A stretch of DNA of 64,000 nt, from the NCBI GenBank assembly GCA_025350465.1, contig JANXXU010000024.1:62001-126000 (forward strand). Reading direction: 5' to 3'. Both the position numbers and the translations under genes were made by a program. The notes beneath the pieces are model-generated. The model saw only the letters and a program-made list of their open reading frames with translations. It made no database searches and had not been told where the DNA came from. Source of the stretch: Alphaproteobacteria bacterium (GTDB lineage: Bacteria > Pseudomonadota > Alphaproteobacteria > Micropepsales > Micropepsaceae). Positions 1-64,000 of the stretch are shown here, piece after piece. Each line of letters begins with the position of its first letter. Positions within the stretch are counted from its first letter, which is position 1.

Positions 1-240
1 ACGCAAGCAGGCGCGGTAACCGACTTTGCGCGCCGCGCCGACCGTATCGAAGAACTCGACGTTTTCGCGTTTTGCCGGGCGGGCGGGGCAAACAGGCCGG
101 CAATAGATCCCTGTCGTCTTGACGGCGACGATGAACTTGCCATCGGCGGCGTTGTCGCGGCCGCGGAAGGCGTGCCAGCGCGCTGCGTCGTTCGCATAGG
201 TTCCGCTCATTGCCCGCGATTCCGCTTGTGCATTCAACAT
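1..240 (-). CDS. Ada-type methylphosphotriester-DNA methyltransferase, N-terminal part (partial)
   Basis: Reads leftwards and leaves the window at base 1, so only the first 80 residues are present. They carry the Ada N-terminal zinc domain: R-W-x-A-F with RDNAADGKF, then TTGIYCRPVCPARP and a VGYRACLR segment. Cys47, Cys51 and Cys78 match three of the four zinc ligands; the first is the expected acceptor of methyl groups from DNA phosphotriesters. The fourth ligand lies outside. I chose the ATG at 240 because GAGGGTGG lies just upstream, while the in-frame ATG at 210 has no ribosome site. The missing C-terminal part could be an AraC/Ogt Ada or an AlkA glycosylase fusion; this cannot be decided here. 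Confidence 0.85.
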   Translation of the reverse strand, partial: MLNAQAESRAMSGTYANDAARWHAFRGRDNAADGKFIVAVKTTGIYCRPVCPARPAKRENVEFFDTVGAARKVGYRACLR

Positions 241-480
241 TGTAACCACCCTCAGGTCGGAGGTCGCTCCGGTCGAAGGATATTTAGACGGCGACTGGGC
301 GCCGGACACCCCGCTTACTGACGTCAAATTGGGCGGAAAATGGCGGCAGCGAAAGGTTTTCCGGTGTGCGGTGTCTCGATCTTCCGATGCCGCGTTATTC
401 GTTAATTATCAGCTGGCGGTACGTAACGTTTTCTCAATGGTAGAATGGTTTTAGCGGCTTGAAATTTGGGGAAGACAACA

Positions 481-939
481 ATGAAGACTTTGCTTGCGGC
501 ATTACTCGTTTCCGTCAGCGCAACGGCGGCACTCGCCGGATCGCCCTCGGCGGTTCTGCCTTTGCCGACGTTGCGACCGAGCCTTCCTGTCTCGACAGCG
601 GGGACTGCAACACCTGCCCCGGCCGACGCGACGGCAGGCGCCTGCGACACCCGGCGCGTCATGCATGTCGACAGCGGCAAAGTCGAAGCGATCGCCGACG
701 GGTTCGCGATCGACGCCTATGGTCAATCGGAAAGCGCGGGCTGGAAAAAGCCGCAGCTCGTTCTCTTCGATCAGGACAACGGCGTGGCGACGGTCGACTT
801 CGTTGCGTGCCGGCCGGAAGTCTCCGCGCAAGCGGTCACTCCGATCGAAACGCATATGGGGTTGGGCCTCGCTCCGACGACCAAGCGCGTAATTCTGCGC
901 AGCCGAACGAATACAGTCGCGATCGATCTGCCGAGATAA
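481..939 (+). CDS. Secreted hypothetical protein
   Basis: A 152-residue protein with a clear Sec signal peptide (Lys-2, then a hydrophobic stretch ending in an Ala-x-Ala-like site near residue 19). A Pro/Ala/Thr-rich linker follows, then a compact C-terminal part containing two cysteines. I chose the ATG at 481 because GGGGAAG ends six bases before it; the TTG five codons earlier would place the ribosome site inside the gene. No family recognised. It stands alone, with 240 bases of non-coding DNA before it and no obvious operon partner. Role unknown, presumably periplasmic. Confidence 0.7.
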   Translation: MKTLLAALLVSVSATAALAGSPSAVLPLPTLRPSLPVSTAGTATPAPADATAGACDTRRVMHVDSGKVEAIADGFAIDAYGQSESAGWKKPQLVLFDQDNGVATVDFVACRPEVSAQAVTPIETHMGLGLAPTTKRVILRSRTNTVAIDLPR

Positions 940-1076
940 CGCGAGCGCGGTGACGCCGAGCGACCAGGCGACGACGTCGTTTCACTGGTTCCTACAATTC
1001 ACAACGCCGAGTTGGCGATTGGTTTCGCGCTGGCCCGTTGCTAGGGTGCCGCGCGACCAACCGCCGCGAGACGCTC

Positions 1077-3113
1077 ATGCAAAACCCATTCTTCGAGACT
1101 TGGACGACACCGCATAGTGCGCCGCCTTTCGAGCGTTTCAAGGCAGAGCATTTCCGGCCGGCCTTCGAGCGTGCCTTTGCCGATCACGCCAAGGAGATCG
1201 CGCAGGTCGCAAGCAACACGGCCGCGCCCGCATTCGACAACACGATCGATGAGATGGAGCGTGCCGGCGGGTTGTTGCGCCGCGTCTCCGCCGTCTTCTA
1301 TCATTTGTCGAATGCTGCAACGAGCGATGAAATTCAGGCCATCGAGCGCGACCTCGCGCCGATCATGGCTCGTCATTGGAACGATATCTTTCAGAACGAA
1401 AAACTGTATGGGCGCATCGCACGATTGTGGAGCGAGCACGAGAGCTTGAAGCTGAGCGGCGAGCAGCAGCGCGTGCTGCGCCGCTATCACCTGGACTTCG
1501 TTCGCGCCGGCGCCGAGCTCAAAGGCGAGGCGCGCAAGCGCATGGGCGAAATTACGGAACGGCTCGCCTCCCTCTCAACCTCGTTCAGCCAGAACGTGCT
1601 CGCCGACGAAGAGGGATTCGTGCTGCCGCTGGAGCGCGACGAGCTCGAGGGCCTACCCGATTTCGTACGCGACTCGGCGGCGGACTTGGCGCGTGAGCGC
1701 AATATCAAATCAGGCCACGCGATTTCGCTGACGCGCTCGAGCGTCGAGCCGTTCTTGCAATTCGGCGTCCGCCGCGACTTGCGCGAGAAACTCTTCAAAT
1801 CGTGGATCAAACGCGGCGACAACAACGATGCCCACGACAACAAAGAGATCATCGCCGAGACGCTGCGGTTGCGGGTCGAGCGGGCCAAACTGCTCGGCTA
1901 CCCGACCTTCGCGCACTTCAAACTTGCCGATCGCATGGCGAAGACACCGGAGGCGGCGCGCGGTTTGCTGGAAGAAGTGTGGAGCGCCGCGGTCAAGCGC
2001 GCCCGCCAAGAGGCCGACGATCTGCAAGAGCTGATCGTCAAGGAAGGTCAGAACTTCAAACTCGCGCCGTGGGATTGGCGCTATTACGCCGAGAGGCTGC
2101 GCAAGGAGCGTTACGATCTCGACGAGTCGGAGATCAAACCCTATCTGCAGCTCGATCGCATGGTCGAAGCGGCATTCCATGCGGCGACGCGGCTCTTCGG
2201 TCTGCAGTTCGCCAGGCGCAAAGACGTGCCGACCTATCATCCCGACGTCCGCGTGTGGGAGGTAAGGGACGTCAAGGGCCGACATGTCGGCCTCTTCTTC
2301 GGCGATTATTTCGCGCGCGCCGGCAAGCGTTCAGGCGCTTGGATGGATGCATGGCGCGATCAAGAACGGCTCGACGGCAATGTCACGCCACTCGTCGTCA
2401 ACGTCTGCAACTTCTCGAAGGGCGAGCCGGCGCTCTTGAGCTTCGACGACGCCACGACCTTGTTCCACGAATTCGGTCACGCGCTGCACGGCTTGTTGTC
2501 CAACGTCACATATCGCACGGTTGCCGGTACGAGCGTCGCGACCGATTTCGTCGAGCTGCCGTCGCAAATCTACGAGCATTGGCTGTCGCGGCCCGAAATT
2601 CTCGAACGCTTCGCCGTGCACTATGAAACAGGCAAGGCGATGCCGAAGGCGCTGATCGAGAAGATTCTGAAGGCGCGGACGTTCAATCAGGGCTTTGCGA
2701 CGGTTGAGTTCCTAGGCTCGGCGCTCGTCGATATGGACTATCATGCGCTGACGAATGCCGACGGCCTCGATGTCGCGGCATTCGAGAAAAAATCGCTCGA
2801 GAAGATCGGTATGCCGGAGGAGATCGTCATGCGGCACCGTTCGCCCGCCTTCCAGCATATCTTTGCGGGTGACGGGTATTCGGCAGGCTATTACAGCTAC
2901 ATGTGGTCGGCGGTATTGGACAACGACGGCTTCAAGGCGTTCGAGGAAGCGGGCGATGCGTTCGACCCGGCGACCGCCAAGCGGCTCTATGACTTCGTCT
3001 ATTCCGCCGGCGGCACGCGTGACGAGGCGGAGGCCTATCGCCAATTCCGCGGGCGCGATCCAAAGATCGACGCACTTATCGAGAAACGAGGATTGGGCGT
3101 TGCCGCCGCGTAA
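1077..3113 (+). CDS. M3-family zinc peptidase (peptidyl-dipeptidase Dcp / oligopeptidase type)
   Basis: A 678-residue zinc peptidase of the M3A family, the normal length for Dcp and OpdA. The family hydrolyses short peptides in the cytoplasm or periplasm. The zinc motif HEFGH is at residues 464-468, with the third ligand Glu493 in FVELPSQ. The N-terminus (NPFFETW, then PPFERFKAEHFRPAFE) and the C-terminal GDGYSAGYYSYMWS segment are typical. There is no signal peptide, so it is probably cytoplasmic. The start ATG at 1077 matches the family N-terminus; its ribosome site is weak. The stop overlaps the next gene by 14 bases. Whether it is Dcp or oligopeptidase A is not certain from sequence alone. 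Confidence 0.93.
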   Translation: MQNPFFETWTTPHSAPPFERFKAEHFRPAFERAFADHAKEIAQVASNTAAPAFDNTIDEMERAGGLLRRVSAVFYHLSNAATSDEIQAIERDLAPIMARHWNDIFQNEKLYGRIARLWSEHESLKLSGEQQRVLRRYHLDFVRAGAELKGEARKRMGEITERLASLSTSFSQNVLADEEGFVLPLERDELEGLPDFVRDSAADLARERNIKSGHAISLTRSSVEPFLQFGVRRDLREKLFKSWIKRGDNNDAHDNKEIIAETLRLRVERAKLLGYPTFAHFKLADRMAKTPEAARGLLEEVWSAAVKRARQEADDLQELIVKEGQNFKLAPWDWRYYAERLRKERYDLDESEIKPYLQLDRMVEAAFHAATRLFGLQFARRKDVPTYHPDVRVWEVRDVKGRHVGLFFGDYFARAGKRSGAWMDAWRDQERLDGNVTPLVVNVCNFSKGEPALLSFDDATTLFHEFGHALHGLLSNVTYRTVAGTSVATDFVELPSQIYEHWLSRPEILERFAVHYETGKAMPKALIEKILKARTFNQGFATVEFLGSALVDMDYHALTNADGLDVAAFEKKSLEKIGMPEEIVMRHRSPAFQHIFAGDGYSAGYYSYMWSAVLDNDGFKAFEEAGDAFDPATAKRLYDFVYSAGGTRDEAEAYRQFRGRDPKIDALIEKRGLGVAAA

Positions 3114-3516
3114 GGCGAAGGGCAAGGGCCTGACGTGGGAGGACGTGCGGCGCATCGCGCTCGCGCTGCCCGGCGCCGAGGAAAGCACGTCCTACGGCAC
3201 GCCGTCGTTTCGCGTGGCGAAGAAATTCCTGACGCGGCTCAAAGAAGACGGCGGATCGATCGTCGTCAAAATCGGCATGGACGAGCGCGAGATGCTGATG
3301 GAAGCCGATCCCGTCACATACTTCATCACCGAGCACTATCGCGCTTGGCCGGCGATGCTGGTCAATTTGGCAAGCGCGCGAGAAGATCAGGTGCGCCGTC
3401 TGCTCGAGCAATCGTGGCGGGCCGCGGCGCCGAAGAAATTGCTCGGCCCGCACGAAGCGCCAACGCCGAAATCTCCTGCTGTCAAACGATCCGGCGGCGC
3501 ACGCCGGCAACGTTGA
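3100..3516 (+). CDS. MmcQ/YjbR family DNA-binding-like protein
   Basis: A 138-residue protein with the YjbR/MmcQ fold: an LTWEDVRRIALALPGAEESTSYGTPSFRV-type start and the LVKIGMDEREMLMEADPVTYF-type core are readable in sequence. Members have a double-wing-like fold; their function is mostly unknown. The only sensible start is TTG at 3100, with AGGA seven bases upstream. The gene thus begins inside the last codons of the peptidase gene and is probably translationally coupled to it. The basic, Pro-rich tail from about residue 115 is not part of the fold. Confidence 0.8.
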   Translation: MPPRKAKGKGLTWEDVRRIALALPGAEESTSYGTPSFRVAKKFLTRLKEDGGSIVVKIGMDEREMLMEADPVTYFITEHYRAWPAMLVNLASAREDQVRRLLEQSWRAAAPKKLLGPHEAPTPKSPAVKRSGGARRQR

Positions 3517-3522
3517 TGCACT

Positions 3523-3660
3523 ACTTTCCTCACCCGCCGGGCGGGGGAGGGGGACCGCGAAGCGGTGGAGGGAGGACCTAATTGGTACCCGGTGATTAGG
3601 CCCCCCCTCCGACCTCGGCGTCGCCTCGGCCACCTCCCCCGCCCGGCGGGTGAGGAAAGT
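3523..3660. repeat. Intergenic palindromic element with perfect 28-bp arms
   Basis: Arms 3523-3550 and 3633-3660 are exact reverse complements over 28 bases (arm begins ACTTTCCTCACCCGCC). The 82-base interior holds smaller palindromes, including CCTAAT/ATTAGG around 3577-3600. The element fills the space between two convergent genes. It is very G+C-rich and would form a strong hairpin in RNA of either direction, so it may also act as a terminator. Similar G+C-rich palindromes are common between alphaproteobacterial genes. Confidence 0.85.
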
Positions 3661-3692
3661 CGTGGCTTGCGAAGCCGCCGACGCGTCACCGC

Positions 3693-4841
3693 CTAAACGA
3701 TCTGGCGGCGGTCGCCGCGGGCGCTGAGCGCGATGTCGGCAAACGTTGCTTCGCCGTGCTTGCGCTGGAACACGCTGTTGGCGATCAGCCAAACGCGAAC
3801 CACTTTCGAGGGCATCGCTCCGCCGATTGCCTGTTCATAATCGGATTTCAGGTTTCGCCGCTCCGACTGCCATTGGCCGAGACCCTCGCGACCGCTGCGC
3901 ACGACCCAATGAGTCTCGCGCGTCGACCACCACGGCAGCGGGCATTTGAAGACGGTGTCGACGGGAAGCTCGGCGCTCCAAAAATACGTCAGGTCTTGAC
4001 CGTTCTCGAACTCGACCGCGATCGACAGATAGTCGTGCGTCGGCTGAATATGTTCTGGCAGGACGGAGGGCAATTGATCGACGCGCCAACGCCACTCGAG
4101 CGCAGTGTCTGCGTCGAGCGGCGCTTCAATGGAATACTGCAAAATGCCGACATCGCCGTGGGTGTGAACGTTGATGCAGGGCTTGCCCGCATCCTCAGCA
4201 GCGCCGTAGATCGAGCCATCGCCGATGCGCCAGAGATAGGACCAGCCTTTCGGTGGCGCACGGTTTATGGCGGGTGGGCCGCTCAAGCCGCTCTTCTCTA
4301 GTGCCACGACGCCCGCGTCCGCCGCGCCCGGCCACAGTGCGACGATCGCTTCAATTGCACCGCTCGCGCCGGCGCGAGGTACAGCCGGATCGAAATCACC
4401 GCTTTCGTTCGCCCATTCGCCTGGCGGCTTCAAACAAAATTCGAGTTCGCCGCTCGCCCACGCTTCAAAAGTGGAGGCGCTCGCGTGCATCTTGCGCAAA
4501 GGTGCCGTCTTGGCGATCCGCAGCCAGAGCGCCGTGAGCGGCGAGGCGCCGACAGAGAGCGGCTTGGAGATCCAGACTGCCCCATCGGCGAAGACGGTAA
4601 GACTCTGACCCTTGCGTACAATTACGCCGGAGGCGCGCCAGCCGGGATCCGCAGGCAACAGCGTCAGTACCGCGACCTGCGGCGCTGCATCCGGCGGCAT
4701 GCCGCGCAGCGCGGGCGCAATCGCGGCGAAATTCGGAAGGGCCGGGAAACTGCCGCGAGCCGTTTTGCGCGCACGCAATTGTTGCCAGGCGAAGCGCAGG
4801 AACGTGCTTCCTCCGCCTGGCGCCTTTTTCGTTGGCGTCAT
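3693..4841 (-). CDS. DUF3047 domain-containing protein
   Basis: A 382-residue protein. The C-terminal half (from about residue 190) has the DUF3047 pattern: a W-R-W-R-V strand, then YLSIAVEFENG, a YFWSAELPV segment in place of the usual Y-x-W-G-N, and LGQWQSERRNLKSDY followed by VVRVWLIAN. The fold resembles a carbohydrate-binding beta-sandwich, but no reaction is known. The first 90 residues are basic and unassigned, and no signal peptide is visible. Its ATG at 4841 overlaps the stop of the upstream aldo/keto reductase (ATGA), so the two are co-translated. Confidence 0.75.
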   Translation of the reverse strand: MTPTKKAPGGGSTFLRFAWQQLRARKTARGSFPALPNFAAIAPALRGMPPDAAPQVAVLTLLPADPGWRASGVIVRKGQSLTVFADGAVWISKPLSVGASPLTALWLRIAKTAPLRKMHASASTFEAWASGELEFCLKPPGEWANESGDFDPAVPRAGASGAIEAIVALWPGAADAGVVALEKSGLSGPPAINRAPPKGWSYLWRIGDGSIYGAAEDAGKPCINVHTHGDVGILQYSIEAPLDADTALEWRWRVDQLPSVLPEHIQPTHDYLSIAVEFENGQDLTYFWSAELPVDTVFKCPLPWWSTRETHWVVRSGREGLGQWQSERRNLKSDYEQAIGGAMPSKVVRVWLIANSVFQRKHGEATFADIALSARGDRRQIV

Positions 4842-5863
4842 GCGAAGGGCAATCGCTCGGCGCCTTGGCGCTCCAGCATCCAACCCGGATATTCCTTGGG
4901 CAGCGCCGAGACCTTGTCGAGCGCGGCGAGTTCGTCCGCCGTCAGCTTGACCTCGGCTGCGGCGAGATTGTCGGCGAGCTGCTCTTCCGTCTTGGCGCCG
5001 ATAATGACGCTCGTCACATGCGGGCGATGCAAGAGCCAGGCGAGCGCAATGCGCGCCACCGAACAATCGCGCGACTTGGCTAGCGGCCGCATCGCATCGA
5101 TGCAGGCAAAGCCGCGATCCTTGTCGACCGGCGGGAAGTCGAACGCGGTGCGGCGCGCATCGTTGGGCCCGGCCGAATCCTTCGAAAACTTCCCAGAGAG
5201 GAATCCGCCGGCGAGCGGACTCCAGGGCATGATCGCCAGCCGCTGATCCTGCGCCAACGGCACGATCTCGCGTTCGATGTCGCGCCCGGCGATCGAATAA
5301 TACATCTGTGCCGATTCAAAGCGCGCGAAGCCCCGCTTGTCCGACGCCCACAATGCTTTAGTCGCCTCCCAGGCTGCGAGATTGCAGAAGCCGAGATAGC
5401 GAACTTTGCCGGCGCGGACGAGATCGTTGAGCGCCTCCAGCGTTTCCTCGATCGGCGTCACCGGATCGCGGCCATGAATCTGATAGAGGTCGATGTGGTC
5501 GAGGCCGAGCCGCTTCAAACTTGCATCGGCTTGCGCCAGCACATGCTTGCGCGAAAGGCCCGCACCGTTCGGCTTGTCGGCCATGCGGCCCAAGACTTTG
5601 GTCGCAACGATGATGTCGTCGCGGACGAGGCCTAGATCCTTTAGCGACTGACCGAGTATCTTCTCCGATACGCCAAAGGAATAAGCGTTCGCCGTGTCGA
5701 AGAAATTGACGCCGGCGTCGAACGCCGCCTTCACCAATTTATTCGCGGTCTGCTGATCCTGCTTGCCGACGACTTGCCAAAACCCTTCGCCACCAAAGGT
5801 CATCGTGCCGAAGCAGATTTCGGAAACGAGCGTGCCGGTGCGGCCGAGCTTGCGATAGCGCAT
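4838..5863 (-). CDS. Aldo/keto reductase
   Basis: A 341-residue NADPH-dependent aldo/keto reductase with a TIM barrel. The catalytic tetrad is readable as Asp56 (FFDTANAY), Tyr61, Lys89 (ATKV) and His130 (YQIHGRD). The C-terminal VIIGAKTEEQLADNL cofactor loop is present. It belongs to the YajO/YhdN-like branch that reduces small aldehydes and ketones; the true substrate is unknown. First gene of a two-gene operon with the DUF3047 gene (4-base overlap). Confidence 0.93.
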   Translation of the reverse strand: MRYRKLGRTGTLVSEICFGTMTFGGEGFWQVVGKQDQQTANKLVKAAFDAGVNFFDTANAYSFGVSEKILGQSLKDLGLVRDDIIVATKVLGRMADKPNGAGLSRKHVLAQADASLKRLGLDHIDLYQIHGRDPVTPIEETLEALNDLVRAGKVRYLGFCNLAAWEATKALWASDKRGFARFESAQMYYSIAGRDIEREIVPLAQDQRLAIMPWSPLAGGFLSGKFSKDSAGPNDARRTAFDFPPVDKDRGFACIDAMRPLAKSRDCSVARIALAWLLHRPHVTSVIIGAKTEEQLADNLAAAEVKLTADELAALDKVSALPKEYPGWMLERQGAERLPFA

Positions 5864-6025
5864 GGGACTAATCCTTGAATGGCGTGAAGATCACGGACGT
5901 TAGCGCGAAATGCGGCGCAGGGGAACGCAAGCAAAGCCCACCATCGACGAACGCTCTCCAAATGGCTGCGATTGCCCGGGAACAAACCGTTCCACTGCAC
6001 GCCGAAGCCCATTAGTCTCCGGCCC

Positions 6026-7210
6026 ATGCAACAAAAGCGTTCAACGTTCGGCCAGGTGCCGCGCGGCGTGTGGGCGCTCGGCTTCGTCTCCCTGTTCATG
6101 GACATCTCCTCGGAGATGATCCACAGCCTGTTGCCGATCTTCTTGATGTCGGGCTTGGGCGCCAGCGCGGCACTTGTCGGCCTGATCGAAGGCATCGGCG
6201 AGGGCACCGCCTCCGTCGTCAAAATATTCTCGGGCTATATCAGCGATCGCCTCGGCAAGCGAAAAACGCTCGCACTGATCGGCTACGCGATGGGCGCGCT
6301 GACGAAGCCGATTTTTGCGATCGCCGTGACGCCGTTCGAGGTACTGGCCGCGCGCTTTGTCGACCGCGTCGGCAAGGGCATTCGCGGGGCGCCGCGCGAT
6401 GCGCTCGTTGCCGACATGACGCCAGAGTCGGCGCGAGGCGCTGCGTTCGGCGTGCGCCAAGCGCTCGATACGGTCGGCGCGTTCACGGGACCGGCGCTCG
6501 CGATCGCATTGATGTGGCTTTATGCGGACAACATGCGCGCCGTCTTCTGGTGGGCGATCGTGCCGGGACTGGTCGCCGTCTTTCTTCTGTTCGTCGGCGT
6601 TGAAGAGGTCGCGCAGACGGCGCCGAGCAAAATCGCGCGACCACCGATCACCTGGCGCTCCGCCGGCGAACTCAGCCGGGCGTTCTGGATGATCACTGCG
6701 ATCGGCGCGGTATTCACGCTCGCTCGCTTCAGCGAAGCCTTTCTGGTGCTCCGGGCGCAAAATGTAGGCCTTTCGATAGCGCTGGTGCCGCTGATCATGA
6801 TCGCCATGAACGTCGTTTATTCGTTGGTATCGGGGCCGATCGGCGCGTTGTCCGATCGCGTCGGGCGTTACGGATTGCTCGGCCTCGGTCTCGTCGTCTT
6901 GATCGGCGCCGATCTGGTGCTCGGCTTGTGGGCAAGCATTGCCGGCGCCTTTATCGGCGCTGGTCTTTGGGGCCTACATATGGGCATCACGCAAGGGTTG
7001 CTCGCGGCTCTCGTTGCCGATACGGCGCCCGAGCATTTGCGCGGCACGGCGTTCGGACTTTTCAATCTGGTCGGCGGCGTTGCCGTCTTGATCGCGAGCG
7101 TGCTCGCCGGCGCGCTTTGGCAAGCGGTCGGGCCACAGGCGACATTTCTTGCCGGTGCCGCGTTTGCCGGCGCCGCGCTCGCCGGCCTCGCGGCGTATCG
7201 GGGCCGCTAG
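6026..7210 (+). CDS. MFS transporter
   Basis: A 394-residue major facilitator with about 12 membrane segments. The first segment carries MDISSEMIHSLLPIFL. The loop between helices 2 and 3 carries SDRLGKRKTLALIGY (the G-x-x-x-D-R-x-G-R/K-R signature), and a second copy (GALSDRVGRYG) sits after helix 8. This branch is usually annotated as a drug or metabolite exporter; the substrate is unknown. I chose the ATG at 6026 because the protein then begins shortly before the first helix. The ribosome site is poor, and a TTG at 5972 is possible. Transcribed divergently from the aldo/keto reductase. Confidence 0.88.
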   Translation: MQQKRSTFGQVPRGVWALGFVSLFMDISSEMIHSLLPIFLMSGLGASAALVGLIEGIGEGTASVVKIFSGYISDRLGKRKTLALIGYAMGALTKPIFAIAVTPFEVLAARFVDRVGKGIRGAPRDALVADMTPESARGAAFGVRQALDTVGAFTGPALAIALMWLYADNMRAVFWWAIVPGLVAVFLLFVGVEEVAQTAPSKIARPPITWRSAGELSRAFWMITAIGAVFTLARFSEAFLVLRAQNVGLSIALVPLIMIAMNVVYSLVSGPIGALSDRVGRYGLLGLGLVVLIGADLVLGLWASIAGAFIGAGLWGLHMGITQGLLAALVADTAPEHLRGTAFGLFNLVGGVAVLIASVLAGALWQAVGPQATFLAGAAFAGAALAGLAAYRGR

Positions 7211-7385
7211 CTTCGCATGTGCAGCAGAGATTGGGCGGAACCTGCGTCGCGCAGATGTCACGCGCAGGTGGAGATTGACCACTTGAACGCGCTCCTCGCG
7301 TGGCGGGCCCCCGGCGCGCGTGGCAGACTGACCGTCGGATTCGCGGTGAGGTTCGCATTCATCGCTTGAGCACGCGGGAAAAATC

Positions 7386-8846
7386 ATGGCCGAGACAGCA
7401 ACGTCGGACAACGCGAAACTTGTTGCGGCCGGCGAACAGCTCGAATTGCGACGCGCGCTCGGGCCGTTTCACCTGATCGCGCTAGGCATTGGTGCGATCA
7501 TCGGCGCCGGTATCTTTGTCATCACCGGGCATGCGGCGCAGGAATACGCAGGTCCCGGCATCGTCATCTCGTTCGTCATCGCGGGCGTTGGCTGCGTGTT
7601 TGCGGGACTCTGTTACGCAGAGTTCGCGGCGATGATCCCGGTGGCTGGCAGCGCCTACACCTACACCTACGCAACGATGGGCCGGTTCATGGCGTGGGTC
7701 ATCGGTTGGGACTTGATGCTCGAATATCTGGCCGCCGGCGGCGCTGTTTCGGCGGGCTGGTCCGGCTACTTCGTGGCATTGATGAAGGATTTCGGCATCA
7801 CGGTGCCTGCCGCGCTGTCGTCGGCGCCGGTCGATATCGGTCCCGACGGCGGTCTCATCTTCACCGGCGCCGTGATGAACGTGCCTGCAATCGCGCTGAT
7901 CGCGTTCATCACGACGCTGCTCATCGTCGGCGTGCGCTCGTCGGCGACGTTCAACGGGATCATGGTGATCATCAAGCTTTCGATCGTAATCCTGGTGATC
8001 CTGTTCGGTTTGCCGCTGATCAAGGCCGCGAACCTGACGCCGTTCATTCCGCCACACACCGACGGCTGGCATTTCGGCTGGTGGGGCATTTTGCGAGCGT
8101 CAGGCGTGATCTTCTTCGCCTATATCGGCTTCGACGCGGTGTCGGTTGCGGCGCACGAAGCCAAGAACCCGCAGCGCGACATGCCGATCGCCATTCTCGG
8201 CTCGCTGTTGATCTGTACGATCCTCTACATTCTGATGTCGCTGACCGTGACGGGCCTAGCGCACTACTCGACCTTGGGCGTGCCCCATCCGGTGTCGTTC
8301 GCGATCGCCAATGCCGGTCCGCAAATCGCCTGGCTCGAGCCCTATGTGAACGTCGCGGCCGTCGTAGGCCTCGGTACGGTGGTGCTGGTGCTGCTCTACG
8401 GCCAATCGCGCATCTTCTATGCGATGGCGACCGATCGGTTGCTCCCTCAAATGTTCGCCCACGTGCACCCTATGTTTCGCACACCGTGGCGCAGCTCGCT
8501 TCTGACGGGCGTGTTTGCGGCGCTGCTCGGCGGCGTGTTGCCACTGAGTATTCTGGGCGAGCTCGTTTCGATCGGCACGCTGGCGGCGTTCGTTCTGGTG
8601 TCGATCGGCATCTTGGTTCTGCGCTACACGAGGCCCAATGTGCGACGCCCCTTCCGCACGCCTTTCGTGCCGCTGGTGCCGATTCTGTCGGTGCTCGTCT
8701 GCGGGGCGATGATGTATTTTCTGCCCAACGACACCTGGTACCGGTTGATTGCGTGGTTCGCGATCGGACTCGTGATCTATTTCTTCTATGGCGCCCGCCA
8801 TACGGCCACGCCGATATGGACGCTCACCGACGAGCCGCCGAAGTAG
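7386..8846 (+). CDS. APC-family amino acid permease
   Basis: A 486-residue amino acid/polyamine/organocation transporter with 12-14 predicted helices. The helix-1 motif GIGAIIGAGIFVITG binds the substrate backbone in this family, and FFAYIGFDAVSVAAHEAKNPQRDMP is the helix-6 signature of the cationic amino acid transporter branch (YfnA/CAT-like). A plasma-membrane uptake role for amino acids is inferred. It is a monocistronic unit convergent with the next aldo/keto reductase. Confidence 0.92.
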   Translation: MAETATSDNAKLVAAGEQLELRRALGPFHLIALGIGAIIGAGIFVITGHAAQEYAGPGIVISFVIAGVGCVFAGLCYAEFAAMIPVAGSAYTYTYATMGRFMAWVIGWDLMLEYLAAGGAVSAGWSGYFVALMKDFGITVPAALSSAPVDIGPDGGLIFTGAVMNVPAIALIAFITTLLIVGVRSSATFNGIMVIIKLSIVILVILFGLPLIKAANLTPFIPPHTDGWHFGWWGILRASGVIFFAYIGFDAVSVAAHEAKNPQRDMPIAILGSLLICTILYILMSLTVTGLAHYSTLGVPHPVSFAIANAGPQIAWLEPYVNVAAVVGLGTVVLVLLYGQSRIFYAMATDRLLPQMFAHVHPMFRTPWRSSLLTGVFAALLGGVLPLSILGELVSIGTLAAFVLVSIGILVLRYTRPNVRRPFRTPFVPLVPILSVLVCGAMMYFLPNDTWYRLIAWFAIGLVIYFFYGARHTATPIWTLTDEPPK

Positions 8847-8896
8847 AGCGGCGGCCCAGTTCGTCGCAACCGGGTTCCGGATCGCGCAATGGACCT

Positions 8897-9877
8897 TTAG
8901 GTCGCCTGTGCACTCAGACCCAGCGCATCGATGCGCGCGACAGCAGTCGAGTCGAGCGGCCCTAATGCTTCGGCTTCCAAACATTGCTTCAACTCGGCGC
9001 GGTTCTTGACGCCGAGGATCAGCGTGTCGACGCCGTCCATGCCGAGGGCATAACGATGGGCCACGATCGCCGGATCCTGGCCCCATTCCCTGCAGAGCAC
9101 GCGATAGGGTGCGGCACGTTCAAAATCGCGCGACTCCGGATGCCTCGGGCTCAGCATGCGGTCGATCGCGCTCGTCAGCGCGCCCGCCTGTACGGCACGA
9201 ATGCCCAGAACGCCGATGCCCTCGTCTTTCGCGGCGGCGATGACGGCGCGCGGCTCCGCCGGTTCCTCGTAGTTGCGCAAGCCGCCGGCGCTGTCGAGCA
9301 GATTGGTCACGGCTTGCACAACGGCGGGGCGCGGCGTTTGGCGCAAGGCGCGAATGATCGTACGCGGCAGGCCGGACCCGGTGATGCCCCAGGCGCCGAT
9401 CTTGCCTTCAGCTTTCAGGCGCTCCACCGTCGGAATGAACGCGTCGACGTAGAGCGACCATTTGGTGGCGAATAAATCCTGCCGATCGGGCTTGACGGCG
9501 TAGACATAGTCGTCGGGGCAGATGTTGGAATGCAGGAAGAAAATGTCGACGCGCTCAAGGCGCATCGTTTTGAGCGACGCCTCAAGCGACTGTTCGAGAT
9601 TGGCCGCAACTTCGCTCGGCGGCGGCGAGCCGAGCCCGCATTTGGTCGTGACGCGCAAACCCTTGGGTAAGCGCCCGGCGAACACTTCGCCGACGATGGC
9701 CTCGCAATTCCGATAGAGCGGTGCGGTGTCCAGGAGGTCGATGCCGCTGTCGACGGCGAGCTTGATGGTCTCGCGAGCTTCTTCGCGGCTGGTCTCGCCC
9801 CAGCCTTGTCCGATACCGCCGCCGCCAAGCGTCAAGCGGCTGACGCGGCCGAACGAACCTAACGTCGCATGTTTCAT
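8897..9877 (-). CDS. Aldo/keto reductase (aldose-dehydrogenase-like)
   Basis: A 326-residue aldo/keto reductase, distinct in sequence from the one at 4.8 kb. The tetrad is Asp50 (LLDTAPLY), Tyr55, Lys79 (TTKCG) and His116 (FFLHSN). The insert between strands and the LILGVKNRAELKQCL end resemble the D-threo-aldose 1-dehydrogenase group. The start ATG at 9877 has GAGG eleven bases upstream; an earlier start would run into the preceding gene. It lies 17 bases after the secreted-protein gene upstream, so the two form an operon. Confidence 0.9.
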   Translation of the reverse strand: MKHATLGSFGRVSRLTLGGGGIGQGWGETSREEARETIKLAVDSGIDLLDTAPLYRNCEAIVGEVFAGRLPKGLRVTTKCGLGSPPPSEVAANLEQSLEASLKTMRLERVDIFFLHSNICPDDYVYAVKPDRQDLFATKWSLYVDAFIPTVERLKAEGKIGAWGITGSGLPRTIIRALRQTPRPAVVQAVTNLLDSAGGLRNYEEPAEPRAVIAAAKDEGIGVLGIRAVQAGALTSAIDRMLSPRHPESRDFERAAPYRVLCREWGQDPAIVAHRYALGMDGVDTLILGVKNRAELKQCLEAEALGPLDSTAVARIDALGLSAQAT

Positions 9878-9894
9878 ATCGTGCGCGACCTCAC

Positions 9895-10515
9895 TCAGTT
9901 GCCGAAGATCCAGCCGGTGCGGCTGCCGTCGAACTCGACGTGGAATTTGTTGTTGGCCGGATGGCAATCGCCGTAAAGGCCTTCTAACGCCTTCTGATCC
10001 GTCTCGTCCAACTTCAGCGTCAAGGTGTAGATGCGGTGAAAATTGTGCTGCTCGATTGCCGCGCGCGGCGCGGTGAATTCGAAATGCACGAGCATGGAAC
10101 CGTGCGGCTCGATGCGATCGAACTTCAGCGAACCGACTTCGCGATCCTTGGTTTTGGCGACGATATCATCCTCGGTCACGACCGCGTTCTGCTTCCCGGG
10201 TTTGCCGATGAATGGCTGGTCGCCGAGATTTCTGACGCGCATCACGAACGGCCAATGAAAAATGCCATCGGCGGTCAGCCAAGCATGAACCACGCCGACC
10301 TGGGTCGCTCCTGCCGGCGGACGCTGCCATAGATCGAGCGAAATGAAATGGTCGGCCGCCGGATCTGCGCAATTGGGGATCAACGGGTTGATGTCGGGAA
10401 GATGTATCGTGTTGGGCAGGGTCAGCGGTGCGGCCGTGTCCGCGCTGGCATTGAACGACAACACCACAAGCGCGCCGAGCACGAGAATACCCAGCGCCGA
10501 ATTAACTCTCTTCAT
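9895..10515 (-). CDS. Secreted hypothetical protein
   Basis: A 206-residue protein with an N-terminal signal peptide (KR, then a hydrophobic stretch ending ASA near residue 26). The mature part has beta-rich sequence with two cysteines (NCADPAADH and YGDCHPAN) that may form a disulfide. I recognise no family. It is the first gene of a short operon with the aldo/keto reductase at 8897. The linked function is not apparent. Confidence 0.65.
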   Translation of the reverse strand: MKRVNSALGILVLGALVVLSFNASADTAAPLTLPNTIHLPDINPLIPNCADPAADHFISLDLWQRPPAGATQVGVVHAWLTADGIFHWPFVMRVRNLGDQPFIGKPGKQNAVVTEDDIVAKTKDREVGSLKFDRIEPHGSMLVHFEFTAPRAAIEQHNFHRIYTLTLKLDETDQKALEGLYGDCHPANNKFHVEFDGSRTGWIFGN

Positions 10516-10617
10516 TGCGTGACCCTATCTGAGACCGACCGGAATTTCGGCACCAACTTAGCACACGACTTGACCCGTCGGTCGATGGTGCTGAACGGGC
10601 GCAGCAGCAGGGCGCGC

Positions 10618-11448
10618 CTAGTCGATCGCCGCCGTCGTCACCGACACCTCGCGCTTGGCATGTGTTTTGGCGTCGAAGAACGTGATGGCGAGATTTGTGC
10701 CCGGCGCTGCCACCGCAATGCGCAGAAGAAGCTCCTCGCCGATCGCGGGGCGCGGATTGCCGACGGCGAAGATCATATCGCCCGGCTTGAGGCCGGCCTT
10801 CGCTGCCGGGGAACCAGCGGGTACGTCGATGAGTTTCAATCCGCCGTGCACGCCTTCGCTGTCGTTGAAGACGCCGACGTGCGCGGTGATGCCGATGGTG
10901 CTGAGCGGATGGTCGCGGCGATGCTCAAGCGGCTGAGGCTCCAATGCATCGCCTGATGGGCTCTTCGGCTTCTCGTCGGCATAAGCCTTGAGCGCCGAGC
11001 GCAGATTCTCAAGCGTCGCAAATTTGCAGATATTGCCCTCGCGCGTGAGGCCATGGCGCTGAGCGAACTCTTCGGTGCAATCGGGCCATTGCGAGGCGAA
11101 ACGCTCGTGACCCAACATGCGAAGCAACGAGTAGGTCGCACCCGGATCGCTTTTCCCCAAACCCAAACTGCCGATGATCAGCACATCGTTCCAGCCGCGA
11201 TAGAGGGCAACGCGATAGACATCGACGCTAGTCTTGTCGCTGTTAAAGCTGCCGATGAGATATGTCCGTGCCGAGGGATCGTCCGGCAGGACCACGAACG
11301 TCGCGCTGACAGCTTCGTAGCGACCGAACCAGGCCGGATCCCAAATACGATCACGCTCGAACAACACTTGCGAAACGAAGCAACCGGCGAGCGCGAGGGA
11401 AAGCGCGAGGCAAGCAACAACGCGGCCAATCGCGCGGATGGGAATCAT
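10618..11448 (-). CDS. PDZ-domain lipoprotein
   Basis: A 276-residue lipoprotein. The start ATG at 11448 follows GAGGAG by eight bases. A hydrophobic leader ends in the lipobox LAGC with Cys23, so it is lipid-anchored. The middle (residues 30-150) is unassigned. The C-terminal 90 residues form a PDZ domain: GGLKLIDVPAGSPAAKAGL followed by KPGDMIFAVGN. There is no protease domain, so it is not a Deg/Ctp protease; a scaffold or substrate-binding role in the envelope is inferred. Confidence 0.75.
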   Translation of the reverse strand: MIPIRAIGRVVACLALSLALAGCFVSQVLFERDRIWDPAWFGRYEAVSATFVVLPDDPSARTYLIGSFNSDKTSVDVYRVALYRGWNDVLIIGSLGLGKSDPGATYSLLRMLGHERFASQWPDCTEEFAQRHGLTREGNICKFATLENLRSALKAYADEKPKSPSGDALEPQPLEHRRDHPLSTIGITAHVGVFNDSEGVHGGLKLIDVPAGSPAAKAGLKPGDMIFAVGNPRPAIGEELLLRIAVAAPGTNLAITFFDAKTHAKREVSVTTAAID

Positions 11449-11548
11449 GATCGCACTCCTCAACCGCGATGCGACCGGCGCGCATAGCTAAACCTGGGTT
11501 GGCCGCGAGAGTGAAGCACGCGAAGCGCTGCGCTCGCGATGATGCCCG

Positions 11549-12082
11549 TCACAAGGTTTCGCGAGCACGATTACTTGCCGGGCGGCTAAAGAGGACGACA
11601 CCGGCGCCCAAGAAGCCCAGTGCGAACAGCACGCCGGCGACCAGGAAGGCCGCCTGAGACCTATCGGGCGCAAAATTTGGCGCGATGCCGGCGAGGAGCG
11701 AGGCGATCCAAAGTGCTGGAATCCATCGGGGCAATCGCCCACTCCAAATCATAGCGACGCTCATGACCGCCAAGCCGATACCGATGACGCCCACCGCCGC
11801 GGCGTAGATGTTGAAGCCGAAGACGTCGGCGTCGGGCCCGACAATGCTGGCCAAACCCGAAGCCGCCGCAACGAAGCCGACAAGACCGACCCAACCGAGC
11901 CGCTCGCACTCCTGCGCATAAATCCCGATCAATCCGAACAGCAACGAAAGATCGATGACAAAGTAGAGGAGTTCGAGTTGAGGGCTGTCTGGATGGGCCG
12001 GGATGATCGCGGCAGCGACGCGCAGCGCACCTCCCAAAGCGGCCGCCGCACCGGCCAGCCGCAATACGTCTTGTGTCTTCAT
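11549..12082 (-). CDS. Small integral membrane protein
   Basis: A 177-residue protein with about five or six hydrophobic helices and short loops; few charged residues apart from the ends. AGGAG lies 11 bases before the ATG. It has the look of a DUF4386/DUF998-like membrane protein, but I cannot assign it firmly. Located 22 bases downstream of the Sel1-repeat gene, so possibly co-transcribed. Confidence 0.6.
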   Translation of the reverse strand: MKTQDVLRLAGAAAALGGALRVAAAIIPAHPDSPQLELLYFVIDLSLLFGLIGIYAQECERLGWVGLVGFVAAASGLASIVGPDADVFGFNIYAAAVGVIGIGLAVMSVAMIWSGRLPRWIPALWIASLLAGIAPNFAPDRSQAAFLVAGVLFALGFLGAGVVLFSRPASNRARETL

Positions 12083-12104
12083 CGTTCCCCGCGCTCCTTA
12101 GGTC

Positions 12105-12779
12105 TCAAATCTTGAGCGGACCGGTTTGCGCCTTGAATGCCTTGGCGCGCGCCGTTGCGTCGGCGATTTGTGCTTTCGTCAGACGTTTGCGAAGCGTGTC
12201 GATCGGCCCGTCGCCGCCGCGAACGACGCGGTTGGTCGTGCGGTCGTAAGGCACGCCGCCTACGCCCTGATCGGCCGCCAAAATATAGAACTTGAGGGCT
12301 TCGACTTCATCTTTGCGACCGGCATCACCGGTTTCGAGCAAGGTCGCAAGATTGTATTGCGCCGGACCATAACCGTAGTTTGCGGCGCGCTCGTACCACT
12401 GCGTCGCCTGGACGAGATCGGCCGGTACGCCCAAGCCGTATTCGTACATCGTGCCGATATCCATCATCGAGCGCGGCTCACCGGCCGTTGCCGCCTGCAT
12501 ATGATATTTGCGCGCCATGTCGTAATCGCGCTGCACGACATTCGGTTTGCCGTCCATGTACTCGACGCCAAGATGGTAGGCCGCGCCCGCGTCACCCTTT
12601 GCGGCGGCATCGGTCCACCAGGCAATCGCCTGATCATAGAAACCGCGATGATAAAGGTCTTCGCCCTCCGTTCGCGCAGGCTGCGCCGGGGCCGACGGCG
12701 CAGCCGTGACATGAGCCACGATTGCCGTGCCCGCAAATGCGAGGCACGCCGACAGCGCCATAACCTTCAGAATGTTCAT
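12105..12779 (-). CDS. Secreted Sel1-like repeat protein
   Basis: A 224-residue protein with a signal peptide (cleavage likely after AHVTAA) and about four Sel1-like repeats: AIAWWTDAAAKGDAGAAYHLG, then AGEPRSMMDIGTMYEYG and AANYGYGPAQYNLATLLE are readable. Sel1 repeats are TPR-like alpha-solenoids that bind partner proteins. Two adjacent ATGs (12782, 12779) follow GGGGGA; the second has the better spacing. Periplasmic location inferred. Confidence 0.82.
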   Translation of the reverse strand: MNILKVMALSACLAFAGTAIVAHVTAAPSAPAQPARTEGEDLYHRGFYDQAIAWWTDAAAKGDAGAAYHLGVEYMDGKPNVVQRDYDMARKYHMQAATAGEPRSMMDIGTMYEYGLGVPADLVQATQWYERAANYGYGPAQYNLATLLETGDAGRKDEVEALKFYILAADQGVGGVPYDRTTNRVVRGGDGPIDTLRKRLTKAQIADATARAKAFKAQTGPLKI

Positions 12780-12901
12780 CATTTCCCCCAAGGGCTTCCC
12801 CTTCCCAGCCTAGCACGCGACACAAACCCGGCTTCAAGGCTGAGATTTCGCCGATGCGCGGCGATGCTCTAGATTGGCAGGAGGTTGGGGGTTGATCGGG
12901 G

Positions 12902-13834
12902 ATGGCCAAGCGCGAATGGTCGGCTAGCGAGCGCGCGCGCCAGGCGCGCGCGGCGGCGGTCGTCTGCGCCATCGGCCTGCTTGGCGCGGCGGGCTTGGTC
13001 GTGTGGAAACACGCCGTCGGAGCCATTGCGCTCGATCCGGAACGCAATCTGACCTTGGTCGCATATCTCCTGTGTAATGCGGTTACGCTTTTCGCCGCCG
13101 CGCAACCGGCAAGAACCTTGAGCCGTCCGCTGAGTGTGCGCTTGGCCATCGCCGCCGTCCGGGGCGCTACGGTCAACGTCAGCGCGGCGGCGTTTTTCGC
13201 CATCGATTTGGCGCTTGTTTGGTCGGCGCTGTCCCAGAGCAGCGCGCCCGCCTGGGTTCTCGCGTTCCTCATTCCGGCTGGCGCATCGCTTTGGCTCTTC
13301 ATTGCCGGACTTGGCGTACCGGCGGAAGGGCCGGAGGAGATCAGCGATGAGGATCTGGCGGAAGCCGCCTTACTCTTGACCGAAAGTCATCGGCGCTGGT
13401 CATGGCAAGCAGTGTTCGCCATGGCCGGATTCATGGCCTTCACCCGCGCCGCGATTCTTGTCGCTTATTTCGCCTGGGTCGTCGCCGGAATGGCCATCTA
13501 TGAGTGGCTGCACAAGGCCTTCTTCGAAACGAGCCCGCTCGGCGACGGCGACTTGGGCGGCGTCGGCATTGCTGCGATCGGACAGGCTGGCGACCTTCTG
13601 ACCCGTGGCTGGCTTTGGGTCATCTTCTTCCTTGTCGTGATCCTTCCGCCGCTCTTCACCCTGGGCGCGGCGGTCTGGTATCGCTTTTGGCAGCGCCGGG
13701 ACCGCGTGCGTGCGCGCGCTCTATCCCGGTCGCCAGCCGCGCGCCTGATGACCAGACGCGAAGTTCGCTTGTTGCGCCGCGACGTCGAGCGGCCGGTTAG
13801 CGCGAGCCACATTCCGCAACGCGGCGTCTCTTAA
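12902..13834 (+). CDS. Multi-pass membrane protein of unknown function
   Basis: A 310-residue protein with about six hydrophobic segments, a charged acidic loop near residues 140-160 (PEEISDEDLAEAA) and a strongly basic C-terminal tail rich in Arg. No family recognised. Divergent from the Sel1-repeat gene, with 122 bases between them. Confidence 0.62.
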   Translation: MAKREWSASERARQARAAAVVCAIGLLGAAGLVVWKHAVGAIALDPERNLTLVAYLLCNAVTLFAAAQPARTLSRPLSVRLAIAAVRGATVNVSAAAFFAIDLALVWSALSQSSAPAWVLAFLIPAGASLWLFIAGLGVPAEGPEEISDEDLAEAALLLTESHRRWSWQAVFAMAGFMAFTRAAILVAYFAWVVAGMAIYEWLHKAFFETSPLGDGDLGGVGIAAIGQAGDLLTRGWLWVIFFLVVILPPLFTLGAAVWYRFWQRRDRVRARALSRSPAARLMTRREVRLLRRDVERPVSASHIPQRGVS

Positions 13835-14009
13835 CCTCTTCTTAAGCCTTCCAGGCTGAATTCAAAGCGAGCCCGCGCGACCGCGAGTCGGACGCTGGCC
13901 CTTGAGAGCATGCGCCTGCGCGCACTGCGAAGCGACACGCGACGGCGCCCCTCTCAACGCAACGCTCCGCCTACGGATTAACCCCGGGTTAACGCCAAGG
14001 ATTTCAGCC

Positions 14010-14981
14010 ATGACGACGCGACGCCGCTCCCCCAGAAAATTTCATTCACGGCATGTGTTCTCCGCGATGGGATTTATGGGCCTCCTCGTCAGCGCCACTG
14101 CGTGGGCGCATCAGGCGGGGCTCATCAACTGGCAATTGCCGGACTCGCTGGCAAGATCGCCGTTCGTCGTCAGTCGAACGCATATCACCCACCCGAACGC
14201 CGGCATTACCGCGGCGACCGCCACCGCGAGCGGCAGCGGCATGGGCACAGCCGCGGGTGCGTCGGACGCCAACTGCGCGGGCCAACTCCTGGGAGGAAAG
14301 GCGCCGACGCTGACGAACGACAAGCTCGCCGCAAAGACTCACCAACTCTGCTACTTGGGCTTTGCCGTTCTGAATTCCGGCATCACACGCACGCCGTTGT
14401 GGTCGGCCGAGCACCTGACCGCCAACCGCGTCGAAACCGCGCAAGGCCTGCCGCGCAAGAACAGCTTCCATGCGGACCCCAATCTGACGACCGATGAGCG
14501 CGCCGAGCTCAGCGACTACAAGGGCTATCCCTACGATCGCGGCCACATGGCCCCAAACGCCGACATGCCCGATGTCGTGTCGCAGAAGGAATGCTTCACG
14601 CTCGCCAACATGATTCCGCAGGACAAAGACAACAACGAGCATTTGTGGGCGCACATCGAGGAATCGGTGCGCAATCTCGCGGAGCGTGATGCCGACCTTT
14701 ATATCGTGACCGGACCGATCTTCGACGGCGATACGGTGAAAGAATTGCACGACCGGGTGATGGTGCCGACGAAAATATTCAAGGCGGTCTTTGACGCGAA
14801 GAAACAGCAAGCGGCGGCCTACATCGTCGACAACGCGCCAGGCGAGACCTACCGGGTCGTCACGATTGCCCAGCTCGAAACGATGACGGGGATCAAGGTC
14901 TTTCCAGGCCTACCGGCGAAGGTCGACACTTCCGCCAAGCTCGAATTGCCGGCGCCGCTGGCGTCCGATTTGATCAACTGA
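14010..14981 (+). CDS. Secreted DNA/RNA non-specific endonuclease
   Basis: A 323-residue protein of the beta-beta-alpha-Me (NucA/NucM) nuclease superfamily, which cuts DNA and RNA using one magnesium ion. The signature DRGHMAPN is at residues 176-183, with His179 as general base. The NMIPQ ... NNEHLW segment supplies the metal-binding Asn. An N-terminal hydrophobic segment ending in AWAH suggests export. The start ATG at 14010 has AAGGA eight bases upstream; an upstream extension of 36 codons in the same frame looks non-coding. No immunity gene is recognisable beside it, so a scavenging role is more likely than a toxin role. Confidence 0.9.
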   Translation: MTTRRRSPRKFHSRHVFSAMGFMGLLVSATAWAHQAGLINWQLPDSLARSPFVVSRTHITHPNAGITAATATASGSGMGTAAGASDANCAGQLLGGKAPTLTNDKLAAKTHQLCYLGFAVLNSGITRTPLWSAEHLTANRVETAQGLPRKNSFHADPNLTTDERAELSDYKGYPYDRGHMAPNADMPDVVSQKECFTLANMIPQDKDNNEHLWAHIEESVRNLAERDADLYIVTGPIFDGDTVKELHDRVMVPTKIFKAVFDAKKQQAAAYIVDNAPGETYRVVTIAQLETMTGIKVFPGLPAKVDTSAKLELPAPLASDLIN

Positions 14982-14994
14982 CGCGAGCACGCCG

Positions 14995-15234
14995 TTGAAG
15001 GTATTTCAAAACGAGTCGGAGGTTCTTCAACTGGGTAAGTTGACGATCGAGAACCGCACTGATCGCGTCACGATCTACGGCAGTCTCGACGTGACGCGGG
15101 ACAAGGCCGGATTGCAGGCGGTCAACGAACTCAAATCGGTGATCGATTCGATCGTCGCGTTTCTTGGCCGCGAAGACCTGCCCGACAAGATCGTCTTCGC
15201 GACGCCGAAGGAGAAGAAGAATCCGTTTTTGTAG
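14995..15234 (+). CDS. Small conserved hypothetical protein
   Basis: A 79-residue protein starting at TTG 14995, 13 bases after the nuclease stop. The sequence (KLTIENRTDRVTIYGSLDVT, then a helix with AVNELKSVIDSIVAF and a KNPF end) looks like the short conserved alphaproteobacterial protein often found without a name. No signal peptide or membrane segment. It is followed directly by a terminator. Start codon moderately certain. Confidence 0.65.
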   Translation: MKVFQNESEVLQLGKLTIENRTDRVTIYGSLDVTRDKAGLQAVNELKSVIDSIVAFLGREDLPDKIVFATPKEKKNPFL

Positions 15235-15255
15235 TTTTTTGCAGGGGGTAGAGTG

Positions 15256-15286
15256 AAAGCGGCCCGGCGCCACGGGCCGCTTTTTT
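15256..15286 (+). terminator. Rho-independent terminator
   Basis: An AAAGCGGCCCG / CGGGCCGCTTT stem with a short loop, followed by a T run. It ends the nuclease-small-protein unit and, being flanked by A's on the other side, may also stop transcription of msrA from the opposite strand. Confidence 0.9.
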
Positions 15287-15290
15287 GTTC

Positions 15291-15968
15291 TCAATCCTTG
15301 TACCAGGCGGGGAACTGGGCCTTCAAATTGGCGAGCTTCGGCAGATCGTTGATCATGATGTAAGGCTGGTCCATGTGGCTCGCCAGATAGTTCTGGTGAT
15401 AGCGCTCCGCCGGATAGAAGCCTTTGAGAGGCACGACTTCCGTCACGATCGGACTGTGAAAGGCCTTCGCGGCATTAAGCTGAGCGATATAGGCCTTGGC
15501 GACGCGCTCTTGCTCAGGCGTCGAAAAGAAAATCGACGAGCGGTATTGCGGCCCGCTGTCGGGGCCTTGCCGGTTCAACTCCGTCGGATCGTGGGCGACC
15601 GAGAAATAGACCTTCAGCAGCTGGCCGACCGTGATCTTCGAGGGATCGAACGTCACTCGCACGGATTCCGCGTGCCCCGTGCCGTGCGAGCTGACCAATT
15701 CGTAGTTCGCGGTTTCGGCCGTGCCGCCGGCATAGCCCGCCACCGCGCGGGTCACGCCCTTCACATGCAGATAGACAGCTTGGACGCCCCAGAAGCAACC
15801 GCCGGCCAGAACGATTACTTCCTGACCGTGCGCCGGCGCCATCGCGGCATCGACCCTCGGATCCGGCAGCGTCGCGGCGGCGGGCGCGCGCGACGAATAA
15901 AAAAGCGCAATCGCCAACGAGGCCAGCATCAATGCCGGCACATAGCGCAGTAGGCGTGAGGTGGTCAT
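15291..15968 (-). CDS. msrA: Peptide-methionine (S)-S-oxide reductase MsrA, exported form
   Basis: A 225-residue MsrA, which reduces methionine-S-sulfoxide in proteins. The catalytic GCFWG is at residues 57-61 with Cys58 as nucleophile; GYAGG and GHAESVRVTFDP are standard family segments. It has an N-terminal hydrophobic segment (residues 8-25), so it should act in the periplasm or be anchored in the inner membrane, unlike cytoplasmic MsrA. GGAGAA precedes the ATG. It lies on the same strand as, and 93 bases beyond, a peroxidase/oxidoreductase operon with a related job. Confidence 0.95.
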   Translation of the reverse strand: MTTSRLLRYVPALMLASLAIALFYSSRAPAAATLPDPRVDAAMAPAHGQEVIVLAGGCFWGVQAVYLHVKGVTRAVAGYAGGTAETANYELVSSHGTGHAESVRVTFDPSKITVGQLLKVYFSVAHDPTELNRQGPDSGPQYRSSIFFSTPEQERVAKAYIAQLNAAKAFHSPIVTEVVPLKGFYPAERYHQNYLASHMDQPYIMINDLPKLANLKAQFPAWYKD

Positions 15969-16061
15969 GGCACTTTCTCCAATGTCGGGACCTATATGAG
16001 GTCTCGCGCGCCGCCATCAAACACATCGAGCGCTCACCGGCCGCTCAAGAAAGCGTGTGAG

Positions 16062-16562
16062 CTAATTCTTTGCGACGATTTGTTCGATCGCGCGCTTGAA
16101 CCGAAGCGACGTCGGGTTCGTAAAACTCGAGAACCACTGTTTCAAGTGGCCGTCGCGGCCGACCAGGTATTTGTAGAAGTTCCAGCGCGGGGCCGCCATG
16201 AAGCCGCCTTCGCTCGACAGGAATTTGAACAACGGGTGAGCGCGTGAGCCGCTCACGTGAACCTTGGCGGCCATCGGGAAATCGACGCCGAAATTCTTCT
16301 CGCAGAACTGGGCGATGTCTTTTTCGCTGCCGGGCTCTTGATTGGCGAAGTCGTTCGACGGCACGCCGAGCACGACGAGGCCGTCCTTTTTGTGCGCCTT
16401 CCAGATTTCTTCGAGGCCGGCATATTGCGGCGTGAAGCCGCATTTGGACGCTGTGTTGACGATCAGAAGCGGCTTGCCGGCGAAGCCCTTCAGCTTCAGC
16501 TCGCCGCCCTTCAGATTCTCGAGCGTGAAATCGAAGGCCGTTTCCTTCTTGTCGCGCGCCAT
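16062..16562 (-). CDS. Glutathione peroxidase family protein
   Basis: A 166-residue peroxidase. The catalytic set is Cys41 (NTASKCGFT), Gln75 (NDFANQEPG), Trp127 and Asn128 (RWNFYKY). It uses cysteine, not selenocysteine. The start ATG at 16562 has GAGG seven bases upstream and lies just after the stop of the oxidoreductase gene, so it is the last gene of the three-gene unit. It reduces hydroperoxides; the electron donor in bacteria is usually thioredoxin rather than glutathione. No signal peptide, so cytoplasmic. Confidence 0.93.
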   Translation of the reverse strand: MARDKKETAFDFTLENLKGGELKLKGFAGKPLLIVNTASKCGFTPQYAGLEEIWKAHKKDGLVVLGVPSNDFANQEPGSEKDIAQFCEKNFGVDFPMAAKVHVSGSRAHPLFKFLSSEGGFMAAPRWNFYKYLVGRDGHLKQWFSSFTNPTSLRFKRAIEQIVAKN

Positions 16563-16569
16563 CGTTGCC

Positions 16570-17328
16570 TCAAGAGCCGCTGAACCAGTTGTAGCCTTTA
16601 TCCTCCCAATAGCCACCCGGATAATCGTTGGTCACGAACATCGTCATGATGTGCTTCGGGTTCTTGAAGCCGAGCTTGGTCGGAATGCGCAATTTCATCG
16701 GGAAGCCGTATTGCGGCGGCAGCGTCTGATCCGCGTAAGTCAGCGCCAGCAATGTCTGTGGGTGCAGCGCCGTCGCCATATCGAGGCTCGAGTAATAATC
16801 GTCGGCGCATTTGAAGCCGACATAGGCCGCGCGTGTGTCGGCGCCAATGCGCTCCAGGAACGCGCGGAACGGCACGCCGCCCCATTTGCCGATGGCGCTC
16901 CATCCCTCGACGCAGACGTGGCGCGTGATCTGCGAGGCCTGGGGAAGCGCCCGCAATTGATCCAAGGTCCACGACTGCTTGTTCTGGACCAGACCCGAAA
17001 CTTCCAATTTGTAAGTCGCGCCGTCGACGAACGGGACGCGGTCGCGCTTGTAATAGGCATTGAAGGGAAACGGCCTAGTGATGTCGCTTTCGGCATATTC
17101 AGGCGCAAGGCGCGTCTGACTGAACAGTGCCGCCTGGACGCCGTCGTTCCACTTCGACATGGCTGCAGTGACTTTCTGCACGGCGCCGATATCGGTCACG
17201 TCGCAACCCGTGAGCAGGGTCAGCGCGCCGACGCTCAAGGTTTGTTTCAGGAACAGCCGCCGCTCGATCTTGCGGATGTCGTTGTCGTCGCGCAGCAGCG
17301 CACGAGCCACGGGCTTTTCGATGGTCAT
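16570..17328 (-). CDS. Tat-exported molybdopterin oxidoreductase (sulfite oxidase/MsrP fold)
   Basis: A 252-residue protein of the sulfite oxidase fold. The N-terminus has a twin-arginine motif (RRLFLK, Arg23-Arg24) and a following lipobox LTGC (Cys42), so it is probably a Tat-exported lipoprotein. The molybdenum-binding cysteine is Cys139 in RHVCVEGWSAIGKWGG. The C-terminal GGYWEDKGYNWFSG is typical of the short bacterial enzymes. The start ATG at 17328 follows GGAGG and overlaps the cytochrome stop. It may repair methionine sulfoxide like MsrP, fitting msrA and peroxidase beside it, but the partner differs from MsrQ, so the substrate is open. Confidence 0.88.
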   Translation of the reverse strand: MTIEKPVARALLRDDNDIRKIERRLFLKQTLSVGALTLLTGCDVTDIGAVQKVTAAMSKWNDGVQAALFSQTRLAPEYAESDITRPFPFNAYYKRDRVPFVDGATYKLEVSGLVQNKQSWTLDQLRALPQASQITRHVCVEGWSAIGKWGGVPFRAFLERIGADTRAAYVGFKCADDYYSSLDMATALHPQTLLALTYADQTLPPQYGFPMKLRIPTKLGFKNPKHIMTMFVTNDYPGGYWEDKGYNWFSGS

Positions 17329-17987
17329 GATACGCCTCCGCCGTCGGTCTTGTGCTCGCCGCGGGCGCGTCCCCACAACATGGGCAGCAGCGTGCGCGGA
17401 ACGAGCGCGACCAAGGTCAAGTGCAAGAGAATGAAAGCGACAATCGCGCTCATGGCGAGGAAGTGGACGATGCGGGCGCCTTCGTAACCGCCCAACGTCC
17501 AGGCGAGCGTTTGAAATTGAACGGGTTTCCAAACCGCGAGACCGGAATAGACGATACCGACGAGCGCGACGATGACGCCGATATAGGCGAGGCGCTGAAC
17601 GGCATTGTAGACGCCGGTGTGATGTTCGAGTTTGGCGGCAAGCGCCAAATTGAAATCGCGCCAAACGTCGCGCGGACGCAAGGGCCAAAACGAGCGGCGG
17701 AAATGGCCCGAGACGAAGCCGTAGATCAGATAGACGAGGCCGTTGATGACGAAGAGCCACATGGCGGCGAAATGAACCTGCAGCGCACCGCCCAGCCAAC
17801 CGCCGATCGTGAGATCCTCAATGAAGCGGAATTTGAAGATCGGCGAGGCGTTGTAGATGCGCCAGCCGCTGCCGATCATGAAGAACATGGCGAAGGCGTT
17901 GATCCAATGCCACCAGCGCACGAGGCGCGGGTGAATTGGCTTGGCGGCCGGCGGCGAGGATTTGTCGGCGATGTCGGCTGTTGTCAT
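17325..17987 (-). CDS. Cytochrome b561-type membrane protein, electron partner
   Basis: A 220-residue protein with four main helices and conserved histidines for two b haems: RWWHW at the start of helix 1, LQVHFAAMW, and IVHFLAMSAIVAFILLHL in the last helices. This matches the cytochrome b561/Ni-hydrogenase b-type family that passes quinol electrons to periplasmic enzymes. First gene of the operon; its stop overlaps the next ATG (ATGA). It should reduce the molybdopterin protein encoded next. Confidence 0.87.
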   Translation of the reverse strand: MTTADIADKSSPPAAKPIHPRLVRWWHWINAFAMFFMIGSGWRIYNASPIFKFRFIEDLTIGGWLGGALQVHFAAMWLFVINGLVYLIYGFVSGHFRRSFWPLRPRDVWRDFNLALAAKLEHHTGVYNAVQRLAYIGVIVALVGIVYSGLAVWKPVQFQTLAWTLGGYEGARIVHFLAMSAIVAFILLHLTLVALVPRTLLPMLWGRARGEHKTDGGGVS

Positions 17988-18069
17988 GGTTCAACCATAA
18001 GCCCGCAAAAGAGCACGGGAAATAGGTGACCTCGACAAATGGTAACGGTCGCCTCAAGAAAGTGTGCGC

Positions 18070-18567
18070 CTAGCGCGCCGCCTCGATGGCAGACACAAGA
18101 AGGGCGAGAGCCTCGTGGGCAAACGCCCACATGTTCTCGACCCGATCGGCGCTGCCGGTGCGCAAGGTACGCGCCTGCATCGCGGCAGCGGAAACAACCG
18201 CCAGACAGGTGTGGCCGGCCGGGTCGCCATACGAATTGCCGGTGGGGCCGGCGGCGCCTGTTTCGGCGATCGCCCAGTCGACGCGATGGCGCTCGCGCAT
18301 GCGGTTTGCCAAGAACAGCGCATAAGGCTCGCTGCTCGAGCGCATGCCGAGGCCCGCGATGTCGTCGCGAGAGACGTCGAGCAAACCCTTCAGCGCTCGG
18401 GCCGTGTAGAGGATCGCGCCGCTTGCGAAATACTGAGAGGCCCCGGGGACGGCGAGCAATGCCGCCGAAATCAAACCCCCAGCCGACGACTCCGCGACGG
18501 CGATGCGCTCGCCACGCGCTCTCAGAAGAGCGCCGGCTTTCGCACCTATCTGAGCTAAGTCGCGCAT
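18070..18567 (-). CDS. CinA-family protein (nicotinamide-nucleotide amidase type)
   Basis: A 165-residue stand-alone CinA C-terminal domain. Family segments are AVAESSAGGLISAALLAVPGAS, SGAILYTARALKGLLDV, and AIAETGAAGPTGNSYGDPAGHTCLAV. Stand-alone versions (PncC) deamidate nicotinamide mononucleotide in NAD recycling. Here several positions are variant (for example SSAGG where SCTGG is common), so activity is inferred only. Confidence 0.85.
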   Translation of the reverse strand: MRDLAQIGAKAGALLRARGERIAVAESSAGGLISAALLAVPGASQYFASGAILYTARALKGLLDVSRDDIAGLGMRSSSEPYALFLANRMRERHRVDWAIAETGAAGPTGNSYGDPAGHTCLAVVSAAAMQARTLRTGSADRVENMWAFAHEALALLVSAIEAAR

Positions 18568-18577
18568 CGCGCCAGCC

Positions 18578-18757
18578 TTATTGGCGCCGAGCGATAATGA
18601 AGGCGATCAACCCGACGACGAAGAGCCCGGCGCCGCGATAGGCCCAGTCCATATTGTTGGCCATGAAACCGATCGGCGCGAGACCGGTGCCCTGTGCCAC
18701 CCACCACGCGCCGAGCAGCATCGCCAAGATGCCTACGATCGTCAGAACGAGCTTCAT
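18578..18757 (-). CDS. Small two-helix membrane protein
   Basis: A 59-residue protein with two hydrophobic helices and an Arg-Arg-Gln end. The ATG at 18757 has GGAGAG eight bases upstream. No family assigned. It lies ten bases before the CinA-like gene on the same strand, so the two are probably co-transcribed. Confidence 0.6.
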   Translation of the reverse strand: MKLVLTIVGILAMLLGAWWVAQGTGLAPIGFMANNMDWAYRGAGLFVVGLIAFIIARRQ

Positions 18758-19274
18758 CACAGTCTCTCCATACAGTGTCCTGTGACCGTATCCCGGATCT
18801 TCGCGTGGCGCGACTCAGGGCTAGCAGATCGAATCAAGCGACTCGTCTAAAGCAGTGCGCCCGTCAATCATAAAACGGTGACAAATCGAGATGGCGCGCG
18901 ACTTAGTTGAATCTGCAGTAGAGGTCCAATTCTAATGCACGCGTAGAGTTTGCGTGGCCTAGAAAACGCAGTCGTCTGCAAACGACGCTCGTCTCCATTG
19001 CCGACTCTCGTTCGCCAGCAGCGAATCACTGATAGTTCCGACGTGCGGCGATTCGTTCCGATCTGAACGGACTCGCCGCAGTCATGCGACGCGCGCATTT
19101 CGGAGAGAGTTCGCGCGGCGGGCTGGGTCAGAATGAATTCGCCTCATCGGGGCACACATGAATTCCGCGCCGGAATGGGGCGGAATGCACCCAAGCGGGA
19201 TTGGTCTCAGAGCGGGGCTGAACCGACTGGGGATTTTGCACTTGCCTCCCCCATCAACTGTCTTGGAGATCCAT
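18758..19274. other. Intergenic region upstream of the pilus operon
   Basis: About 515 bases between a leftward membrane-protein gene and the rightward pilus operon. I see no convincing gene. It is less G+C-rich in the middle and holds short repeats (GGAATG twice near 19173-19190, and GTCGTCTGCAAACGACG-type dyads near 18970). This is the natural place for the pilus promoter and regulator sites; no clear -35/-10 could be fixed. Confidence 0.45.
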
Positions 19275-19766
19275 ATGCGTAGATTACTCTTGGCAACGTC
19301 GGCACTTGCGCTTCTCGGCGCGGGCTCGGCGATGGCCTCAGGCTCATCGCAAACTCAGATCACCGCCACGAATCCACAAAACTGCCAAATCAACTCGGCG
19401 TCGCCGAGTATTGATCTGGGCACTGTCGTGAACGTGGCGGTCCCCGGTACCTTCACTTATCAATGCAATTTCCAAGGCGCGCCGACATTGACGTTTCAGA
19501 GCGCCAATGGCGGCGTGTCCACGGCACAAAACGGCGGTGGCCTGGCCAACTACGGCATTTACCTGAACGACGCGGCACCAGGCAGCCCGCCATCCACGTG
19601 GCTGCAAGCTAGTGCAGCTACAGGCGCCGGCGCCGTTTACAACGGCATCACGACGGAGCTCACGGCCAATGCCGCCGTGTCGCCGGTCTTCCAGGTTGGC
19701 CTGTCGCAGACGCTCCCGGTCGCAGGCACTTACGCCGACACCTTGACGATCTCCATCGCGCCGTAA
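19275..19766 (+). CDS. Spore-coat-U-type chaperone-usher pilin subunit 1
   Basis: A 163-residue secreted protein with a signal peptide ending AMASG. Two cysteines (NCQINS and YQCNF), a TVVNVAVPGTFTYQCNF segment and a closing LPVAGTYADTLTISIAP strand are the hallmarks of the spore coat protein U (SCPU) domain used by this class of chaperone-usher pili. The ATG at 19275 follows GGAG. Being first in the operon and followed by a strong hairpin, it is probably a major subunit. Confidence 0.85.
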   Translation: MRRLLLATSALALLGAGSAMASGSSQTQITATNPQNCQINSASPSIDLGTVVNVAVPGTFTYQCNFQGAPTLTFQSANGGVSTAQNGGGLANYGIYLNDAAPGSPPSTWLQASAATGAGAVYNGITTELTANAAVSPVFQVGLSQTLPVAGTYADTLTISIAP

Positions 19767-19788
19767 GTGGCGATCACGCGCAATGAAG

Positions 19789-19822
19789 TTGGCGGCGCGG
19801 GTTTGGATACCCGTGCCGCCAA
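19789..19822 (+). promoter_or_regulatory. Intercistronic hairpin between the two pilin genes
   Basis: TTGGCGGCGCGGGT and ACCCGTGCCGCCAA form a 14-bp stem (one G-U pair) with a six-base loop, 22 bases after the first pilin stop. There is no T run, so it is more likely to protect the upstream pilin mRNA or cause partial attenuation than to terminate fully. Confidence 0.7.
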
Positions 19823-19867
19823 GCTGACCGTTCCGACCGAAACGATGCAAGCAACAAGGAGAACAAC

Positions 19868-20359
19868 ATGAAAATGCTGCCGCATCTTTTGACTGCCGCC
19901 CTGATCGCAGGTGCGATGGGGTCCGCTTTCGCGTCCGGATCGGCGAGCTTCACGATCAACGGAACGGTGCCGTCGACCTGCGCCTTCACAACGACGCCAC
20001 CCGCGGTTTCCACCATCGGCGTGACAGCCGGCATCTATAGCGTCGGCGACCTCGGCTACACCTGTAATTTCGTCGGCTCGGCCAACCTGGTGCTGAACCT
20101 GGCCAACGGCACGGTGCTGACAAACCCCAGCAACGGCGGCGATTCCGTCGTCTACGATATTTTCTGGGGCGTGCCGCCGAACAATCCCGCTTCGCCCGTC
20201 TGGCAGAATTGGCCGTCCAGCGCCTCCGTTCCGTTCGTTTGGCCGACGGCTGCCAGCGCGAACACCGAGACGAAAGGGCCGTTCAAGGTTCGGCTCAATT
20301 CGAATCTCGGCGTGGCCGGTACCTATACGAGCACGATCAGCTACACGATTTCACCCTGA
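19868..20359 (+). CDS. Spore-coat-U-type chaperone-usher pilin subunit 2
   Basis: A 163-residue secreted pilin homologous to the first one. It has a signal peptide ending AFASG, two cysteines (STCAF and YTCNF), and the closing LGVAGTYTSTISYTISP strand. AGGAG lies eight bases before the ATG. It carries a Trp/Pro-rich loop (VWQNWPSSASVPFVWP) absent from subunit 1, so it is not a simple duplicate. Minor or alternate shaft subunit inferred. Confidence 0.85.
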   Translation: MKMLPHLLTAALIAGAMGSAFASGSASFTINGTVPSTCAFTTTPPAVSTIGVTAGIYSVGDLGYTCNFVGSANLVLNLANGTVLTNPSNGGDSVVYDIFWGVPPNNPASPVWQNWPSSASVPFVWPTAASANTETKGPFKVRLNSNLGVAGTYTSTISYTISP

Positions 20360-20449
20360 GGAGAAGTTCGAACGGTGCATTGCACGGGCGGGCCGAATCA
20401 GCCGAAAGGTGCGATTCTTCGGACGTAAACTCAAAGAAGGTGCGTTGGC

Positions 20450-21178
20450 ATGTTGAACCGACTGAAGAGCCTTGCGGTCGCCGCACTGCTGGCCTCCGCG
20501 ACGGCGGGCGCCGCTTACGCCTATCAAGTTTCGCCGATGATCTACGATCTGAAGCCCGCGGGCCAAGGCGCGAATACGCTCATCCGCATCAACAACACGA
20601 ACGCGGCGCCGATCACCGTCGAGTTCGTAGCCGAGAAACGGCTGTTCGACGAACACGGCAAGGAGTCGCGCCAGCCGGCCGACGCGGATTTCATCCTGTT
20701 CCCGCCGCAATCGGTTGTCGCCGCCGGCGCGACACAGGCTTTGCGCGTGCAATATGTCGGCCCTGCCGATCTTGCGCAGTCGGTGATGTACAACATCACC
20801 GTCAAGCAAGTGCCGGTGCAGTTGCCGGCGAATGCGCCGAACGGCGTGCAATTCGTTTTCAATTTCTCGACGGTCGCGAACATCGTGCCTGACGGGGCCA
20901 AGGCGCAAGTCGAAACGGTTTCGTTGACGCCGGCTGGCAAAACGCTGCAGCTGACGATTCACGATACGGGCAACAAATACGCCAACCTCTCGCTGTCGAG
21001 CGTGACGCTGCAGGGCGGCGCATATAACGTCACGATCAAGGACGACGTGTGGCGCAAGGCGCTCGGCACAAGCTGGATCCTGCCGGGCGGTACGCGCGTC
21101 ATCGATCTGCCGACGCCGGCAGGCGCACCGATCGCCGGGTTGAGCGCCAAGTTCAATCTCGTCGACATTACACCCTGA
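20450..21178 (+). CDS. Periplasmic pilus chaperone (PapD-like)
   Basis: A 242-residue PapD-like chaperone with signal peptide (cleavage after AYA). It has the two immunoglobulin-like domains: PMIYDLKPAGQGANTLIRINN in strand A/B, FILFPPQSVVAAGATQALRVQYVG in the F-G region of domain 1, and the conserved ILPGGTRVIDLP near the end. It donates a strand to pilin subunits and delivers them to the usher. Located between the pilins and the usher, as usual for the class. Confidence 0.92.
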   Translation: MLNRLKSLAVAALLASATAGAAYAYQVSPMIYDLKPAGQGANTLIRINNTNAAPITVEFVAEKRLFDEHGKESRQPADADFILFPPQSVVAAGATQALRVQYVGPADLAQSVMYNITVKQVPVQLPANAPNGVQFVFNFSTVANIVPDGAKAQVETVSLTPAGKTLQLTIHDTGNKYANLSLSSVTLQGGAYNVTIKDDVWRKALGTSWILPGGTRVIDLPTPAGAPIAGLSAKFNLVDITP

Positions 21179-21198
21179 ACGATCCGCCCGCGGACACC

Positions 21199-23730
21199 AT
21201 GAACCGCGGCAGCGCGCAACCCAGAACAGACACGCGCCGTAGCCGCCTGGTCGGGATTGCCGTGTGCGTCATAGGCGGTGCGTTTTGCGGCAATGCGCTG
21301 GCCGCGGGCGAAGTGAAGACCGCGCAAGCAACGCAAGTTTACAACCTCACGCTGCCGCTCATTTTTGGCCGCGTCTATCTAGGCGACGTCCCCGTGGCGG
21401 CATCGGGGGACGGCAAGATCAGCGTCAACGTCGAGCGCTTCGTCAGCCTGCTCGGCGAGCGCATCTCCGCCGAGCTGCTGGCGAAAATCAAAGACGTCGC
21501 GGCGGGGCGCGCCGTCATCGGCGTCGATGCGTTCTCGTCGGCCGGCCTTCTGGTCGTTTACGACAGTGCGAGGCTCGAACTCCACGTGTCCATCCCGGTC
21601 GAGTTGCAAGGCGGCCAATCGATCTCCGCGTTCGACCGAAACGATCAAGGAGCGCCGAGCCGCGCCACACAGGCGCCGGCGCCGTTCTCCGCCTCCGCGA
21701 CGTTCACCGCGCGGCAGACCTATGATTGGGGGCCGGGCGATCAGCGGGGCTGGAATCCGCTCAATCTGTCGATGGACGTTGCCGCCGACTTGTTCGGGCC
21801 GAATGGCGTCTCTGTCTTTGCCGAAGGCGAATATAACGGCGGCGCCGATCGCCCGTTCCGTCGCGGCGACATCGTGCTGATTCACGACGAGCCCGACGAT
21901 GCGCTGCGCTATTCGGCCGGGGACGTAACGCCGATCGCCGCCGGACTTCAGGGCTCGCCGATTCTCGGCGGCATTTCGGTGCAACGGCAATACGGCGAAC
22001 TGCAACCGTTCGCCGATATTCGCCCGGCCGGCTTGTTTCGCTTCACGCTGGAGCGCTCATCGACGGTCGACGTGGTCGTCAACGGCGTGACGATCCGAAC
22101 GCTGCGTCTCGATGCCGGTCAGTACGACCTGAAAGACTTTCCGTTTTTCAACGGCCTCAACGAGGTCGAGCTCTACGTGGTCGATGAATTCGGCCGCCGG
22201 TTGCTCGCTAAATTCGAAGAGTTCTTCAGTGCGCGGCTGCTCAAGGCCGGGGTCAGCGAGTTCGGCGCGACGCTGGGTTATCTGCAATCGCGCGACGCGG
22301 ACCAGCAAATCACCTATGCAGGGAATTTGCTGACTTTCAGCAGCTACGGGCGCTACGGCGTGACGCAAGACGTGACCGTCGGGGTGAATTTCCAAGGCAA
22401 CGAAGCGCAATGGATGGGCGGGCTCGAAGTCGGCTGGGCGAGCCCGATCGGCACGCTGGGCTTTGTCGCCGGGTGGAGCGACATCAACGGCCTGTCGTCG
22501 GGACAGAGCTATCTGGCGAGCTACGAGGCGTCACTCGATCAACTTTGGGTCTTCGAGCACCCGCAGGTGAATCTGGAATATCTTTGCACCAGCCAATTCT
22601 TTTCGCCCGTCGGCCAGCTGGTGCCGAAGGACCCGTCGCAATACGAAATGCGCGGCCGATTCTCCACGCGCCTGCCGCTGGACTTCGGCTTGGGACTGTC
22701 GGCCTCGCTGTCACGGGGGCGAGATGCGCAGCCCGACGAACGGCGTTACGCGGTCAGCGTCAGTCGCAATATCGGCTTTGCCGACGTGACCGCTTCGAAT
22801 GAACGGGTGATCACCGACGGTGCATCGGACGACAACCGCTTTCTCGTTTCGGTGAGCGTGCCGCTGAGCAGCAACGAAATAACCCGCGGCTCGTTCGACT
22901 CGCGCGGCAACCAATACCAACTCGAATATGTGCGCTTTCAGCACGACGAACTCGGCGACTACGGCTTGCGCGGCGCGGTATCGCGTGATGACGACCGCCT
23001 GACCGGCTCGGGTGAGTTCGCCTACAACGCCAATCGTTTCTCGGCCGTCATCGAGCACGACGCGATCGCCGATTCGAGCATGAGCAGCATTCAATCGCAG
23101 CAAACGTCCTATACGCTCGGCACGCAGATCGCGATCGCCGGCGACGAGGTTGCGTTCGGACGCCCGGTAGGTCCGCGCTTTGCCATCGTGTCGGCGCATG
23201 AGTCGCTCGACGACCGGACGGTCGGCGTGCGCAAAGGCGAGGGCGTCCCGTCCCGCGGCGCCGAGACCGATTTCCTGGGCCCCGCACTCGTCTCCGCCGG
23301 CAGTCCGTACCAACCACAAAAGGTCATGATCGACGTGGAAGATTTGCCGCTCGGCTACGATCCGGGGCCCAGCCAATACGATGTGTTTCCAGGTCCTGCG
23401 TCGGGCTACAAATTCCAGGTCGGATCGAACGCGTCGCATATCGTCATCGGTACGCTGATCGGCGCGGACGGAAAGCCCGTTGCGCTGCAGGGCGGCGAGA
23501 TCCGCTCCCTCGACGACAGCAGATTCAAGCCCGTGCTCGTGTTCACGAACAGCGCCGGGCGCTTCGTCGCCGAGGGCTTGGCGCCCGGACGCTATCAAAT
23601 GGTGTTGGGCGTTGCGCAAGACATCGTCGTGGCAATAGAGGTCCCGGAGAAAACCAAAGGCGTGATCGATCTCGGCGTCGTTCATTTGGGCAGTGCCGCG
23701 CCGCCGGCCGGCACGCAGGCAAGCCGATGA
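21199..23730 (+). CDS. Outer-membrane pilus usher (FimD/PapC family)
   Basis: An 843-residue outer-membrane usher. After a signal peptide ending NALAAG come the N-terminal chaperone-binding domain, then a large beta-barrel with the usher pattern GDVTP ... GGISVQRQYGELQPFADIRPA, and FTLERSSTVDVVVNGVTIRTLRLDAGQYDL, which is the plug region. The C-terminal VALQGGEIRS ... FTNSAGRFVAEGLAPGRYQM domain is typical. I chose the ATG at 21199 because it gives a good signal peptide; no strong ribosome site is seen, and it lies 20 bases after the chaperone. Channel and assembly platform for the pilus. Confidence 0.92.
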   Translation: MNRGSAQPRTDTRRSRLVGIAVCVIGGAFCGNALAAGEVKTAQATQVYNLTLPLIFGRVYLGDVPVAASGDGKISVNVERFVSLLGERISAELLAKIKDVAAGRAVIGVDAFSSAGLLVVYDSARLELHVSIPVELQGGQSISAFDRNDQGAPSRATQAPAPFSASATFTARQTYDWGPGDQRGWNPLNLSMDVAADLFGPNGVSVFAEGEYNGGADRPFRRGDIVLIHDEPDDALRYSAGDVTPIAAGLQGSPILGGISVQRQYGELQPFADIRPAGLFRFTLERSSTVDVVVNGVTIRTLRLDAGQYDLKDFPFFNGLNEVELYVVDEFGRRLLAKFEEFFSARLLKAGVSEFGATLGYLQSRDADQQITYAGNLLTFSSYGRYGVTQDVTVGVNFQGNEAQWMGGLEVGWASPIGTLGFVAGWSDINGLSSGQSYLASYEASLDQLWVFEHPQVNLEYLCTSQFFSPVGQLVPKDPSQYEMRGRFSTRLPLDFGLGLSASLSRGRDAQPDERRYAVSVSRNIGFADVTASNERVITDGASDDNRFLVSVSVPLSSNEITRGSFDSRGNQYQLEYVRFQHDELGDYGLRGAVSRDDDRLTGSGEFAYNANRFSAVIEHDAIADSSMSSIQSQQTSYTLGTQIAIAGDEVAFGRPVGPRFAIVSAHESLDDRTVGVRKGEGVPSRGAETDFLGPALVSAGSPYQPQKVMIDVEDLPLGYDPGPSQYDVFPGPASGYKFQVGSNASHIVIGTLIGADGKPVALQGGEIRSLDDSRFKPVLVFTNSAGRFVAEGLAPGRYQMVLGVAQDIVVAIEVPEKTKGVIDLGVVHLGSAAPPAGTQASR

Positions 23731-24635
23731 GACTTAAACCTGCCGCCTCGTCTTTTGCGGTCGCGATCTGCGCGGTACTGGCGGGCCCGGCCCACGGCGC
23801 AACGTGCAACGCCGCGATCTCCAAAGTCGGCCCGATCGGTTCGATCGACTACGATCCGTTCGACGGCGTCGCGCGCAACGTCACGTTTACCGTCGAGTTT
23901 CAAAACAACGGCAGCGATTCCTGCTCGGTCGGCGTCGCCGTCGGGCGTCAGGCCAGCGACCCTCAGCGCGCCTTCACCAAAGGCGGCGACCGTCTCATCT
24001 ATTCCGTGAAACTGGGCGGCGGCGAAGTCGCGAACACACTGCTCTCGCCGGTGGGAAACGTCACTCTGCCCGGTGGGGCCGGCAAACACGCAACGCTGAC
24101 GCTGAAGATTGAAGTGCCGGCCGGTCTCATCGGACCTGCAGGAACCTACGCGGATGTTTTGGTTTTTCGCGGCTACGTCGTGGGGGGCGCCCCGGTGGCG
24201 TTGAGCGGCGATCGAACCGCGACGGCCTACGCAAGCGTCGAGAGCCGTGCCGAGGTCAACATCGCAGGGGCTGCCGGGTCGTTCGGCATGCCGTTCGCCG
24301 TCGACAATCTCGATTTCGGCGTGCTGGCGACGGGCGCCGAGAAAAACGCCTTTGTGCAAGTACGCGCGACGAGTTCGGTGACGATCACGGTGACCTCGCA
24401 AAATCGCGGCAAGCTGCTTCACACCCTTTTGAAGCAGCATGCGCCTGGCGTTCCCTATGCGCTGAAGCTCGACGCCCAGGCCGTCAATCTTTCGGGCAGC
24501 TATTCGATCGATCGCGCACCGCCGGTAACGCTTGACGGTGTCAGCTATCCGATGAACGTTCGCATCGGCAACGTCTCAGGGCTAACGGCTGGACAATACC
24601 AAGATGTCGTGACGATCAGCGTGTGCCCGAACTAG
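23727..24635 (+). CDS. Large SCPU-domain subunit, probable pilus tip protein
   Basis: A 302-residue secreted protein whose ATG overlaps the usher stop. It is about twice the size of the pilins. An N-terminal domain (CNAAISKVGPIGSIDYDP, cysteine pair) is followed by a C-terminal SCPU-like domain ending in GLTAGQYQDVVTISVCPN. Two-domain subunits coded after the usher are usually the tip adhesin; the ligand is unknown. Confidence 0.82.
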   Translation: MRLKPAASSFAVAICAVLAGPAHGATCNAAISKVGPIGSIDYDPFDGVARNVTFTVEFQNNGSDSCSVGVAVGRQASDPQRAFTKGGDRLIYSVKLGGGEVANTLLSPVGNVTLPGGAGKHATLTLKIEVPAGLIGPAGTYADVLVFRGYVVGGAPVALSGDRTATAYASVESRAEVNIAGAAGSFGMPFAVDNLDFGVLATGAEKNAFVQVRATSSVTITVTSQNRGKLLHTLLKQHAPGVPYALKLDAQAVNLSGSYSIDRAPPVTLDGVSYPMNVRIGNVSGLTAGQYQDVVTISVCPN

Positions 24636-24726
24636 GCGCCGCCGTTCACTGCGGCTTAACCTTGTCCGTTGAGGCCAACTTAGCCGGTGAGCGTTAGGCT
24701 GCGCTCGCAATCGAACGGCGGCACGC

Positions 24727-25167
24727 ATGGGCAAGGCCCGCATTTTCCTAGCTCTGTCACTTGCCTCGGCGAGCACGCAAGCGTTTGCGCACGGCAGCCA
24801 TGCGGGTGGCGATTCGGCTCGCATCGAGATCCGCGCCTACATGCCGCTGATCTGCGGCGCCGAGATCACCGCTTTTCAGGTGGTGTCGAACCAACCTCTG
24901 GTCGTCGACGCAACCGTTCGCCAGTCGTGCAACGGCGACCATGAGATCTCGGTCAACTACGACCCGGAAAGCGTAACGAATACCGGCGATCTGGCGTTCG
25001 TGTATGACGGGCGCACGCCTAGCCATGCGAGCCTCGGCAGCGTCGGCTTCGGCGCCGAACACCACACGGACGTGGTTCGCTCGCTGCGCATTACCTATGC
25101 CGGCGGCTCGGACGCCCAGCGGGCGCAGTTCGCCCACACAATCGCGATCGCCGTAACGCCGCGCTAG
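24727..25167 (+). CDS. Secreted protein, possible additional pilus subunit
   Basis: A 146-residue protein with a signal peptide ending AFAHG. The mature part is beta-rich, has two cysteines (LICGAE and QSCNGD) about 25 residues apart, and ends with an alternating strand (FAHTIAIAVTPR) like the pilin C-termini. It lies 91 bases after the tip gene on the same strand. I infer a pilus-associated minor subunit; it could be unrelated. Confidence 0.65.
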   Translation: MGKARIFLALSLASASTQAFAHGSHAGGDSARIEIRAYMPLICGAEITAFQVVSNQPLVVDATVRQSCNGDHEISVNYDPESVTNTGDLAFVYDGRTPSHASLGSVGFGAEHHTDVVRSLRITYAGGSDAQRAQFAHTIAIAVTPR

Positions 25168-25409
25168 ACCGGTCCGCACTCGCTAGTCGAACGTGCAAAT
25201 TAAAAGCTCCCGAGAGCGCGGCGCTCTGCAGGGACGTACAGCGTGAGCCGCCGGTTCCAGGCTTCACGTGCTCGCCGGATGTAGCGGCGACGGCGAGAAT
25301 CAAAAATTCAGCCTCGAAAGAAACGCCACACGTCAATCGTCGCCGGAGCGAAGGCTTGCGGCATTGCGTCATATTTCATGTAATGCCTATTGGTATTGAT
25401 GTCCTACAC

Positions 25410-25655
25410 ATGATCACGTCCGGTCAGTTGCGGGCATCGCGAGCGCTGTTGGGCATCGATCAGCGCGAACTTGCGGAACTCTGCCGACTCTCCGTCCCCA
25501 CAATCCAACGCATGGAAGCCAGCGACGGCATCGTGCGCGGTACGGTCGATTCGCTCATGAAGCTCATCACCGCCCTGGAGCGAGCCGGCATCGAGGTCAT
25601 CGCCGCGGGCGCGGCCACTCAAAAGGGAGGACGCGGCGTGCGGTTACGCAAATAA
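25410..25655 (+). CDS. Small XRE-type helix-turn-helix regulator
   Basis: An 81-residue helix-turn-helix protein: SGQLRASRALLGIDQRELAE, then LCRLSVPTIQRMEASDG is the HTH unit, and ERAGIEVIAAG...GVRLRK is the common tail of this alphaproteobacterial family. An in-frame ATG at 25383 would add nine residues; neither start has a good ribosome site, and I prefer 25410 from the family N-terminus. It lies 58 bases before the hyf-like operon on the same strand and is its likely regulator, though not proven. Confidence 0.78.
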   Translation: MITSGQLRASRALLGIDQRELAELCRLSVPTIQRMEASDGIVRGTVDSLMKLITALERAGIEVIAAGAATQKGGRGVRLRK

Positions 25656-25713
25656 GCACAGGCCAACACCGACCGACGTCCGTCGCGCACCGACACTGCG
25701 GCGGTGATGTGCG

Positions 25714-27726
25714 ATGACGATCGTCGCATCGCTCTGGTGCGTCGGGGCTTTCCTGGGGCTCAGTATCGTGGCGGTCGCCTGCGCCCGCTTGTCCGCGGCC
25801 AGCGCCATCGTTTACGCGGGATGTCTCATCGCCTCGACCGTCGGGCTCAGCGCCGGGCTCGAGCATCTGATCGCGGCGTCCGCGCCGCCGCAGACCTTGC
25901 AATTGCCGCTCGGACTGCCATGGCTCGGCGCTAATTTCAGAGTGGACATGCTGTCGGCGTTTTTCTTGCTGGTCGTCAATCTCGGCGGCGCCGCCGCAAG
26001 TCTTTTTGCGCTGGGATACGGTCAGCATGAGCAGGCGCCGCACCGCGTGCTGCCGTTCTTCGCCGCGTTTCTCGCCGGCATGAACCTTGTCGTTCTCGCC
26101 GACGATGCGTTCGCATTTCTCCTGAGCTGGGAGTTCATGTCGCTTGCGTCTTGGGCGTTGGTCATGGCGCACGACCGCGAGCCCGAGAATTTGCAAGCCG
26201 GATACATCTATTTGCTGATGGCGAGCTTCGGCACCGTCGCCCTGTTGCTGGCGTTCGGATTGTTGGCCGGCCCCGGCGGTTCCTATGCCTTTGCCGACCT
26301 TCGTTCGCATCCACCGTCGGATCAGGTTGCGGCGGCGGTTCTCGCTCTCGCGCTCATCGGCACCGGGTCGAAGGCGGGGCTTGTGCCGCTTCACGTCTGG
26401 CTGCCGCTCGCGCATCCCGCGGCGCCGAGCCACGTCTCCGCCTTGATGAGCGGCGTCATGACGAAGGTCGCGGTCTATGCCTTCGTGCGCATCGTCTTCA
26501 GCTTTCTGGGGCCGCCGGAGTCGTGGTGGTGCGTCCCGGTTCTCGTCGCGGGCGGGTCTTCGGCCGTCCTCGGCGTTCTCTATGCGCTCAACCAAGGCGA
26601 TTTGAAGAAGCTCCTTGCCTACAGCACGATCGACAATATCGGCATCATCTTCATCGGCCTCGGCCTCGCCCTCGCTTTCCAAGCAAACGATCTGGGCCAG
26701 GCCGCAGCTTTGGCGATGACGGCGGCGCTGCTTCACGTATTCAACCACTCCTTGTTCAAGAGCCTGCTGTTCTTCGGCGCGGGCGCCGTTCTCGGCGCCA
26801 CGGGCGAGCGCGACTTCGAGCGCCTTGGCGGACTCATCCACACGATGCCGGTGACCGCGTTCCTGTTCCTGGTGGCGAGCGTCGCGATCTGCGCACTGCC
26901 CCCGCTCAATGGCTTCGTCTCGGAGTGGCTGACGTTTCAGGCGGTGCTGATCAGCCCGCAGCTTCCGCAATGGGGCTTGCGCTTTCTCGTGCCGGCGATT
27001 GGCGCGCTCCTGGCGCTCGCGGCTGCGCTGGCCGCCGCGTGCTTCGTCAAGGCATTCGGCTTTGCGTTCCTCGGGCGCGCGCGAAGCGAGGCGGCGAAGC
27101 AAGCGCGTGAGACCGACGCATTTTCAGTTGCCGGCATGTTCTGCCTCGCCGGCTTGTGCGCGTTCGCCGGAATCCTGCCGGGCTTCATCATCGATCGGAT
27201 CGCGCCGGTCACGCAATTGCTGCTCGATAGCCGGTTGCCGGTGCAAGCCGACGTGCCGTGGCTGTCGATCATTCCGATTAGCCAGAGCCGCAGTTCCTAT
27301 AACGGGCTCTTGGTGTTTGTGTTCATCCTGATTTCCTCGCTTGGCGCTATCGAGGCGATCCACCGGCTGGCATCGCGGCGCGTGCGCCGCGCGCCGGCAT
27401 GGGATTGCGGTTTTCCAGACGCGGCGCCGTCGACGCAGTACTCGGCCGGAAGTTTCGTGCAACCGCTGCGGCGGGTCTATGGCACGTTGATTTTCCTCGC
27501 GCGGGAAACGGTTCGCATGCCGGCACCCGGCGATACCGCACCGGCGAGCTTCCGTGTCGACATCCAAGATCTGGCTTGGCGATTTATCTACACGCCGATC
27601 GTGAGCAGCGTGAACATCGTCGCCGATCGGCTGAACTATCTGCAATACATGACCATCCGGCGATATCTCGCGCTCGTCTTCTCTGCGCTCATTTTCCTCT
27701 TGATCGTGCTGGCGTCATGGCCCTGA
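25714..27726 (+). CDS. hyfB: Hydrogenase-4 subunit B-like antiporter subunit (NuoL-type)
   Basis: A 670-residue protein with about 16 helices, related to NuoL and Mrp antiporter subunits. The proton channel core is readable: LSWEFMSLASWALVM, then KAGLVPLHVWLPLAHPAAPSHVSALMSG, and KKLLAYSTIDNIGIIFIGLG with the key lysines and the His pair region HVFNHSLFKSLLFFGAGAV. The C-terminal cytoplasmic segment CGFPDAAPSTQYSAGSFVQPLRR is specific to the HyfB/HycC branch. First gene of the complex; the last 10 bases overlap hyfC. Confidence 0.92.
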   Translation: MTIVASLWCVGAFLGLSIVAVACARLSAASAIVYAGCLIASTVGLSAGLEHLIAASAPPQTLQLPLGLPWLGANFRVDMLSAFFLLVVNLGGAAASLFALGYGQHEQAPHRVLPFFAAFLAGMNLVVLADDAFAFLLSWEFMSLASWALVMAHDREPENLQAGYIYLLMASFGTVALLLAFGLLAGPGGSYAFADLRSHPPSDQVAAAVLALALIGTGSKAGLVPLHVWLPLAHPAAPSHVSALMSGVMTKVAVYAFVRIVFSFLGPPESWWCVPVLVAGGSSAVLGVLYALNQGDLKKLLAYSTIDNIGIIFIGLGLALAFQANDLGQAAALAMTAALLHVFNHSLFKSLLFFGAGAVLGATGERDFERLGGLIHTMPVTAFLFLVASVAICALPPLNGFVSEWLTFQAVLISPQLPQWGLRFLVPAIGALLALAAALAAACFVKAFGFAFLGRARSEAAKQARETDAFSVAGMFCLAGLCAFAGILPGFIIDRIAPVTQLLLDSRLPVQADVPWLSIIPISQSRSSYNGLLVFVFILISSLGAIEAIHRLASRRVRRAPAWDCGFPDAAPSTQYSAGSFVQPLRRVYGTLIFLARETVRMPAPGDTAPASFRVDIQDLAWRFIYTPIVSSVNIVADRLNYLQYMTIRRYLALVFSALIFLLIVLASWP

Positions 27727-28673
27727 TCCCCGAGCTCATTGTCCAAGGCGTGCAGATGTTTCTGGTGCTTGCACTGGCGCCGGCGCTCGTCGGCTTCGTG
27801 CGGAAGGTCAAGTCGCAACTATTGCGCCGGCAGGGGCCACCGATCGTTCAGCCCTATCGCGATTTGATCCGGCTGCTGCGCAAAGACGTCGTGCTTGCGC
27901 ACAACGCCTCGTGGCTCTTCCGCGCGGCGCCTTACTTGATCTTCGCGGCAACTTGGGTTGCGGCCGCTCTGGTGCCGACCTTCGCCGCGGGCCTCATGTT
28001 CAGCTGGAGCGCCGACCTCGTCGCCATCATCGCGCTCCTCGGCAGCGCGCGGTTCTTCCTTGCCCTCGCAGGCCTCGACGTCGGCACGAGCTTTGGCGGG
28101 ATCGGCTCCAGCCGCGAAGTCATGTTCGCATCTCTGGCCGAGCCGGCTTTGATTGTCATCGTGTTCACGCTGGCGATGATTGCGGGGTCGACGCAACTGT
28201 CGACCATAGCGAGCTTCATGGCATCGTCGGCGGTAGGCTTGCGCGTGTCGTTGGGCCTCGCGCTGATCTCACTGGTCATCGTCGCGCTCGCCGAGAACGC
28301 CCGTATCCCCGTCGACAATCCGGCCACCCATCTCGAACTCACCATGGTCCACGAAGCGATGGTGCTCGAATACTCGGGACGTCATCTGGCACTCGTCGAA
28401 CTCGCGTCGTGGCTCCAATTGCTCGTCTATGTCTCGCTGATCGGTTGCATTTTTTTTCCATGGGGATTGACGGCTGCGGGAACGAGCCCCGGCGGCTATC
28501 TGGCAGGCCTTGCGGCTTACGTTCTGAAACTCGTCGCCAGCGGCGTGTTGCTGGCGACGTTTGAAGTCACGATCGCCAAGATGCGCGTTTTCCGCGTGCC
28601 CGAATTCGTCGGCGTCGCGCTCATGCTGGCGTTGCTCGCGATGTTGCTGCGTTTCGTGTCGAGCAGCCTATGA
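27717..28673 (+). CDS. hyfC: Hydrogenase-4 subunit C-like membrane anchor (NuoH-type)
   Basis: A 318-residue NuoH-like subunit with about eight helices. ARRQGPPIVQPYRDLIRLLRKD is the conserved first loop (here read as LRRQGPPIVQPYRDL), and ENARIPVDNPATHLELTMVHEAM is the quinone-site loop signature with its conserved acidic residues. It would link the soluble module to the antiporter subunits. The start ATG at 27717 lies inside the end of hyfB. Confidence 0.93.
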   Translation: MALIPELIVQGVQMFLVLALAPALVGFVRKVKSQLLRRQGPPIVQPYRDLIRLLRKDVVLAHNASWLFRAAPYLIFAATWVAAALVPTFAAGLMFSWSADLVAIIALLGSARFFLALAGLDVGTSFGGIGSSREVMFASLAEPALIVIVFTLAMIAGSTQLSTIASFMASSAVGLRVSLGLALISLVIVALAENARIPVDNPATHLELTMVHEAMVLEYSGRHLALVELASWLQLLVYVSLIGCIFFPWGLTAAGTSPGGYLAGLAAYVLKLVASGVLLATFEVTIAKMRVFRVPEFVGVALMLALLAMLLRFVSSSL

Positions 28674-29335
28674 AACACGACTTCTTCTTCGATGTGGCGC
28701 ACATGCTCGCGGGCGGCCTGGTGCTCGTCAGCTTCCTGATGCTCTACCAAGACCGGCTCTATGCGCTCATCAACGTCTTCGCCCTTCACGCCTTCGTGCT
28801 GGCGCTGTCCGTCGCTTGGCAAGCCTTCATCCAAGACGCGCCGCATCTCTACGTCACGGCGGTGATCGCGCTCGGCTTCAAAGCCATCGTCATTCCGGTG
28901 GCGCTTCATCGCATCGTCGAGCGGCTCGGTATCCACCGTGAAATCGAAACCGTGGTGAATATCGGCGTGACGATGCTGGGTGGCATCGGCCTCGTCGCGT
29001 TGGCGATGGTGGTGATGCTGCGCGTGACGCCAACGGCCGACGCTTTGGCGCGCGAGGATCTGGCCTTCGCACTCTCGGTCCTGCTCCTCGGTCTCTTGAT
29101 GATGGTGACGCGGCGCAATGCGGTGAGCCAGGTCATCGGCTTCATGTCGCTCGAAAACGGCTTGATTCTGGCGGCAACGGGCGCCAAGGGCATGCCGCTG
29201 GTGGTCGAGATCAGCGTCGCCTTCTCGGTCTTGATCGCCTTCATCGTGATCGGAATCTTCTTGTTTCGGATTCGCGAGCGTTTCGACACCGTCGACCTGC
29301 AGGCACTCGACAGCTTTCGCGGGGACAGCGAATGA
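28670..29335 (+). CDS. hyfE: Hydrogenase-4 component E-like (NuoK-related)
   Basis: A 221-residue membrane protein with about six helices; the C-terminal half resembles NuoK (LMMVTRRNAVSQVIGFMSLENGLIL, with the membrane glutamate). ATGA overlaps on both sides (hyfC stop and hyfF start) show tight coupling. In the known complexes this subunit forms part of the proton path between NuoH- and NuoN-like subunits. Confidence 0.9.
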   Translation: MKHDFFFDVAHMLAGGLVLVSFLMLYQDRLYALINVFALHAFVLALSVAWQAFIQDAPHLYVTAVIALGFKAIVIPVALHRIVERLGIHREIETVVNIGVTMLGGIGLVALAMVVMLRVTPTADALAREDLAFALSVLLLGLLMMVTRRNAVSQVIGFMSLENGLILAATGAKGMPLVVEISVAFSVLIAFIVIGIFLFRIRERFDTVDLQALDSFRGDSE

Positions 29336-30780
29336 ACTTGGGCCCGTTCGATCCCGTCGTCGCCATTCTCGCCATCCCGGCGGGCGCGGCGATCCTGCTC
29401 GCGCTGCTCCCCGGCTATCTGGCGACGTCGCGGCTCAATGTGCTCGCCTCATTCTCGACCTTCGTCTCGGCCTTCACACTTTTCTTTGCGCCGCACCGGC
29501 AAAGCCAATTCTTCCTGATCGACGACGTGAACATCGTCTTCGTCACGCTGACGACCTTCGTCGCCTTCACCACCAGCGTCTTCAGCGCCAGCTATATCGG
29601 GCACGAACTGGAGAGCGGGCGTTTGACGCCCGTCTATTTGCGCTTCTATCACGCGATGTATCAGGTGCTGATGCTGGCGATGAACTTGGCGCTGGTTGCG
29701 AACAATATCGGCCTCATGTGGGTCGCGATCGAGATGGCGACGCTGACGACCGTGCTGATGGTCGGCATTTATCGCACGCCCGCGGCGATCGAGGCGGCGT
29801 GGAAATATTTTATCCTGGGAAGCGTCGGCATCGCGCTCGCGCTGTTCGGCACGATCCTCGTTTATATGGCGGCGCGACCGACAGTCGGCGAAGGCCTCGA
29901 CGCGATGGCGTGGACGACTCTTGTCGCTCATGCGTCGACGTTCGACCCGGCGCTTTTGAATGTCGCGTTCGTTTTCTTGCTGCTGGGTTATGGAACCAAG
30001 GTCGGTTTGGCGCCGCTCCACGCGTGGCTTCCCGATGCGCACGCCGAGGGCCCGACGCCGATTTCGGCTGTGCTGTCGGGCCTGCTGCTGAACGTTGCGC
30101 TTTACGCGCTGCTGCGCTTCAAGCTTTTGATGGCGACCAATCCCGGCGCGATCGCGACCGGCTCGCTGATGGTGGCGATGGGACTTCTGTCGGTGGTGTT
30201 CGCGAGTTTCATGCTCTATCGCCGCCGCGACATCAAACGGCTCTTCGCTTATTCCTCGATCGAACATATGGGGATCATCACGTTCGCATTCGGCATGGGC
30301 GGACCGCTCGCGAACTTCGCCGGGCTCTTGCATATGACAATGCATAGCCTGACGAAGTCGGCGATTTTCTTCGCCGTCGGCCATATCTCGCAGATCAAGG
30401 GAACTCAGAAGATCGCCGATATTCGCGGCCTGACGGAGACGCATCCGATTCTGGGCTGGGGCCTTGTTCTCAGCGTCGTCGCGATAGCCGGTCTGCCGCC
30501 GCTCGGGATCTTCATGAGCGAATTCTTGGTCGTCACCTCTACCTTTGCGCGCGAGCCGGCACTTGCCATCATCTTGGTGTTCGGCGTCATTCTGGCGCTC
30601 GGCGCGCTATTCTTACGCTTGAATAGCGTCGCCTTCGGCGAGCCCACCGGCAGCAGGGCGCCGTCGCAAGCTTCCTATGTGCCGATGTATGCGCATCTGG
30701 CGTTGGTAACCATCGCCGGCATCTATTTGCCGCCGCCGCTCGTCACCTGGTTTCAACATGTCGCGCGGTTGTTGGGATAG
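29332..30780 (+). CDS. hyfF: Hydrogenase-4 subunit F-like antiporter subunit (NuoN/M-type)
   Basis: A 482-residue second antiporter-like subunit with about 14 helices. Core segments: WVAIEMATLTTVLMVG (membrane glutamate), GTKVGLAPLHAWLPDAHAEGPTPISAVLSG (lysine and loop signature), RRRDIKRLFAYSSIEHMGIITFAFGMGG, and LTKSAIFFAVGHI. It overlaps hyfE by four bases and ends three bases before the large subunit gene. With hyfB it gives the complex two ion-pumping subunits. Confidence 0.92.
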   Translation: MNLGPFDPVVAILAIPAGAAILLALLPGYLATSRLNVLASFSTFVSAFTLFFAPHRQSQFFLIDDVNIVFVTLTTFVAFTTSVFSASYIGHELESGRLTPVYLRFYHAMYQVLMLAMNLALVANNIGLMWVAIEMATLTTVLMVGIYRTPAAIEAAWKYFILGSVGIALALFGTILVYMAARPTVGEGLDAMAWTTLVAHASTFDPALLNVAFVFLLLGYGTKVGLAPLHAWLPDAHAEGPTPISAVLSGLLLNVALYALLRFKLLMATNPGAIATGSLMVAMGLLSVVFASFMLYRRRDIKRLFAYSSIEHMGIITFAFGMGGPLANFAGLLHMTMHSLTKSAIFFAVGHISQIKGTQKIADIRGLTETHPILGWGLVLSVVAIAGLPPLGIFMSEFLVVTSTFAREPALAIILVFGVILALGALFLRLNSVAFGEPTGSRAPSQASYVPMYAHLALVTIAGIYLPPPLVTWFQHVARLLG

Positions 30781-30783
30781 CGG

Positions 30784-32280
30784 ATGAGCACGGCGGTCAG
30801 CGCACTCATGAGCGAAGGACGTGCGGTGGCGCAACACCGCCCGTGGCCGCGTGTGGTCGTCTCGGCGAAGGCGTGGATAGGTATGACGAACGCGCTCGTC
30901 GAAGGCCGGCTGACCTTGCTCGGGCTTTGGGGCGAAACGACCGCGATCCACGCAGCACTCATCGCGTCTGAAACGAATGAGATTTGCGTCGCGTCGCTCG
31001 AATGTCCGGATGGGCGCTATCCATCGATCGGCAAAGCGCACCCGCCTGCGATCAGACTGGAACGCGCGGCGAAGGATTTGTTCGGACTGACGCCGATGGA
31101 GGCGCACGATACACGGCCGTGGCTCGACCACGGGCGTTGGAAGCGCGGCGTGGAGGAACCTGGTGCGCCGCCGCCCTATCCGTTCTTGACCTCAGAAGGC
31201 GAAAGTCTTCATCAAATTCCCGTCGGCCCCGTCCACGCCGGCATCATCGAGCCCGGGCACTTCCGCTTCACGGCGAACGGCGAGACCGTTGTGCGTCTCG
31301 AAGAGCGGTTTGGCTACGCCCACAAAGGTATCGAGACGCTGATGGCGGGCGCCACCATCGATCGCGCGGCACGCTTGGCGGGACGCGTGTCGGGCGATTC
31401 CACCGTCGCCTACGCTCTTGCATTCGCGCGCGCGGTCGAAAGCGCGCTGGAAATCGAAGCTCCGCCGCGCGCCCAATTGCTGCGCGCCTTGATGGCGGAG
31501 TTCGAGCGGCTTGCCAATCATTTCGGCGATTTCGGCGCGATCTGCAACGATGCGTCGTTTGTCTTGATCCATGCCCATTGCGGCGTGCTGCGCGAAGGCG
31601 TGCTGCGCCTTGCCGAGCGCTGCTTCGGCCATCGCTTGATGATGGATCGCATCGTTCCGGGCGGCGTGGCGAACGATTTGGATACGGGCGCGCCGGCCGC
31701 GATCATCGCCTTCATCGCCGAGGCGCGCACGCGCTTTAAACACCTCGTCTCGCTCTATGACACGACCGCCTCGCTGCAAAATCGCACCGTGACGACGGGG
31801 ATTTTGTCGCCGACGCTTGCCCGCCAGTTCGGCGCGGGCGGTTATGTCGGACGCGCCTCGGGCCGCGCGTTCGATGCGCGGCGCACGCCGGGATATGCGC
31901 CGTATCTCGACCTTCGCTTCGAGGTGCCGGTGTTGACCCACGGCGATGTCGATGCGCGCGTGTGGATTCGCATTCGCGAGGTCGAGCAGAGTTTCGGTTT
32001 GATCGAACAAATTCTGAACAGGCTCGAAGCAGGGCCGCTGACGGCGTCACTCGCGGCGCGCGACGAGGCGCACGAGGGGATAGCGCTGGTCGAAGGTTTT
32101 CGCGGCGACATCTTGGTTTGGCTGCGTCTTGAGAACGGCGTCGTGTCGCGCTGTCATTTGCGCGACCCGTCTTGGTTTCAATGGCCGCTGCTGGAGGCGG
32201 CGATCGAAGGCAACATCGTCGCCGACTTTCCGCTCTGCAACAAATCGTTCAACTGCTCTTATTCCGGTCACGACCTTTAG
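30784..32280 (+). CDS. hyfG: NuoC/NuoD fusion subunit (HyfG-like) lacking [NiFe] ligands
   Basis: A 498-residue fusion. Residues 65-120 are NuoC-like (LECPDGRYPSIGKAHPPAIR, RAAKDLFGL, DTRPWLDHGRW). Residues 145-498 are the NuoD/hydrogenase large-subunit fold (ERFGYAHKGIETLM). Group 4 [NiFe] hydrogenases have R-[IV]-C-G-I-C-S near residue 203; here it reads RVSGDSTVAY, so both cysteines are serine (Ser203, Ser206). The C-terminal DPCxxC is replaced by FPLCNKSFNCSYSGHDL. A [NiFe] centre therefore cannot form. It belongs to the hydrogenase-related (Ehr-like) group whose reaction is unknown. Confidence 0.9.
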   Translation: MSTAVSALMSEGRAVAQHRPWPRVVVSAKAWIGMTNALVEGRLTLLGLWGETTAIHAALIASETNEICVASLECPDGRYPSIGKAHPPAIRLERAAKDLFGLTPMEAHDTRPWLDHGRWKRGVEEPGAPPPYPFLTSEGESLHQIPVGPVHAGIIEPGHFRFTANGETVVRLEERFGYAHKGIETLMAGATIDRAARLAGRVSGDSTVAYALAFARAVESALEIEAPPRAQLLRALMAEFERLANHFGDFGAICNDASFVLIHAHCGVLREGVLRLAERCFGHRLMMDRIVPGGVANDLDTGAPAAIIAFIAEARTRFKHLVSLYDTTASLQNRTVTTGILSPTLARQFGAGGYVGRASGRAFDARRTPGYAPYLDLRFEVPVLTHGDVDARVWIRIREVEQSFGLIEQILNRLEAGPLTASLAARDEAHEGIALVEGFRGDILVWLRLENGVVSRCHLRDPSWFQWPLLEAAIEGNIVADFPLCNKSFNCSYSGHDL

Positions 32281-32288
32281 GAATCGAC

Positions 32289-32807
32289 ATGCGTACGCTC
32301 CTGCTTGAAGGCATTGTGAAGGCGCCGCTGACCGAGCCGGCGCCAACGCCGGACCCGGCCGCACTTGCCGAAATCGGCTCCCGTGTCGATGCGGCGGCGA
32401 AGAAGCGGCTCGGGCGCAGCTTGTCCATCCGCCAAGTCGACGCCGGCTCATGCAACGGCTGCGAACTGGAGATTCATGCGCTCAGCAATGCCTTCTACGA
32501 CCTCGAGCGCTTCGGACTGCGCTTCGTGGCCTCGCCGCGCCATGCCGACGTCTTGATGGTGACTGGACCGGTCACGGCGAACATGCGCGAGGCCCTCGAA
32601 CGCACGTACATGGCGACCCCCGATCCGAAATGGGTGGTTGCGATCGGCGATTGCGCCGTCGACGCCGGGATCTTCGCCGGCAGCTACGCGGTCGTCGGCG
32701 GTGTGTCAGCGGTCATTCCTGTCGACTTGCACATCCGCGGCTGTCCGCCGAATCCGCTTGCTTTGCTCAAAGGTCTGCTCGCACTCGTCGAGAGCAGCGC
32801 GGAGTGA
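32289..32807 (+). CDS. hyfI: NuoB/HyfI-like iron-sulfur subunit
   Basis: A 172-residue small subunit that should carry the N2-type [4Fe-4S] cluster. Ligands: Cys55 and Cys58 (GSCNGCELE), Cys122 (AIGDCA) and Cys152 (RGCPPNP); all four are intact. The CxxC spacing is of the hydrogenase type rather than the tandem CC of complex I. The ATG at 32289 lies eight bases after the hyfG stop. Last gene of the cluster; no NuoI/HyfH- or HyfA-like ferredoxin gene follows. Confidence 0.92.
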   Translation: MRTLLLEGIVKAPLTEPAPTPDPAALAEIGSRVDAAAKKRLGRSLSIRQVDAGSCNGCELEIHALSNAFYDLERFGLRFVASPRHADVLMVTGPVTANMREALERTYMATPDPKWVVAIGDCAVDAGIFAGSYAVVGGVSAVIPVDLHIRGCPPNPLALLKGLLALVESSAE

Positions 32808-32891
32808 TATCCAAGCGACTTGTCGTCAGGATTCGGTTGAACGCAGTCGCCTACCCCTGGCACAACTGCGGACGCTCTATCAGGAGTAGGC

Positions 32892-33533
32892 ATGGCGAGC
32901 GCGATTAGTGCCGAGGCCGCGACGACCGGCCAAAGCCTCGATGCGGCGCATCGCGGATTGCTCGCCGATCCGTCGCTGCAATTCCACTTTGCTCCGCCCG
33001 AGGCGCTGCCGCCGCCACCCGAATGGTTGCAAGCATTGGGCAAATTCCTGAGTCTGTTTGGACCGGCGCTGAACTATATTTTTTGGGCGGGCGTCGCGAT
33101 CATCGCCGCCCTCATTCTTTACGCCATCGCGCGGGAGATCATTCGGCGCCTGCCGGGAACGATGGGTCCAACGGCGACGCCCGAGGCCCCGGCTGCTGCC
33201 GAATTTCGCCCCACCCAAGCGCGGGCCCGCGCTCTTCTCGAAGAGGCCGACCGTCTGGCGCGCGAGGGACGTTACGGCGAGGCCGCGCGCGTTCTCCTCC
33301 ACCGCAGCATCGACGACATCGAAGAGACATTCCCGACGCTCATTGCGCCCAGCCTGACCGCGCGCGAGATCGGGCGGCTTGAGCAATTGTCTGCCAGCGG
33401 GCGGGCCGTCTTTGTGAAAATAGCGCGCGCGGTCGAAACGAGCTTGTTCGGCGGCCGGCCGCTCGATGCGCCACAGTTCGCAGAATGCCGTCGCGCCTAT
33501 GCCGATTTCGTCTTCGGGGCGGCCGGCCAATGA
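32892..33533 (+). CDS. DUF4129 domain-containing membrane protein
   Basis: A 213-residue protein with one transmembrane helix near residues 55-82, a Pro-rich linker and a C-terminal DUF4129 segment: ARALLEEADRLAREGRYGEA, LLHRSIDDIEE, and LTAREIGRLEQL. AGGAG lies five bases before the ATG. It opens a six-gene operon (DUF4129, DUF4350, MoxR, DUF58, SpoIIM, RDD) with overlapping genes. Such DUF4129 proteins regularly accompany MoxR/DUF58 pairs; function unknown. Confidence 0.8.
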   Translation: MASAISAEAATTGQSLDAAHRGLLADPSLQFHFAPPEALPPPPEWLQALGKFLSLFGPALNYIFWAGVAIIAALILYAIAREIIRRLPGTMGPTATPEAPAAAEFRPTQARARALLEEADRLAREGRYGEAARVLLHRSIDDIEETFPTLIAPSLTAREIGRLEQLSASGRAVFVKIARAVETSLFGGRPLDAPQFAECRRAYADFVFGAAGQ

Positions 33534-34747
33534 CCGAAGCCGGTACAGCGCGCGGGCAAATGTTTTCGGCGCGCGTCGTCATCGCGCTTCTGATCGTCGG
33601 TGTGTTCTCGTTCTCGGCGTTCGTCACGCTTTCAACGTTTGCACCCGACTTCAATCGCGGCGACAACGGGGCCGCGCATGCCTTGTCACGCTCGGCGGTC
33701 GGGTTTGCCGGAGCCGTCGAGCTGGCGCGCTCGCTCGGCACCAAGGTCAGCATCGATCGCGCACCACGCAATGGTGAAAGACTGCGAACGCTGACGATAC
33801 TGACCCCTCAAGCGAAACTAACGCGTGAGCAGATAAAGAGGCTGAGCGGGCTCGCAACGCTGGTGATCTTGCCCAAATGGGTTGCGGCGCCTTTGCAGGC
33901 TCATCCGGGCTGGGTCTCGCGCATCACCACGATGGATGAGAACTCGGTCGCAGACATCCTCGGCGAGATCGCGCCCCATACCAAAATCTCGCGGGCGAAG
34001 ACCGGCGCAGCAGCCGCGCTGCACTTCAACAGCGACGGTGCGGATTTCGTGTCCGGCGCGATCGCGGAATTGCAGAGTGTTTCCCCCGACGACCTCGACG
34101 CGATCGTGACGGCGAAAGACGGCCGCATCATCCTGGGAGAGACGCGGCAGGCGCCCGGGATCTATGTTCTCGCCGATCCCGATTTTCTGAATACGCAAGG
34201 GCTCGCCGATCTCGCCACAGCGCGGGTCGGCATTGCAATGCTCGACGTGATGCGCGACGGCGAGCCGATCGCGTTCGATGTCACCCTCAACGGGCTCGAG
34301 CGCGCGCGCAATCTCCTTCGCTTGGCGCTGACACCGCCGCTGCTTGGCGCGACGCTCGCCCTGTTTGCGGCGGCAGCGCTGCTGGCCTGGCGCGCAGTGA
34401 TGCAGTCCGGGCCGCGCGTGAGACCGGGCCGGGCGATCGCGCTCGGCAAGCGCGCGCTCGCTGAGAACTCAGCGGCGCTGATCCGCCTGGCCAGGCGCGA
34501 GTATACGATGGGTTGGCGCTACGCGGTCTTGACGGCAGCAAGTGCCGCCGAACAAATCGGGGCGCCGCGCACCGAGAGCGCCGAGACATTCGCCATGCTC
34601 GATCGCGTCGGCGCGACGCAAGGATTGGCGCGCCCGTTCTCGACGTTGGCGAGCGAAGCCGCACATGCACGTAATTCCGCCGAAGTCGTCACGGCGGCCC
34701 GTCGACTTTATTCCTGGACCGAGGAGATGCTGCGTGCAACTCGCTGA
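33530..34747 (+). CDS. DUF4350 domain-containing protein
   Basis: A 405-residue protein: one N-terminal membrane helix (residues 15-35), an extracytoplasmic DUF4350 domain ([45 protein letters not shown], and [23 protein letters not shown]), and a second helix near residue 270 followed by a helical cytoplasmic tail. The ATG overlaps the previous stop by four bases. DUF4350 resembles a glutamine-amidotransferase-like fold without catalysis; role unknown. Confidence 0.82.
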
Positions 34748-35690
34748 ACTTCGCCCGCTCGCCGATCGCATTCGCGCCGAAATCGCCAAGGCGATCGTGG
34801 GTCAGGCGGACACCGTGGATCTGATGCTGACCGCGCTTTTCGCCGGGGGGCACATTCTTTTGGAAGGTCCACCGGGAACGGCGAAGACGCTGCTGGCGCA
34901 GTGTTTCGCCCACACGCTCAACCTGCAATTCGGACGCATTCAATTCACGCCGGATTTGATGCCCGGCGACATCCTGGGCTCGAACTTGTTCAATTTTCAG
35001 ACGAACGCGTTCAGCTTGACCAAGGGCCCGATCTTTTGCGACCTGCTGCTGGCCGACGAAATCAATCGCACGCCGCCCAAGACACAAGCGGCACTCCTCG
35101 AGGCGATGCAAGAACGCGGCGTGACGCTTGACGGGAGGCGCAATCCGTTGAGCCCGCGCTTTACCGTCATCGCCACGCAAAACCCGATCGAACAGCAAGG
35201 CGCCTACCCTCTGCCCGAGGCGCAGCTCGACCGGTTTCTGTTCAAGCACGTGCTCTCTTACCCGAGCGTCGACGAGGAGCGCCGCATCGTCGCCGAGCAT
35301 GGTTTGGGCACGCGCACCCACGACGTGACGGCGTTGGGCATCACGACCGTCGTAAGCGCGGAGGACCTCAATGCCGCCGTGGCGACAGCCTCGCAAACGC
35401 GGCTGACCGCCGAGGTGATCGACTATGTCGTGCGCATCATTCGCGCGACGCGGGAAGCCACGACCTTCGAACTCGGTGCCTCGCCACGCAGCGGCGCAAT
35501 GTTGGCGTCGGCGGCGCGCGCCCGCGCGGCGCTCGACGGGCGCGACTATGTCATTCCCGACGACGTCAAAGTTCTCGCCGCGCCGGCGTTGCGTCATCGC
35601 GTGCTCCTGTCGCCGGCGGCCGAGATCGAAGGGCGAACGACCGACGCGGCGCTCAAGACCATCCTCGAGCAGACCGAAGCCCCCAGATGA
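34734..35690 (+). CDS. MoxR-family AAA+ ATPase
   Basis: A 318-residue MoxR ATPase. Walker A GPPGTAKT is at residues 45-52, Walker B is LLLADEINR, sensor 1 is [24 protein letters not shown], and the C-terminal lid has [18 protein letters not shown]. MoxR proteins remodel or insert metal into partners, often with VWA-type proteins such as DUF58. The start is GTG at 34734 with GAGGAG seven bases upstream, giving a 14-base overlap with DUF4350. The stop overlaps DUF58. Confidence 0.95.
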
Positions 35691-37003
35691 TCTCGCCAAC
35701 GAGCCGCGCCATTCTGTTGGCCGCGTTGGGTGCGCCGCTGGCTCTCGTTCTCGTCGCTCTCGCGCCTCAGGCGTGGCCGATCGGCCCGGCGTGGGCCATC
35801 GCAATGGCGGCGCTGATCTTCGTCGACGGGCAAATGGCGGGCGACACGTCGCAACTCAAGCTCGCAACCAATGCGCCCAGATTTACCGGCATCGGAGCCG
35901 GCGCCTTCGCCGTGTTGGTTCGCATCGGATTTGCAACGCCGCATATGCCGAAGACGGCCGAAGTTGCGCTCGAAGCGAGCCCTCTCTTCGACGTAACGCC
36001 AACGCGGCGCGAGCCGACGATTGAAGACGGAGTTGGCGAAGCCAAGTTCGAGCTCACGCCGAAACGGCGCGGCGAGGGCCGTTTGGAGAAGGCTTTTGTA
36101 CGCTGGCGCGGTCCCCTCGGCCTGGCGTGGCGGCAACATGAGGCGGCACTCGAGCACGGGATCGCGATCACAACAGATCTGGGCTCGATCGAGCGATACG
36201 CGCAGCGCCTGTTCTCGCGCACGTTCATCCACGGGCTCAAGCCGATGCGCGACCGCGGCGACGGATCGGAATTCGACGCGCTGAGCAAGTTTCAACAAGG
36301 CATGGACCGGCGGCTGATCGATTGGAAGCAAAGCGCGCGGCACTTGAACCTCCTCGCCAAGGAAGTGCGGGCCGAGCGCAATCATCAACTCGCCTTCGCC
36401 ATCGATACCGGACGGCTGATGTGCGAGCCGATCGACGGTACGCCGCGCGTCGACCGCGCGCTGAACGCGGCGCTGATGTTGGCTTACGTCGGGCTGAAGC
36501 TTGGGGATCGCGTGAGTTTCTTCGGCTTCGATGCGCGGCCCCATTTGGCGACGGGCTTCGTCTCGGGCGCCGGCGCCTTCGGTCAATTGCAGGCACTGAC
36601 GGCAAAACTCGATTATTCGAGCGAGGAAACCAATTTTACGCTGGGCCTCTCGACGCTTGCCGAACGGCTCAAGCGGCGCTCGATGGTCATCGTCTTCACA
36701 GATTTCGCCGATACGATCAGCGCCGAACTGATGGTGGAAAACATCACACGGCTCACGCGCCGGCACATGATCGTGTTCGTGACGTTTCGCGACGAGGAGT
36801 TGGAGACTTTGCGTTCCGTGCGACCGCAAACGGCGGACGACGTTTCGCGCGCGGTCATCGCCCATCAACTGCTCCATGAGCGCGACATCGTGCTGACACG
36901 ATTGCGCCGCCTCGGCGTCCATATCGTCAGCACGAAGATCGATCAGCTGGGTCCGGAATTGGTTCGGGCGTACGACGAGTTGCGCCGGCAGGAGCGCGTT
37001 TAG
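35687..37003 (+). CDS. DUF58 domain-containing protein (VWA-like)
   Basis: A 438-residue protein with two N-terminal hydrophobic segments and a DUF58 domain: [20 protein letters not shown], then [19 protein letters not shown] is the signature, followed by a VWA-like core ([25 protein letters not shown]). It is the standard partner of MoxR; the pair overlap by four bases. Probably membrane-bound with the VWA part on the cytoplasmic side. Confidence 0.92.
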
Positions 37004-37005
37004 CG

Positions 37006-38004
37006 ATGGACGAGACGGGCTTGCGCAGCCTTCGCTTTCGCCGCGAGCGGGAGGAATCTTGGCGCCACCTCGAAAAGCTGCTTGCGCAGGTCGAGCGGCG
37101 ATCGGCGCGCAGCCTCAGCGACGAAGACATGGTGGCATTTCCGGCGCTTTACCGTGCGGCGCTGTCGTCGCTCTCGGTGGCGCGGGCCACATCGCTCGAT
37201 CAAGCGCTGATCGACTATCTGGAGGCGTTGTGCGCGCGGGCGTATTTCTTCGTCTACGGCGCGCGCACGACGCTCATCGGCCGCATCGAGCGATTCTTCG
37301 CGCATGATTGGCCGGCGGCGGTCAGAAACCTGTGGCGCGAGACGCTGGTCTCGGGGTTGATCATGCTTGCCGGCGCCATCACCGCCTTCGCGCTCGTCTC
37401 GGCCGATGCGGATTGGTTTTCGGCCTTTGTGCCGGAAGCGCTGGCCGGCGGGCGCGATCCGACCGCAACGACCCAAGCTTTACGCGAAACGCTCTATGCG
37501 CCGGCCGACGCGCACAGTGCGCTCAGCGTCTTCGCGACCTTTCTGTTCACCCATAACGCCCAGATTTCGATTTTCGCCTTCGCGCTCGGCTTTGCCTTTT
37601 GCCTGCCGAGCGCGATGCTGATCGCCTATAACGGCTGCATGCTGGGCGCGATGATTGCGTTGTTCGCGAGCCACGGCCTGGGCTTCGAATTCGGCGGCTG
37701 GGTGTTCATTCACGGCGTGACCGAGCTCTTCGCGGTGACGCTCGCGGGGGCCGCAGGCCTTCGCATCGGCTGGTCGATCGCCTTTCCCGGCGATCTGACG
37801 CGCGTGGCGGCGGCGGAGCGCGCGGGCCGCAACGGCGCGGTCGTGATGCTCGGCGTCGTGGTCATGCTGTTTTTCGCTGGGCTACTGGAAGGCGTCGCGC
37901 GCCAACTCATCACCTCGGACATCGTGCGCTGGGCGATCGGGCTCACGACAGGCGTCGCGTGGGCCTTGTATTTCTATCGTGGCCGGACCGGCGAGGTCCG
38001 ATGA
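37006..38004 (+). CDS. SpoIIM/stage II sporulation M-like membrane protein
   Basis: A 332-residue protein with a helical N-terminal cytoplasmic part and about five to six helices. The family core is readable: THNAQISIFAFALGFAFCLPS, IAYNGCMLGAMIALFA, and FIHGVTELFAVTLAGAAGLRIG (the H-G-x-x-E motif). Despite the name this family is widespread in non-sporulating bacteria and couples with MoxR/DUF58/RDD operons. It begins two bases after the DUF58 stop. Confidence 0.88.
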   Translation: MDETGLRSLRFRREREESWRHLEKLLAQVERRSARSLSDEDMVAFPALYRAALSSLSVARATSLDQALIDYLEALCARAYFFVYGARTTLIGRIERFFAHDWPAAVRNLWRETLVSGLIMLAGAITAFALVSADADWFSAFVPEALAGGRDPTATTQALRETLYAPADAHSALSVFATFLFTHNAQISIFAFALGFAFCLPSAMLIAYNGCMLGAMIALFASHGLGFEFGGWVFIHGVTELFAVTLAGAAGLRIGWSIAFPGDLTRVAAAERAGRNGAVVMLGVVVMLFFAGLLEGVARQLITSDIVRWAIGLTTGVAWALYFYRGRTGEVR

Positions 38005-38861
38005 CCGAGGCGATTGCCGAGGGGTCGGTGCGCGCGCTGATCACGCCCGAAGGGGTCGACCTGCGGGTGCGCCTCGCGCCGGTGAGCGAACGCGCGCTCG
38101 CACTGATCACGGATCTGGCGGTGATCGCCGGCATTCTGGTTGCGCTCACGTTCGCGACGCTGGGCGCGATGTCGGCCATGAACATCGAGGAGCCTCGCGC
38201 TGCGGCTGAGATCATCTGGCTGCTGGGGTTTTTTCTGCTGCGCAATTTCTACTTCACGCTGTTCGAATGCGGCGCGCGTGCGGCAACGCCCGGTAAGCGC
38301 CTGATGGGCTTGCGCGTGGTGGCGCGCGACGGCGGCGTGTTGAGCGCGGACGCAGTCGTCGCGCGCAACGCGATGCGCGAACTCGAACTCTATCTGCCGG
38401 TCAGTTTTCTGGTGTCACGCGGAACGGAGATCGATGCCTGGGTCATATTGTCGGGAATCGTGTGGTGCGGGACCTTCGTGCTGTTTCCCTTTTTCAATCG
38501 CGACAAGCTGCGGGCGGGCGACCTGGTCGCGGGGACGTGGGTGCTCAAAGCACCCAAGCCCGTGCTGCTCCCGGATCTTGCGGAACAGGGCACGGCGCGC
38601 GCCGTCTTCGCCTTCAACGCGGCGCAGCTCGGCGTTTACGGCGTGAAGGAGCTACAGGTGCTCGAGTCCGTTTTGCGCACCGGCGAGCCCAGCGCACTCC
38701 AGGCCGTCGCCGAACGCATTCGCGCCAAAATCAACTGGCTCAAGGGCGCCACCGAAGAGGACGGTGATTTTCTCAACGCCTACTACGCCGCGCTACGTCG
38801 GCATCTGGAACATCGCCTGCTCTTCGGCACGCGCAAACGCGACAAGCACGACCGCTCGTAA
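38001..38861 (+). CDS. RDD family membrane protein
   Basis: A 286-residue RDD-domain protein: SERALALITDLAVIAGI holds the conserved Arg and Asp of helix 1, ATPGKRLMGLRVVARDGG is the central signature, and FNRDKLRAGDLVAGTWVL closes the domain. The C-terminal 90 residues are soluble and helical. ATGA overlap with the SpoIIM-like gene. Last gene of the operon, convergent with the gene at 38865. Confidence 0.9.
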   Translation: MTEAIAEGSVRALITPEGVDLRVRLAPVSERALALITDLAVIAGILVALTFATLGAMSAMNIEEPRAAAEIIWLLGFFLLRNFYFTLFECGARAATPGKRLMGLRVVARDGGVLSADAVVARNAMRELELYLPVSFLVSRGTEIDAWVILSGIVWCGTFVLFPFFNRDKLRAGDLVAGTWVLKAPKPVLLPDLAEQGTARAVFAFNAAQLGVYGVKELQVLESVLRTGEPSALQAVAERIRAKINWLKGATEEDGDFLNAYYAALRRHLEHRLLFGTRKRDKHDRS

Positions 38862-38864
38862 ACC

Positions 38865-39650
38865 TCAGTCGAAGACCGACGCGAGTTCGCTCACACCTAC
38901 GCCTTCCTTGATGCGGCGCAATTCAAAATAGATCGCGGCGACGCCGACGGTCGAGATCAGCACCTCGAAGGATTGCAGAAGCGCGGTCACAAGCCCCATG
39001 CCGATGCTCGGCTGCAGGGTCTGCATCGTCACGAATCCGCTGATCGTGCCGGCGGTTGCGAGCACGAGCAGAATCGAAATGATCCAAACCACGACCGCGT
39101 ATAGCAGGAAGATTCCAAAGAGCGCCCAGCGATGGTTGCGCGTCAGAGCGAGGCTTCGCTGCATGGCCTGGAAGACGCCGGTCTTTTCGACGACCAAGAC
39201 GGGCGACGACACCATCCAGCAAATCGCCAAGATGATGCCGGGCACGATCAAGAGAAGGAACCCGACCATAACGCCCAGGCCGACCATAATGGCGAGGCCA
39301 AGCAGCGGAAACAAATAACGCAAACCTGCTTCGAGTGCGGTCGAGATCGACACGGTCTTGCCGCTCAGATCGTCGATCGACGCTCTGGTCAGTGCGGCTT
39401 GAAGGACAAAGGCCGGCAACAGGGCGATCAAAATGGTGACGACCATGCCCAGGGCACCGGCGCCGGCCGCGCCCGGACTGGCCGGGTTGCCCATGAACAT
39501 AGGTTGGATGAAGTAGACGAACAGCGAGGGCAGGCCGGAGAACAAGAGCGCCAAAACAAAGAAGGGCACAAAATTGCGGCCGATCAGGCCGGATATCTGC
39601 GACATGACGCGGCCGAAATCGAAGTTTTGAGTATCCGGTGTGACCGACAT
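38865..39650 (-). CDS. Multi-pass membrane protein (YciC/DUF975-like)
   Basis: A 261-residue protein with six hydrophobic helices. The pattern GFLLLIVPGIILAICWMVSSPVL followed by AMQRSLALTRNHRWALFGIFLL is the core seen in YciC (UPF0259), DUF975 and related membrane proteins. Function unknown; sometimes linked to envelope stress. Ends three bases from the RDD gene stop on the other strand. Confidence 0.75.
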   Translation of the reverse strand: MSVTPDTQNFDFGRVMSQISGLIGRNFVPFFVLALLFSGLPSLFVYFIQPMFMGNPASPGAAGAGALGMVVTILIALLPAFVLQAALTRASIDDLSGKTVSISTALEAGLRYLFPLLGLAIMVGLGVMVGFLLLIVPGIILAICWMVSSPVLVVEKTGVFQAMQRSLALTRNHRWALFGIFLLYAVVVWIISILLVLATAGTISGFVTMQTLQPSIGMGLVTALLQSFEVLISTVGVAAIYFELRRIKEGVGVSELASVFD

Positions 39651-39763
39651 TCGAGCCTCTTGCGGTTGCGACGATTGATGCGCACGGCGTCGCGAATGCT
39701 CGCCTGAGGCTGACGCGTCGCGGCAACGATGGTTCAGCGATTCGGATTAACAAGACGTAAGGA

Positions 39764-40339
39764 TCAGCCGTCCGTGCCGCGGAACGCACGCCGCCAGGCG
39801 TCACGCGTCAGTTTCATATGGAGGATTTCGACCGGAGCGCCGCCGCTCGCGGACGGCTTAAGGCTTTTGTGTTCGACGGCCCAACCCCATCGCTGCATTC
39901 CGGCGAGGCTCGGGTGACCTGCGATCACCGTTGCGCGCGAGGCTTCAAGGCCCAATTCCTCCATGAAGAATTGATGGATGGCGGGGCGCGCCTCGCTGCG
40001 CGCGCCTTGATTGCGCGCGTCCGACTCGCCGACCATGACATTGATCAAATATTCGCTGCGCGGCCAATCGACGTAGATCGAATGAATGCCGATCAGCCGG
40101 CCCGTGTCCTTTTCGAAGATGCCGATGAGATGGCTCTTCATACTGTCAAAGGTCGCGATGTAGCCGCGGATCTCGTCCAAGCTCGCGGCGCGCGGCGCGG
40201 CGTTCAGCCAGCGCGCCGCGGCGGGATCGAGCAACCATTGGCTCCAACCAGCGGTGGCGTCGCCCGCCTCCACGGTGCGCAGCACATAGCGCGCCGTCTC
40301 GAGGCGGACCTTGCGGGCGATTTGCGGCGGCTGCGCCAT
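39764..40339 (-). CDS. GNAT-family N-acetyltransferase
   Basis: A 191-residue acetyltransferase of the RimJ/RimL-like GNAT branch: an ARYVLRTVEAGDATAGWSQWL start, IGIHSIYVDWPRSEYLINVMVGESDARNQGARSEA covering the acetyl-CoA loop region, and a C-terminal WGWAVEH. The usual Q/R-x-x-G-x-G/A loop is modified (RNQGARSE). Substrate unknown. It lies just after the tRNA-Gly gene on the same strand. Confidence 0.82.
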   Translation of the reverse strand: MAQPPQIARKVRLETARYVLRTVEAGDATAGWSQWLLDPAAARWLNAAPRAASLDEIRGYIATFDSMKSHLIGIFEKDTGRLIGIHSIYVDWPRSEYLINVMVGESDARNQGARSEARPAIHQFFMEELGLEASRATVIAGHPSLAGMQRWGWAVEHKSLKPSASGGAPVEILHMKLTRDAWRRAFRGTDG

Positions 40340-40361
40340 GTCCTGAACTGTTCGCGAGATT

Positions 40362-40436
40362 TGGAGCGGGCGAGGCGATTCGAACGCCCGACCCTAACCT
40401 TGGCAAGGTTATGCTCTACCCCTGAGCTACGCCCGC
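40362..40436 (-). tRNA. tRNA-Gly (GCC)
   Basis: The minus strand reads a full cloverleaf of 75 bases: acceptor GCGGGCG pairing with CGCCCGC, D arm GCTC...GAGC, anticodon stem-loop TAACC TTGCCAA GGTTA with anticodon GCC, a GTTCGAATC T loop, and discriminator T followed by an encoded CCA. No intron. Confidence 0.97.
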
Positions 40437-40546
40437 GCTCCATGACGCGTGGCCGGGTGGGAATAAGGTCCCCGGCCGGTCGAGGGCGAGGGTTATGACC
40501 TAAAGCCCGAACCGTTGCAATATCGCCCGACAATTCGGGGTTCGCC

Positions 40547-41416
40547 ATGCGCAAAGTCGGTGCCGTCGCCGCGTTCTTGTCGTTCTGCGCAGCCATCGCC
40601 GTCGCGACGCCCTCACGGGCGAATGACTGGTCGGCGCCCGAACCGGTGCGCATCGAAGGCTATTCGGGCGAGGCGATGGAGCCGTTCCTCGCGCGCGACG
40701 GGCAGTATCTCTTCTTCAATACGCGCAACGATCCCGGCGTCGACACCGACATTCATTTTGCGCGGCGGCGCGACGATGTGACGTTCGTCCATCAGGGCGT
40801 GCTCGAGGGTACGCATTCGCCGGTCCTCGACGGCGTACCCACGATGAGCCGCGACGGACATTTCTGCTTCATCTCGCCGCGCGATTACGGGCTGACGTTG
40901 AATACGGTCTTCTGCGGGCGGTTTGACGGCAAGCACGTCGTCGATGTCGTGCCGCAAATGGATTTGAAGACTGCCCGCCTCGGCCGCGTGATCTTCGACG
41001 TCGAACTCAGTTCCGACGGCAGCCAGATGATTTATGCCGAAGGCGCGTTCAGCGGCGGCGCGGTGCCCGATGACGCCGATCTTCATCTGGCCGAGCGCGG
41101 CGCGAGCGGCTATGCGCGATCGAGGGACGGCGCCCGGATCCTGCAAAACGTGAACACCGACGCGCTCGAATATGCGCCGGCGTTGTCGGCTGACGGACTC
41201 GAACTTTACTTCACGCGCATGACGGGCTTTTGGATTTTCCGCAAGGTGCAGATCTATCGCGCTGTTAGAACAAACCCTGCCGCTGCATTCGGCGAGGCGG
41301 CGCTGGTCCCGATCGACGGTTTCGTCGAAGGGCCGACGCTCTCAACGGACGGCCATTCCCTCTATTTTCACAAACTGGTCGACGGGCACTTCGGCATCTG
41401 GCGCGTCACGCGCTGA
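40547..41416 (+). CDS. TolB-like WD40/PD40 beta-propeller protein, secreted
   Basis: A 289-residue protein with a signal peptide ending in ARAND-like sequence (PSRAND) and several PD40 repeats: FLARDGQYLFFNTRND, PTMSRDGHFCFISPRD, VELSSDGSQMIYAEG, ALSADGLELYFTRM and TLSTDGHSLYFHKL. These form a propeller as in TolB. No catalytic motif. Periplasmic binding or sensing role inferred. Confidence 0.85.
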   Translation: MRKVGAVAAFLSFCAAIAVATPSRANDWSAPEPVRIEGYSGEAMEPFLARDGQYLFFNTRNDPGVDTDIHFARRRDDVTFVHQGVLEGTHSPVLDGVPTMSRDGHFCFISPRDYGLTLNTVFCGRFDGKHVVDVVPQMDLKTARLGRVIFDVELSSDGSQMIYAEGAFSGGAVPDDADLHLAERGASGYARSRDGARILQNVNTDALEYAPALSADGLELYFTRMTGFWIFRKVQIYRAVRTNPAAAFGEAALVPIDGFVEGPTLSTDGHSLYFHKLVDGHFGIWRVTR

Positions 41417-41429
41417 TTTTGGCAAAGGA

Positions 41430-41475
41430 AAAGGGCCACCCTTTCGGGCGGCCCTCCGTTTGTCCTTTTAGGTGT
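41430..41475. terminator. Bidirectional terminator-like hairpin
   Basis: AGGGCCACC (41432-41440) pairs with GGCGGCCCT (41447-41455), one mismatch, six-base loop. A T-rich run follows on the plus strand and A's precede on the other side. It sits between convergent genes and probably stops both. Confidence 0.75.
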
Positions 41476-41478
41476 CGA

Positions 41479-42456
41479 TTACTTGATCGGCTTCATCGGC
41501 TCGTAGTGATACGCAGGCACCGGCGCCGCTTCGACGGCCGGCGCGACAAAGGCGTTCTGGGCCACACGCTGCGTGCTGCTGTCGTCGCGTTCGGCCGAGC
41601 GCTCATGCGTCTCGGTCACGACCGGCTCGGCTTCCGCACGACGCTCACGCATCACGGGGCAAGGCGTACCAGCCGCGTCCATGGCCTTCTGAACATCTTC
41701 GTCGATGCAAACCAAAGCAACCGCTGCACGCGAAAAGCCCAGCGACGCCAAGTGACGGGAGTTCTTCAAGCGCTGACAGTTCGTGTCGGTCCACGTCGTG
41801 CCGATCGTCAAACCGAAGCCCACGCCCTGTCCGCCGATCGAGCTCGAACCCATGCAGGTGTCTTCGCCTGCGACGAGAGGGGCCGAATAAGCTGTGGAGA
41901 CCGGCGGGCGTTCGTTATTGATGCTGACGCTCGAGTTGCCGGAGTCGCTGACCGATTGGCTCTGACTCTGAGACTGTTCCTGGCTCTGATGCTGACGCTG
42001 ATTGCTGTTGCCAACGTTGTGCAGGTTACCGTTATGCCCGTTGTTGCCGTTGTTGCCGTTATTCCCATTATTCCCATTATTCCCATTATTCCCATTATTC
42101 CCATTATTCCCGTTATTCCCGTTATTCCCGTTGTTGCCGTTGTTGCCGTTGTTCCCATTATTGCCGTTGTAATTGCCATTGTTATTGGCATTGGCATTTC
42201 CGCCGTCGCCGCCGTAGGCCTTGCCACCTTCGCCGCCCTTACCACCCTGGCCGCCGGCTCCGCCGTCGCCGCCATAGCCGATACCGGTGCCGCCGTCGCC
42301 GCCTTCATTGTACGTGTTGCCGCCGGAGGGCGGGGGCGTGTAGCAGTTGGTGTGACATTGATTGTCGTTGTTTGTGGCGAAGGCCGGTGTGACCATCGCC
42401 GCGGACCCGAGCAGAACCGTGCACGCCGCCGCGATGCTGAGTTTCGTCAAACGCAT
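41479..42456 (-). CDS. Secreted Gly/Asn-rich repeat protein
   Basis: A 325-residue secreted protein (signal peptide ending AFATN; AGGAG before the ATG). Order of parts: a short cysteine-bearing start (QCHTNCYTPPP), a Gly/Asp-rich stretch, about 15 tandem G-N-N units (around residues 96-140), a Gln/Ser-rich stretch (QEQSQSQSQS), then a globular C-terminal half with cysteines (EDTCMGSSS, TNCQRL, LVCIDE, TPCPV). The C-terminal module with GFSRAAVALVCIDEDVQ looks conserved. Surface or matrix role inferred; no family named. Confidence 0.75.
   Translation of the reverse strand: MRLTKLSIAAACTVLLGSAAMVTPAFATNNDNQCHTNCYTPPPSGGNTYNEGGDGGTGIGYGGDGGAGGQGGKGGEGGKAYGGDGGNANANNNGNYNGNNGNNGNNGNNGNNGNNGNNGNNGNNGNNGNNGNNGNNGNNGHNGNLHNVGNSNQRQHQSQEQSQSQSQSVSDSGNSSVSINNERPPVSTAYSAPLVAGEDTCMGSSSIGGQGVGFGLTIGTTWTDTNCQRLKNSRHLASLGFSRAAVALVCIDEDVQKAMDAAGTPCPVMRERRAEAEPVVTETHERSAERDDSSTQRVAQNAFVAPAVEAAPVPAYHYEPMKPIK
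42037..42171. repeat. 9-bp tandem repeat (15 units) coding Gly-Asn-Asn
   Basis: Fifteen nine-base units such as CCCATTATT, CCCGTTATT and GCCGTTGTT on the plus strand. Five consecutive identical CCCATTATT units lie in the middle (about 42064-42108). On the coding (minus) strand each unit gives N-N-G. The identical central copies point to recent slippage. Confidence 0.95.
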
Positions 42457-43091
42457 TTACAATCTCCTAACGATGTGAAGCGCAGAACGGCGGGTCTGCA
42501 CGGAGCACACCAGAATTTTGTGCCGAAACGGCACGCGGGCCATTAACACAATAGAAAGTTTAACCAGGCGCGATGCACGCTTGCGTGGTTCGGGGCGGCG
42601 GACAATCCGCGCATCCAGTCCTTCTTTGGGACACTGGAACCTTCACGATCGGCGCCGACGCTTACTGGGTCGGCAGGAGCATTTTCATGCGGGGCTCGTA
42701 GATCGTTGCCGAGCACGAGACGATGTGGCCGCAGCGGTGCGATCAAGGTTGCGCTTCTCGAGCCGGGCGCGCTCAAGCCCTTCTGTCTCCCACTTCGGCG
42801 TAGGTCGCCGAATTGGGATGCGCGCCACCGTGTTGAAATAATAGTTAGACAGGACTGCGAAGATCAGCGCGAAGCTTGCCCCCGAAAGCGAGTGCAATCG
42901 CCAAATGCCCATCTCGTCGAGGTCATATCCGCATACCCATGTTGCGCGGAGGTTTCAGGCCTTCCCGGACCGTCAAAGCCCGGTATAGACTGAACTTCCG
43001 ACCCTATCGAGCGCCCGGACCCCGCTTGGCTTTTCGCCTCGGTGCACCCATCTCATCCCCGGACCGCGATATCCGCCCAAGAGGACCGTCC
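42457..43091. other. Intergenic region of about 630 bases, no firm gene
   Basis: Lies between the divergent Gly/Asn-rich gene and the thioredoxin gene. Short open frames exist on both strands but overlap one another and none has a clear ribosome site. The best candidate is a 75-codon minus-strand frame at 42685-42912, whose first 30 residues could be one membrane helix; codon use and a poor ribosome site make me doubt it. Possibly a decayed gene plus promoters. Confidence 0.45.
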
Positions 43092-44027
43092 ATGCACCCT
43101 ATACTCGGACAAAAGCCCGCACCGAAAGACGACGGGGCGGCGGTCGGTGCCGCCGCCGCGGCGCTTATCAAGGATTCGTCGGCGCGCACGTTTGTTGCCG
43201 ATGTTCTTGAGGCGTCGCGGGATGTACCGGTGCTCGTCGATTTTTGGGCGCCATGGTGTGGTCCCTGCAAGCAGCTAACGCCGATTTTGGAAAAAGTCGT
43301 TCGCGAGGCGAAGGGCGCGGTCAAGCTCGTCAAGATCAACATCGACGAGAACCAGGGCATCGCCCAGCAATTGCGAATCCAATCTATTCCCGCGGTCTAT
43401 GCCTTCCGCAACGGCCAACCGGTCGACGGCTTCATGGGCGCGCTGCCGGAAGGCCAAGTACGCGATTTCATCAAACGGCTCGCCAGCGGCGTCGGCCCCT
43501 CGCCCACCGAAGAACTAACCGCAGTCGCGGAAGAGGCGGCAAAGGCAGGCGATCTCGCCACCGCGGCGCAAGCCTATGGACAGATCCTGCAGGACGAACC
43601 GCAAAATCCCGCGGCGCTCGGCGGACTGGCGCGCTGTTATATGGCGAGCGGCAATACGGAGCGCGCCAAACAGACGCTCGCGCTGGTTCCGCCGGAGCAT
43701 CAAAACCACGAAGCCGTCGCCGGCGTCCAGGCCCAGCTCAAGCTTGCGGAACTCGCGGACAAAGCCGGCGACACCGGCGCGCTGCGCGCCAAAGTGCAAG
43801 CCGACCCGAACGATCATCAGGCGCGGCTCGACCTCGCGGCCTCGCTCGCGGCGCGCGGAGAAAACGATGCGGCGGTCGATGAGCTTCTTGAAAGCGTCCG
43901 CCGTGACCGCAATTGGAATGAAGCGGCGGCGCGCAAACAATTGCTGATATTGTTCGAGGCGCTCGGCGGTGCCGACCCGGCGGTGCAAAGCGGACGGCGG
44001 CGTTTGTCGTCGCTCTTGTTCTCATGA
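43092..44027 (+). CDS. Thioredoxin-TPR co-chaperone (CnoX/YbbN family)
   Basis: A 311-residue protein: thioredoxin fold (residues 30-140) with an intact WCGPC active site at 55-59 (VDFWAPWCGPCKQL) and the cis-proline IQSIPAVYAF, followed by TPR-like helices (AAKAGDLATAAQAYGQIL, LARCYMASGNTERAKQTL) and a C-terminal YbbN-type domain. CnoX holds unfolding proteins under oxidative stress and passes them to GroEL or DnaK; alphaproteobacterial members keep both cysteines, as here. The ATG at 43092 has GAGGA eight bases upstream. Confidence 0.93.
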   Translation: MHPILGQKPAPKDDGAAVGAAAAALIKDSSARTFVADVLEASRDVPVLVDFWAPWCGPCKQLTPILEKVVREAKGAVKLVKINIDENQGIAQQLRIQSIPAVYAFRNGQPVDGFMGALPEGQVRDFIKRLASGVGPSPTEELTAVAEEAAKAGDLATAAQAYGQILQDEPQNPAALGGLARCYMASGNTERAKQTLALVPPEHQNHEAVAGVQAQLKLAELADKAGDTGALRAKVQADPNDHQARLDLAASLAARGENDAAVDELLESVRRDRNWNEAAARKQLLILFEALGGADPAVQSGRRRLSSLLFS

Positions 44028-44041
44028 GGCGGTGAACCGCG

Positions 44042-44701
44042 ATGGAAGAGAAGCATCGCTCGCGCTTTGATCTGCCGCGGGTCATTCCGGTCTTTCCGCT
44101 GTCAGGTGCGCTGCTTCTTCCACGCGGGCGATTGCCGCTCAATATTTTCGAACCGCGCTATCTGGCGATGATCGATCATGCGCTGCGCACGACGCGCGTC
44201 GTTGGCATGATTCAGCCTTGCGGCGGCGAGACGTTGCGGCCCGATCTTTTTCCTGTCGGCTGCCTCGGGCGACTGACGTCATGGAGCGAAACGGGCGACG
44301 GACGATTTCTGATAACGCTGACCGGCGTCGCCCGGTTTCAGGTCGAGACCGAACTCGATAGCGCCACGCCATATCGCCAAGTTCAGGCGAATTACAAAGC
44401 CTTTCCCCACGATCTCGAGGACAACGACGATGGTGCCGAGATCGACCGCGAGCGATTGGCAACGAGCCTCAAATGTTATCTCAAGCGGCACGACATCGAT
44501 GCCGATTGGACCTCGATCGAGCGCGCGCCGGCCGAAGTGCTGATCAACTCCCTTGCCATGATCTGCCCGTTCGACATGGCGGCGAAACAGGGTTTGCTTG
44601 AAGCGCCCACACTCTGCGATCGTGCACGCATGCTGACAACGCTTATTGAGATGGCGACGGCGGCAACCGGCGGCGAAGCATCGGGAGGAACGTTGCAATG
44701 A
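44042..44701 (+). CDS. LON peptidase substrate-binding domain protein
   Basis: A 219-residue protein made only of the LON N-terminal (substrate-binding) domain: [29 protein letters not shown] and [14 protein letters not shown] are the family hallmarks. No AAA+ or protease part. It starts 14 bases after the CnoX gene and overlaps the Trm112-like gene by four bases. Role unknown; the block is conserved in alphaproteobacteria. Confidence 0.92.
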
Positions 44702-44907
44702 GCGATGAAACCGCGCCGCCGCGACCCGACCCGAAACTGCTCGAGATTCTCGTGTGCCCGGTTACGAAGGGTCCGCTCGATTACGATGCGGCGGCGCAAG
44801 AATTGATTTCGCGCTCGGCGCGGCTTGCTTATCCGATCCGCAACGGCATTCCGATCATGCTGCCCGAAGAGGCACGCGAGCTCGGCGACGAGGAAGCGAA
44901 GCGGTGA
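44698..44907 (+). CDS. Trm112 family protein (UPF0434)
   Basis: A 69-residue protein with the Trm112 core: [40 protein letters not shown]. Only one cysteine of the usual zinc ribbon is present, as in the bacterial UPF0434 members. It probably supports methyltransferases. ATGA overlap at its start and GTGA at its end. Confidence 0.93.
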
Positions 44908-45275
44908 GCACGGCCCTTGCGTCGCCTTGGCCGACCGAACTCAAATTCTCGAGCGCCGAGCGCGTGCTGACGATCACCTTCGACGACGGTTCATCGTTCA
45001 AATTGCCGGCCGAATATCTGCGTGTCGAAAGTCCGAGCGCCGAGGTTCAAGGGCATGGCGCAAGCCAAAAGCAAACAGTCGCCGGCAAACGCGATGTCGG
45101 CGTCTCGGGCATCGAACCTGTGGGCCGCTACGCCGTGCGCATCGTGTTCGACGACGGACACGATACGGGCCTGTTCTCATGGGCCTATCTTCAGCAGCTC
45201 GGTCGCGAACACACCACGCGGTGGGCGGAATATGAGCGGCGCCTCACCGCGGCGCGGCTGACGCGCGACACCTGA
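44904..45275 (+). CDS. DUF971 / gamma-butyrobetaine hydroxylase-like N-terminal domain protein
   Basis: A 123-residue stand-alone DUF971 domain: [42 protein letters not shown], and [24 protein letters not shown]. The family is tied to iron-sulfur or metal handling. Start GTG at 44904 overlaps the preceding TGA, with AGGAAG upstream. Confidence 0.92.
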
Positions 45276-45282
45276 TCGCGCC

Positions 45283-45723
45283 ATGTGGTCCGACGTCATA
45301 TTGCCTGACGGATTTTGGTTCTTTGTCGGCCTCGGCACGCTTCTGATCGCGTGGCGCATTTGGGGTTGGCGCGTTGTTGCGCTCTTCGATCGTATCGAGC
45401 AGCGCCGGCGCGACGCCGAGTTGCAGGCGTTCTACGATCGGGGGAACCCGCACGCCCATTTCCGCCAGACCGTCGACGCGATCAACGAAGAGACCGCGCC
45501 GGTCGAAGCTTTTGCCAAAGCCGAAGGCGCCAGCGATCCGCGCGCCGTTTGGAGCGACCGCGTCTTCGCCACGCGCGCCGAAGCCGACGCGGCGCGCTGG
45601 CGCCACGTTCTGATCCGGGCACGCGATTTCTACATGGACCTCGATCGCATGTTCGGGCGCCACGTCCGCGGACGTCACGGCGACAAAATCGGCGCCAACG
45701 GCGAAGACGAAGCCAAGCGCTAG
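45283..45723 (+). CDS. Membrane-anchored hypothetical protein
   Basis: A 146-residue protein with one N-terminal helix (FWFFVGLGTLLIAWRIWGW) and a soluble helical remainder rich in Arg and Ala. Starts eight bases after the DUF971 gene, so it ends this operon. No family recognised. Confidence 0.65.
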   Translation: MWSDVILPDGFWFFVGLGTLLIAWRIWGWRVVALFDRIEQRRRDAELQAFYDRGNPHAHFRQTVDAINEETAPVEAFAKAEGASDPRAVWSDRVFATRAEADAARWRHVLIRARDFYMDLDRMFGRHVRGRHGDKIGANGEDEAKR

Positions 45724-45907
45724 AATCTAGGCACGAAGATCAATCGTGATGCAGAAAACTGCACTGCGATGAAGCACGCGGTGTCACTGCGCTGCCGCAG
45801 TTCCGGCAATATCACGTATTCAGAATATCCAAGCCACTATGCGCTCTTTCGCAATTGCGAACGCTCGTTAGCATTTGCGGCATCGATGAAACTGGGGGGC
45901 TAAGAAC

Positions 45908-48330
<2,423 letters not shown>

Positions 48331-48379
48331 TTCACGCGGCGAGCCGCACTCATTTACCGACGCTACTGGGGAGATCAAT

Positions 48380-49756
48380 ATGTTCCGTACACTGATGACC
48401 TTGATGAAAGGCCGCGCGACATCTGCGCTGGTCGGTGCAGGTATAGCGCTGGCACCCGTCGCCGCATGGGCGGATGCGGCGCCCGCAGCCGCTGCGCCGC
48501 CGCCGCCCTCGGGGCTCGCCTCGATCGTCCTGGCGCTGAACGCGGGCGACACGGCGTGGATGCTGACGTCGACGGCGCTGGTGCTGTTGATGACGGTGCC
48601 GGGCCTGGCGCTCTTCTATGCGGGCATGGTGCGCAAGAAGAACATCCTGGCGACGGCGGCGCAAAGTTTCGCCATCACCGCGCTCGTCACGGTGCTCTGG
48701 GCGATCATCGGCTATTCGCTCGCCTTCACCGACGGCGGGTCGATGCAGAACTATATCGGCGGGCTCGACCGGCTGATGCTGGCCGGGATGGGAATGACGG
48801 TCGCGCACACGCTGGCGCCGACGATTCCTGAATCGGTCTACATGACGTTTCAGATGACGTTTGCGATCATCACGCCGGCACTGATCTGCGGCGCGTTTGC
48901 CGATCGCATGAAGTTCTCGGCGCTCATCGCCTTCATGTCGCTGTGGCTGCTCCTCGTCTATGCGCCGATCGCGCATTGGGTGTGGGGCGGCGGCTTCCTG
49001 ACCAAGCTCGGCGTGCTCGACTTTGCCGGCGGTACGGTCGTGCATTTGAACGCCGGTATCGCCGGCCTCGTCTGCGCGCTCGTTCTGGGACCACGCGCGG
49101 GCTACGGCCAAGACAACATGGCGCCGCATAATCTGCTCTACGCGCTGATCGGTGCGTCTCTCTTGTGGGTCGGCTGGTTCGGCTTCAATGCCGGGTCGGC
49201 AGGCGCCGCGAACGCGCTCGCCGGCATCGCGATGGCAAACACGCAAATTGCGACCGCGGCGGCGGCGCTGTCGTGGATGGTGGTCGAGTGGATCATCGGC
49301 GGCAAGCCAAGCGTGCTCGGCATGTTGTCGGGCGCGGTGGCGGGCCTCGTCGCGATCACGCCGGCGGCGGGTTTCGTGGCACCGGACGGCGGTCTCTACA
49401 TCGGCCTCATCGCCGGCGCCGTTTGCTACTTCTCCGCGGTCTGGGTGAAGAAAGCGCTCGGCTATGACGACTCGCTCGATGCGTTCGGCGTGCATGCGGT
49501 GGGCGGGGCGACAGGCGCCTTCCTCACCGGCGTCTTCGCGCTGAAGGCGATCAACAGCTCGGGCTCCGGTTTCATCGACGGGAATCCGGGGCAGCTGATC
49601 ATCCAGCTGACCGGCATTGCCTATACCGGCATCTACTGCGCGATCGCGACCTTCGTCATCTTGATGCTGGTCAATCTCACGATCGGCCTGCGCGTGTCGA
49701 AAGAGGAAGAGATGGAAGGTCTCGACCTCACGCAACACGGCGAAACCGTGCACTGA
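48380..49756 (+). CDS. amtB: Ammonium transporter AmtB
   Basis: A 458-residue ammonium channel with a cleavable signal sequence (ending AWADA) and 11 helices. MTVPGLALFYAGMVRKKNIL is the family signature; the two pore histidines sit in DFAGGTVVHLNAGIAGL and FGVHAVGGATGAFLTG. GGGGAG lies seven bases before the ATG. Encoded 49 bases after glnK, whose product plugs the pore when nitrogen is plentiful. Confidence 0.97.
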   Translation: MFRTLMTLMKGRATSALVGAGIALAPVAAWADAAPAAAAPPPPSGLASIVLALNAGDTAWMLTSTALVLLMTVPGLALFYAGMVRKKNILATAAQSFAITALVTVLWAIIGYSLAFTDGGSMQNYIGGLDRLMLAGMGMTVAHTLAPTIPESVYMTFQMTFAIITPALICGAFADRMKFSALIAFMSLWLLLVYAPIAHWVWGGGFLTKLGVLDFAGGTVVHLNAGIAGLVCALVLGPRAGYGQDNMAPHNLLYALIGASLLWVGWFGFNAGSAGAANALAGIAMANTQIATAAAALSWMVVEWIIGGKPSVLGMLSGAVAGLVAITPAAGFVAPDGGLYIGLIAGAVCYFSAVWVKKALGYDDSLDAFGVHAVGGATGAFLTGVFALKAINSSGSGFIDGNPGQLIIQLTGIAYTGIYCAIATFVILMLVNLTIGLRVSKEEEMEGLDLTQHGETVH

Positions 49757-49788
49757 GAGACACGCGGCGTCGGCATCGCGGTCTCAAA

Positions 49789-49832
49789 GAAGGGCGTCCC
49801 GGAATCCTCCCCCGGGGCGCCCTTCGTTTTTT
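49789..49832 (+). terminator. Rho-independent terminator of glnK-amtB
   Basis: GAAGGGCG...CGCCCTTC stem (with an inner CCCGG/CCGGG extension) followed by GTTTTTT. Sits 32 bases after the amtB stop. Confidence 0.9.
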
Positions 49833-49856
49833 GTGGGGGGCGACTATAGTGCGGGC

Positions 49857-51020
49857 ATGCAGTTCGACGCCCTGCCCGTTTCGCCGTTTACGCGGCTCAA
49901 CAAACTGCTCGACGGCGTCGAGCCCGGCTTGAGCGCGATCACGATGGCGGTTGGCGAGCCGCAGCATGCGCCGCCCGGTTTCGTTCTGGCGACGATCGAG
50001 AAGCATCTCGCCGAGTTTGGAAAATATCCGCCGATCATCGGGCCGGAGCCGTTGCGTGTGGCGATTGCCGCGTGGCTGAAGCGGCGGTATGGCGCGCAGA
50101 TCGATGCGGCGCGCCATGTGTTGCCGCTTGTCGGTACGCGCGAGGGGTTGTTCAGCGCGGCGTTCGTCACGGTGCCGGACCAAAAGAACGGCAAGCAGCC
50201 GGCGGTCTTGATCCCCAACCCGTTCTATCAGTGCTACGCGGCGGCGGCGTTGTCGGCGGGGGCGGAGCCGATCTACGTGAACGCGACGCGCGAAACCGGA
50301 TTCCTGCCGGACTTCGCGAGCGTGCCGCGCGACGTGCTGGCGCGCACCGCCGTCGTCTACATCTGCTCGCCGTCGAATCCGGAAGGTGCCGCGGCCGATG
50401 CCGATTATTGGCGCCGCCTCTTCGCGCTCGCCGACGAATTCGACTTCACCGTCTTTGCCGACGAGTGTTACGCCGAAATCTACACGGAGCGTCCGCCAAT
50501 CGGCGCGTTGGAGATTCGAAGCGAGACGTCCCGGAGTCTTGAGCGGCTGCTCGCGTTTCATTCGCTCTCGAAGCGCTCGAACCTCGCGGGCTTGCGCTCG
50601 GGGTTCGTCGCCGGCAACGCCGAACTGATTGCGCGCTTTCGCGAGTTTCGCAATGTCGCGGGGCCGCAGCTACCTTTGCCGCTCGCGGCCGTCTCAACCG
50701 TTGCGTGGAGCGATGAGGCGCATGTCGTCGCCAATCGCGCGCTCTACGGCGAAAAATTCAGGGCGGCGCAGGCAAAGCTTGGCAACCGGTTCGGCTTTCG
50801 CATTCCCGCCGGCTCCTTCTTTCTATGGCTCGATGTCGGCGACGGCGAAGCGGCCACAGTGAAGCTTTGGCGCGAGGGCGGGGTTCGCGTTTTGCCGGGC
50901 GGCTACCTTTCCAAGGACACGGCCGCCGGGAACCCGGGGAAAAATTTCATCCGCGTCGCTCTGGTTAACGAAATCGAAACGACGCGAGAGGCATTGGATA
51001 GGATCGCGCGCATTCTGTGA
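49857..51020 (+). CDS. dapC: Succinyldiaminopimelate aminotransferase DapC-type
   Basis: A 387-residue fold-type I PLP aminotransferase. PLP lysine is Lys239 in [16 protein letters not shown]; Asp202 and Tyr205 ([10 protein letters not shown]) hold the cofactor, and SPSNPEG is the Asn loop. The start [16 protein letters not shown] and [11 protein letters not shown] resemble DapC of alpha- and betaproteobacteria, which works in lysine/diaminopimelate synthesis. Substrate assignment is by resemblance. The ATG at 49857 fits the family N-terminus. Confidence 0.85.
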
Positions 51021-51069
51021 GCGGCGCCCACGCGCCGCCCGTTGGCGCGCGTCGAGAAAGGTGCCGGCC

Positions 51070-53493
51070 ATGAACGAACTCAGAGCGGCCTTCGGCGTAT
51101 TCGGTTCGAGCGAACGCGTGCCGTTGCTCCCGGAAGAATGGGAAGGCTGGCCCGCCGCGCTCAAGACCACGCTCTTGCGCCTCTTCAAGCGCGCCCTCGG
51201 CGTCGCGCTGATGGCGGGCGCGGTCGCGGCGTGCGTTGCGCTCATCACCTATGCGCCGAGCGATCCCAGTTGGAACAACGCGTCGCATCTGGCGCCGCGC
51301 AATGCGCTCGGCCACTGGGGCGCCAATATCGCGGACCTCTTGTGGCAGAGTTTCGGCTATGTGGCCGGTGCGATCGTGTTGCCGCCGCTCGCGTGGGGCT
51401 TGTGGCTCGTCGACGGGCGCATCGGGACGAAGCTCGTGTTGCGCGTCATCGCCTGGGCGCTCGCGATCCTTTGTCTCGCCGCATTCCTGGCGCTGTTTCC
51501 GCCGCTCTTGACCTCGCAGACGGATGCGCCGCTCGGCGGCGCGGGCGGCGAGGTCGTGCTGACTGGGCTGACGCAGAGTTTCACTTGGGCGGGCGTGGCG
51601 GCGGCGAAGGCAGTCGGCGGCATCATGGCGGGCGCGGTCGGCTTCATGCTCTTTTTCTTGGCCCTCGGCTTCAATCCGCTGAAGCTCACGTTGCCCGTCT
51701 TGCCATGGGATGCGATCGGCGCCTTCTTCGCGCGCATCTTGCGCGTCGTCGCCGTACCGTTCGTGTGGGCGTTTCGCCGGCGCCCGCGCGTCAGCGTCAA
51801 GCGCGAGCCGCGCGCCTTTGCCGGCGACGGCACGGACGACGAAAACGAGAGCGACGCCCCCCTGCCCCAACCCGATTCCAACGGCCGCATCGAGCCGCGC
51901 ATCATGCGTTCCACGCCCAAGAAGCAATCGAAGCGCGAGATGCGCGACGCGCAGCCGGGCCTCAACCTCACCGACCCCGACGATTATCAGTTGCCGCCGC
52001 TGACGCTGCTCGAGAAAAACAAAGGCGGCGTCATGCAGCGCGAGTCCGACGACGCGCTGGAGGCGAATGCGCGCATGCTGGTCAGCGTGCTCGCCGATTT
52101 CGGCGTGCGCGGGCAGATCACGCAGGTGCGGCCCGGCCCCGTCGTCACGCTCTATGAGCTCGAGCCTGCGGCCGGCATCCGCTCGAGCCGCGTCATTTCG
52201 CTTGCCGACGACATCGCGCGCAACATGAGCGCCGTATCGGCGCGCGTCGCCGCGGTGCCGGGGCGCAACGTCATCGGCATCGAGCTGCCCAATCAGCGCC
52301 GCGAGAAGGTCGTGCTGCGCGATCTGATCGCGACGTCGGAATACGAGAACACGAACGCGCAGCTGGTGCTGGCGCTCGGCAAGAACATCGGCGGCGAGCC
52401 GGTGATCGCCGACCTGACCCGCATGCCGCATCTCTTGATCGCGGGCACCACGGGCTCGGGCAAGTCGGTGGCGATCAACACCATGATCCTGTCGCTCCTC
52501 TTCCGCATGCCGCCGTCGAAATGCAAGCTGATCATGATCGACCCGAAGATGCTGGAGCTCTCCAACTACGACGGAATCCCGCATCTGCTCTCGCCCGTCG
52601 TCACCGATCCGAAGAAGGCGATCGTCGCGCTGAAGTGGACGGTGCGCGAGATGGAGGACCGCTATCGGCGCATGTCGAAGCTGGGCGTGCGCAACATTTT
52701 GGGCTTCAACGAGCGCATCGCCCGCGCCGCGGCCAAGAAAGAAAAAATCACGCGCACGGTGCAGACCGGCTTCGACAAGGATTCGGGCGAGCCGATCTAT
52801 GAGACCGAGACGATCGAGCTGACCCACATGCCTTATATCGTCGTCATCGTCGACGAGATGGCCGATTTGATGATGGTGGCGGGCAAGGAGATCGAGGCGG
52901 CCGTGCAGCGCCTGGCGCAAATGGCGCGCGCGGCCGGCATTCACATCATCACCGCGACGCAGCGCCCGTCCGTCGACGTCATCACCGGCACGATCAAGGC
53001 GAATTTCCCGACGCGCATTTCGTTCCAGGTGACCTCGAAGATCGACAGCCGCACGATTTTGGGCGAGCCCGGCGCCGAGCAGCTGCTCGGCCAGGGCGAC
53101 ATGCTCTACATGGAAGGCGGCGGGCGCGTGCGGCGCGTGCACGGACCGTTCGTCTCGGACGACGAGGTCGAGGCGGTCGTCAAATTCCTCAAGGCGCAGG
53201 GCGAGCCGAGCTACCTCGACGCGATCACCGAAGAGCCGGACGAGCCCGATGCGATGTCGCTGCTCGACGGGGAAGGCGAGGGCTCGGGCGACGATCTCTA
53301 CGACCAAGCCGTCGCCATCGTCACGCGCGACAAGAAGGCCTCGACCAGCTACGTCCAGCGCCGCCTGCAGATCGGCTACAACCGCGCCGCGCGCATCATC
53401 GAGAAGATGGAAGAGGAAGGCGTGATCTCAACGCCGAACCACTCCGGCAAACGCGAGGTGTTGGTGGGCGATCATTCGGGCCGAGACGATTAG
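51070..53493 (+). CDS. ftsK: DNA translocase FtsK
   Basis: An 807-residue FtsK. Four to five N-terminal helices (to about residue 225), a charged linker, then the RecA-type motor: the alpha-domain [21 protein letters not shown], Walker A GTTGSGKS at residues 459-466, Walker [13 protein letters not shown] and [13 protein letters not shown], and a C-terminal winged-helix gamma domain ([28 protein letters not shown]) that reads KOPS. It pumps chromosome ends apart at the septum. The ATG at 51070 is preferred to the GTG at 51061 because AAAGG is better spaced. Confidence 0.97.
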
Positions 53494-53549
53494 CTGACCG
53501 CCGCAAGCGTTCATGATAAGATGCGCGCCTCTAGCCGGAGGTGAGACCC

Positions 53550-53990
53550 ATGTTCGAACGCGTAGCGACGGCATCGACAATCGTGATTGCAGCAGCCCTT
53601 GTGTGCGCGGCGCCCGCTGCGGCGCGCTCGATGGCTCTCAACCCACAGCCGGAACCGCCGGGCGTCGCGCGCGGCGCCGACCCGATGGCGGCGATCTACA
53701 ACAACACCGTCGTCGTCACGAACGGCCAGGGCGGAACCGAGAAACTCTGGTTCAGCCCGAACCACACATTCGAGTGGGAAGGCGGCAAAGGCCAGAGAGG
53801 CAAGGGGACTTGGTCGTTGAGCGAGAACAATCACCGGATCTGCCTGCGGCCTGCCGCCGGACAAAAGCCGACCGAACCCGGCGAAACTGCGCGGCCGCGA
53901 TGCGCAGAATTTGTCGGCGGCCACAAACGAGGCGAACGCTGGGGCCAAAAGAATGACTCGGGCGCGCCGGTCACCATCGAGATTCAATGA
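53550..53990 (+). CDS. Secreted hypothetical protein
   Basis: A 146-residue secreted protein with a signal peptide ending AAARS, a Pro-rich NPQPEPPG segment, then a beta-rich domain with two cysteines (HRICLRP, RPRCAEF) and several Trp residues (LWFSPNHTFEWEGGKG). GGAGGTGA before the ATG at 53550 decides the start. It resembles small periplasmic lipocalin-like or DUF995-type proteins, but I cannot assign it. Confidence 0.7.
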   Translation: MFERVATASTIVIAAALVCAAPAAARSMALNPQPEPPGVARGADPMAAIYNNTVVVTNGQGGTEKLWFSPNHTFEWEGGKGQRGKGTWSLSENNHRICLRPAAGQKPTEPGETARPRCAEFVGGHKRGERWGQKNDSGAPVTIEIQ

Positions 53991-54010
53991 AGCGCTAGAT
54001 TCTAAATTGT

Positions 54011-54035
54011 TACCGCCCCCGCTGCGGGGGCGGTA
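54011..54035. terminator. G+C-rich hairpin between convergent genes
   Basis: TACCGCCCCC (54011-54020) pairs perfectly with GGGGGCGGTA (54026-54035) over a five-base loop. No clear T run on either side, so termination is possible but not certain. Confidence 0.65.
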
Positions 54036-54048
54036 GCACTACTCAGAA

Positions 54049-55335
54049 TCAGACGCGCGAATGCTGTAGCCCCTCAAGAGAGCCCGCCATGACGGCGATG
54101 AGACGCGCGGTCTCGTCGCATAGATCCGCCATCGCCTCGTCGTCGAATTCGCTGTCGAGATACATGAAGCTCAGCGTCAATCCGGCGGGACTGGGCGCGG
54201 CGATGACACTGAGCGGCGGCGCCAAGGGGGCGACCGACACATACCCGGCATAGCCGCGAATGCGCGAGACCCACTCGGCCTTGGGCCAGGTCGTGATCGG
54301 CAGCGACAACGCCGCGTCCGCCATGCGCATCAGGCCCGTGCTGAAAGCGAGATGCATGGTGGCCGGCGCCGCCAGGCTCGCGCAGAAATGATCGCCGCGC
54401 TTTATGCTGCCGTCGATCGTGTGCGAAATCGCGACGGCCGTTCGCCAATCGTCGCCGGCGTGGAGGCGAATCAAGTGCCGCGTGATCGCCAAGGCCGCGC
54501 CGAACTCATCGTTGGCGAGGCGCGGCGCAATCCGGCGGCGCAAATCGCAAAAGCTCATCAGCCGCACGCAACCCTTGTCGCGCTTGAGCAAGCGGCTCAA
54601 GAACACGCGCGAGACCGCCGCGGCGAGGGCGCCATTGAGCGTCGAGCCGTGCTGGCGGCATGCTTTGGATAGTTTCGCGCTGACGTCGGGGTCGAGGATC
54701 AGCAAACGGTGCCGGGTTTGACCGCCGCGCGGAATGGCAACGCCCTGCGCGCCTGCACGATCGAGCGCGGTGGCGATCTCTTCGCGCATTTGGCTCAGCG
54801 CGTAGCGGGCGACGGCGGCGCCGCCGCGCCACCCTTTGAAGGCACGGGGAAATCGCGCGTCGGGCGCGGGCGTCACTGGCCGACGCTCGCCCGGCGCGTT
54901 GCCTTCGCCAAGCGAAGCAAACAAAAGCTGCGCCAGCGACACGGCGTCGACGAGATAGTGCGGCGCGCAAATGACGATCGAGGCCTGGTTCTCGCCATGC
55001 ACCAGCGCGGCGCGAACGGGCGCGCCGCCGCGCCGGCGCGGCTGATCGTTGAGCAGCGCGTCGACCACTATTGCCAACGCTTGCTCGTCACCGTCTACTT
55101 CCTCGACCTCAGGCTCGGCTCGAGCGGCCGCCACAAACGAACCGCGAGACGGCGCCATGGTCATGATCGGGTGGCTTAGAACAGCGGAGCGAAGCGCGTC
55201 GCGGGCGGATGCGCCGTCGATGGCGCCGCTCAGCGTCAGCGACACGGCGGCATTGAACGGCGTCGCGCGATCGAAGCGCACGGCGGCGCGCTCGAACGAG
55301 CCCAACCGGCGAGCGGGAGCCGTGGCAGAACTCAT
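54049..55335 (-). CDS. Condensation-fold (CoA-dependent) acyltransferase
   Basis: A 428-residue protein of the chloramphenicol acetyltransferase/condensation superfamily. The catalytic H-x-x-x-D is at His126-Asp130 (APHYLVDAVSL); the canonical HHxxxDG is altered on both sides. A later STLNGALAAAVSRVF segment and LMSFCDLRRRI match the second half of PapA/WS-DGAT-like and NRPS-type enzymes. It may acylate a lipid or small molecule. GGGGAAGG precedes the ATG. Divergent from the ABC permease, with 57 bases between starts. Confidence 0.75.
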   Translation of the reverse strand: MSSATAPARRLGSFERAAVRFDRATPFNAAVSLTLSGAIDGASARDALRSAVLSHPIMTMAPSRGSFVAAARAEPEVEEVDGDEQALAIVVDALLNDQPRRRGGAPVRAALVHGENQASIVICAPHYLVDAVSLAQLLFASLGEGNAPGERRPVTPAPDARFPRAFKGWRGGAAVARYALSQMREEIATALDRAGAQGVAIPRGGQTRHRLLILDPDVSAKLSKACRQHGSTLNGALAAAVSRVFLSRLLKRDKGCVRLMSFCDLRRRIAPRLANDEFGAALAITRHLIRLHAGDDWRTAVAISHTIDGSIKRGDHFCASLAAPATMHLAFSTGLMRMADAALSLPITTWPKAEWVSRIRGYAGYVSVAPLAPPLSVIAAPSPAGLTLSFMYLDSEFDDEAMADLCDETARLIAVMAGSLEGLQHSRV

Positions 55336-55392
55336 CGTGCGCCTTCCCCTTTGCGATGGGAGCGCCAATCTACCACGGCGGGGACCGAAGCG

Positions 55393-56517
55393 ATGAGCTT
55401 CATCTCGCTCACGCGCATCGGCGCCATCTTCGTCAAAGAGCTGATCCAAATGCGGCGCGACCGCTTCACCTTCGCCATCATGGTCGGCGTGCCGGTGATC
55501 CAGATCGTCATGTTCGGCTATGCGGTCGATTTCGATCCGCGCCATCTGCCCACCGCGATCAACGTGCGCGACGCCGGCGTCAAGCCGCGCGAGGTCATCG
55601 AGACCATCGAGAAGACCGGCTATTTCCACGTCGTGCGGACGGTGGCCGACACCAAGGCCGGGCGAAAACTCCTCGACCAAGGCGCCGTGGTCTTCGTGGT
55701 CACCGTCCCCGAGCATTTCATGGACGACCTCGAGGGCGGCGCGAAGCCGCACATCATTGTCGACGCCGACGCGAGCGATCCGGTGACGGCGGCAAACGCG
55801 GTGGCCGCGATTTCCGCCGTTCCCAACGCCATGTTTTCGGACACGGGGGTTTATGGGGGACAGGGCTCGACGCCGCCGTTCGACGTCGTCGTCAACCGGC
55901 TCTTCAACCCCGACAGCCTGACCGCCTTTTCGATCGTGCCCGGTCTCATCGGCGTAATCTTGACGCAAACCATGGTGCTGATCACGGCGCTCGCCGTCAT
56001 GCGCGAGGTCGAACGCGGCACGATGGAAAATTTGCTGGCGATGCCGATCAAACCGTTGGAGATCATGATCGGAAAAATGCTGCCCTATGTGGCGATCGGC
56101 TATCTGCAGGTGATCCTGGTTCTCATCGCCGCGAATGTTCTCTTCGCGGTCCCGGTGCTCGGCTCCTATCTCGGCCTGATGGCGGCGGTCGCCGCCTTCA
56201 TCCTCGCCAATCTCGGCGTCGGCTTCGTCATTTCCGCGCTGAGCGCCAACGCATTGCAGGCGATGCAGGCGAGTTTTTTCTTCTTTCTGCCCTCCGTCAT
56301 GCTGACCGGCTTCATGTTTCCGTTTCGCGGCATGCCGCGCTGGGCGCAATGGCTGGGCGAAATGCTGCCCAACACGCATTTCACCCGCATCGCGCGCGGC
56401 ATCATGCTCAAGGGCAACGATTGGGCGGACATCGCGAGCGACGTCTGGGCGCTCATCGCGTTCCTCATCGCTTCGGTCGCGATCGCAATGCTGAGCTACC
56501 GGCGGACTCTGGATTGA
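55393..56517 (+). CDS. ABC-2 type permease (YhhJ-like)
   Basis: A 374-residue membrane component of an ABC exporter: first helix RRDRFTFAIMVGVPVIQIVMFGYAVDFDPRHLPT, a 150-residue periplasmic domain, then five helices including VMREVERGTMENLLAMPIKPLEIMIGKMLPY and MLTGFMFPFRGMPRWAQWLGEMLPNTHF. This is the ABC2_membrane_3 family. The normal ATPase and membrane-fusion partner genes are not next to it, which is unusual. The ATG at 55393 is supported by the family N-terminus. Confidence 0.9.
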   Translation: MSFISLTRIGAIFVKELIQMRRDRFTFAIMVGVPVIQIVMFGYAVDFDPRHLPTAINVRDAGVKPREVIETIEKTGYFHVVRTVADTKAGRKLLDQGAVVFVVTVPEHFMDDLEGGAKPHIIVDADASDPVTAANAVAAISAVPNAMFSDTGVYGGQGSTPPFDVVVNRLFNPDSLTAFSIVPGLIGVILTQTMVLITALAVMREVERGTMENLLAMPIKPLEIMIGKMLPYVAIGYLQVILVLIAANVLFAVPVLGSYLGLMAAVAAFILANLGVGFVISALSANALQAMQASFFFFLPSVMLTGFMFPFRGMPRWAQWLGEMLPNTHFTRIARGIMLKGNDWADIASDVWALIAFLIASVAIAMLSYRRTLD

Positions 56518-56697
56518 AACTGGTGAGAGGAGGTTCTGGTCAGCGATCATTGATGGCGGGATGATTAGGGCTGGCCTTCTTGGGCACAAAATAAAATCCG
56601 GCGTCAGCTAAAAGTCTGGCATCAGCGCCGTTCCTCAAGCATAAGACTTGTTGCGTAAATGCTACGCCATGCAGCAAGAGGTTAGGGCAAGTGTTAT

Positions 56698-57486
56698 ATG
56701 CCACTAAACATTTCGAACCTTCCGGCGCCACCTAGTTGCCTGGGTACTCAATGGTCGGTCGCAGACCTAGCCACTCTGGCGCATATTGCGGCGCTCGTCT
56801 TGTTAGGCCGATCGAGGCATGCAGCGAACATCCTCCAGGGCGCCCAGGGTCGCCCGGTACTGCCAGCCGCCAATCAAAAGGAAAGGCTTAGACAACAGCT
56901 GGTGCTACTCGCCACCGACGACTCCGCTCATCGAGATGGTCTTTTGTTCGAAATCATATGTTGGATCGCTGCAAAGCTCACGACCACGCCCCAAGAGGTA
57001 ATTTCTGATCCGCACCTTGCTGCTACTCAACAGGGAACTGACGCAATCAAAATTTCGTTTGATGCGGCATCGCGGACCATCGACCGCGTTACAGTCTATG
57101 AGCACAAATGCACTGACTATCCGCGAAAACGGTTTCGGGAAGAAGTCTTGCCTGCCTTCAAAGAGTACATGAGCGGAGCAAGAGACCATCAATTGTCTCA
57201 GGCATCGATTTCGTTACTTGATGCGTTTGACCTCACAGACGACGAGTTGGTGCGAATTTACGACAAGCTCACAAGTGCGCGTCCCTTGGCTTTCAGAGCA
57301 GCTTTGACCGTGAAGCCCGGTTCTTTCCCCGCTCACAAATGCATAGCGCTCTTCAAGAACTTCGAATCTATCCCAACGCCTATCGACGACCGATTTGGTG
57401 ATACGTTCCCGCTATCGGACATCCGCCAGTGGTTTGACCTTTTTGCTGCTTTGGTTTGGCAGAGAGTCGACACCATTCATGTTTGA
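56698..57486 (+). CDS. Putative PD-(D/E)XK protein, HamA/DUF1837-like
   Basis: A 262-residue protein in an AT-richer island. The centre holds a nuclease-like pattern: Glu85 (GLLFEIICWI), Asp115 (GTDAIKI), then Glu135-x-Lys137 (VYEHKC), followed by YPRKRFREEVLPAF. This spacing and the ..GTD..EHK.. layout resemble the HamA (DUF1837) effector of Hachiman antiphage systems. The next gene overlaps by eight bases and resembles the start of a large helicase, which fits. Weak ribosome site. Nuclease activity and the HamA match are inference. Confidence 0.55.
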   Translation: MPLNISNLPAPPSCLGTQWSVADLATLAHIAALVLLGRSRHAANILQGAQGRPVLPAANQKERLRQQLVLLATDDSAHRDGLLFEIICWIAAKLTTTPQEVISDPHLAATQQGTDAIKISFDAASRTIDRVTVYEHKCTDYPRKRFREEVLPAFKEYMSGARDHQLSQASISLLDAFDLTDDELVRIYDKLTSARPLAFRAALTVKPGSFPAHKCIALFKNFESIPTPIDDRFGDTFPLSDIRQWFDLFAALVWQRVDTIHV

Positions 57487-58341
57487 CGAAAGAACAAGCG
57501 GGCTAATTCGAGAATCGCCAGCACTTCGGGGAGTCGACCCCGCACTGCTCTCGCAAGAGCTTACACAGGTGTATGCCGAGCTGGCTGCTCTTAGAATACG
57601 AAACCAAGGTGCTTCGTCAGACCCAGAATTGTCCGCGAAGCTCAACCGTCTTCGCCGAATAGCCATCATTTACGAAGCTGCAGTAGACAAGGGCGCTGTG
57701 GGGGAAGCTCGTCGCGGCGCAGCGTTCGTAGCCGGCACGGCTTATGGAATTCTGGCGCGGGCATTTGCTGATGAAGTTGCAAGCGCGCGGACGCCTCTAG
57801 CGACTTGTTCAATCGATCCGGCGATTGCTGCGCCATTATTGTTCTTAGTTGCTGAACAAAACTCTGATGCGAATGAGGCGGCGCGACTGCTTGACAACTT
57901 TCGCTCAGATGAATTGCTTATTTCAGCGCTCGTCGAGTCGATTCGCGATTTAGCAACAGAACAATTTGAGGCAATTATCCGACGCGCGGAGCGCCTGCGA
58001 CGAACGCGCCCGCCTGATCGTTTTTCGGTGACACAGCAGGCCACCCAAGCACTCTACGGCTTATGTTGGTCCGGGATCGTCCAGGCGACGGCGCTGCTTT
58101 TGGATCGCGCCACTCCCGGGAATGCCTTCAGTTCGTTCGAAACCCCTCAGCTGGTGTTTGACGAAGTTGTTCGGCTATCGACGCAGCGGATTGATTTTGA
58201 TGGCGGCGCTGGTCAACTCATTTCCAGCTATTCGGGACCTAGACACCTAGCGCGATTGTTGAGGCATGTTGTCGACAGCCTCAGTGGAACGGGAATAGCC
58301 GGATTGCCAAATCCAGAGGGTACAAATGCTGTCATCTGGAA
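57479..58341 (+). pseudogene. N-terminal remnant of a large (helicase-like) protein
   Basis: Starts at ATG 57479, overlapping the preceding stop. About 285 residues are coherent (MFDERTSGLIRESPALRGVD, LTQVYAELAALRIRNQ, RRGAAFVAGTAYGILA, SGPRHLARLLRHVVDS). After position about 58335 the frame gives an unlikely Cys/Ser/Arg tail to a stop at 58489, while sensible sequence continues in another frame. The N-terminus resembles the long DEAD/DEAH helicases paired with HamA-like proteins, but no Walker or DEAH motif is present. Read as a broken gene. Confidence 0.55.
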
Positions 58342-58344
58342 GGG

Positions 58345-59049
58345 TTGCCGGATGCAGACTACCTGCTTCTGTCAGCGATGCTCAAGAACGGGAGCGACGT
58401 CGCTCAGTGGCTCTCGACGGCCGTTGGTCGGCCATGTGTTTTCTTTCACGATTTATGGAAGCCGAGCCGGCAGGCTCGTGGAGTTGTGATCTATCCGGAG
58501 GGTGACCTGCTCCGAGACGACGACGCTAATTCGGTTGCACTTTTTGGTGCTGATGCCGGGCTTATTAAAACAATGGTCCGGGGGAACAAGAAAGGCGGTT
58601 CAGTAAGTCGCAACGAATTCGTCATGCTTAAGGCCGGAATGCGCTGCTGGCTCTCAGGTGAACCGTTTGGCAAGATCGAGCTCGCGTTGGGCGCACCCGC
58701 AACCGAGTTGGGTCACTGCAAAAGAGCGCGCGACTTAGCACTCAGATTCGTCAATCGACATATGTACATGGTGGCCGTCGCAATCGCAGAGCTTGCAAAA
58801 CTTCGATTGGCCGTATTGGGCGGCTTAGCGCAAAGGCTGGCCGTTTTGGAGACCTTGGGAGTCGCTCTCAGGAAAGGTCTGGACACTCCGGAGAAGGTGG
58901 CATTCGCTTATCTCAGGCCAGGGATACGGTCGAGGGTTCTAATACATCTGCAGTTTGCTTCGATGTTAGGTGATATGCGAGCTGGGTCAGACGCAGATTA
59001 CGCTGCTGTTCTCTCGCGAGTTGAGACTACGCTCGCGTTTCGTCGCTAA
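58345..59049 (+). pseudogene. C-terminal remnant of the same large protein
   Basis: Continues the previous gene in another frame: LPDADYLLLSAMLKNGSDVA, FHDLWKPSRQARGVVIYPEG, then LDTPEKVAFAYLRPGIRSRV near the end. Coherent sequence already begins at about 58336 (LEG). The change of frame, the lack of any start signal at the TTG of 58345 and the missing ATPase core suggest an internal deletion plus frameshift of one ancestral gene. It could instead be a separate small protein. Confidence 0.5.
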
Positions 59050-59166
59050 GCGGGCAGGAAGACTCGCTTGATGCGAGCGTAAGCAACGGCGCGCAGGCAG
59101 GTGCGCCGGCTGACCGTTACCGAACCAAGATCGCCGCACGCGTTCCCATGAGGACTACAGCCTGAC

Positions 59167-59862
59167 ATGAGTGAAGTCTTGATCCCGGCGGCCGAGACCG
59201 GTGTCGTCAGTCACGGGGCGGCGTTCGATCCAAAGGCTGCTCTGCGATCCGTCGCAATCAGTATCGTCGTGAACGGCGTCCTTCCGTTCCTGCTTTACAA
59301 GGTCCTGGTTCCGTATTTTCCGTCCGGCAGCGTGATGCCGCTGCTTTATGCCAGCGCCTTTCCCGTGCTTGGACTCACCGCCAATTTCATCCGCACGCGT
59401 ATCGTCGACATCATTGCGCTCTGCGCGCTGTTCGGCATCGCCTATTCCGTCGCCTCGACAGTGCTGGCGGGCGAGGTGCGCTTGGCGATGATCGTGGGCT
59501 CGACACAAGGGTTTTTGATCGCCGCCGCCTTTTTTGCCTCGGCCCTCATTCGCCGGCCGTTGATCTTTTTCATCGTGCGTCAGTTCGTTGCGGGCAACGA
59601 TGCCGAGCGTCGCGCGCGCTTTGCGGCCGCCAGCCAGGCCGACGGCGGCAACACCTTTTTCATTGCGACGATGGTCTGGGCGTTCGGCATCGCGGTCCTG
59701 GGCGGCGTCGGCCTCGCACTCGCCATCACACTGCCGCCGGCAACCTTTCTGCTCGCGGCCAACATCGTCAACACGGCGGTCAACCTCGTCCTCGTCATCT
59801 GGACTATCCGATTCGTGCGTGCGCGCTTGACGCCCGCGGGCGGGCTTTCCGCCGGGACGTGA
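59167..59862 (+). CDS. VC0807-like membrane protein
   Basis: A 231-residue protein with six hydrophobic helices. The layout AISIVVNGVLPFLLYKVLVPY, VMPLLYASAFPVLGLTANFI, and ASALIRRPLIFFIVRQFVAG fits the VC0807 family of unknown function (related in shape to intracellular septation proteins). It marks the return to normal G+C after the island. Confidence 0.75.
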   Translation: MSEVLIPAAETGVVSHGAAFDPKAALRSVAISIVVNGVLPFLLYKVLVPYFPSGSVMPLLYASAFPVLGLTANFIRTRIVDIIALCALFGIAYSVASTVLAGEVRLAMIVGSTQGFLIAAAFFASALIRRPLIFFIVRQFVAGNDAERRARFAAASQADGGNTFFIATMVWAFGIAVLGGVGLALAITLPPATFLLAANIVNTAVNLVLVIWTIRFVRARLTPAGGLSAGT

Positions 59863-60387
59863 AGTCCGACGCTGTCCAAGAATTCAGGTAACGCGCGCGC
59901 CGATGTGTTGACACGAGTCTCCGAATGCCTACGGTTTTCGCGGGCTCGTTGACATCGTTGATCTGAAGTCGAAAGGCCGTCGCGGCCATAAGCGCGATGT
60001 GTGCCCCGAACTGCGCGCGCGTGCGACGCATTCAGTTCTTTTCCTCCCCGCGCAGGGGACGAACGGGCGCCCCCTCCGTCTCGCTACCATTCTCTCTGAT
60101 CGATTTTTGAGTCAGGGCGGGCTCGACACCTCCCCCGCGAACACGCGAGGGAGGAAAGAGTCGGCAAGCATCCAGTGCAACGCCTTGTAACGGCACTGCA
60201 ACGGGTTTGTAACGGCAGAAATGGCTCAATTGCGCCATTTGCAACGCTGCAACGGATAGAGAGGGGGGTCCGATTCGCATTCGCAACTGGGGTTGCGGTG
60301 CAGCAGAGGTGGAGCGAACAGAGGGACCAGAGTCTTCGGCTCGCCGACGCTCGCCGCTAGGTCCCGGGTCTCCGCCCGGGATGACAC
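59863..60387. other. Non-coding region with palindrome remnants and a phased motif cluster
   Basis: About 525 bases between convergent genes; I see no gene. It holds an imperfect inverted repeat (arms near 60035-60050 and 60143-60160, TCTTTTCCTCCC against GGGAGGAAAGA), six TGYAACG motifs at 60176-60254, and a CCCGGG/CCCGGG hairpin near 60361-60380 with the GGGATGACAC end common in alphaproteobacterial intergenic repeats. Confidence 0.7.
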
Positions 60388-61470
60388 TCAGGTTTGCTTG
60401 CCGAAAAGAGTTTGGGTGGCGGGTGAAGTGTCGCGCCGTTTTGAGGCGACGCCGTAGAGGCCGCCGGCGAGGAGTAGGCCGCCGAAGGCGGCGATGAGGA
60501 GTGGGACCAGCAAATTCCAGATGCCGCGATCGATTTCGGCGCGGCTGGAATCGCCGGCGCTGTAATAGACCCTGACTTTGTCGCCGGTCGAGAACGACGG
60601 GGGCTCGGTGCCGACCGCGTCGCGATGCGTCACGCCGTGCCCAGCGCGGTCGGTGAAGGCGACGACCGCGTGATAGCTGGGCTTGCCGTCCGAACTCTCG
60701 CTCTCTTCGTTGCGCAAGACGACGCCGTCGGCGGAAAGCGCGCTCGCCAAGAACGCGCTCTGGTGCTCGAACCAATAGCCGCCGCCGATCAGAAGGGCGG
60801 CACCCACGACGAGCAAGAGCGGCAGCATCGCCGCGAACTGCTTGCTTTGCGTGCCGCCGACGGTGGCGAGTTCGGCGTCGCTGACCGGCTGCATCGTTTG
60901 GCGTTGCGCAATTTTGGCCGTGAAGGCCTCGCGCACCGCCGACCAGCCGCCGGCCTTGCGTGCATCGAGAATGGGATGGACAAGCCGGAAGAGCTTGAAG
61001 CCGACGTAGCCGGCAAAGGCGAGCGCGACGAGGCCGGTGCGAAAATTGAAATGCAAACTTTCAAAGCCGGCCGCGATGAAGGGGCTGCCGACGGCGAGAA
61101 GGAAAAGGCCCAGCGCGAACAACAGCCACCAGTCGCGCGCGATCATCAAGGCGTCGGGCGCGGACGGGGCGGCGAAGACGGTGACCTTTTTCCCCGGCAC
61201 ATTGCCGCCGATGAGCGAGGAGCCGGAGTTGGCGAGCGCCTCGTGCCGCGTGCCTTGCGCGTCGGTATAGGCGACGACCGGCCAGTACATGTTCTTGCCC
61301 GGGCCTTCCGTCCGTACACTGACGATCTGACCGGTATAGGCCGTCTCGGTGGCGCGCACATAAAACGTGTAACCGACGAGGATCAAACCGAAGCCCGAAA
61401 CGCTGGCGCCGGCAATGATGTAAAGAAGCGCCATCCAGGCGGAGAAAGCATCGAAGAGGGCTTCGAACAT
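60388..61470 (-). CDS. Membrane protein with two DUF3592 domains
   Basis: A 360-residue protein. The first DUF3592 (residues 15-125: a helix, TAYTGQIVSVRTEG, YWPVVAYTDAQGTRHEA, VPGKKVTVFAAP, a helix) is repeated at residues 205-345 (helix, LSADGVVLRNEESES, YHAVVAFTDRAGHGV, STGDKVRVYYSAGD, helix). The domains are extracytoplasmic. Function unknown. Confidence 0.8.
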   Translation of the reverse strand: MFEALFDAFSAWMALLYIIAGASVSGFGLILVGYTFYVRATETAYTGQIVSVRTEGPGKNMYWPVVAYTDAQGTRHEALANSGSSLIGGNVPGKKVTVFAAPSAPDALMIARDWWLLFALGLFLLAVGSPFIAAGFESLHFNFRTGLVALAFAGYVGFKLFRLVHPILDARKAGGWSAVREAFTAKIAQRQTMQPVSDAELATVGGTQSKQFAAMLPLLLVVGAALLIGGGYWFEHQSAFLASALSADGVVLRNEESESSDGKPSYHAVVAFTDRAGHGVTHRDAVGTEPPSFSTGDKVRVYYSAGDSSRAEIDRGIWNLLVPLLIAAFGGLLLAGGLYGVASKRRDTSPATQTLFGKQT

Positions 61471-61577
61471 CGGCGGGCGCGTCCCTTGGAAGAAGCGCTC
61501 AAGCCTAGACAGTGTGCGTTAATCGCCGCCTACCCGCGGGCGGCAAACCTTATGCATTTGCGGCGGTTTGGCGCGGC

Positions 61578-61829
61578 TTAGATGCGGCGGACGATTTTGA
61601 TCATCAACAAGAGGATAACGGCGCCGGCGGTCGCCGAGAGGATTTCGCCGATGATGCCGGCGCCGACGAAGACGCCGAGCCTGCCGAAGAGCCAGCCGCC
61701 GATGAAGGCGCCGACGATGCCCACGACGATATCGCCAGGCAGGCCGAAGCCGCCGCCCTTGACGACGACGCCGGCGAGCCAGCCCGCGACGGCGCCGATC
61801 AGGAGCCAAATCAGAATGGATTCCAGCAT
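61578..61829 (-). CDS. GlsB/YeaQ/YmgE-family stress membrane protein
   Basis: An 83-residue protein with three helices: LIWLLIGAVAGWLAGVVVKG, GLPGDIVVGIVGAFIGGWLFG, and AGAVILLLMIKIVRR. This is the transglycosylase-associated (GlsB) family, small inner-membrane proteins induced by stress. AAAGGA before the ATG at 61829 decides the start. Confidence 0.92.
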   Translation of the reverse strand: MLESILIWLLIGAVAGWLAGVVVKGGGFGLPGDIVVGIVGAFIGGWLFGRLGVFVGAGIIGEILSATAGAVILLLMIKIVRRI

Positions 61830-61901
61830 GCTTGGGTCCTTTCGTCTGTGTACGGACTGACGCGCCAGATTACGCGGATTCGGCACGCCCGGCCAGCCCG
61901 C

Positions 61902-62450
61902 TTATTTTGCGCGCGTGGCGCGCGCGATGATCCAGGGCTTCAGCGCGTCGGCATGCTCGCCCTCGAGGATCGTCATCGTGTGGCTGTCGGGCTTGATGTC
62001 GGACCAGGCCTCGCGCGAGGCGATGCGCTTTTTTCCGCGCAAGAAGGATTCGGTGAAGACGAGATCGTCGCCGTCCCAGCGGATGATCGCGGGCGAGAAC
62101 GTGCAGCCGGCCTGGCTCGCGCTCGTGCACCAGAGCTCGCGGAAGGTTTTCGCGCGCGCGTCCCACCACAGGATCGCGGTCGCCGTCAGATGGCCGTGCG
62201 GGGTGTCGGAATTGTAATCATAGACCAACGACAAGTTGCCGGGGCCGGCGCGCCAGGTTTCGCTGCCGTGGCCGGTGCCGCCTTTCGGCAGGTCGGGGCT
62301 CGGCGGGTATTCCTCCTCGACCGTCCAAGAACCGGCGAGGCCGTCGATCGCCTTCTGCAGCTCCGGCGCGGGCTTTGGCGCGGCGGCGGGCGCGGTCGTG
62401 GTGAACGCGGCAAGCGCGATGGCGGCGCAGGCGAGGGGCGTTGCTTTCAT
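61902..62450 (-). CDS. Secreted DUF1579-like protein
   Basis: A 182-residue secreted protein with a signal peptide ending APAAA. LQKAIDGLAGSWTVEEEY, GHGSETWRAGPGNLSLVYDY, and LTATAILWWDARAKTFRELWC follow the pattern of DUF1579-type calycin-like domains. Possible small-molecule binder. The ATG at 62450 gives the signal peptide; the frame extends further up but looks non-coding. Confidence 0.7.
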   Translation of the reverse strand: MKATPLACAAIALAAFTTTAPAAAPKPAPELQKAIDGLAGSWTVEEEYPPSPDLPKGGTGHGSETWRAGPGNLSLVYDYNSDTPHGHLTATAILWWDARAKTFRELWCTSASQAGCTFSPAIIRWDGDDLVFTESFLRGKKRIASREAWSDIKPDSHTMTILEGEHADALKPWIIARATRAK

Positions 62451-62622
62451 TGCTGGCGACTCGGCGGTTGGCCGGCAAAGTATAGCAAGCGCCTGCCGGC
62501 TGTGACCGGGGCTACAAACATTCGCGAGACCGCGTAACGGCGCCTTAACATCGTCACGATTCTCTTTCATCTCTCATGCCCGATGGGGTGGGGTGCCCGT
62601 GGGTAGGGTGAAGGACACGCCG

Positions 62623-64000
62623 ATGACGCTCGTGCCTCCGTCGACGATTGCACTCGTGCCCCATGCGGCGCACAGCGACGTGCCGAGCCGATTATCGAGC
62701 GCGGTGTTTCGCGCCAAGGTCGCGGTGCTGCAGATGCGACGCGCCTTGATAAACTTACGCGAACCGGTGCGCGCCTGTGCGAAGAGCGACGGCGCGGGCT
62801 TCACTATCGTTGCCGGCGAATCGCGGACGAAACTCTGGTCGGACGAGCGACTCGCCGAGCGCGCCTTTCAGCTCGGCAAGGTGCAGAACTTGCGCCGCGC
62901 GGTGGCGAGCCTCGACCGCATTCTGATCGCGCCCGATGCGACGTTCAGTTTCTGGTCGCAAGTCGGGCGTGCGCGGCGCGGGCGCGGCTTCGTCAAAGGG
63001 CGCATGCTGCAGCAAGGCTGCCTCGTGCCGGCGACGGGCGGGGGATTGTGCCAGCTCTCGAACGCGCTCTACGACGTCGCCCTGCAAGCGGGATGCGAAA
63101 TCGTCGAGCGCCACGCGCATTCGCGCAGCGTGCCGGGATCCGCGGCGGCGCTTGGGCGCGACGCGACGGTTGCCTGGAACTACGTCGATCTGCGCTTCCG
63201 GCCGCCGAGCGCGCTGTTTCTGGAAGCGCGGGTCGAGCGCGACGAGTTGGTGCTGCGCTTGCGGCAGCGCCCGGCGATGGCCGCCGAGGCGGCGAAGCCG
63301 GCCTTGCGCGTGCGCACGGTGCTACGCACGGACGCGCCTCAACGCGCGGCGCAAACCTGCGGCACGTGCACCGAGACGACCTGCTTTCGCCATGAGCAGG
63401 CGGAAGAGTGCGAGCGGCACGGCGACGGGCGAACCGCGTTCCTCGTCGATGAAAATTGGGGCGAGTTCAAAGACTACGTCGCGCACACGCGCACGAACAA
63501 AGATGTGTTGGGAATGCCGCTCGACGGCGCGCGGTGGCGGCTGGCGCGCTATCGCTGGGCGACGGAGGGATTCGATCGCGTCGGCGCGGCAAGCGTTGCC
63601 GCCGTGCGGCGCGCGCTCGCCATTCGCGGCAAGGCGCAAGGCCCGGCGCGACGCAACGCCGAAATCGAAGGCGCCGAGCGCATTGCGCTGCGTCTGTCGC
63701 GCTTGCTCAGCGCGGATGTGGAGCGCGTGTGCATCGCGCAGTCGCTCTTGCCGTTCGCGTGGCGCAACGGCGATCTGGGCGGGCGCGAGGTCAGCGTGCT
63801 GATGACGCGCCTGCCGATGACGGCGCTGCAGGCGCGCCTCGACGCCGCCTTCGCCGCGCACCCCGAGCGCAAGACGCTCGGCGATTTTCGCGCACCGGCG
63901 TGGCTGGTGAAAGCCGAACGCGAGGCGCTCGCCTATGCGTCGCGCATCGTTACACCGCATGCCGAGATCGCGGCGATGTATCCGGGCAAGGCCGAACTGC
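62623..64000 (+). CDS. VanW-domain protein with Cys cluster and glycosyltransferase-like part (partial)
   Basis: Runs off the right end; 459 codons seen. The start ATG at 62623 has AAGGA eight bases upstream. The VanW domain (residues 85-200) shows DATFSFWSQVGRARRGRGF, ATGGGLCQLSNALYDVALQAG, VERHAHSRSVPG and RDATVAWNYVDLRF. Residues 246-263 hold CGTCTETTCFRHE and a further Cys (Cys246, 249, 254, 263), a possible metal site. After residue 330 the sequence (LLPFAWRNGDLGGREVSVLM, ASRIVTPHAEIAAMYPGK) looks like a GT-B glycosyltransferase. Envelope polysaccharide role inferred. Confidence 0.8.
   Translation, partial: MTLVPPSTIALVPHAAHSDVPSRLSSAVFRAKVAVLQMRRALINLREPVRACAKSDGAGFTIVAGESRTKLWSDERLAERAFQLGKVQNLRRAVASLDRILIAPDATFSFWSQVGRARRGRGFVKGRMLQQGCLVPATGGGLCQLSNALYDVALQAGCEIVERHAHSRSVPGSAAALGRDATVAWNYVDLRFRPPSALFLEARVERDELVLRLRQRPAMAAEAAKPALRVRTVLRTDAPQRAAQTCGTCTETTCFRHEQAEECERHGDGRTAFLVDENWGEFKDYVAHTRTNKDVLGMPLDGARWRLARYRWATEGFDRVGAASVAAVRRALAIRGKAQGPARRNAEIEGAERIALRLSRLLSADVERVCIAQSLLPFAWRNGDLGGREVSVLMTRLPMTALQARLDAAFAAHPERKTLGDFRAPAWLVKAEREALAYASRIVTPHAEIAAMYPGKAEL

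Follow-up and report, generated by a model that had tools for sequence, protein, structure and literature searches.

What can a membrane complex built like a hydrogenase do when its catalytic subunit no longer holds the [NiFe] ligands? This question is raised by a six-gene locus in the window, that is, the whole stretch of 64,000 nucleotides analysed here from an alphaproteobacterium of the family Micropepsaceae. An earlier interpretation made from the DNA letters (the sequence-only reading) proposed an Ehr-type complex in which the [NiFe] CxxC pairs are lost while antiporter-like and NuoH-like subunits are encoded in the same cluster, and this proposal is supported below. As judged by comparison with descriptions of published Ehr complexes, the complex is a member of the known Ehr (energy-converting hydrogenase-related) group; the available parts of two papers describe the function of this group as unknown (PMC10284858, PMC4378227).

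Operon architecture and neighbourhood

Positions 25714–32807 of the window hold a tight operon in the order HyfB, C, E, F, G, I, situated 3' of a small HTH gene; the six open reading frames (ORFs) overlap or nearly so, and the frames together with the family matches confirm the gene order proposed earlier. The features are as follows:

25383..25655, + strand: small HTH (XRE-type) regulator gene; Pfam HTH_3 match, start codon chosen by us
25714..27726, + strand: HyfB-like antiporter-like subunit, 670 aa; NCBIfam NF005086 (hydrogenase 4 subunit B), 855.7 bits against a cut-off of 667
27723..28673, + strand: NuoH/HyfC-like membrane anchor, 316 aa; PF00146
28670..29335, + strand: HyfE-like subunit with a NuoK-like C-terminal part, 221 aa; NF008556, 82.6 bits (below the cut-off of 136), and PF00420, 19.4 bits (below the cut-off of 26.1)
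29332..30780, + strand: HyfF-like antiporter-like subunit, 482 aa; NF005043 (hydrogenase 4 subunit F), 871.4 bits against a cut-off of 533
30784..32280, + strand: large subunit, a NuoC/D-like fusion, 498 aa; PF00346, nearest solved relative HycE, ligand sites mapped
32289..32807, + strand: NuoB/HyfI-like small subunit with one predicted [4Fe-4S] site, 172 aa; PF01058

Of the 68 loci with at least 800 bp upstream of B, 65 have a homologue of the HTH gene directly 5' of that gene. No NuoI/HyfH/HyfA-type ferredoxin gene was found between, after or next to the six genes, and the sole C-x2-C-x2-C-x3-C motif within 12 kb of the start of the large-subunit gene falls in a low-complexity ORF; the earlier claim that the operon lacks such a gene is thus borne out by the ORFs and by this motif scan. 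NuoA, E, F, G and I are likewise missing from the six-gene operon, which therefore offers no full Nuo set with an NADH module.

Recurrent neighbours were defined as families present in at least 6 of 81 loci and were named by eye. Besides the HTH gene, they include an ABC-transporter ATPase, a LacI-type regulator, an acyl-CoA synthetase and others; for example, a spermidine-synthase-like protein recurs near the operon in 17/81 loci, an SDR-type dehydrogenase in 12/81 and a FAD-binding protein, 4–6 genes upstream, in 6/81, the latter two as a rule not adjoining the operon. By eye, no iron-sulfur, flavodoxin, molybdopterin or sulfur family stands among them, and the idea of a fixed partner gene was discarded because no recurrent neighbour is an iron-sulfur protein. 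A ferredoxin-like motif occurs within 12 kb in 12 of the 81 loci, four of which (L007, L009, L031 and L046) look real by eye. These neighbourhoods also bear on the idea that a dehydrogenase encoded elsewhere (e.g., formate dehydrogenase) attaches to the complex, much as happens in formate hydrogenlyase. For other phyla, an FDH-Ehr complex is proposed in the available part of one paper (PMC6349859), and some 63 kb ahead of the operon, on its contig, the host encodes a molybdopterin enzyme that carries ferredoxin domains at its N-terminus; however, connectors of the HycF/HycB type are absent from the operon and molybdopterin families from the recurrent set, and such docking is considered quite improbable.

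The former [NiFe] site

The nearest solved relative of the large subunit is HycE (PDB 7z0s; E = 7e-77; Foldseek rank 1), and in the alignment HycE C241/C244/C531/C534 correspond to S203/S206/S492/G495 of the window. Conservation was counted over 81 large subunits (the window and 80 loci): Ser206, Ser492, Gly495 and N490 are present in all 81, Ser203 in 79 (with Cys instead in L028 and L044) and D205 in at least 97%. The first CxxC is SxxS (Ser203/Ser206 in RVSGDST) and the C-terminal DPCxxC is replaced in the C-terminus CNKSFNCSYSGHDL, both as the sequence-only reading had stated; its inference that the subunit cannot bind [NiFe] is supported as well, since all four ligand positions are substituted and the substitutions are conserved. 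Canonical CxxC pairs, one of two results named beforehand as refuting, were not found across the 81 large subunits, and the near-invariance of the replacements shows that they stem from neither chance nor sequencing error. In the tree, the sampled Ehr-like sequences lie on one side of a starred branch, with HycE, HyfG, one further [NiFe] sequence and NuoD on the other. HycI cleaves HycE after Arg537. The window's large subunit carries no C-terminal extension and stops where the large-subunit homology of HycE stops, residues 182–537 of HycE being the part given as matching in the available text of one paper (PMC9474812).

Conservation is very strong in the polar loops of the former pocket (NKSFNxSYxGxDL, RxSGD[ST]). 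Cys485 (81/81) and Cys491 (80/81), neither of them aligned with a [NiFe] ligand, were considered as a new metal site and rejected: near-invariant in the window's clade, they are missing from three beta and actinobacterial relatives (L137, L138 and L142), which have Ile or Thr and Leu there, and so do not form a group-wide ligand set; a role specific to the window's clade is conceivable. The AlphaFold model of the large subunit (mean pLDDT 79.2) is unreliable at 118–181 and 475–498, with the pocket parts below 50; hence, distances were not used and the site was mapped by alignment.

Could the complex nevertheless be a cryptic [NiFe] hydrogenase, with serines in place of cysteines? Among solved chains, HycE is the one closest to its large subunit, but the four ligands are gone and the maturation genes tell against it. 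The host genome (98.31% complete) yielded no HypD, the single Hyp family looked for, and holds no other [NiFe] subunit; the second result named beforehand as refuting, a complete second set of maturation and ferredoxin genes dedicated to this cluster, did not turn up either. HypD is present in 6 of 27 genomes with the complex and was not found in 21 (27 of the 28 carriers then known, leaving out G027, as well as the diverged G062 and G172). A cryptic hydrogenase therefore has a negligible probability.

Retained cluster, proton path and membrane-arm residues

The small subunit keeps all four cluster cysteines (55, 58, 122 and 152), in agreement with the earlier claim; C55, C58 and C152 are present in 81/81 sequences and C122 in at least 97% of the 81, with hydrogenase spacing, which argues for a redox role. 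The proton path of HycE, given as E193, H284, R395, E437 and R478 in the available part of one paper (PMC9474812), is likewise retained as E156, H246, R357, E399 and R440, respectively, each in 80 or 81 of the 81 sequences. In the membrane arm, E140, K220, K349 and E404 of the HyfB-like subunit are conserved in 70/70 sequences, and E134, K223 and E397 of the HyfF-like subunit in 75/75. The NuoH/HyfC-like subunit retains the majority of the NuoH-type acids checked: E140, D198, E205 and E216 are found in 71/71, as is H203, which stands where HyfC, HycD and NuoH have Glu. In a highly diverged set (L147), the antiporter lysines are lost and the cluster cysteines kept. Taken together, the retained proton-path residues, antiporter residues and cluster cysteines are read as those of a redox-driven ion pump, and pumping by the complex is likely, as far as retained ion-path residues can indicate.

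Comparison with known systems

The window's complex shares with Ehr complexes a group 4-like large subunit without [NiFe] cysteines and Hyf/Nuo-like membrane subunits, and its operon resembles the syntenic genes described for Sulfobacillus in the available text. No anatomical feature sets it apart from Ehr; the description of the HTH gene and of the C485/C491 pair given here covers the window's clade only. The available portions of the open-licence literature give no tested reaction for any Ehr complex besides archaeal Mbx/MBS and no description of this alphaproteobacterial operon. The E. coli formate hydrogenlyase and hydrogenases 3 and 4 (HycE, HyfG) have the same kinds of membrane subunits (as in Hyf, except HyfD) and a proton path that is mostly kept here, whereas the window's complex lacks the [NiFe] cysteines, HyfA/HyfH, HyfD and the C-terminal extension, and its host genome lacks HypD. 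Complex I (Nuo) is alike in fold and in the layout of Q-module and membrane arm; in contrast, E156 (81/81), as in hydrogenases, replaces the conserved His of its beta1-beta2 quinone-site loop, loop L1 reads RxSGDS rather than the DY motif of NuoD, and the small subunit has the hydrogenase-type C-x2-C where complex I has an adjacent pair.

Another acceptor is conceivable: a small polar molecule (e.g., a sulfane sulfur compound as in MBS, or an unknown substrate) might bind in the Ser/Asn/Cys-lined pocket in place of quinone. The conserved, polar pocket loops favour this idea, and so does MBS, another group 4-derived complex without a [NiFe] site, in which, according to the part of the source available, new chemistry at the proximal cluster can follow the loss of [NiFe] (PMC7684303). 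However, the MBS trick needs a three-cysteine cluster, and as described there MBS keeps two large-subunit cysteines, while the window's complex has no aligned ligand cysteine and four cluster cysteines (PMC7684303); moreover, judged by eye, none of the recurrent neighbours is a sulfur gene family. A small polar acceptor is therefore held to be unlikely.

Distant loci and fluoride riboswitches

Distant Ehr-type large subunits are encoded 3' of fluoride riboswitches (RF01734) at two plasmid loci, one in Alicyclobacillus (L139, with the large-subunit gene alone in the stretch examined) and one in Burkholderia cenocepacia (L141); at these two loci, the Ehr-type genes sit among fluoride-resistance ion transporters. 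These large subunits lie on the same side of the tree as that of the window and lack the [NiFe] cysteines, but they are ~30% identical to it and have RF01734 upstream. No RF01734 was found in the window at 15–45 kb, in the host genome or in the examined stretches of the 81 window-clade loci, and a fluoride link for the window's own complex was thus rejected. The NuoB-like subunit of L141 and L007 carries a fused 2[4Fe-4S] ferredoxin domain, indicating that electron entry at this subunit is used elsewhere in the group.

The fluoride setting of the two loci, together with the lack of donor, acceptor and [NiFe], would also suit a non-redox ion exchanger whose hydrophilic arm is structural or regulatory. 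Against this, the cluster cysteines are kept in the window's clade and even in the diverged L147, which has lost the antiporter lysines; hence, the exchanger is regarded as very improbable.

Host genomes and a natural experiment

NuoF is present in 28 of 29 genomes with the complex or its diverged form (carrier G027 being left out of this and the related gene counts), the exception being G183; the window's host encodes NuoD and NuoF of its own on contig C6. Many carriers are rhizobia, which have an aerobic life style, and with complex I in nearly all carriers there is no obvious need for another quinone reductase that runs forward. The complex might instead run in reverse, with proton-motive force driving quinol electrons uphill to ferredoxin as a low-potential reductant for aerobes. 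However, the same complex is kept in G183, where neither a heme-copper oxidase nor a working complex I was found that could sustain a large proton-motive force, and this reverse run is held to be unlikely.

G183 is a shrunken genome (0.9 Mb, listed as 100% complete) with an intact Ehr set: the B, E, F, G and I frames are open, the C frame is split over two contig ends, and 31/31 key positions checked are unchanged. In contrast, nuoB, nuoC and nuoD turned up only as truncated fragments broken by stops and frame breaks, and searches for NuoD, NuoF, HypD, COX1 (heme-copper oxidase) and RnfC found none. The genome has fixABCX-like genes, a 64-aa YfhL-like 2[4Fe-4S] ferredoxin, and GlpABC-like and fumarate reductase genes, which could supply reduced ferredoxin and offer a quinone-linked sink; nitrogenase was searched by a NifH motif over 616 kb of about 900 kb, and ferredoxin domains by one family over the whole genome. 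That G183 retains Ehr despite the decay of complex I suggests that the complex still works as an energy-saving electron pump.

In a class sample of 250 genomes, 22 were Ehr-positive (>500 bits, leaving out the diverged G062 and G172) and 8 were FixX-positive (>57 bits, among the matches listed). FixX occurs in 4/22 genomes with the complex and in 4/228 without it (Fisher p 0.0025, uncorrected for kinship), and FixABCX as an obligate partner was rejected because only those 4/22 carriers have FixX. The window's host has no FixX above the threshold, its single match lying within a 565-aa frame. Leaving aside an ambiguous 510-aa frame on contig C31, a FdxA-like protein is the sole small ferredoxin recognised in this host.

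Proposed cycle

We tentatively propose, at a confidence somewhat short of even, that this Ehr complex, which has six subunits and is related to group 4 hydrogenase and complex I, works without [NiFe] as a redox-driven ion pump by the following cycle. The electron donor would be a soluble carrier of low potential (most likely a 2[4Fe-4S] ferredoxin), which would dock on the NuoB-like subunit at the place of HyfH/NuoI and reduce the single [4Fe-4S] cluster, from which electrons would pass into the former [NiFe] pocket, with quinone as the most likely acceptor. By alignment, this pocket is predicted to be lined by S203, D205, S206, N490 and S492 and, in the window's clade, C491. Protons would be donated via the retained E156/R440/H246/E399/R357 path, by analogy with HycE, and coupling through subunits C, E, F and B would move H+ or Na+, as their residues suggest.

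The conserved ligand loss, the rarity of HypD, the kept cluster, proton-path and antiporter residues, the gene set of G183 and the ferredoxin-domain fusion in L141 and L007 argue for this cycle. Against it stand the lack of a linked donor gene, a host without FixX by the threshold used and FixX in so few carriers; the G183 ferredoxin could also serve something other than Ehr. The quinone site of complex I, with its beta1-beta2 His and DY motif, is also missing.

Significance

This kind of complex is widespread, as 581 stretches encode a relative of one of its proteins, although some may be other homologues. To the sequence-only reading, the analysis adds that pumping is likely, together with a ranked guess at donor and acceptor and the observation that Ehr can outlast a decayed complex I. 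G183 is thus a natural experiment whose short list of partners makes donor and acceptor testable. In a broader and more doubtful reading, Ehr of this type would be a stripped-down, ferredoxin-fed, quinone-reducing ion pump that can substitute for complex I in anaerobic life. It would make do with a single [4Fe-4S] cluster and a former [NiFe] pocket lined by serines, and would have no bound electron wire. Were this reading true, the formate hydrogenlyase genes named in the regulons of fluoride riboswitches would at least partly encode Ehr pumps; these would restore proton-motive force and pH, and would not be hydrogenases that oxidise formate. The complex is also relevant to the evolutionary route from a hydrogenase to complex I.

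Organization and Conservation of the Operon

The energy-converting hydrogenase-related (Ehr) complex of the window is encoded by six genes in a compact operon, listed below; open reading frames and family matches bear out the six-gene Hyf-like set in B, C, E, F, G, I order described in the sequence-only reading.

Genes of the Ehr operon, assigned by family match
25714-27726, plus strand, HyfB-like subunit (B)
27723-28673, plus strand, NuoH/HyfC-like subunit (C)
28670-29335, plus strand, HyfE-like subunit (E)
29332-30780, plus strand, HyfF-like subunit (F)
30784-32280, plus strand, large subunit, NuoC/D-like (G)
32289-32807, plus strand, small subunit, NuoB-like (I)

The comparison set comprised the window and the best 80 of 581 confirmed stretches (81 loci, hereafter the window's clade), whose record titles name mostly alpha-, and some beta- and gammaproteobacteria. 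At more than 35% identity, B was recognised in 74 loci, C in 74, E in 76, and F, G and I in all 81, several loci ending at contig edges; the gene order B-C-E-F-G is found in most of them. A small HTH gene precedes the window operon, and its homologue lies directly upstream of B in 65 of the 68 loci that extend 800 bp or more beyond B on that side. In 17/81 loci (neighbourhoods of L004-L083) a gene that by eye resembles spermidine synthase stands no more than two genes away from the operon, and annotated spermidine synthase genes occur near Ehr on Variovorax and Burkholderia plasmids (L138, L142). Directly downstream of the window operon, 32892-38861 carries DUF4129 and SpoIIM matches together with an AAA-type ATPase, apparently unrelated to the operon.

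Loss of the [NiFe] Site

Among solved structures, E. coli HycE (7z0s, formate hydrogenlyase) is the closest relative of the large subunit, and it also ranks first in a fold search. In the alignment with this group 4 hydrogenase, which had been proposed earlier, the HycE ligand cysteines C241, C244, C531 and C534 fall on S203, S206, S492 and G495, so that all four positions are substituted and the earlier claim of a catalytic subunit unable to bind [NiFe] holds. Throughout the clade, position 203 is Ser in 79 large subunits and Cys in 2, while 206 and 492 are Ser and 495 is Gly in all 81. The large subunit terminates at the position of HycE R537, where a passage of PMC9474812 ends the HycE large-subunit homology stretch, and hence there is no extension to cut off. 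Moreover, neither HypD nor a second [NiFe] large subunit was found in the host genome (98.31% complete), and HypD is present in only 6 of 27 genomes carrying this complex type; in one of these six, G031, some 9 kb separate HypD from a true Hyf-type subunit that has CGIC. From the replaced ligands, the absent C-terminal extension, the lack of HypD or another [NiFe] subunit in the host and the rarity of HypD among carriers, we conclude that the window complex is not a hydrogenase.

The two exceptions at position 203 (L028 and L044) have a lone Cys (CGDS), the second former ligand position still being Ser. The Hyf-type large subunit of G031, a genome that also carries a window-type Ehr, occupies 8653-10383 of L148 (G031:C100:10001-30000); beside it, from 10382 onwards, a 1128-aa frame appears by eye to join ferredoxin and formate-dehydrogenase-like parts.

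Retained Redox and Ion-Path Residues

The small subunit keeps all four cluster cysteines, as previously noticed, with hydrogenase-type C-x2-C spacing. The proton path described for HycE in part of PMC9474812 is kept in the large subunit (E156, H246, R357, E399, R440); canopy Asp529 of HycE, however, is Asn490 in 81/81 large subunits, and D192, the second acid of the HycE beta1-beta2 loop, is replaced by Ile. The Glu/Lys positions checked are invariant in the HyfB-like (E140, K220, K349, E404) and HyfF-like (E134, K223, E397) subunits, and the NuoH-like subunit keeps E140, D198, E205 and E216, with one Glu replaced by His203 and another mostly by Ala201. Since cysteines, proton path and Glu/Lys positions are kept, the hydrophilic arm remains equipped for proton chemistry and a single cluster, and the membrane arm for moving ions; we infer that the complex pumps ions.

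Family Placement

In the phylogeny suggested earlier, an unrooted 54-row tree, a starred branch separates HycE, HyfG (of E. coli hydrogenase 4), NuoD and one more [NiFe] row from a side that comprises the window's clade, two fluoride-linked rows, two betaproteobacterial rows and one actinobacterial row; a long-branch warning applies to L141, L139, L092, L137 and NuoCD, and to the joining of L139 with L141. The window's clade also takes in two strongly diverged rows (L130, L131), which sit on a very long branch. The main-group signatures, from which a few rows depart, are RxSGD[ST] and NKSFNxSYxGxDL; the C485/C491 pair is specific to the window's clade. On the features tested, the window complex is an Ehr complex, a member of a known group and not a new kind. 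Passages of PMC10284858 and PMC4378227 describe Ehr without [NiFe]-binding motifs and call the function unknown, one of PMC10432482 calls it open, and one of PMC7304191 considers such proteins likely unable to interact with H2. PMC6349859 proposes that in some phyla the partner is a formate dehydrogenase, and counts archaeal Mbx, with a ferredoxin-linked reaction, among hydrogenase-related complexes.

L147 (G062:C1:749001-767000), a 36% G+C stretch, carries at 8374-15166 (minus strand) a six-gene set that has diverged strongly (22-39% identical); this set keeps the four cluster cysteines and, in an alignment at low identity, is missing the antiporter Lys/Glu and most NuoH-type acids. G172 has a similar large and small subunit.

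Fluoride-Linked Relatives and Ferredoxin Fusion

Two plasmid loci hold distant Ehr-type genes directly behind fluoride riboswitches, among fluoride-resistance genes. In L141 (Burkholderia cenocepacia), the riboswitch at 5167-5237 is followed at 5477 by a NuoH-like gene and by a complete Ehr-type subunit set, with crcB, a diphosphatase, DUF190 and a CLC-type gene in the vicinity; in L139 (Alicyclobacillus), the riboswitch at 8624-8684 precedes a large-subunit gene (at 8830), and the 19 kb examined showed no further Ehr-type subunit. Going by name, the L141 operon and L139 gene would be taken for formate hydrogenlyase, yet they are without the [NiFe] cysteines, both large subunits having no CxxC motifs. 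Seven (L141) and six (L139) fluoride riboswitches score above gathering in stretches of about 19 kb each that include the Ehr-type large subunit. No fluoride riboswitch was found in the examined stretches of the 81 window-clade loci or in the window's genome, and therefore the fluoride link does not extend to the window complex.

An N-terminal 2[4Fe-4S] domain is carried by the NuoB-like subunit of L141 and of a second complex in L007. By analogy, electrons may also enter the window type through ferredoxin; as its small subunit has no fused domain, a free ferredoxin may substitute. In L007, this partial L141-like complex (2-3400), with the end of a large subunit, a ferredoxin-NuoB fusion and an antiporter-like subunit, is placed immediately upstream of an Ehr operon of the window type (4912-12063), and no fluoride riboswitch was found in the stretch examined, which starts inside the L141-like complex.

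A Genome Retaining Ehr and the Proposed Function

Ehr carriers amount to 22 of 250 sampled class genomes by our own cut. Because complex I is also present in nearly all genomes examined, the Ehr complex of aerobes may operate in the opposite direction or be of use under a special condition. In G183, one of the 22 carriers (0.9 Mb, listed as 100% complete; Ehr contig 35% G+C), the Ehr frames are open, C being split over two contig ends, and all 31 key positions checked are unchanged. Searches of G183 found no NuoD match other than Ehr, no NuoF (present in 28 of 29 genomes searched), and no HypD, heme-copper oxidase or RnfC, and the contig with the HyfB-like gene also bears nuoB, nuoC and nuoD fragments, truncated or broken by stops or frame changes: complex I has decayed and Ehr has stayed.

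A whole-genome search of G183 with one ferredoxin family hit four places: a 64-aa YfhL-like 2[4Fe-4S] ferredoxin (80.4 bits, below the curated cut-off of 86), FixX, GlpC and FrdB. FixX sits in a fixABCX-like operon whose Etf beta, Etf alpha, FixC and FixX model matches all fall below curated cut-offs; FrdA, FrdB, GlpA and GlpC match above theirs, with an Sdh_cyt-type gene ahead of FrdA. The simplest reading is an anaerobic respiration in which FixABCX would make reduced ferredoxin, Ehr would accept it, and quinol would then feed fumarate reductase; nitrogenase, which would also draw on ferredoxin, was sought by motif search only, over 616 kb. Against this function, no donor gene is linked to the window operon, searches of 18 of the 22 class-sample carriers, the window's host included, did not find FixX, and the complex has neither the quinone-site His of complex I nor its loop motif. 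The earlier observation is confirmed overall, with the window complex as a known Ehr group member, and the functional proposal is concrete and testable, G183 being the informative genome.
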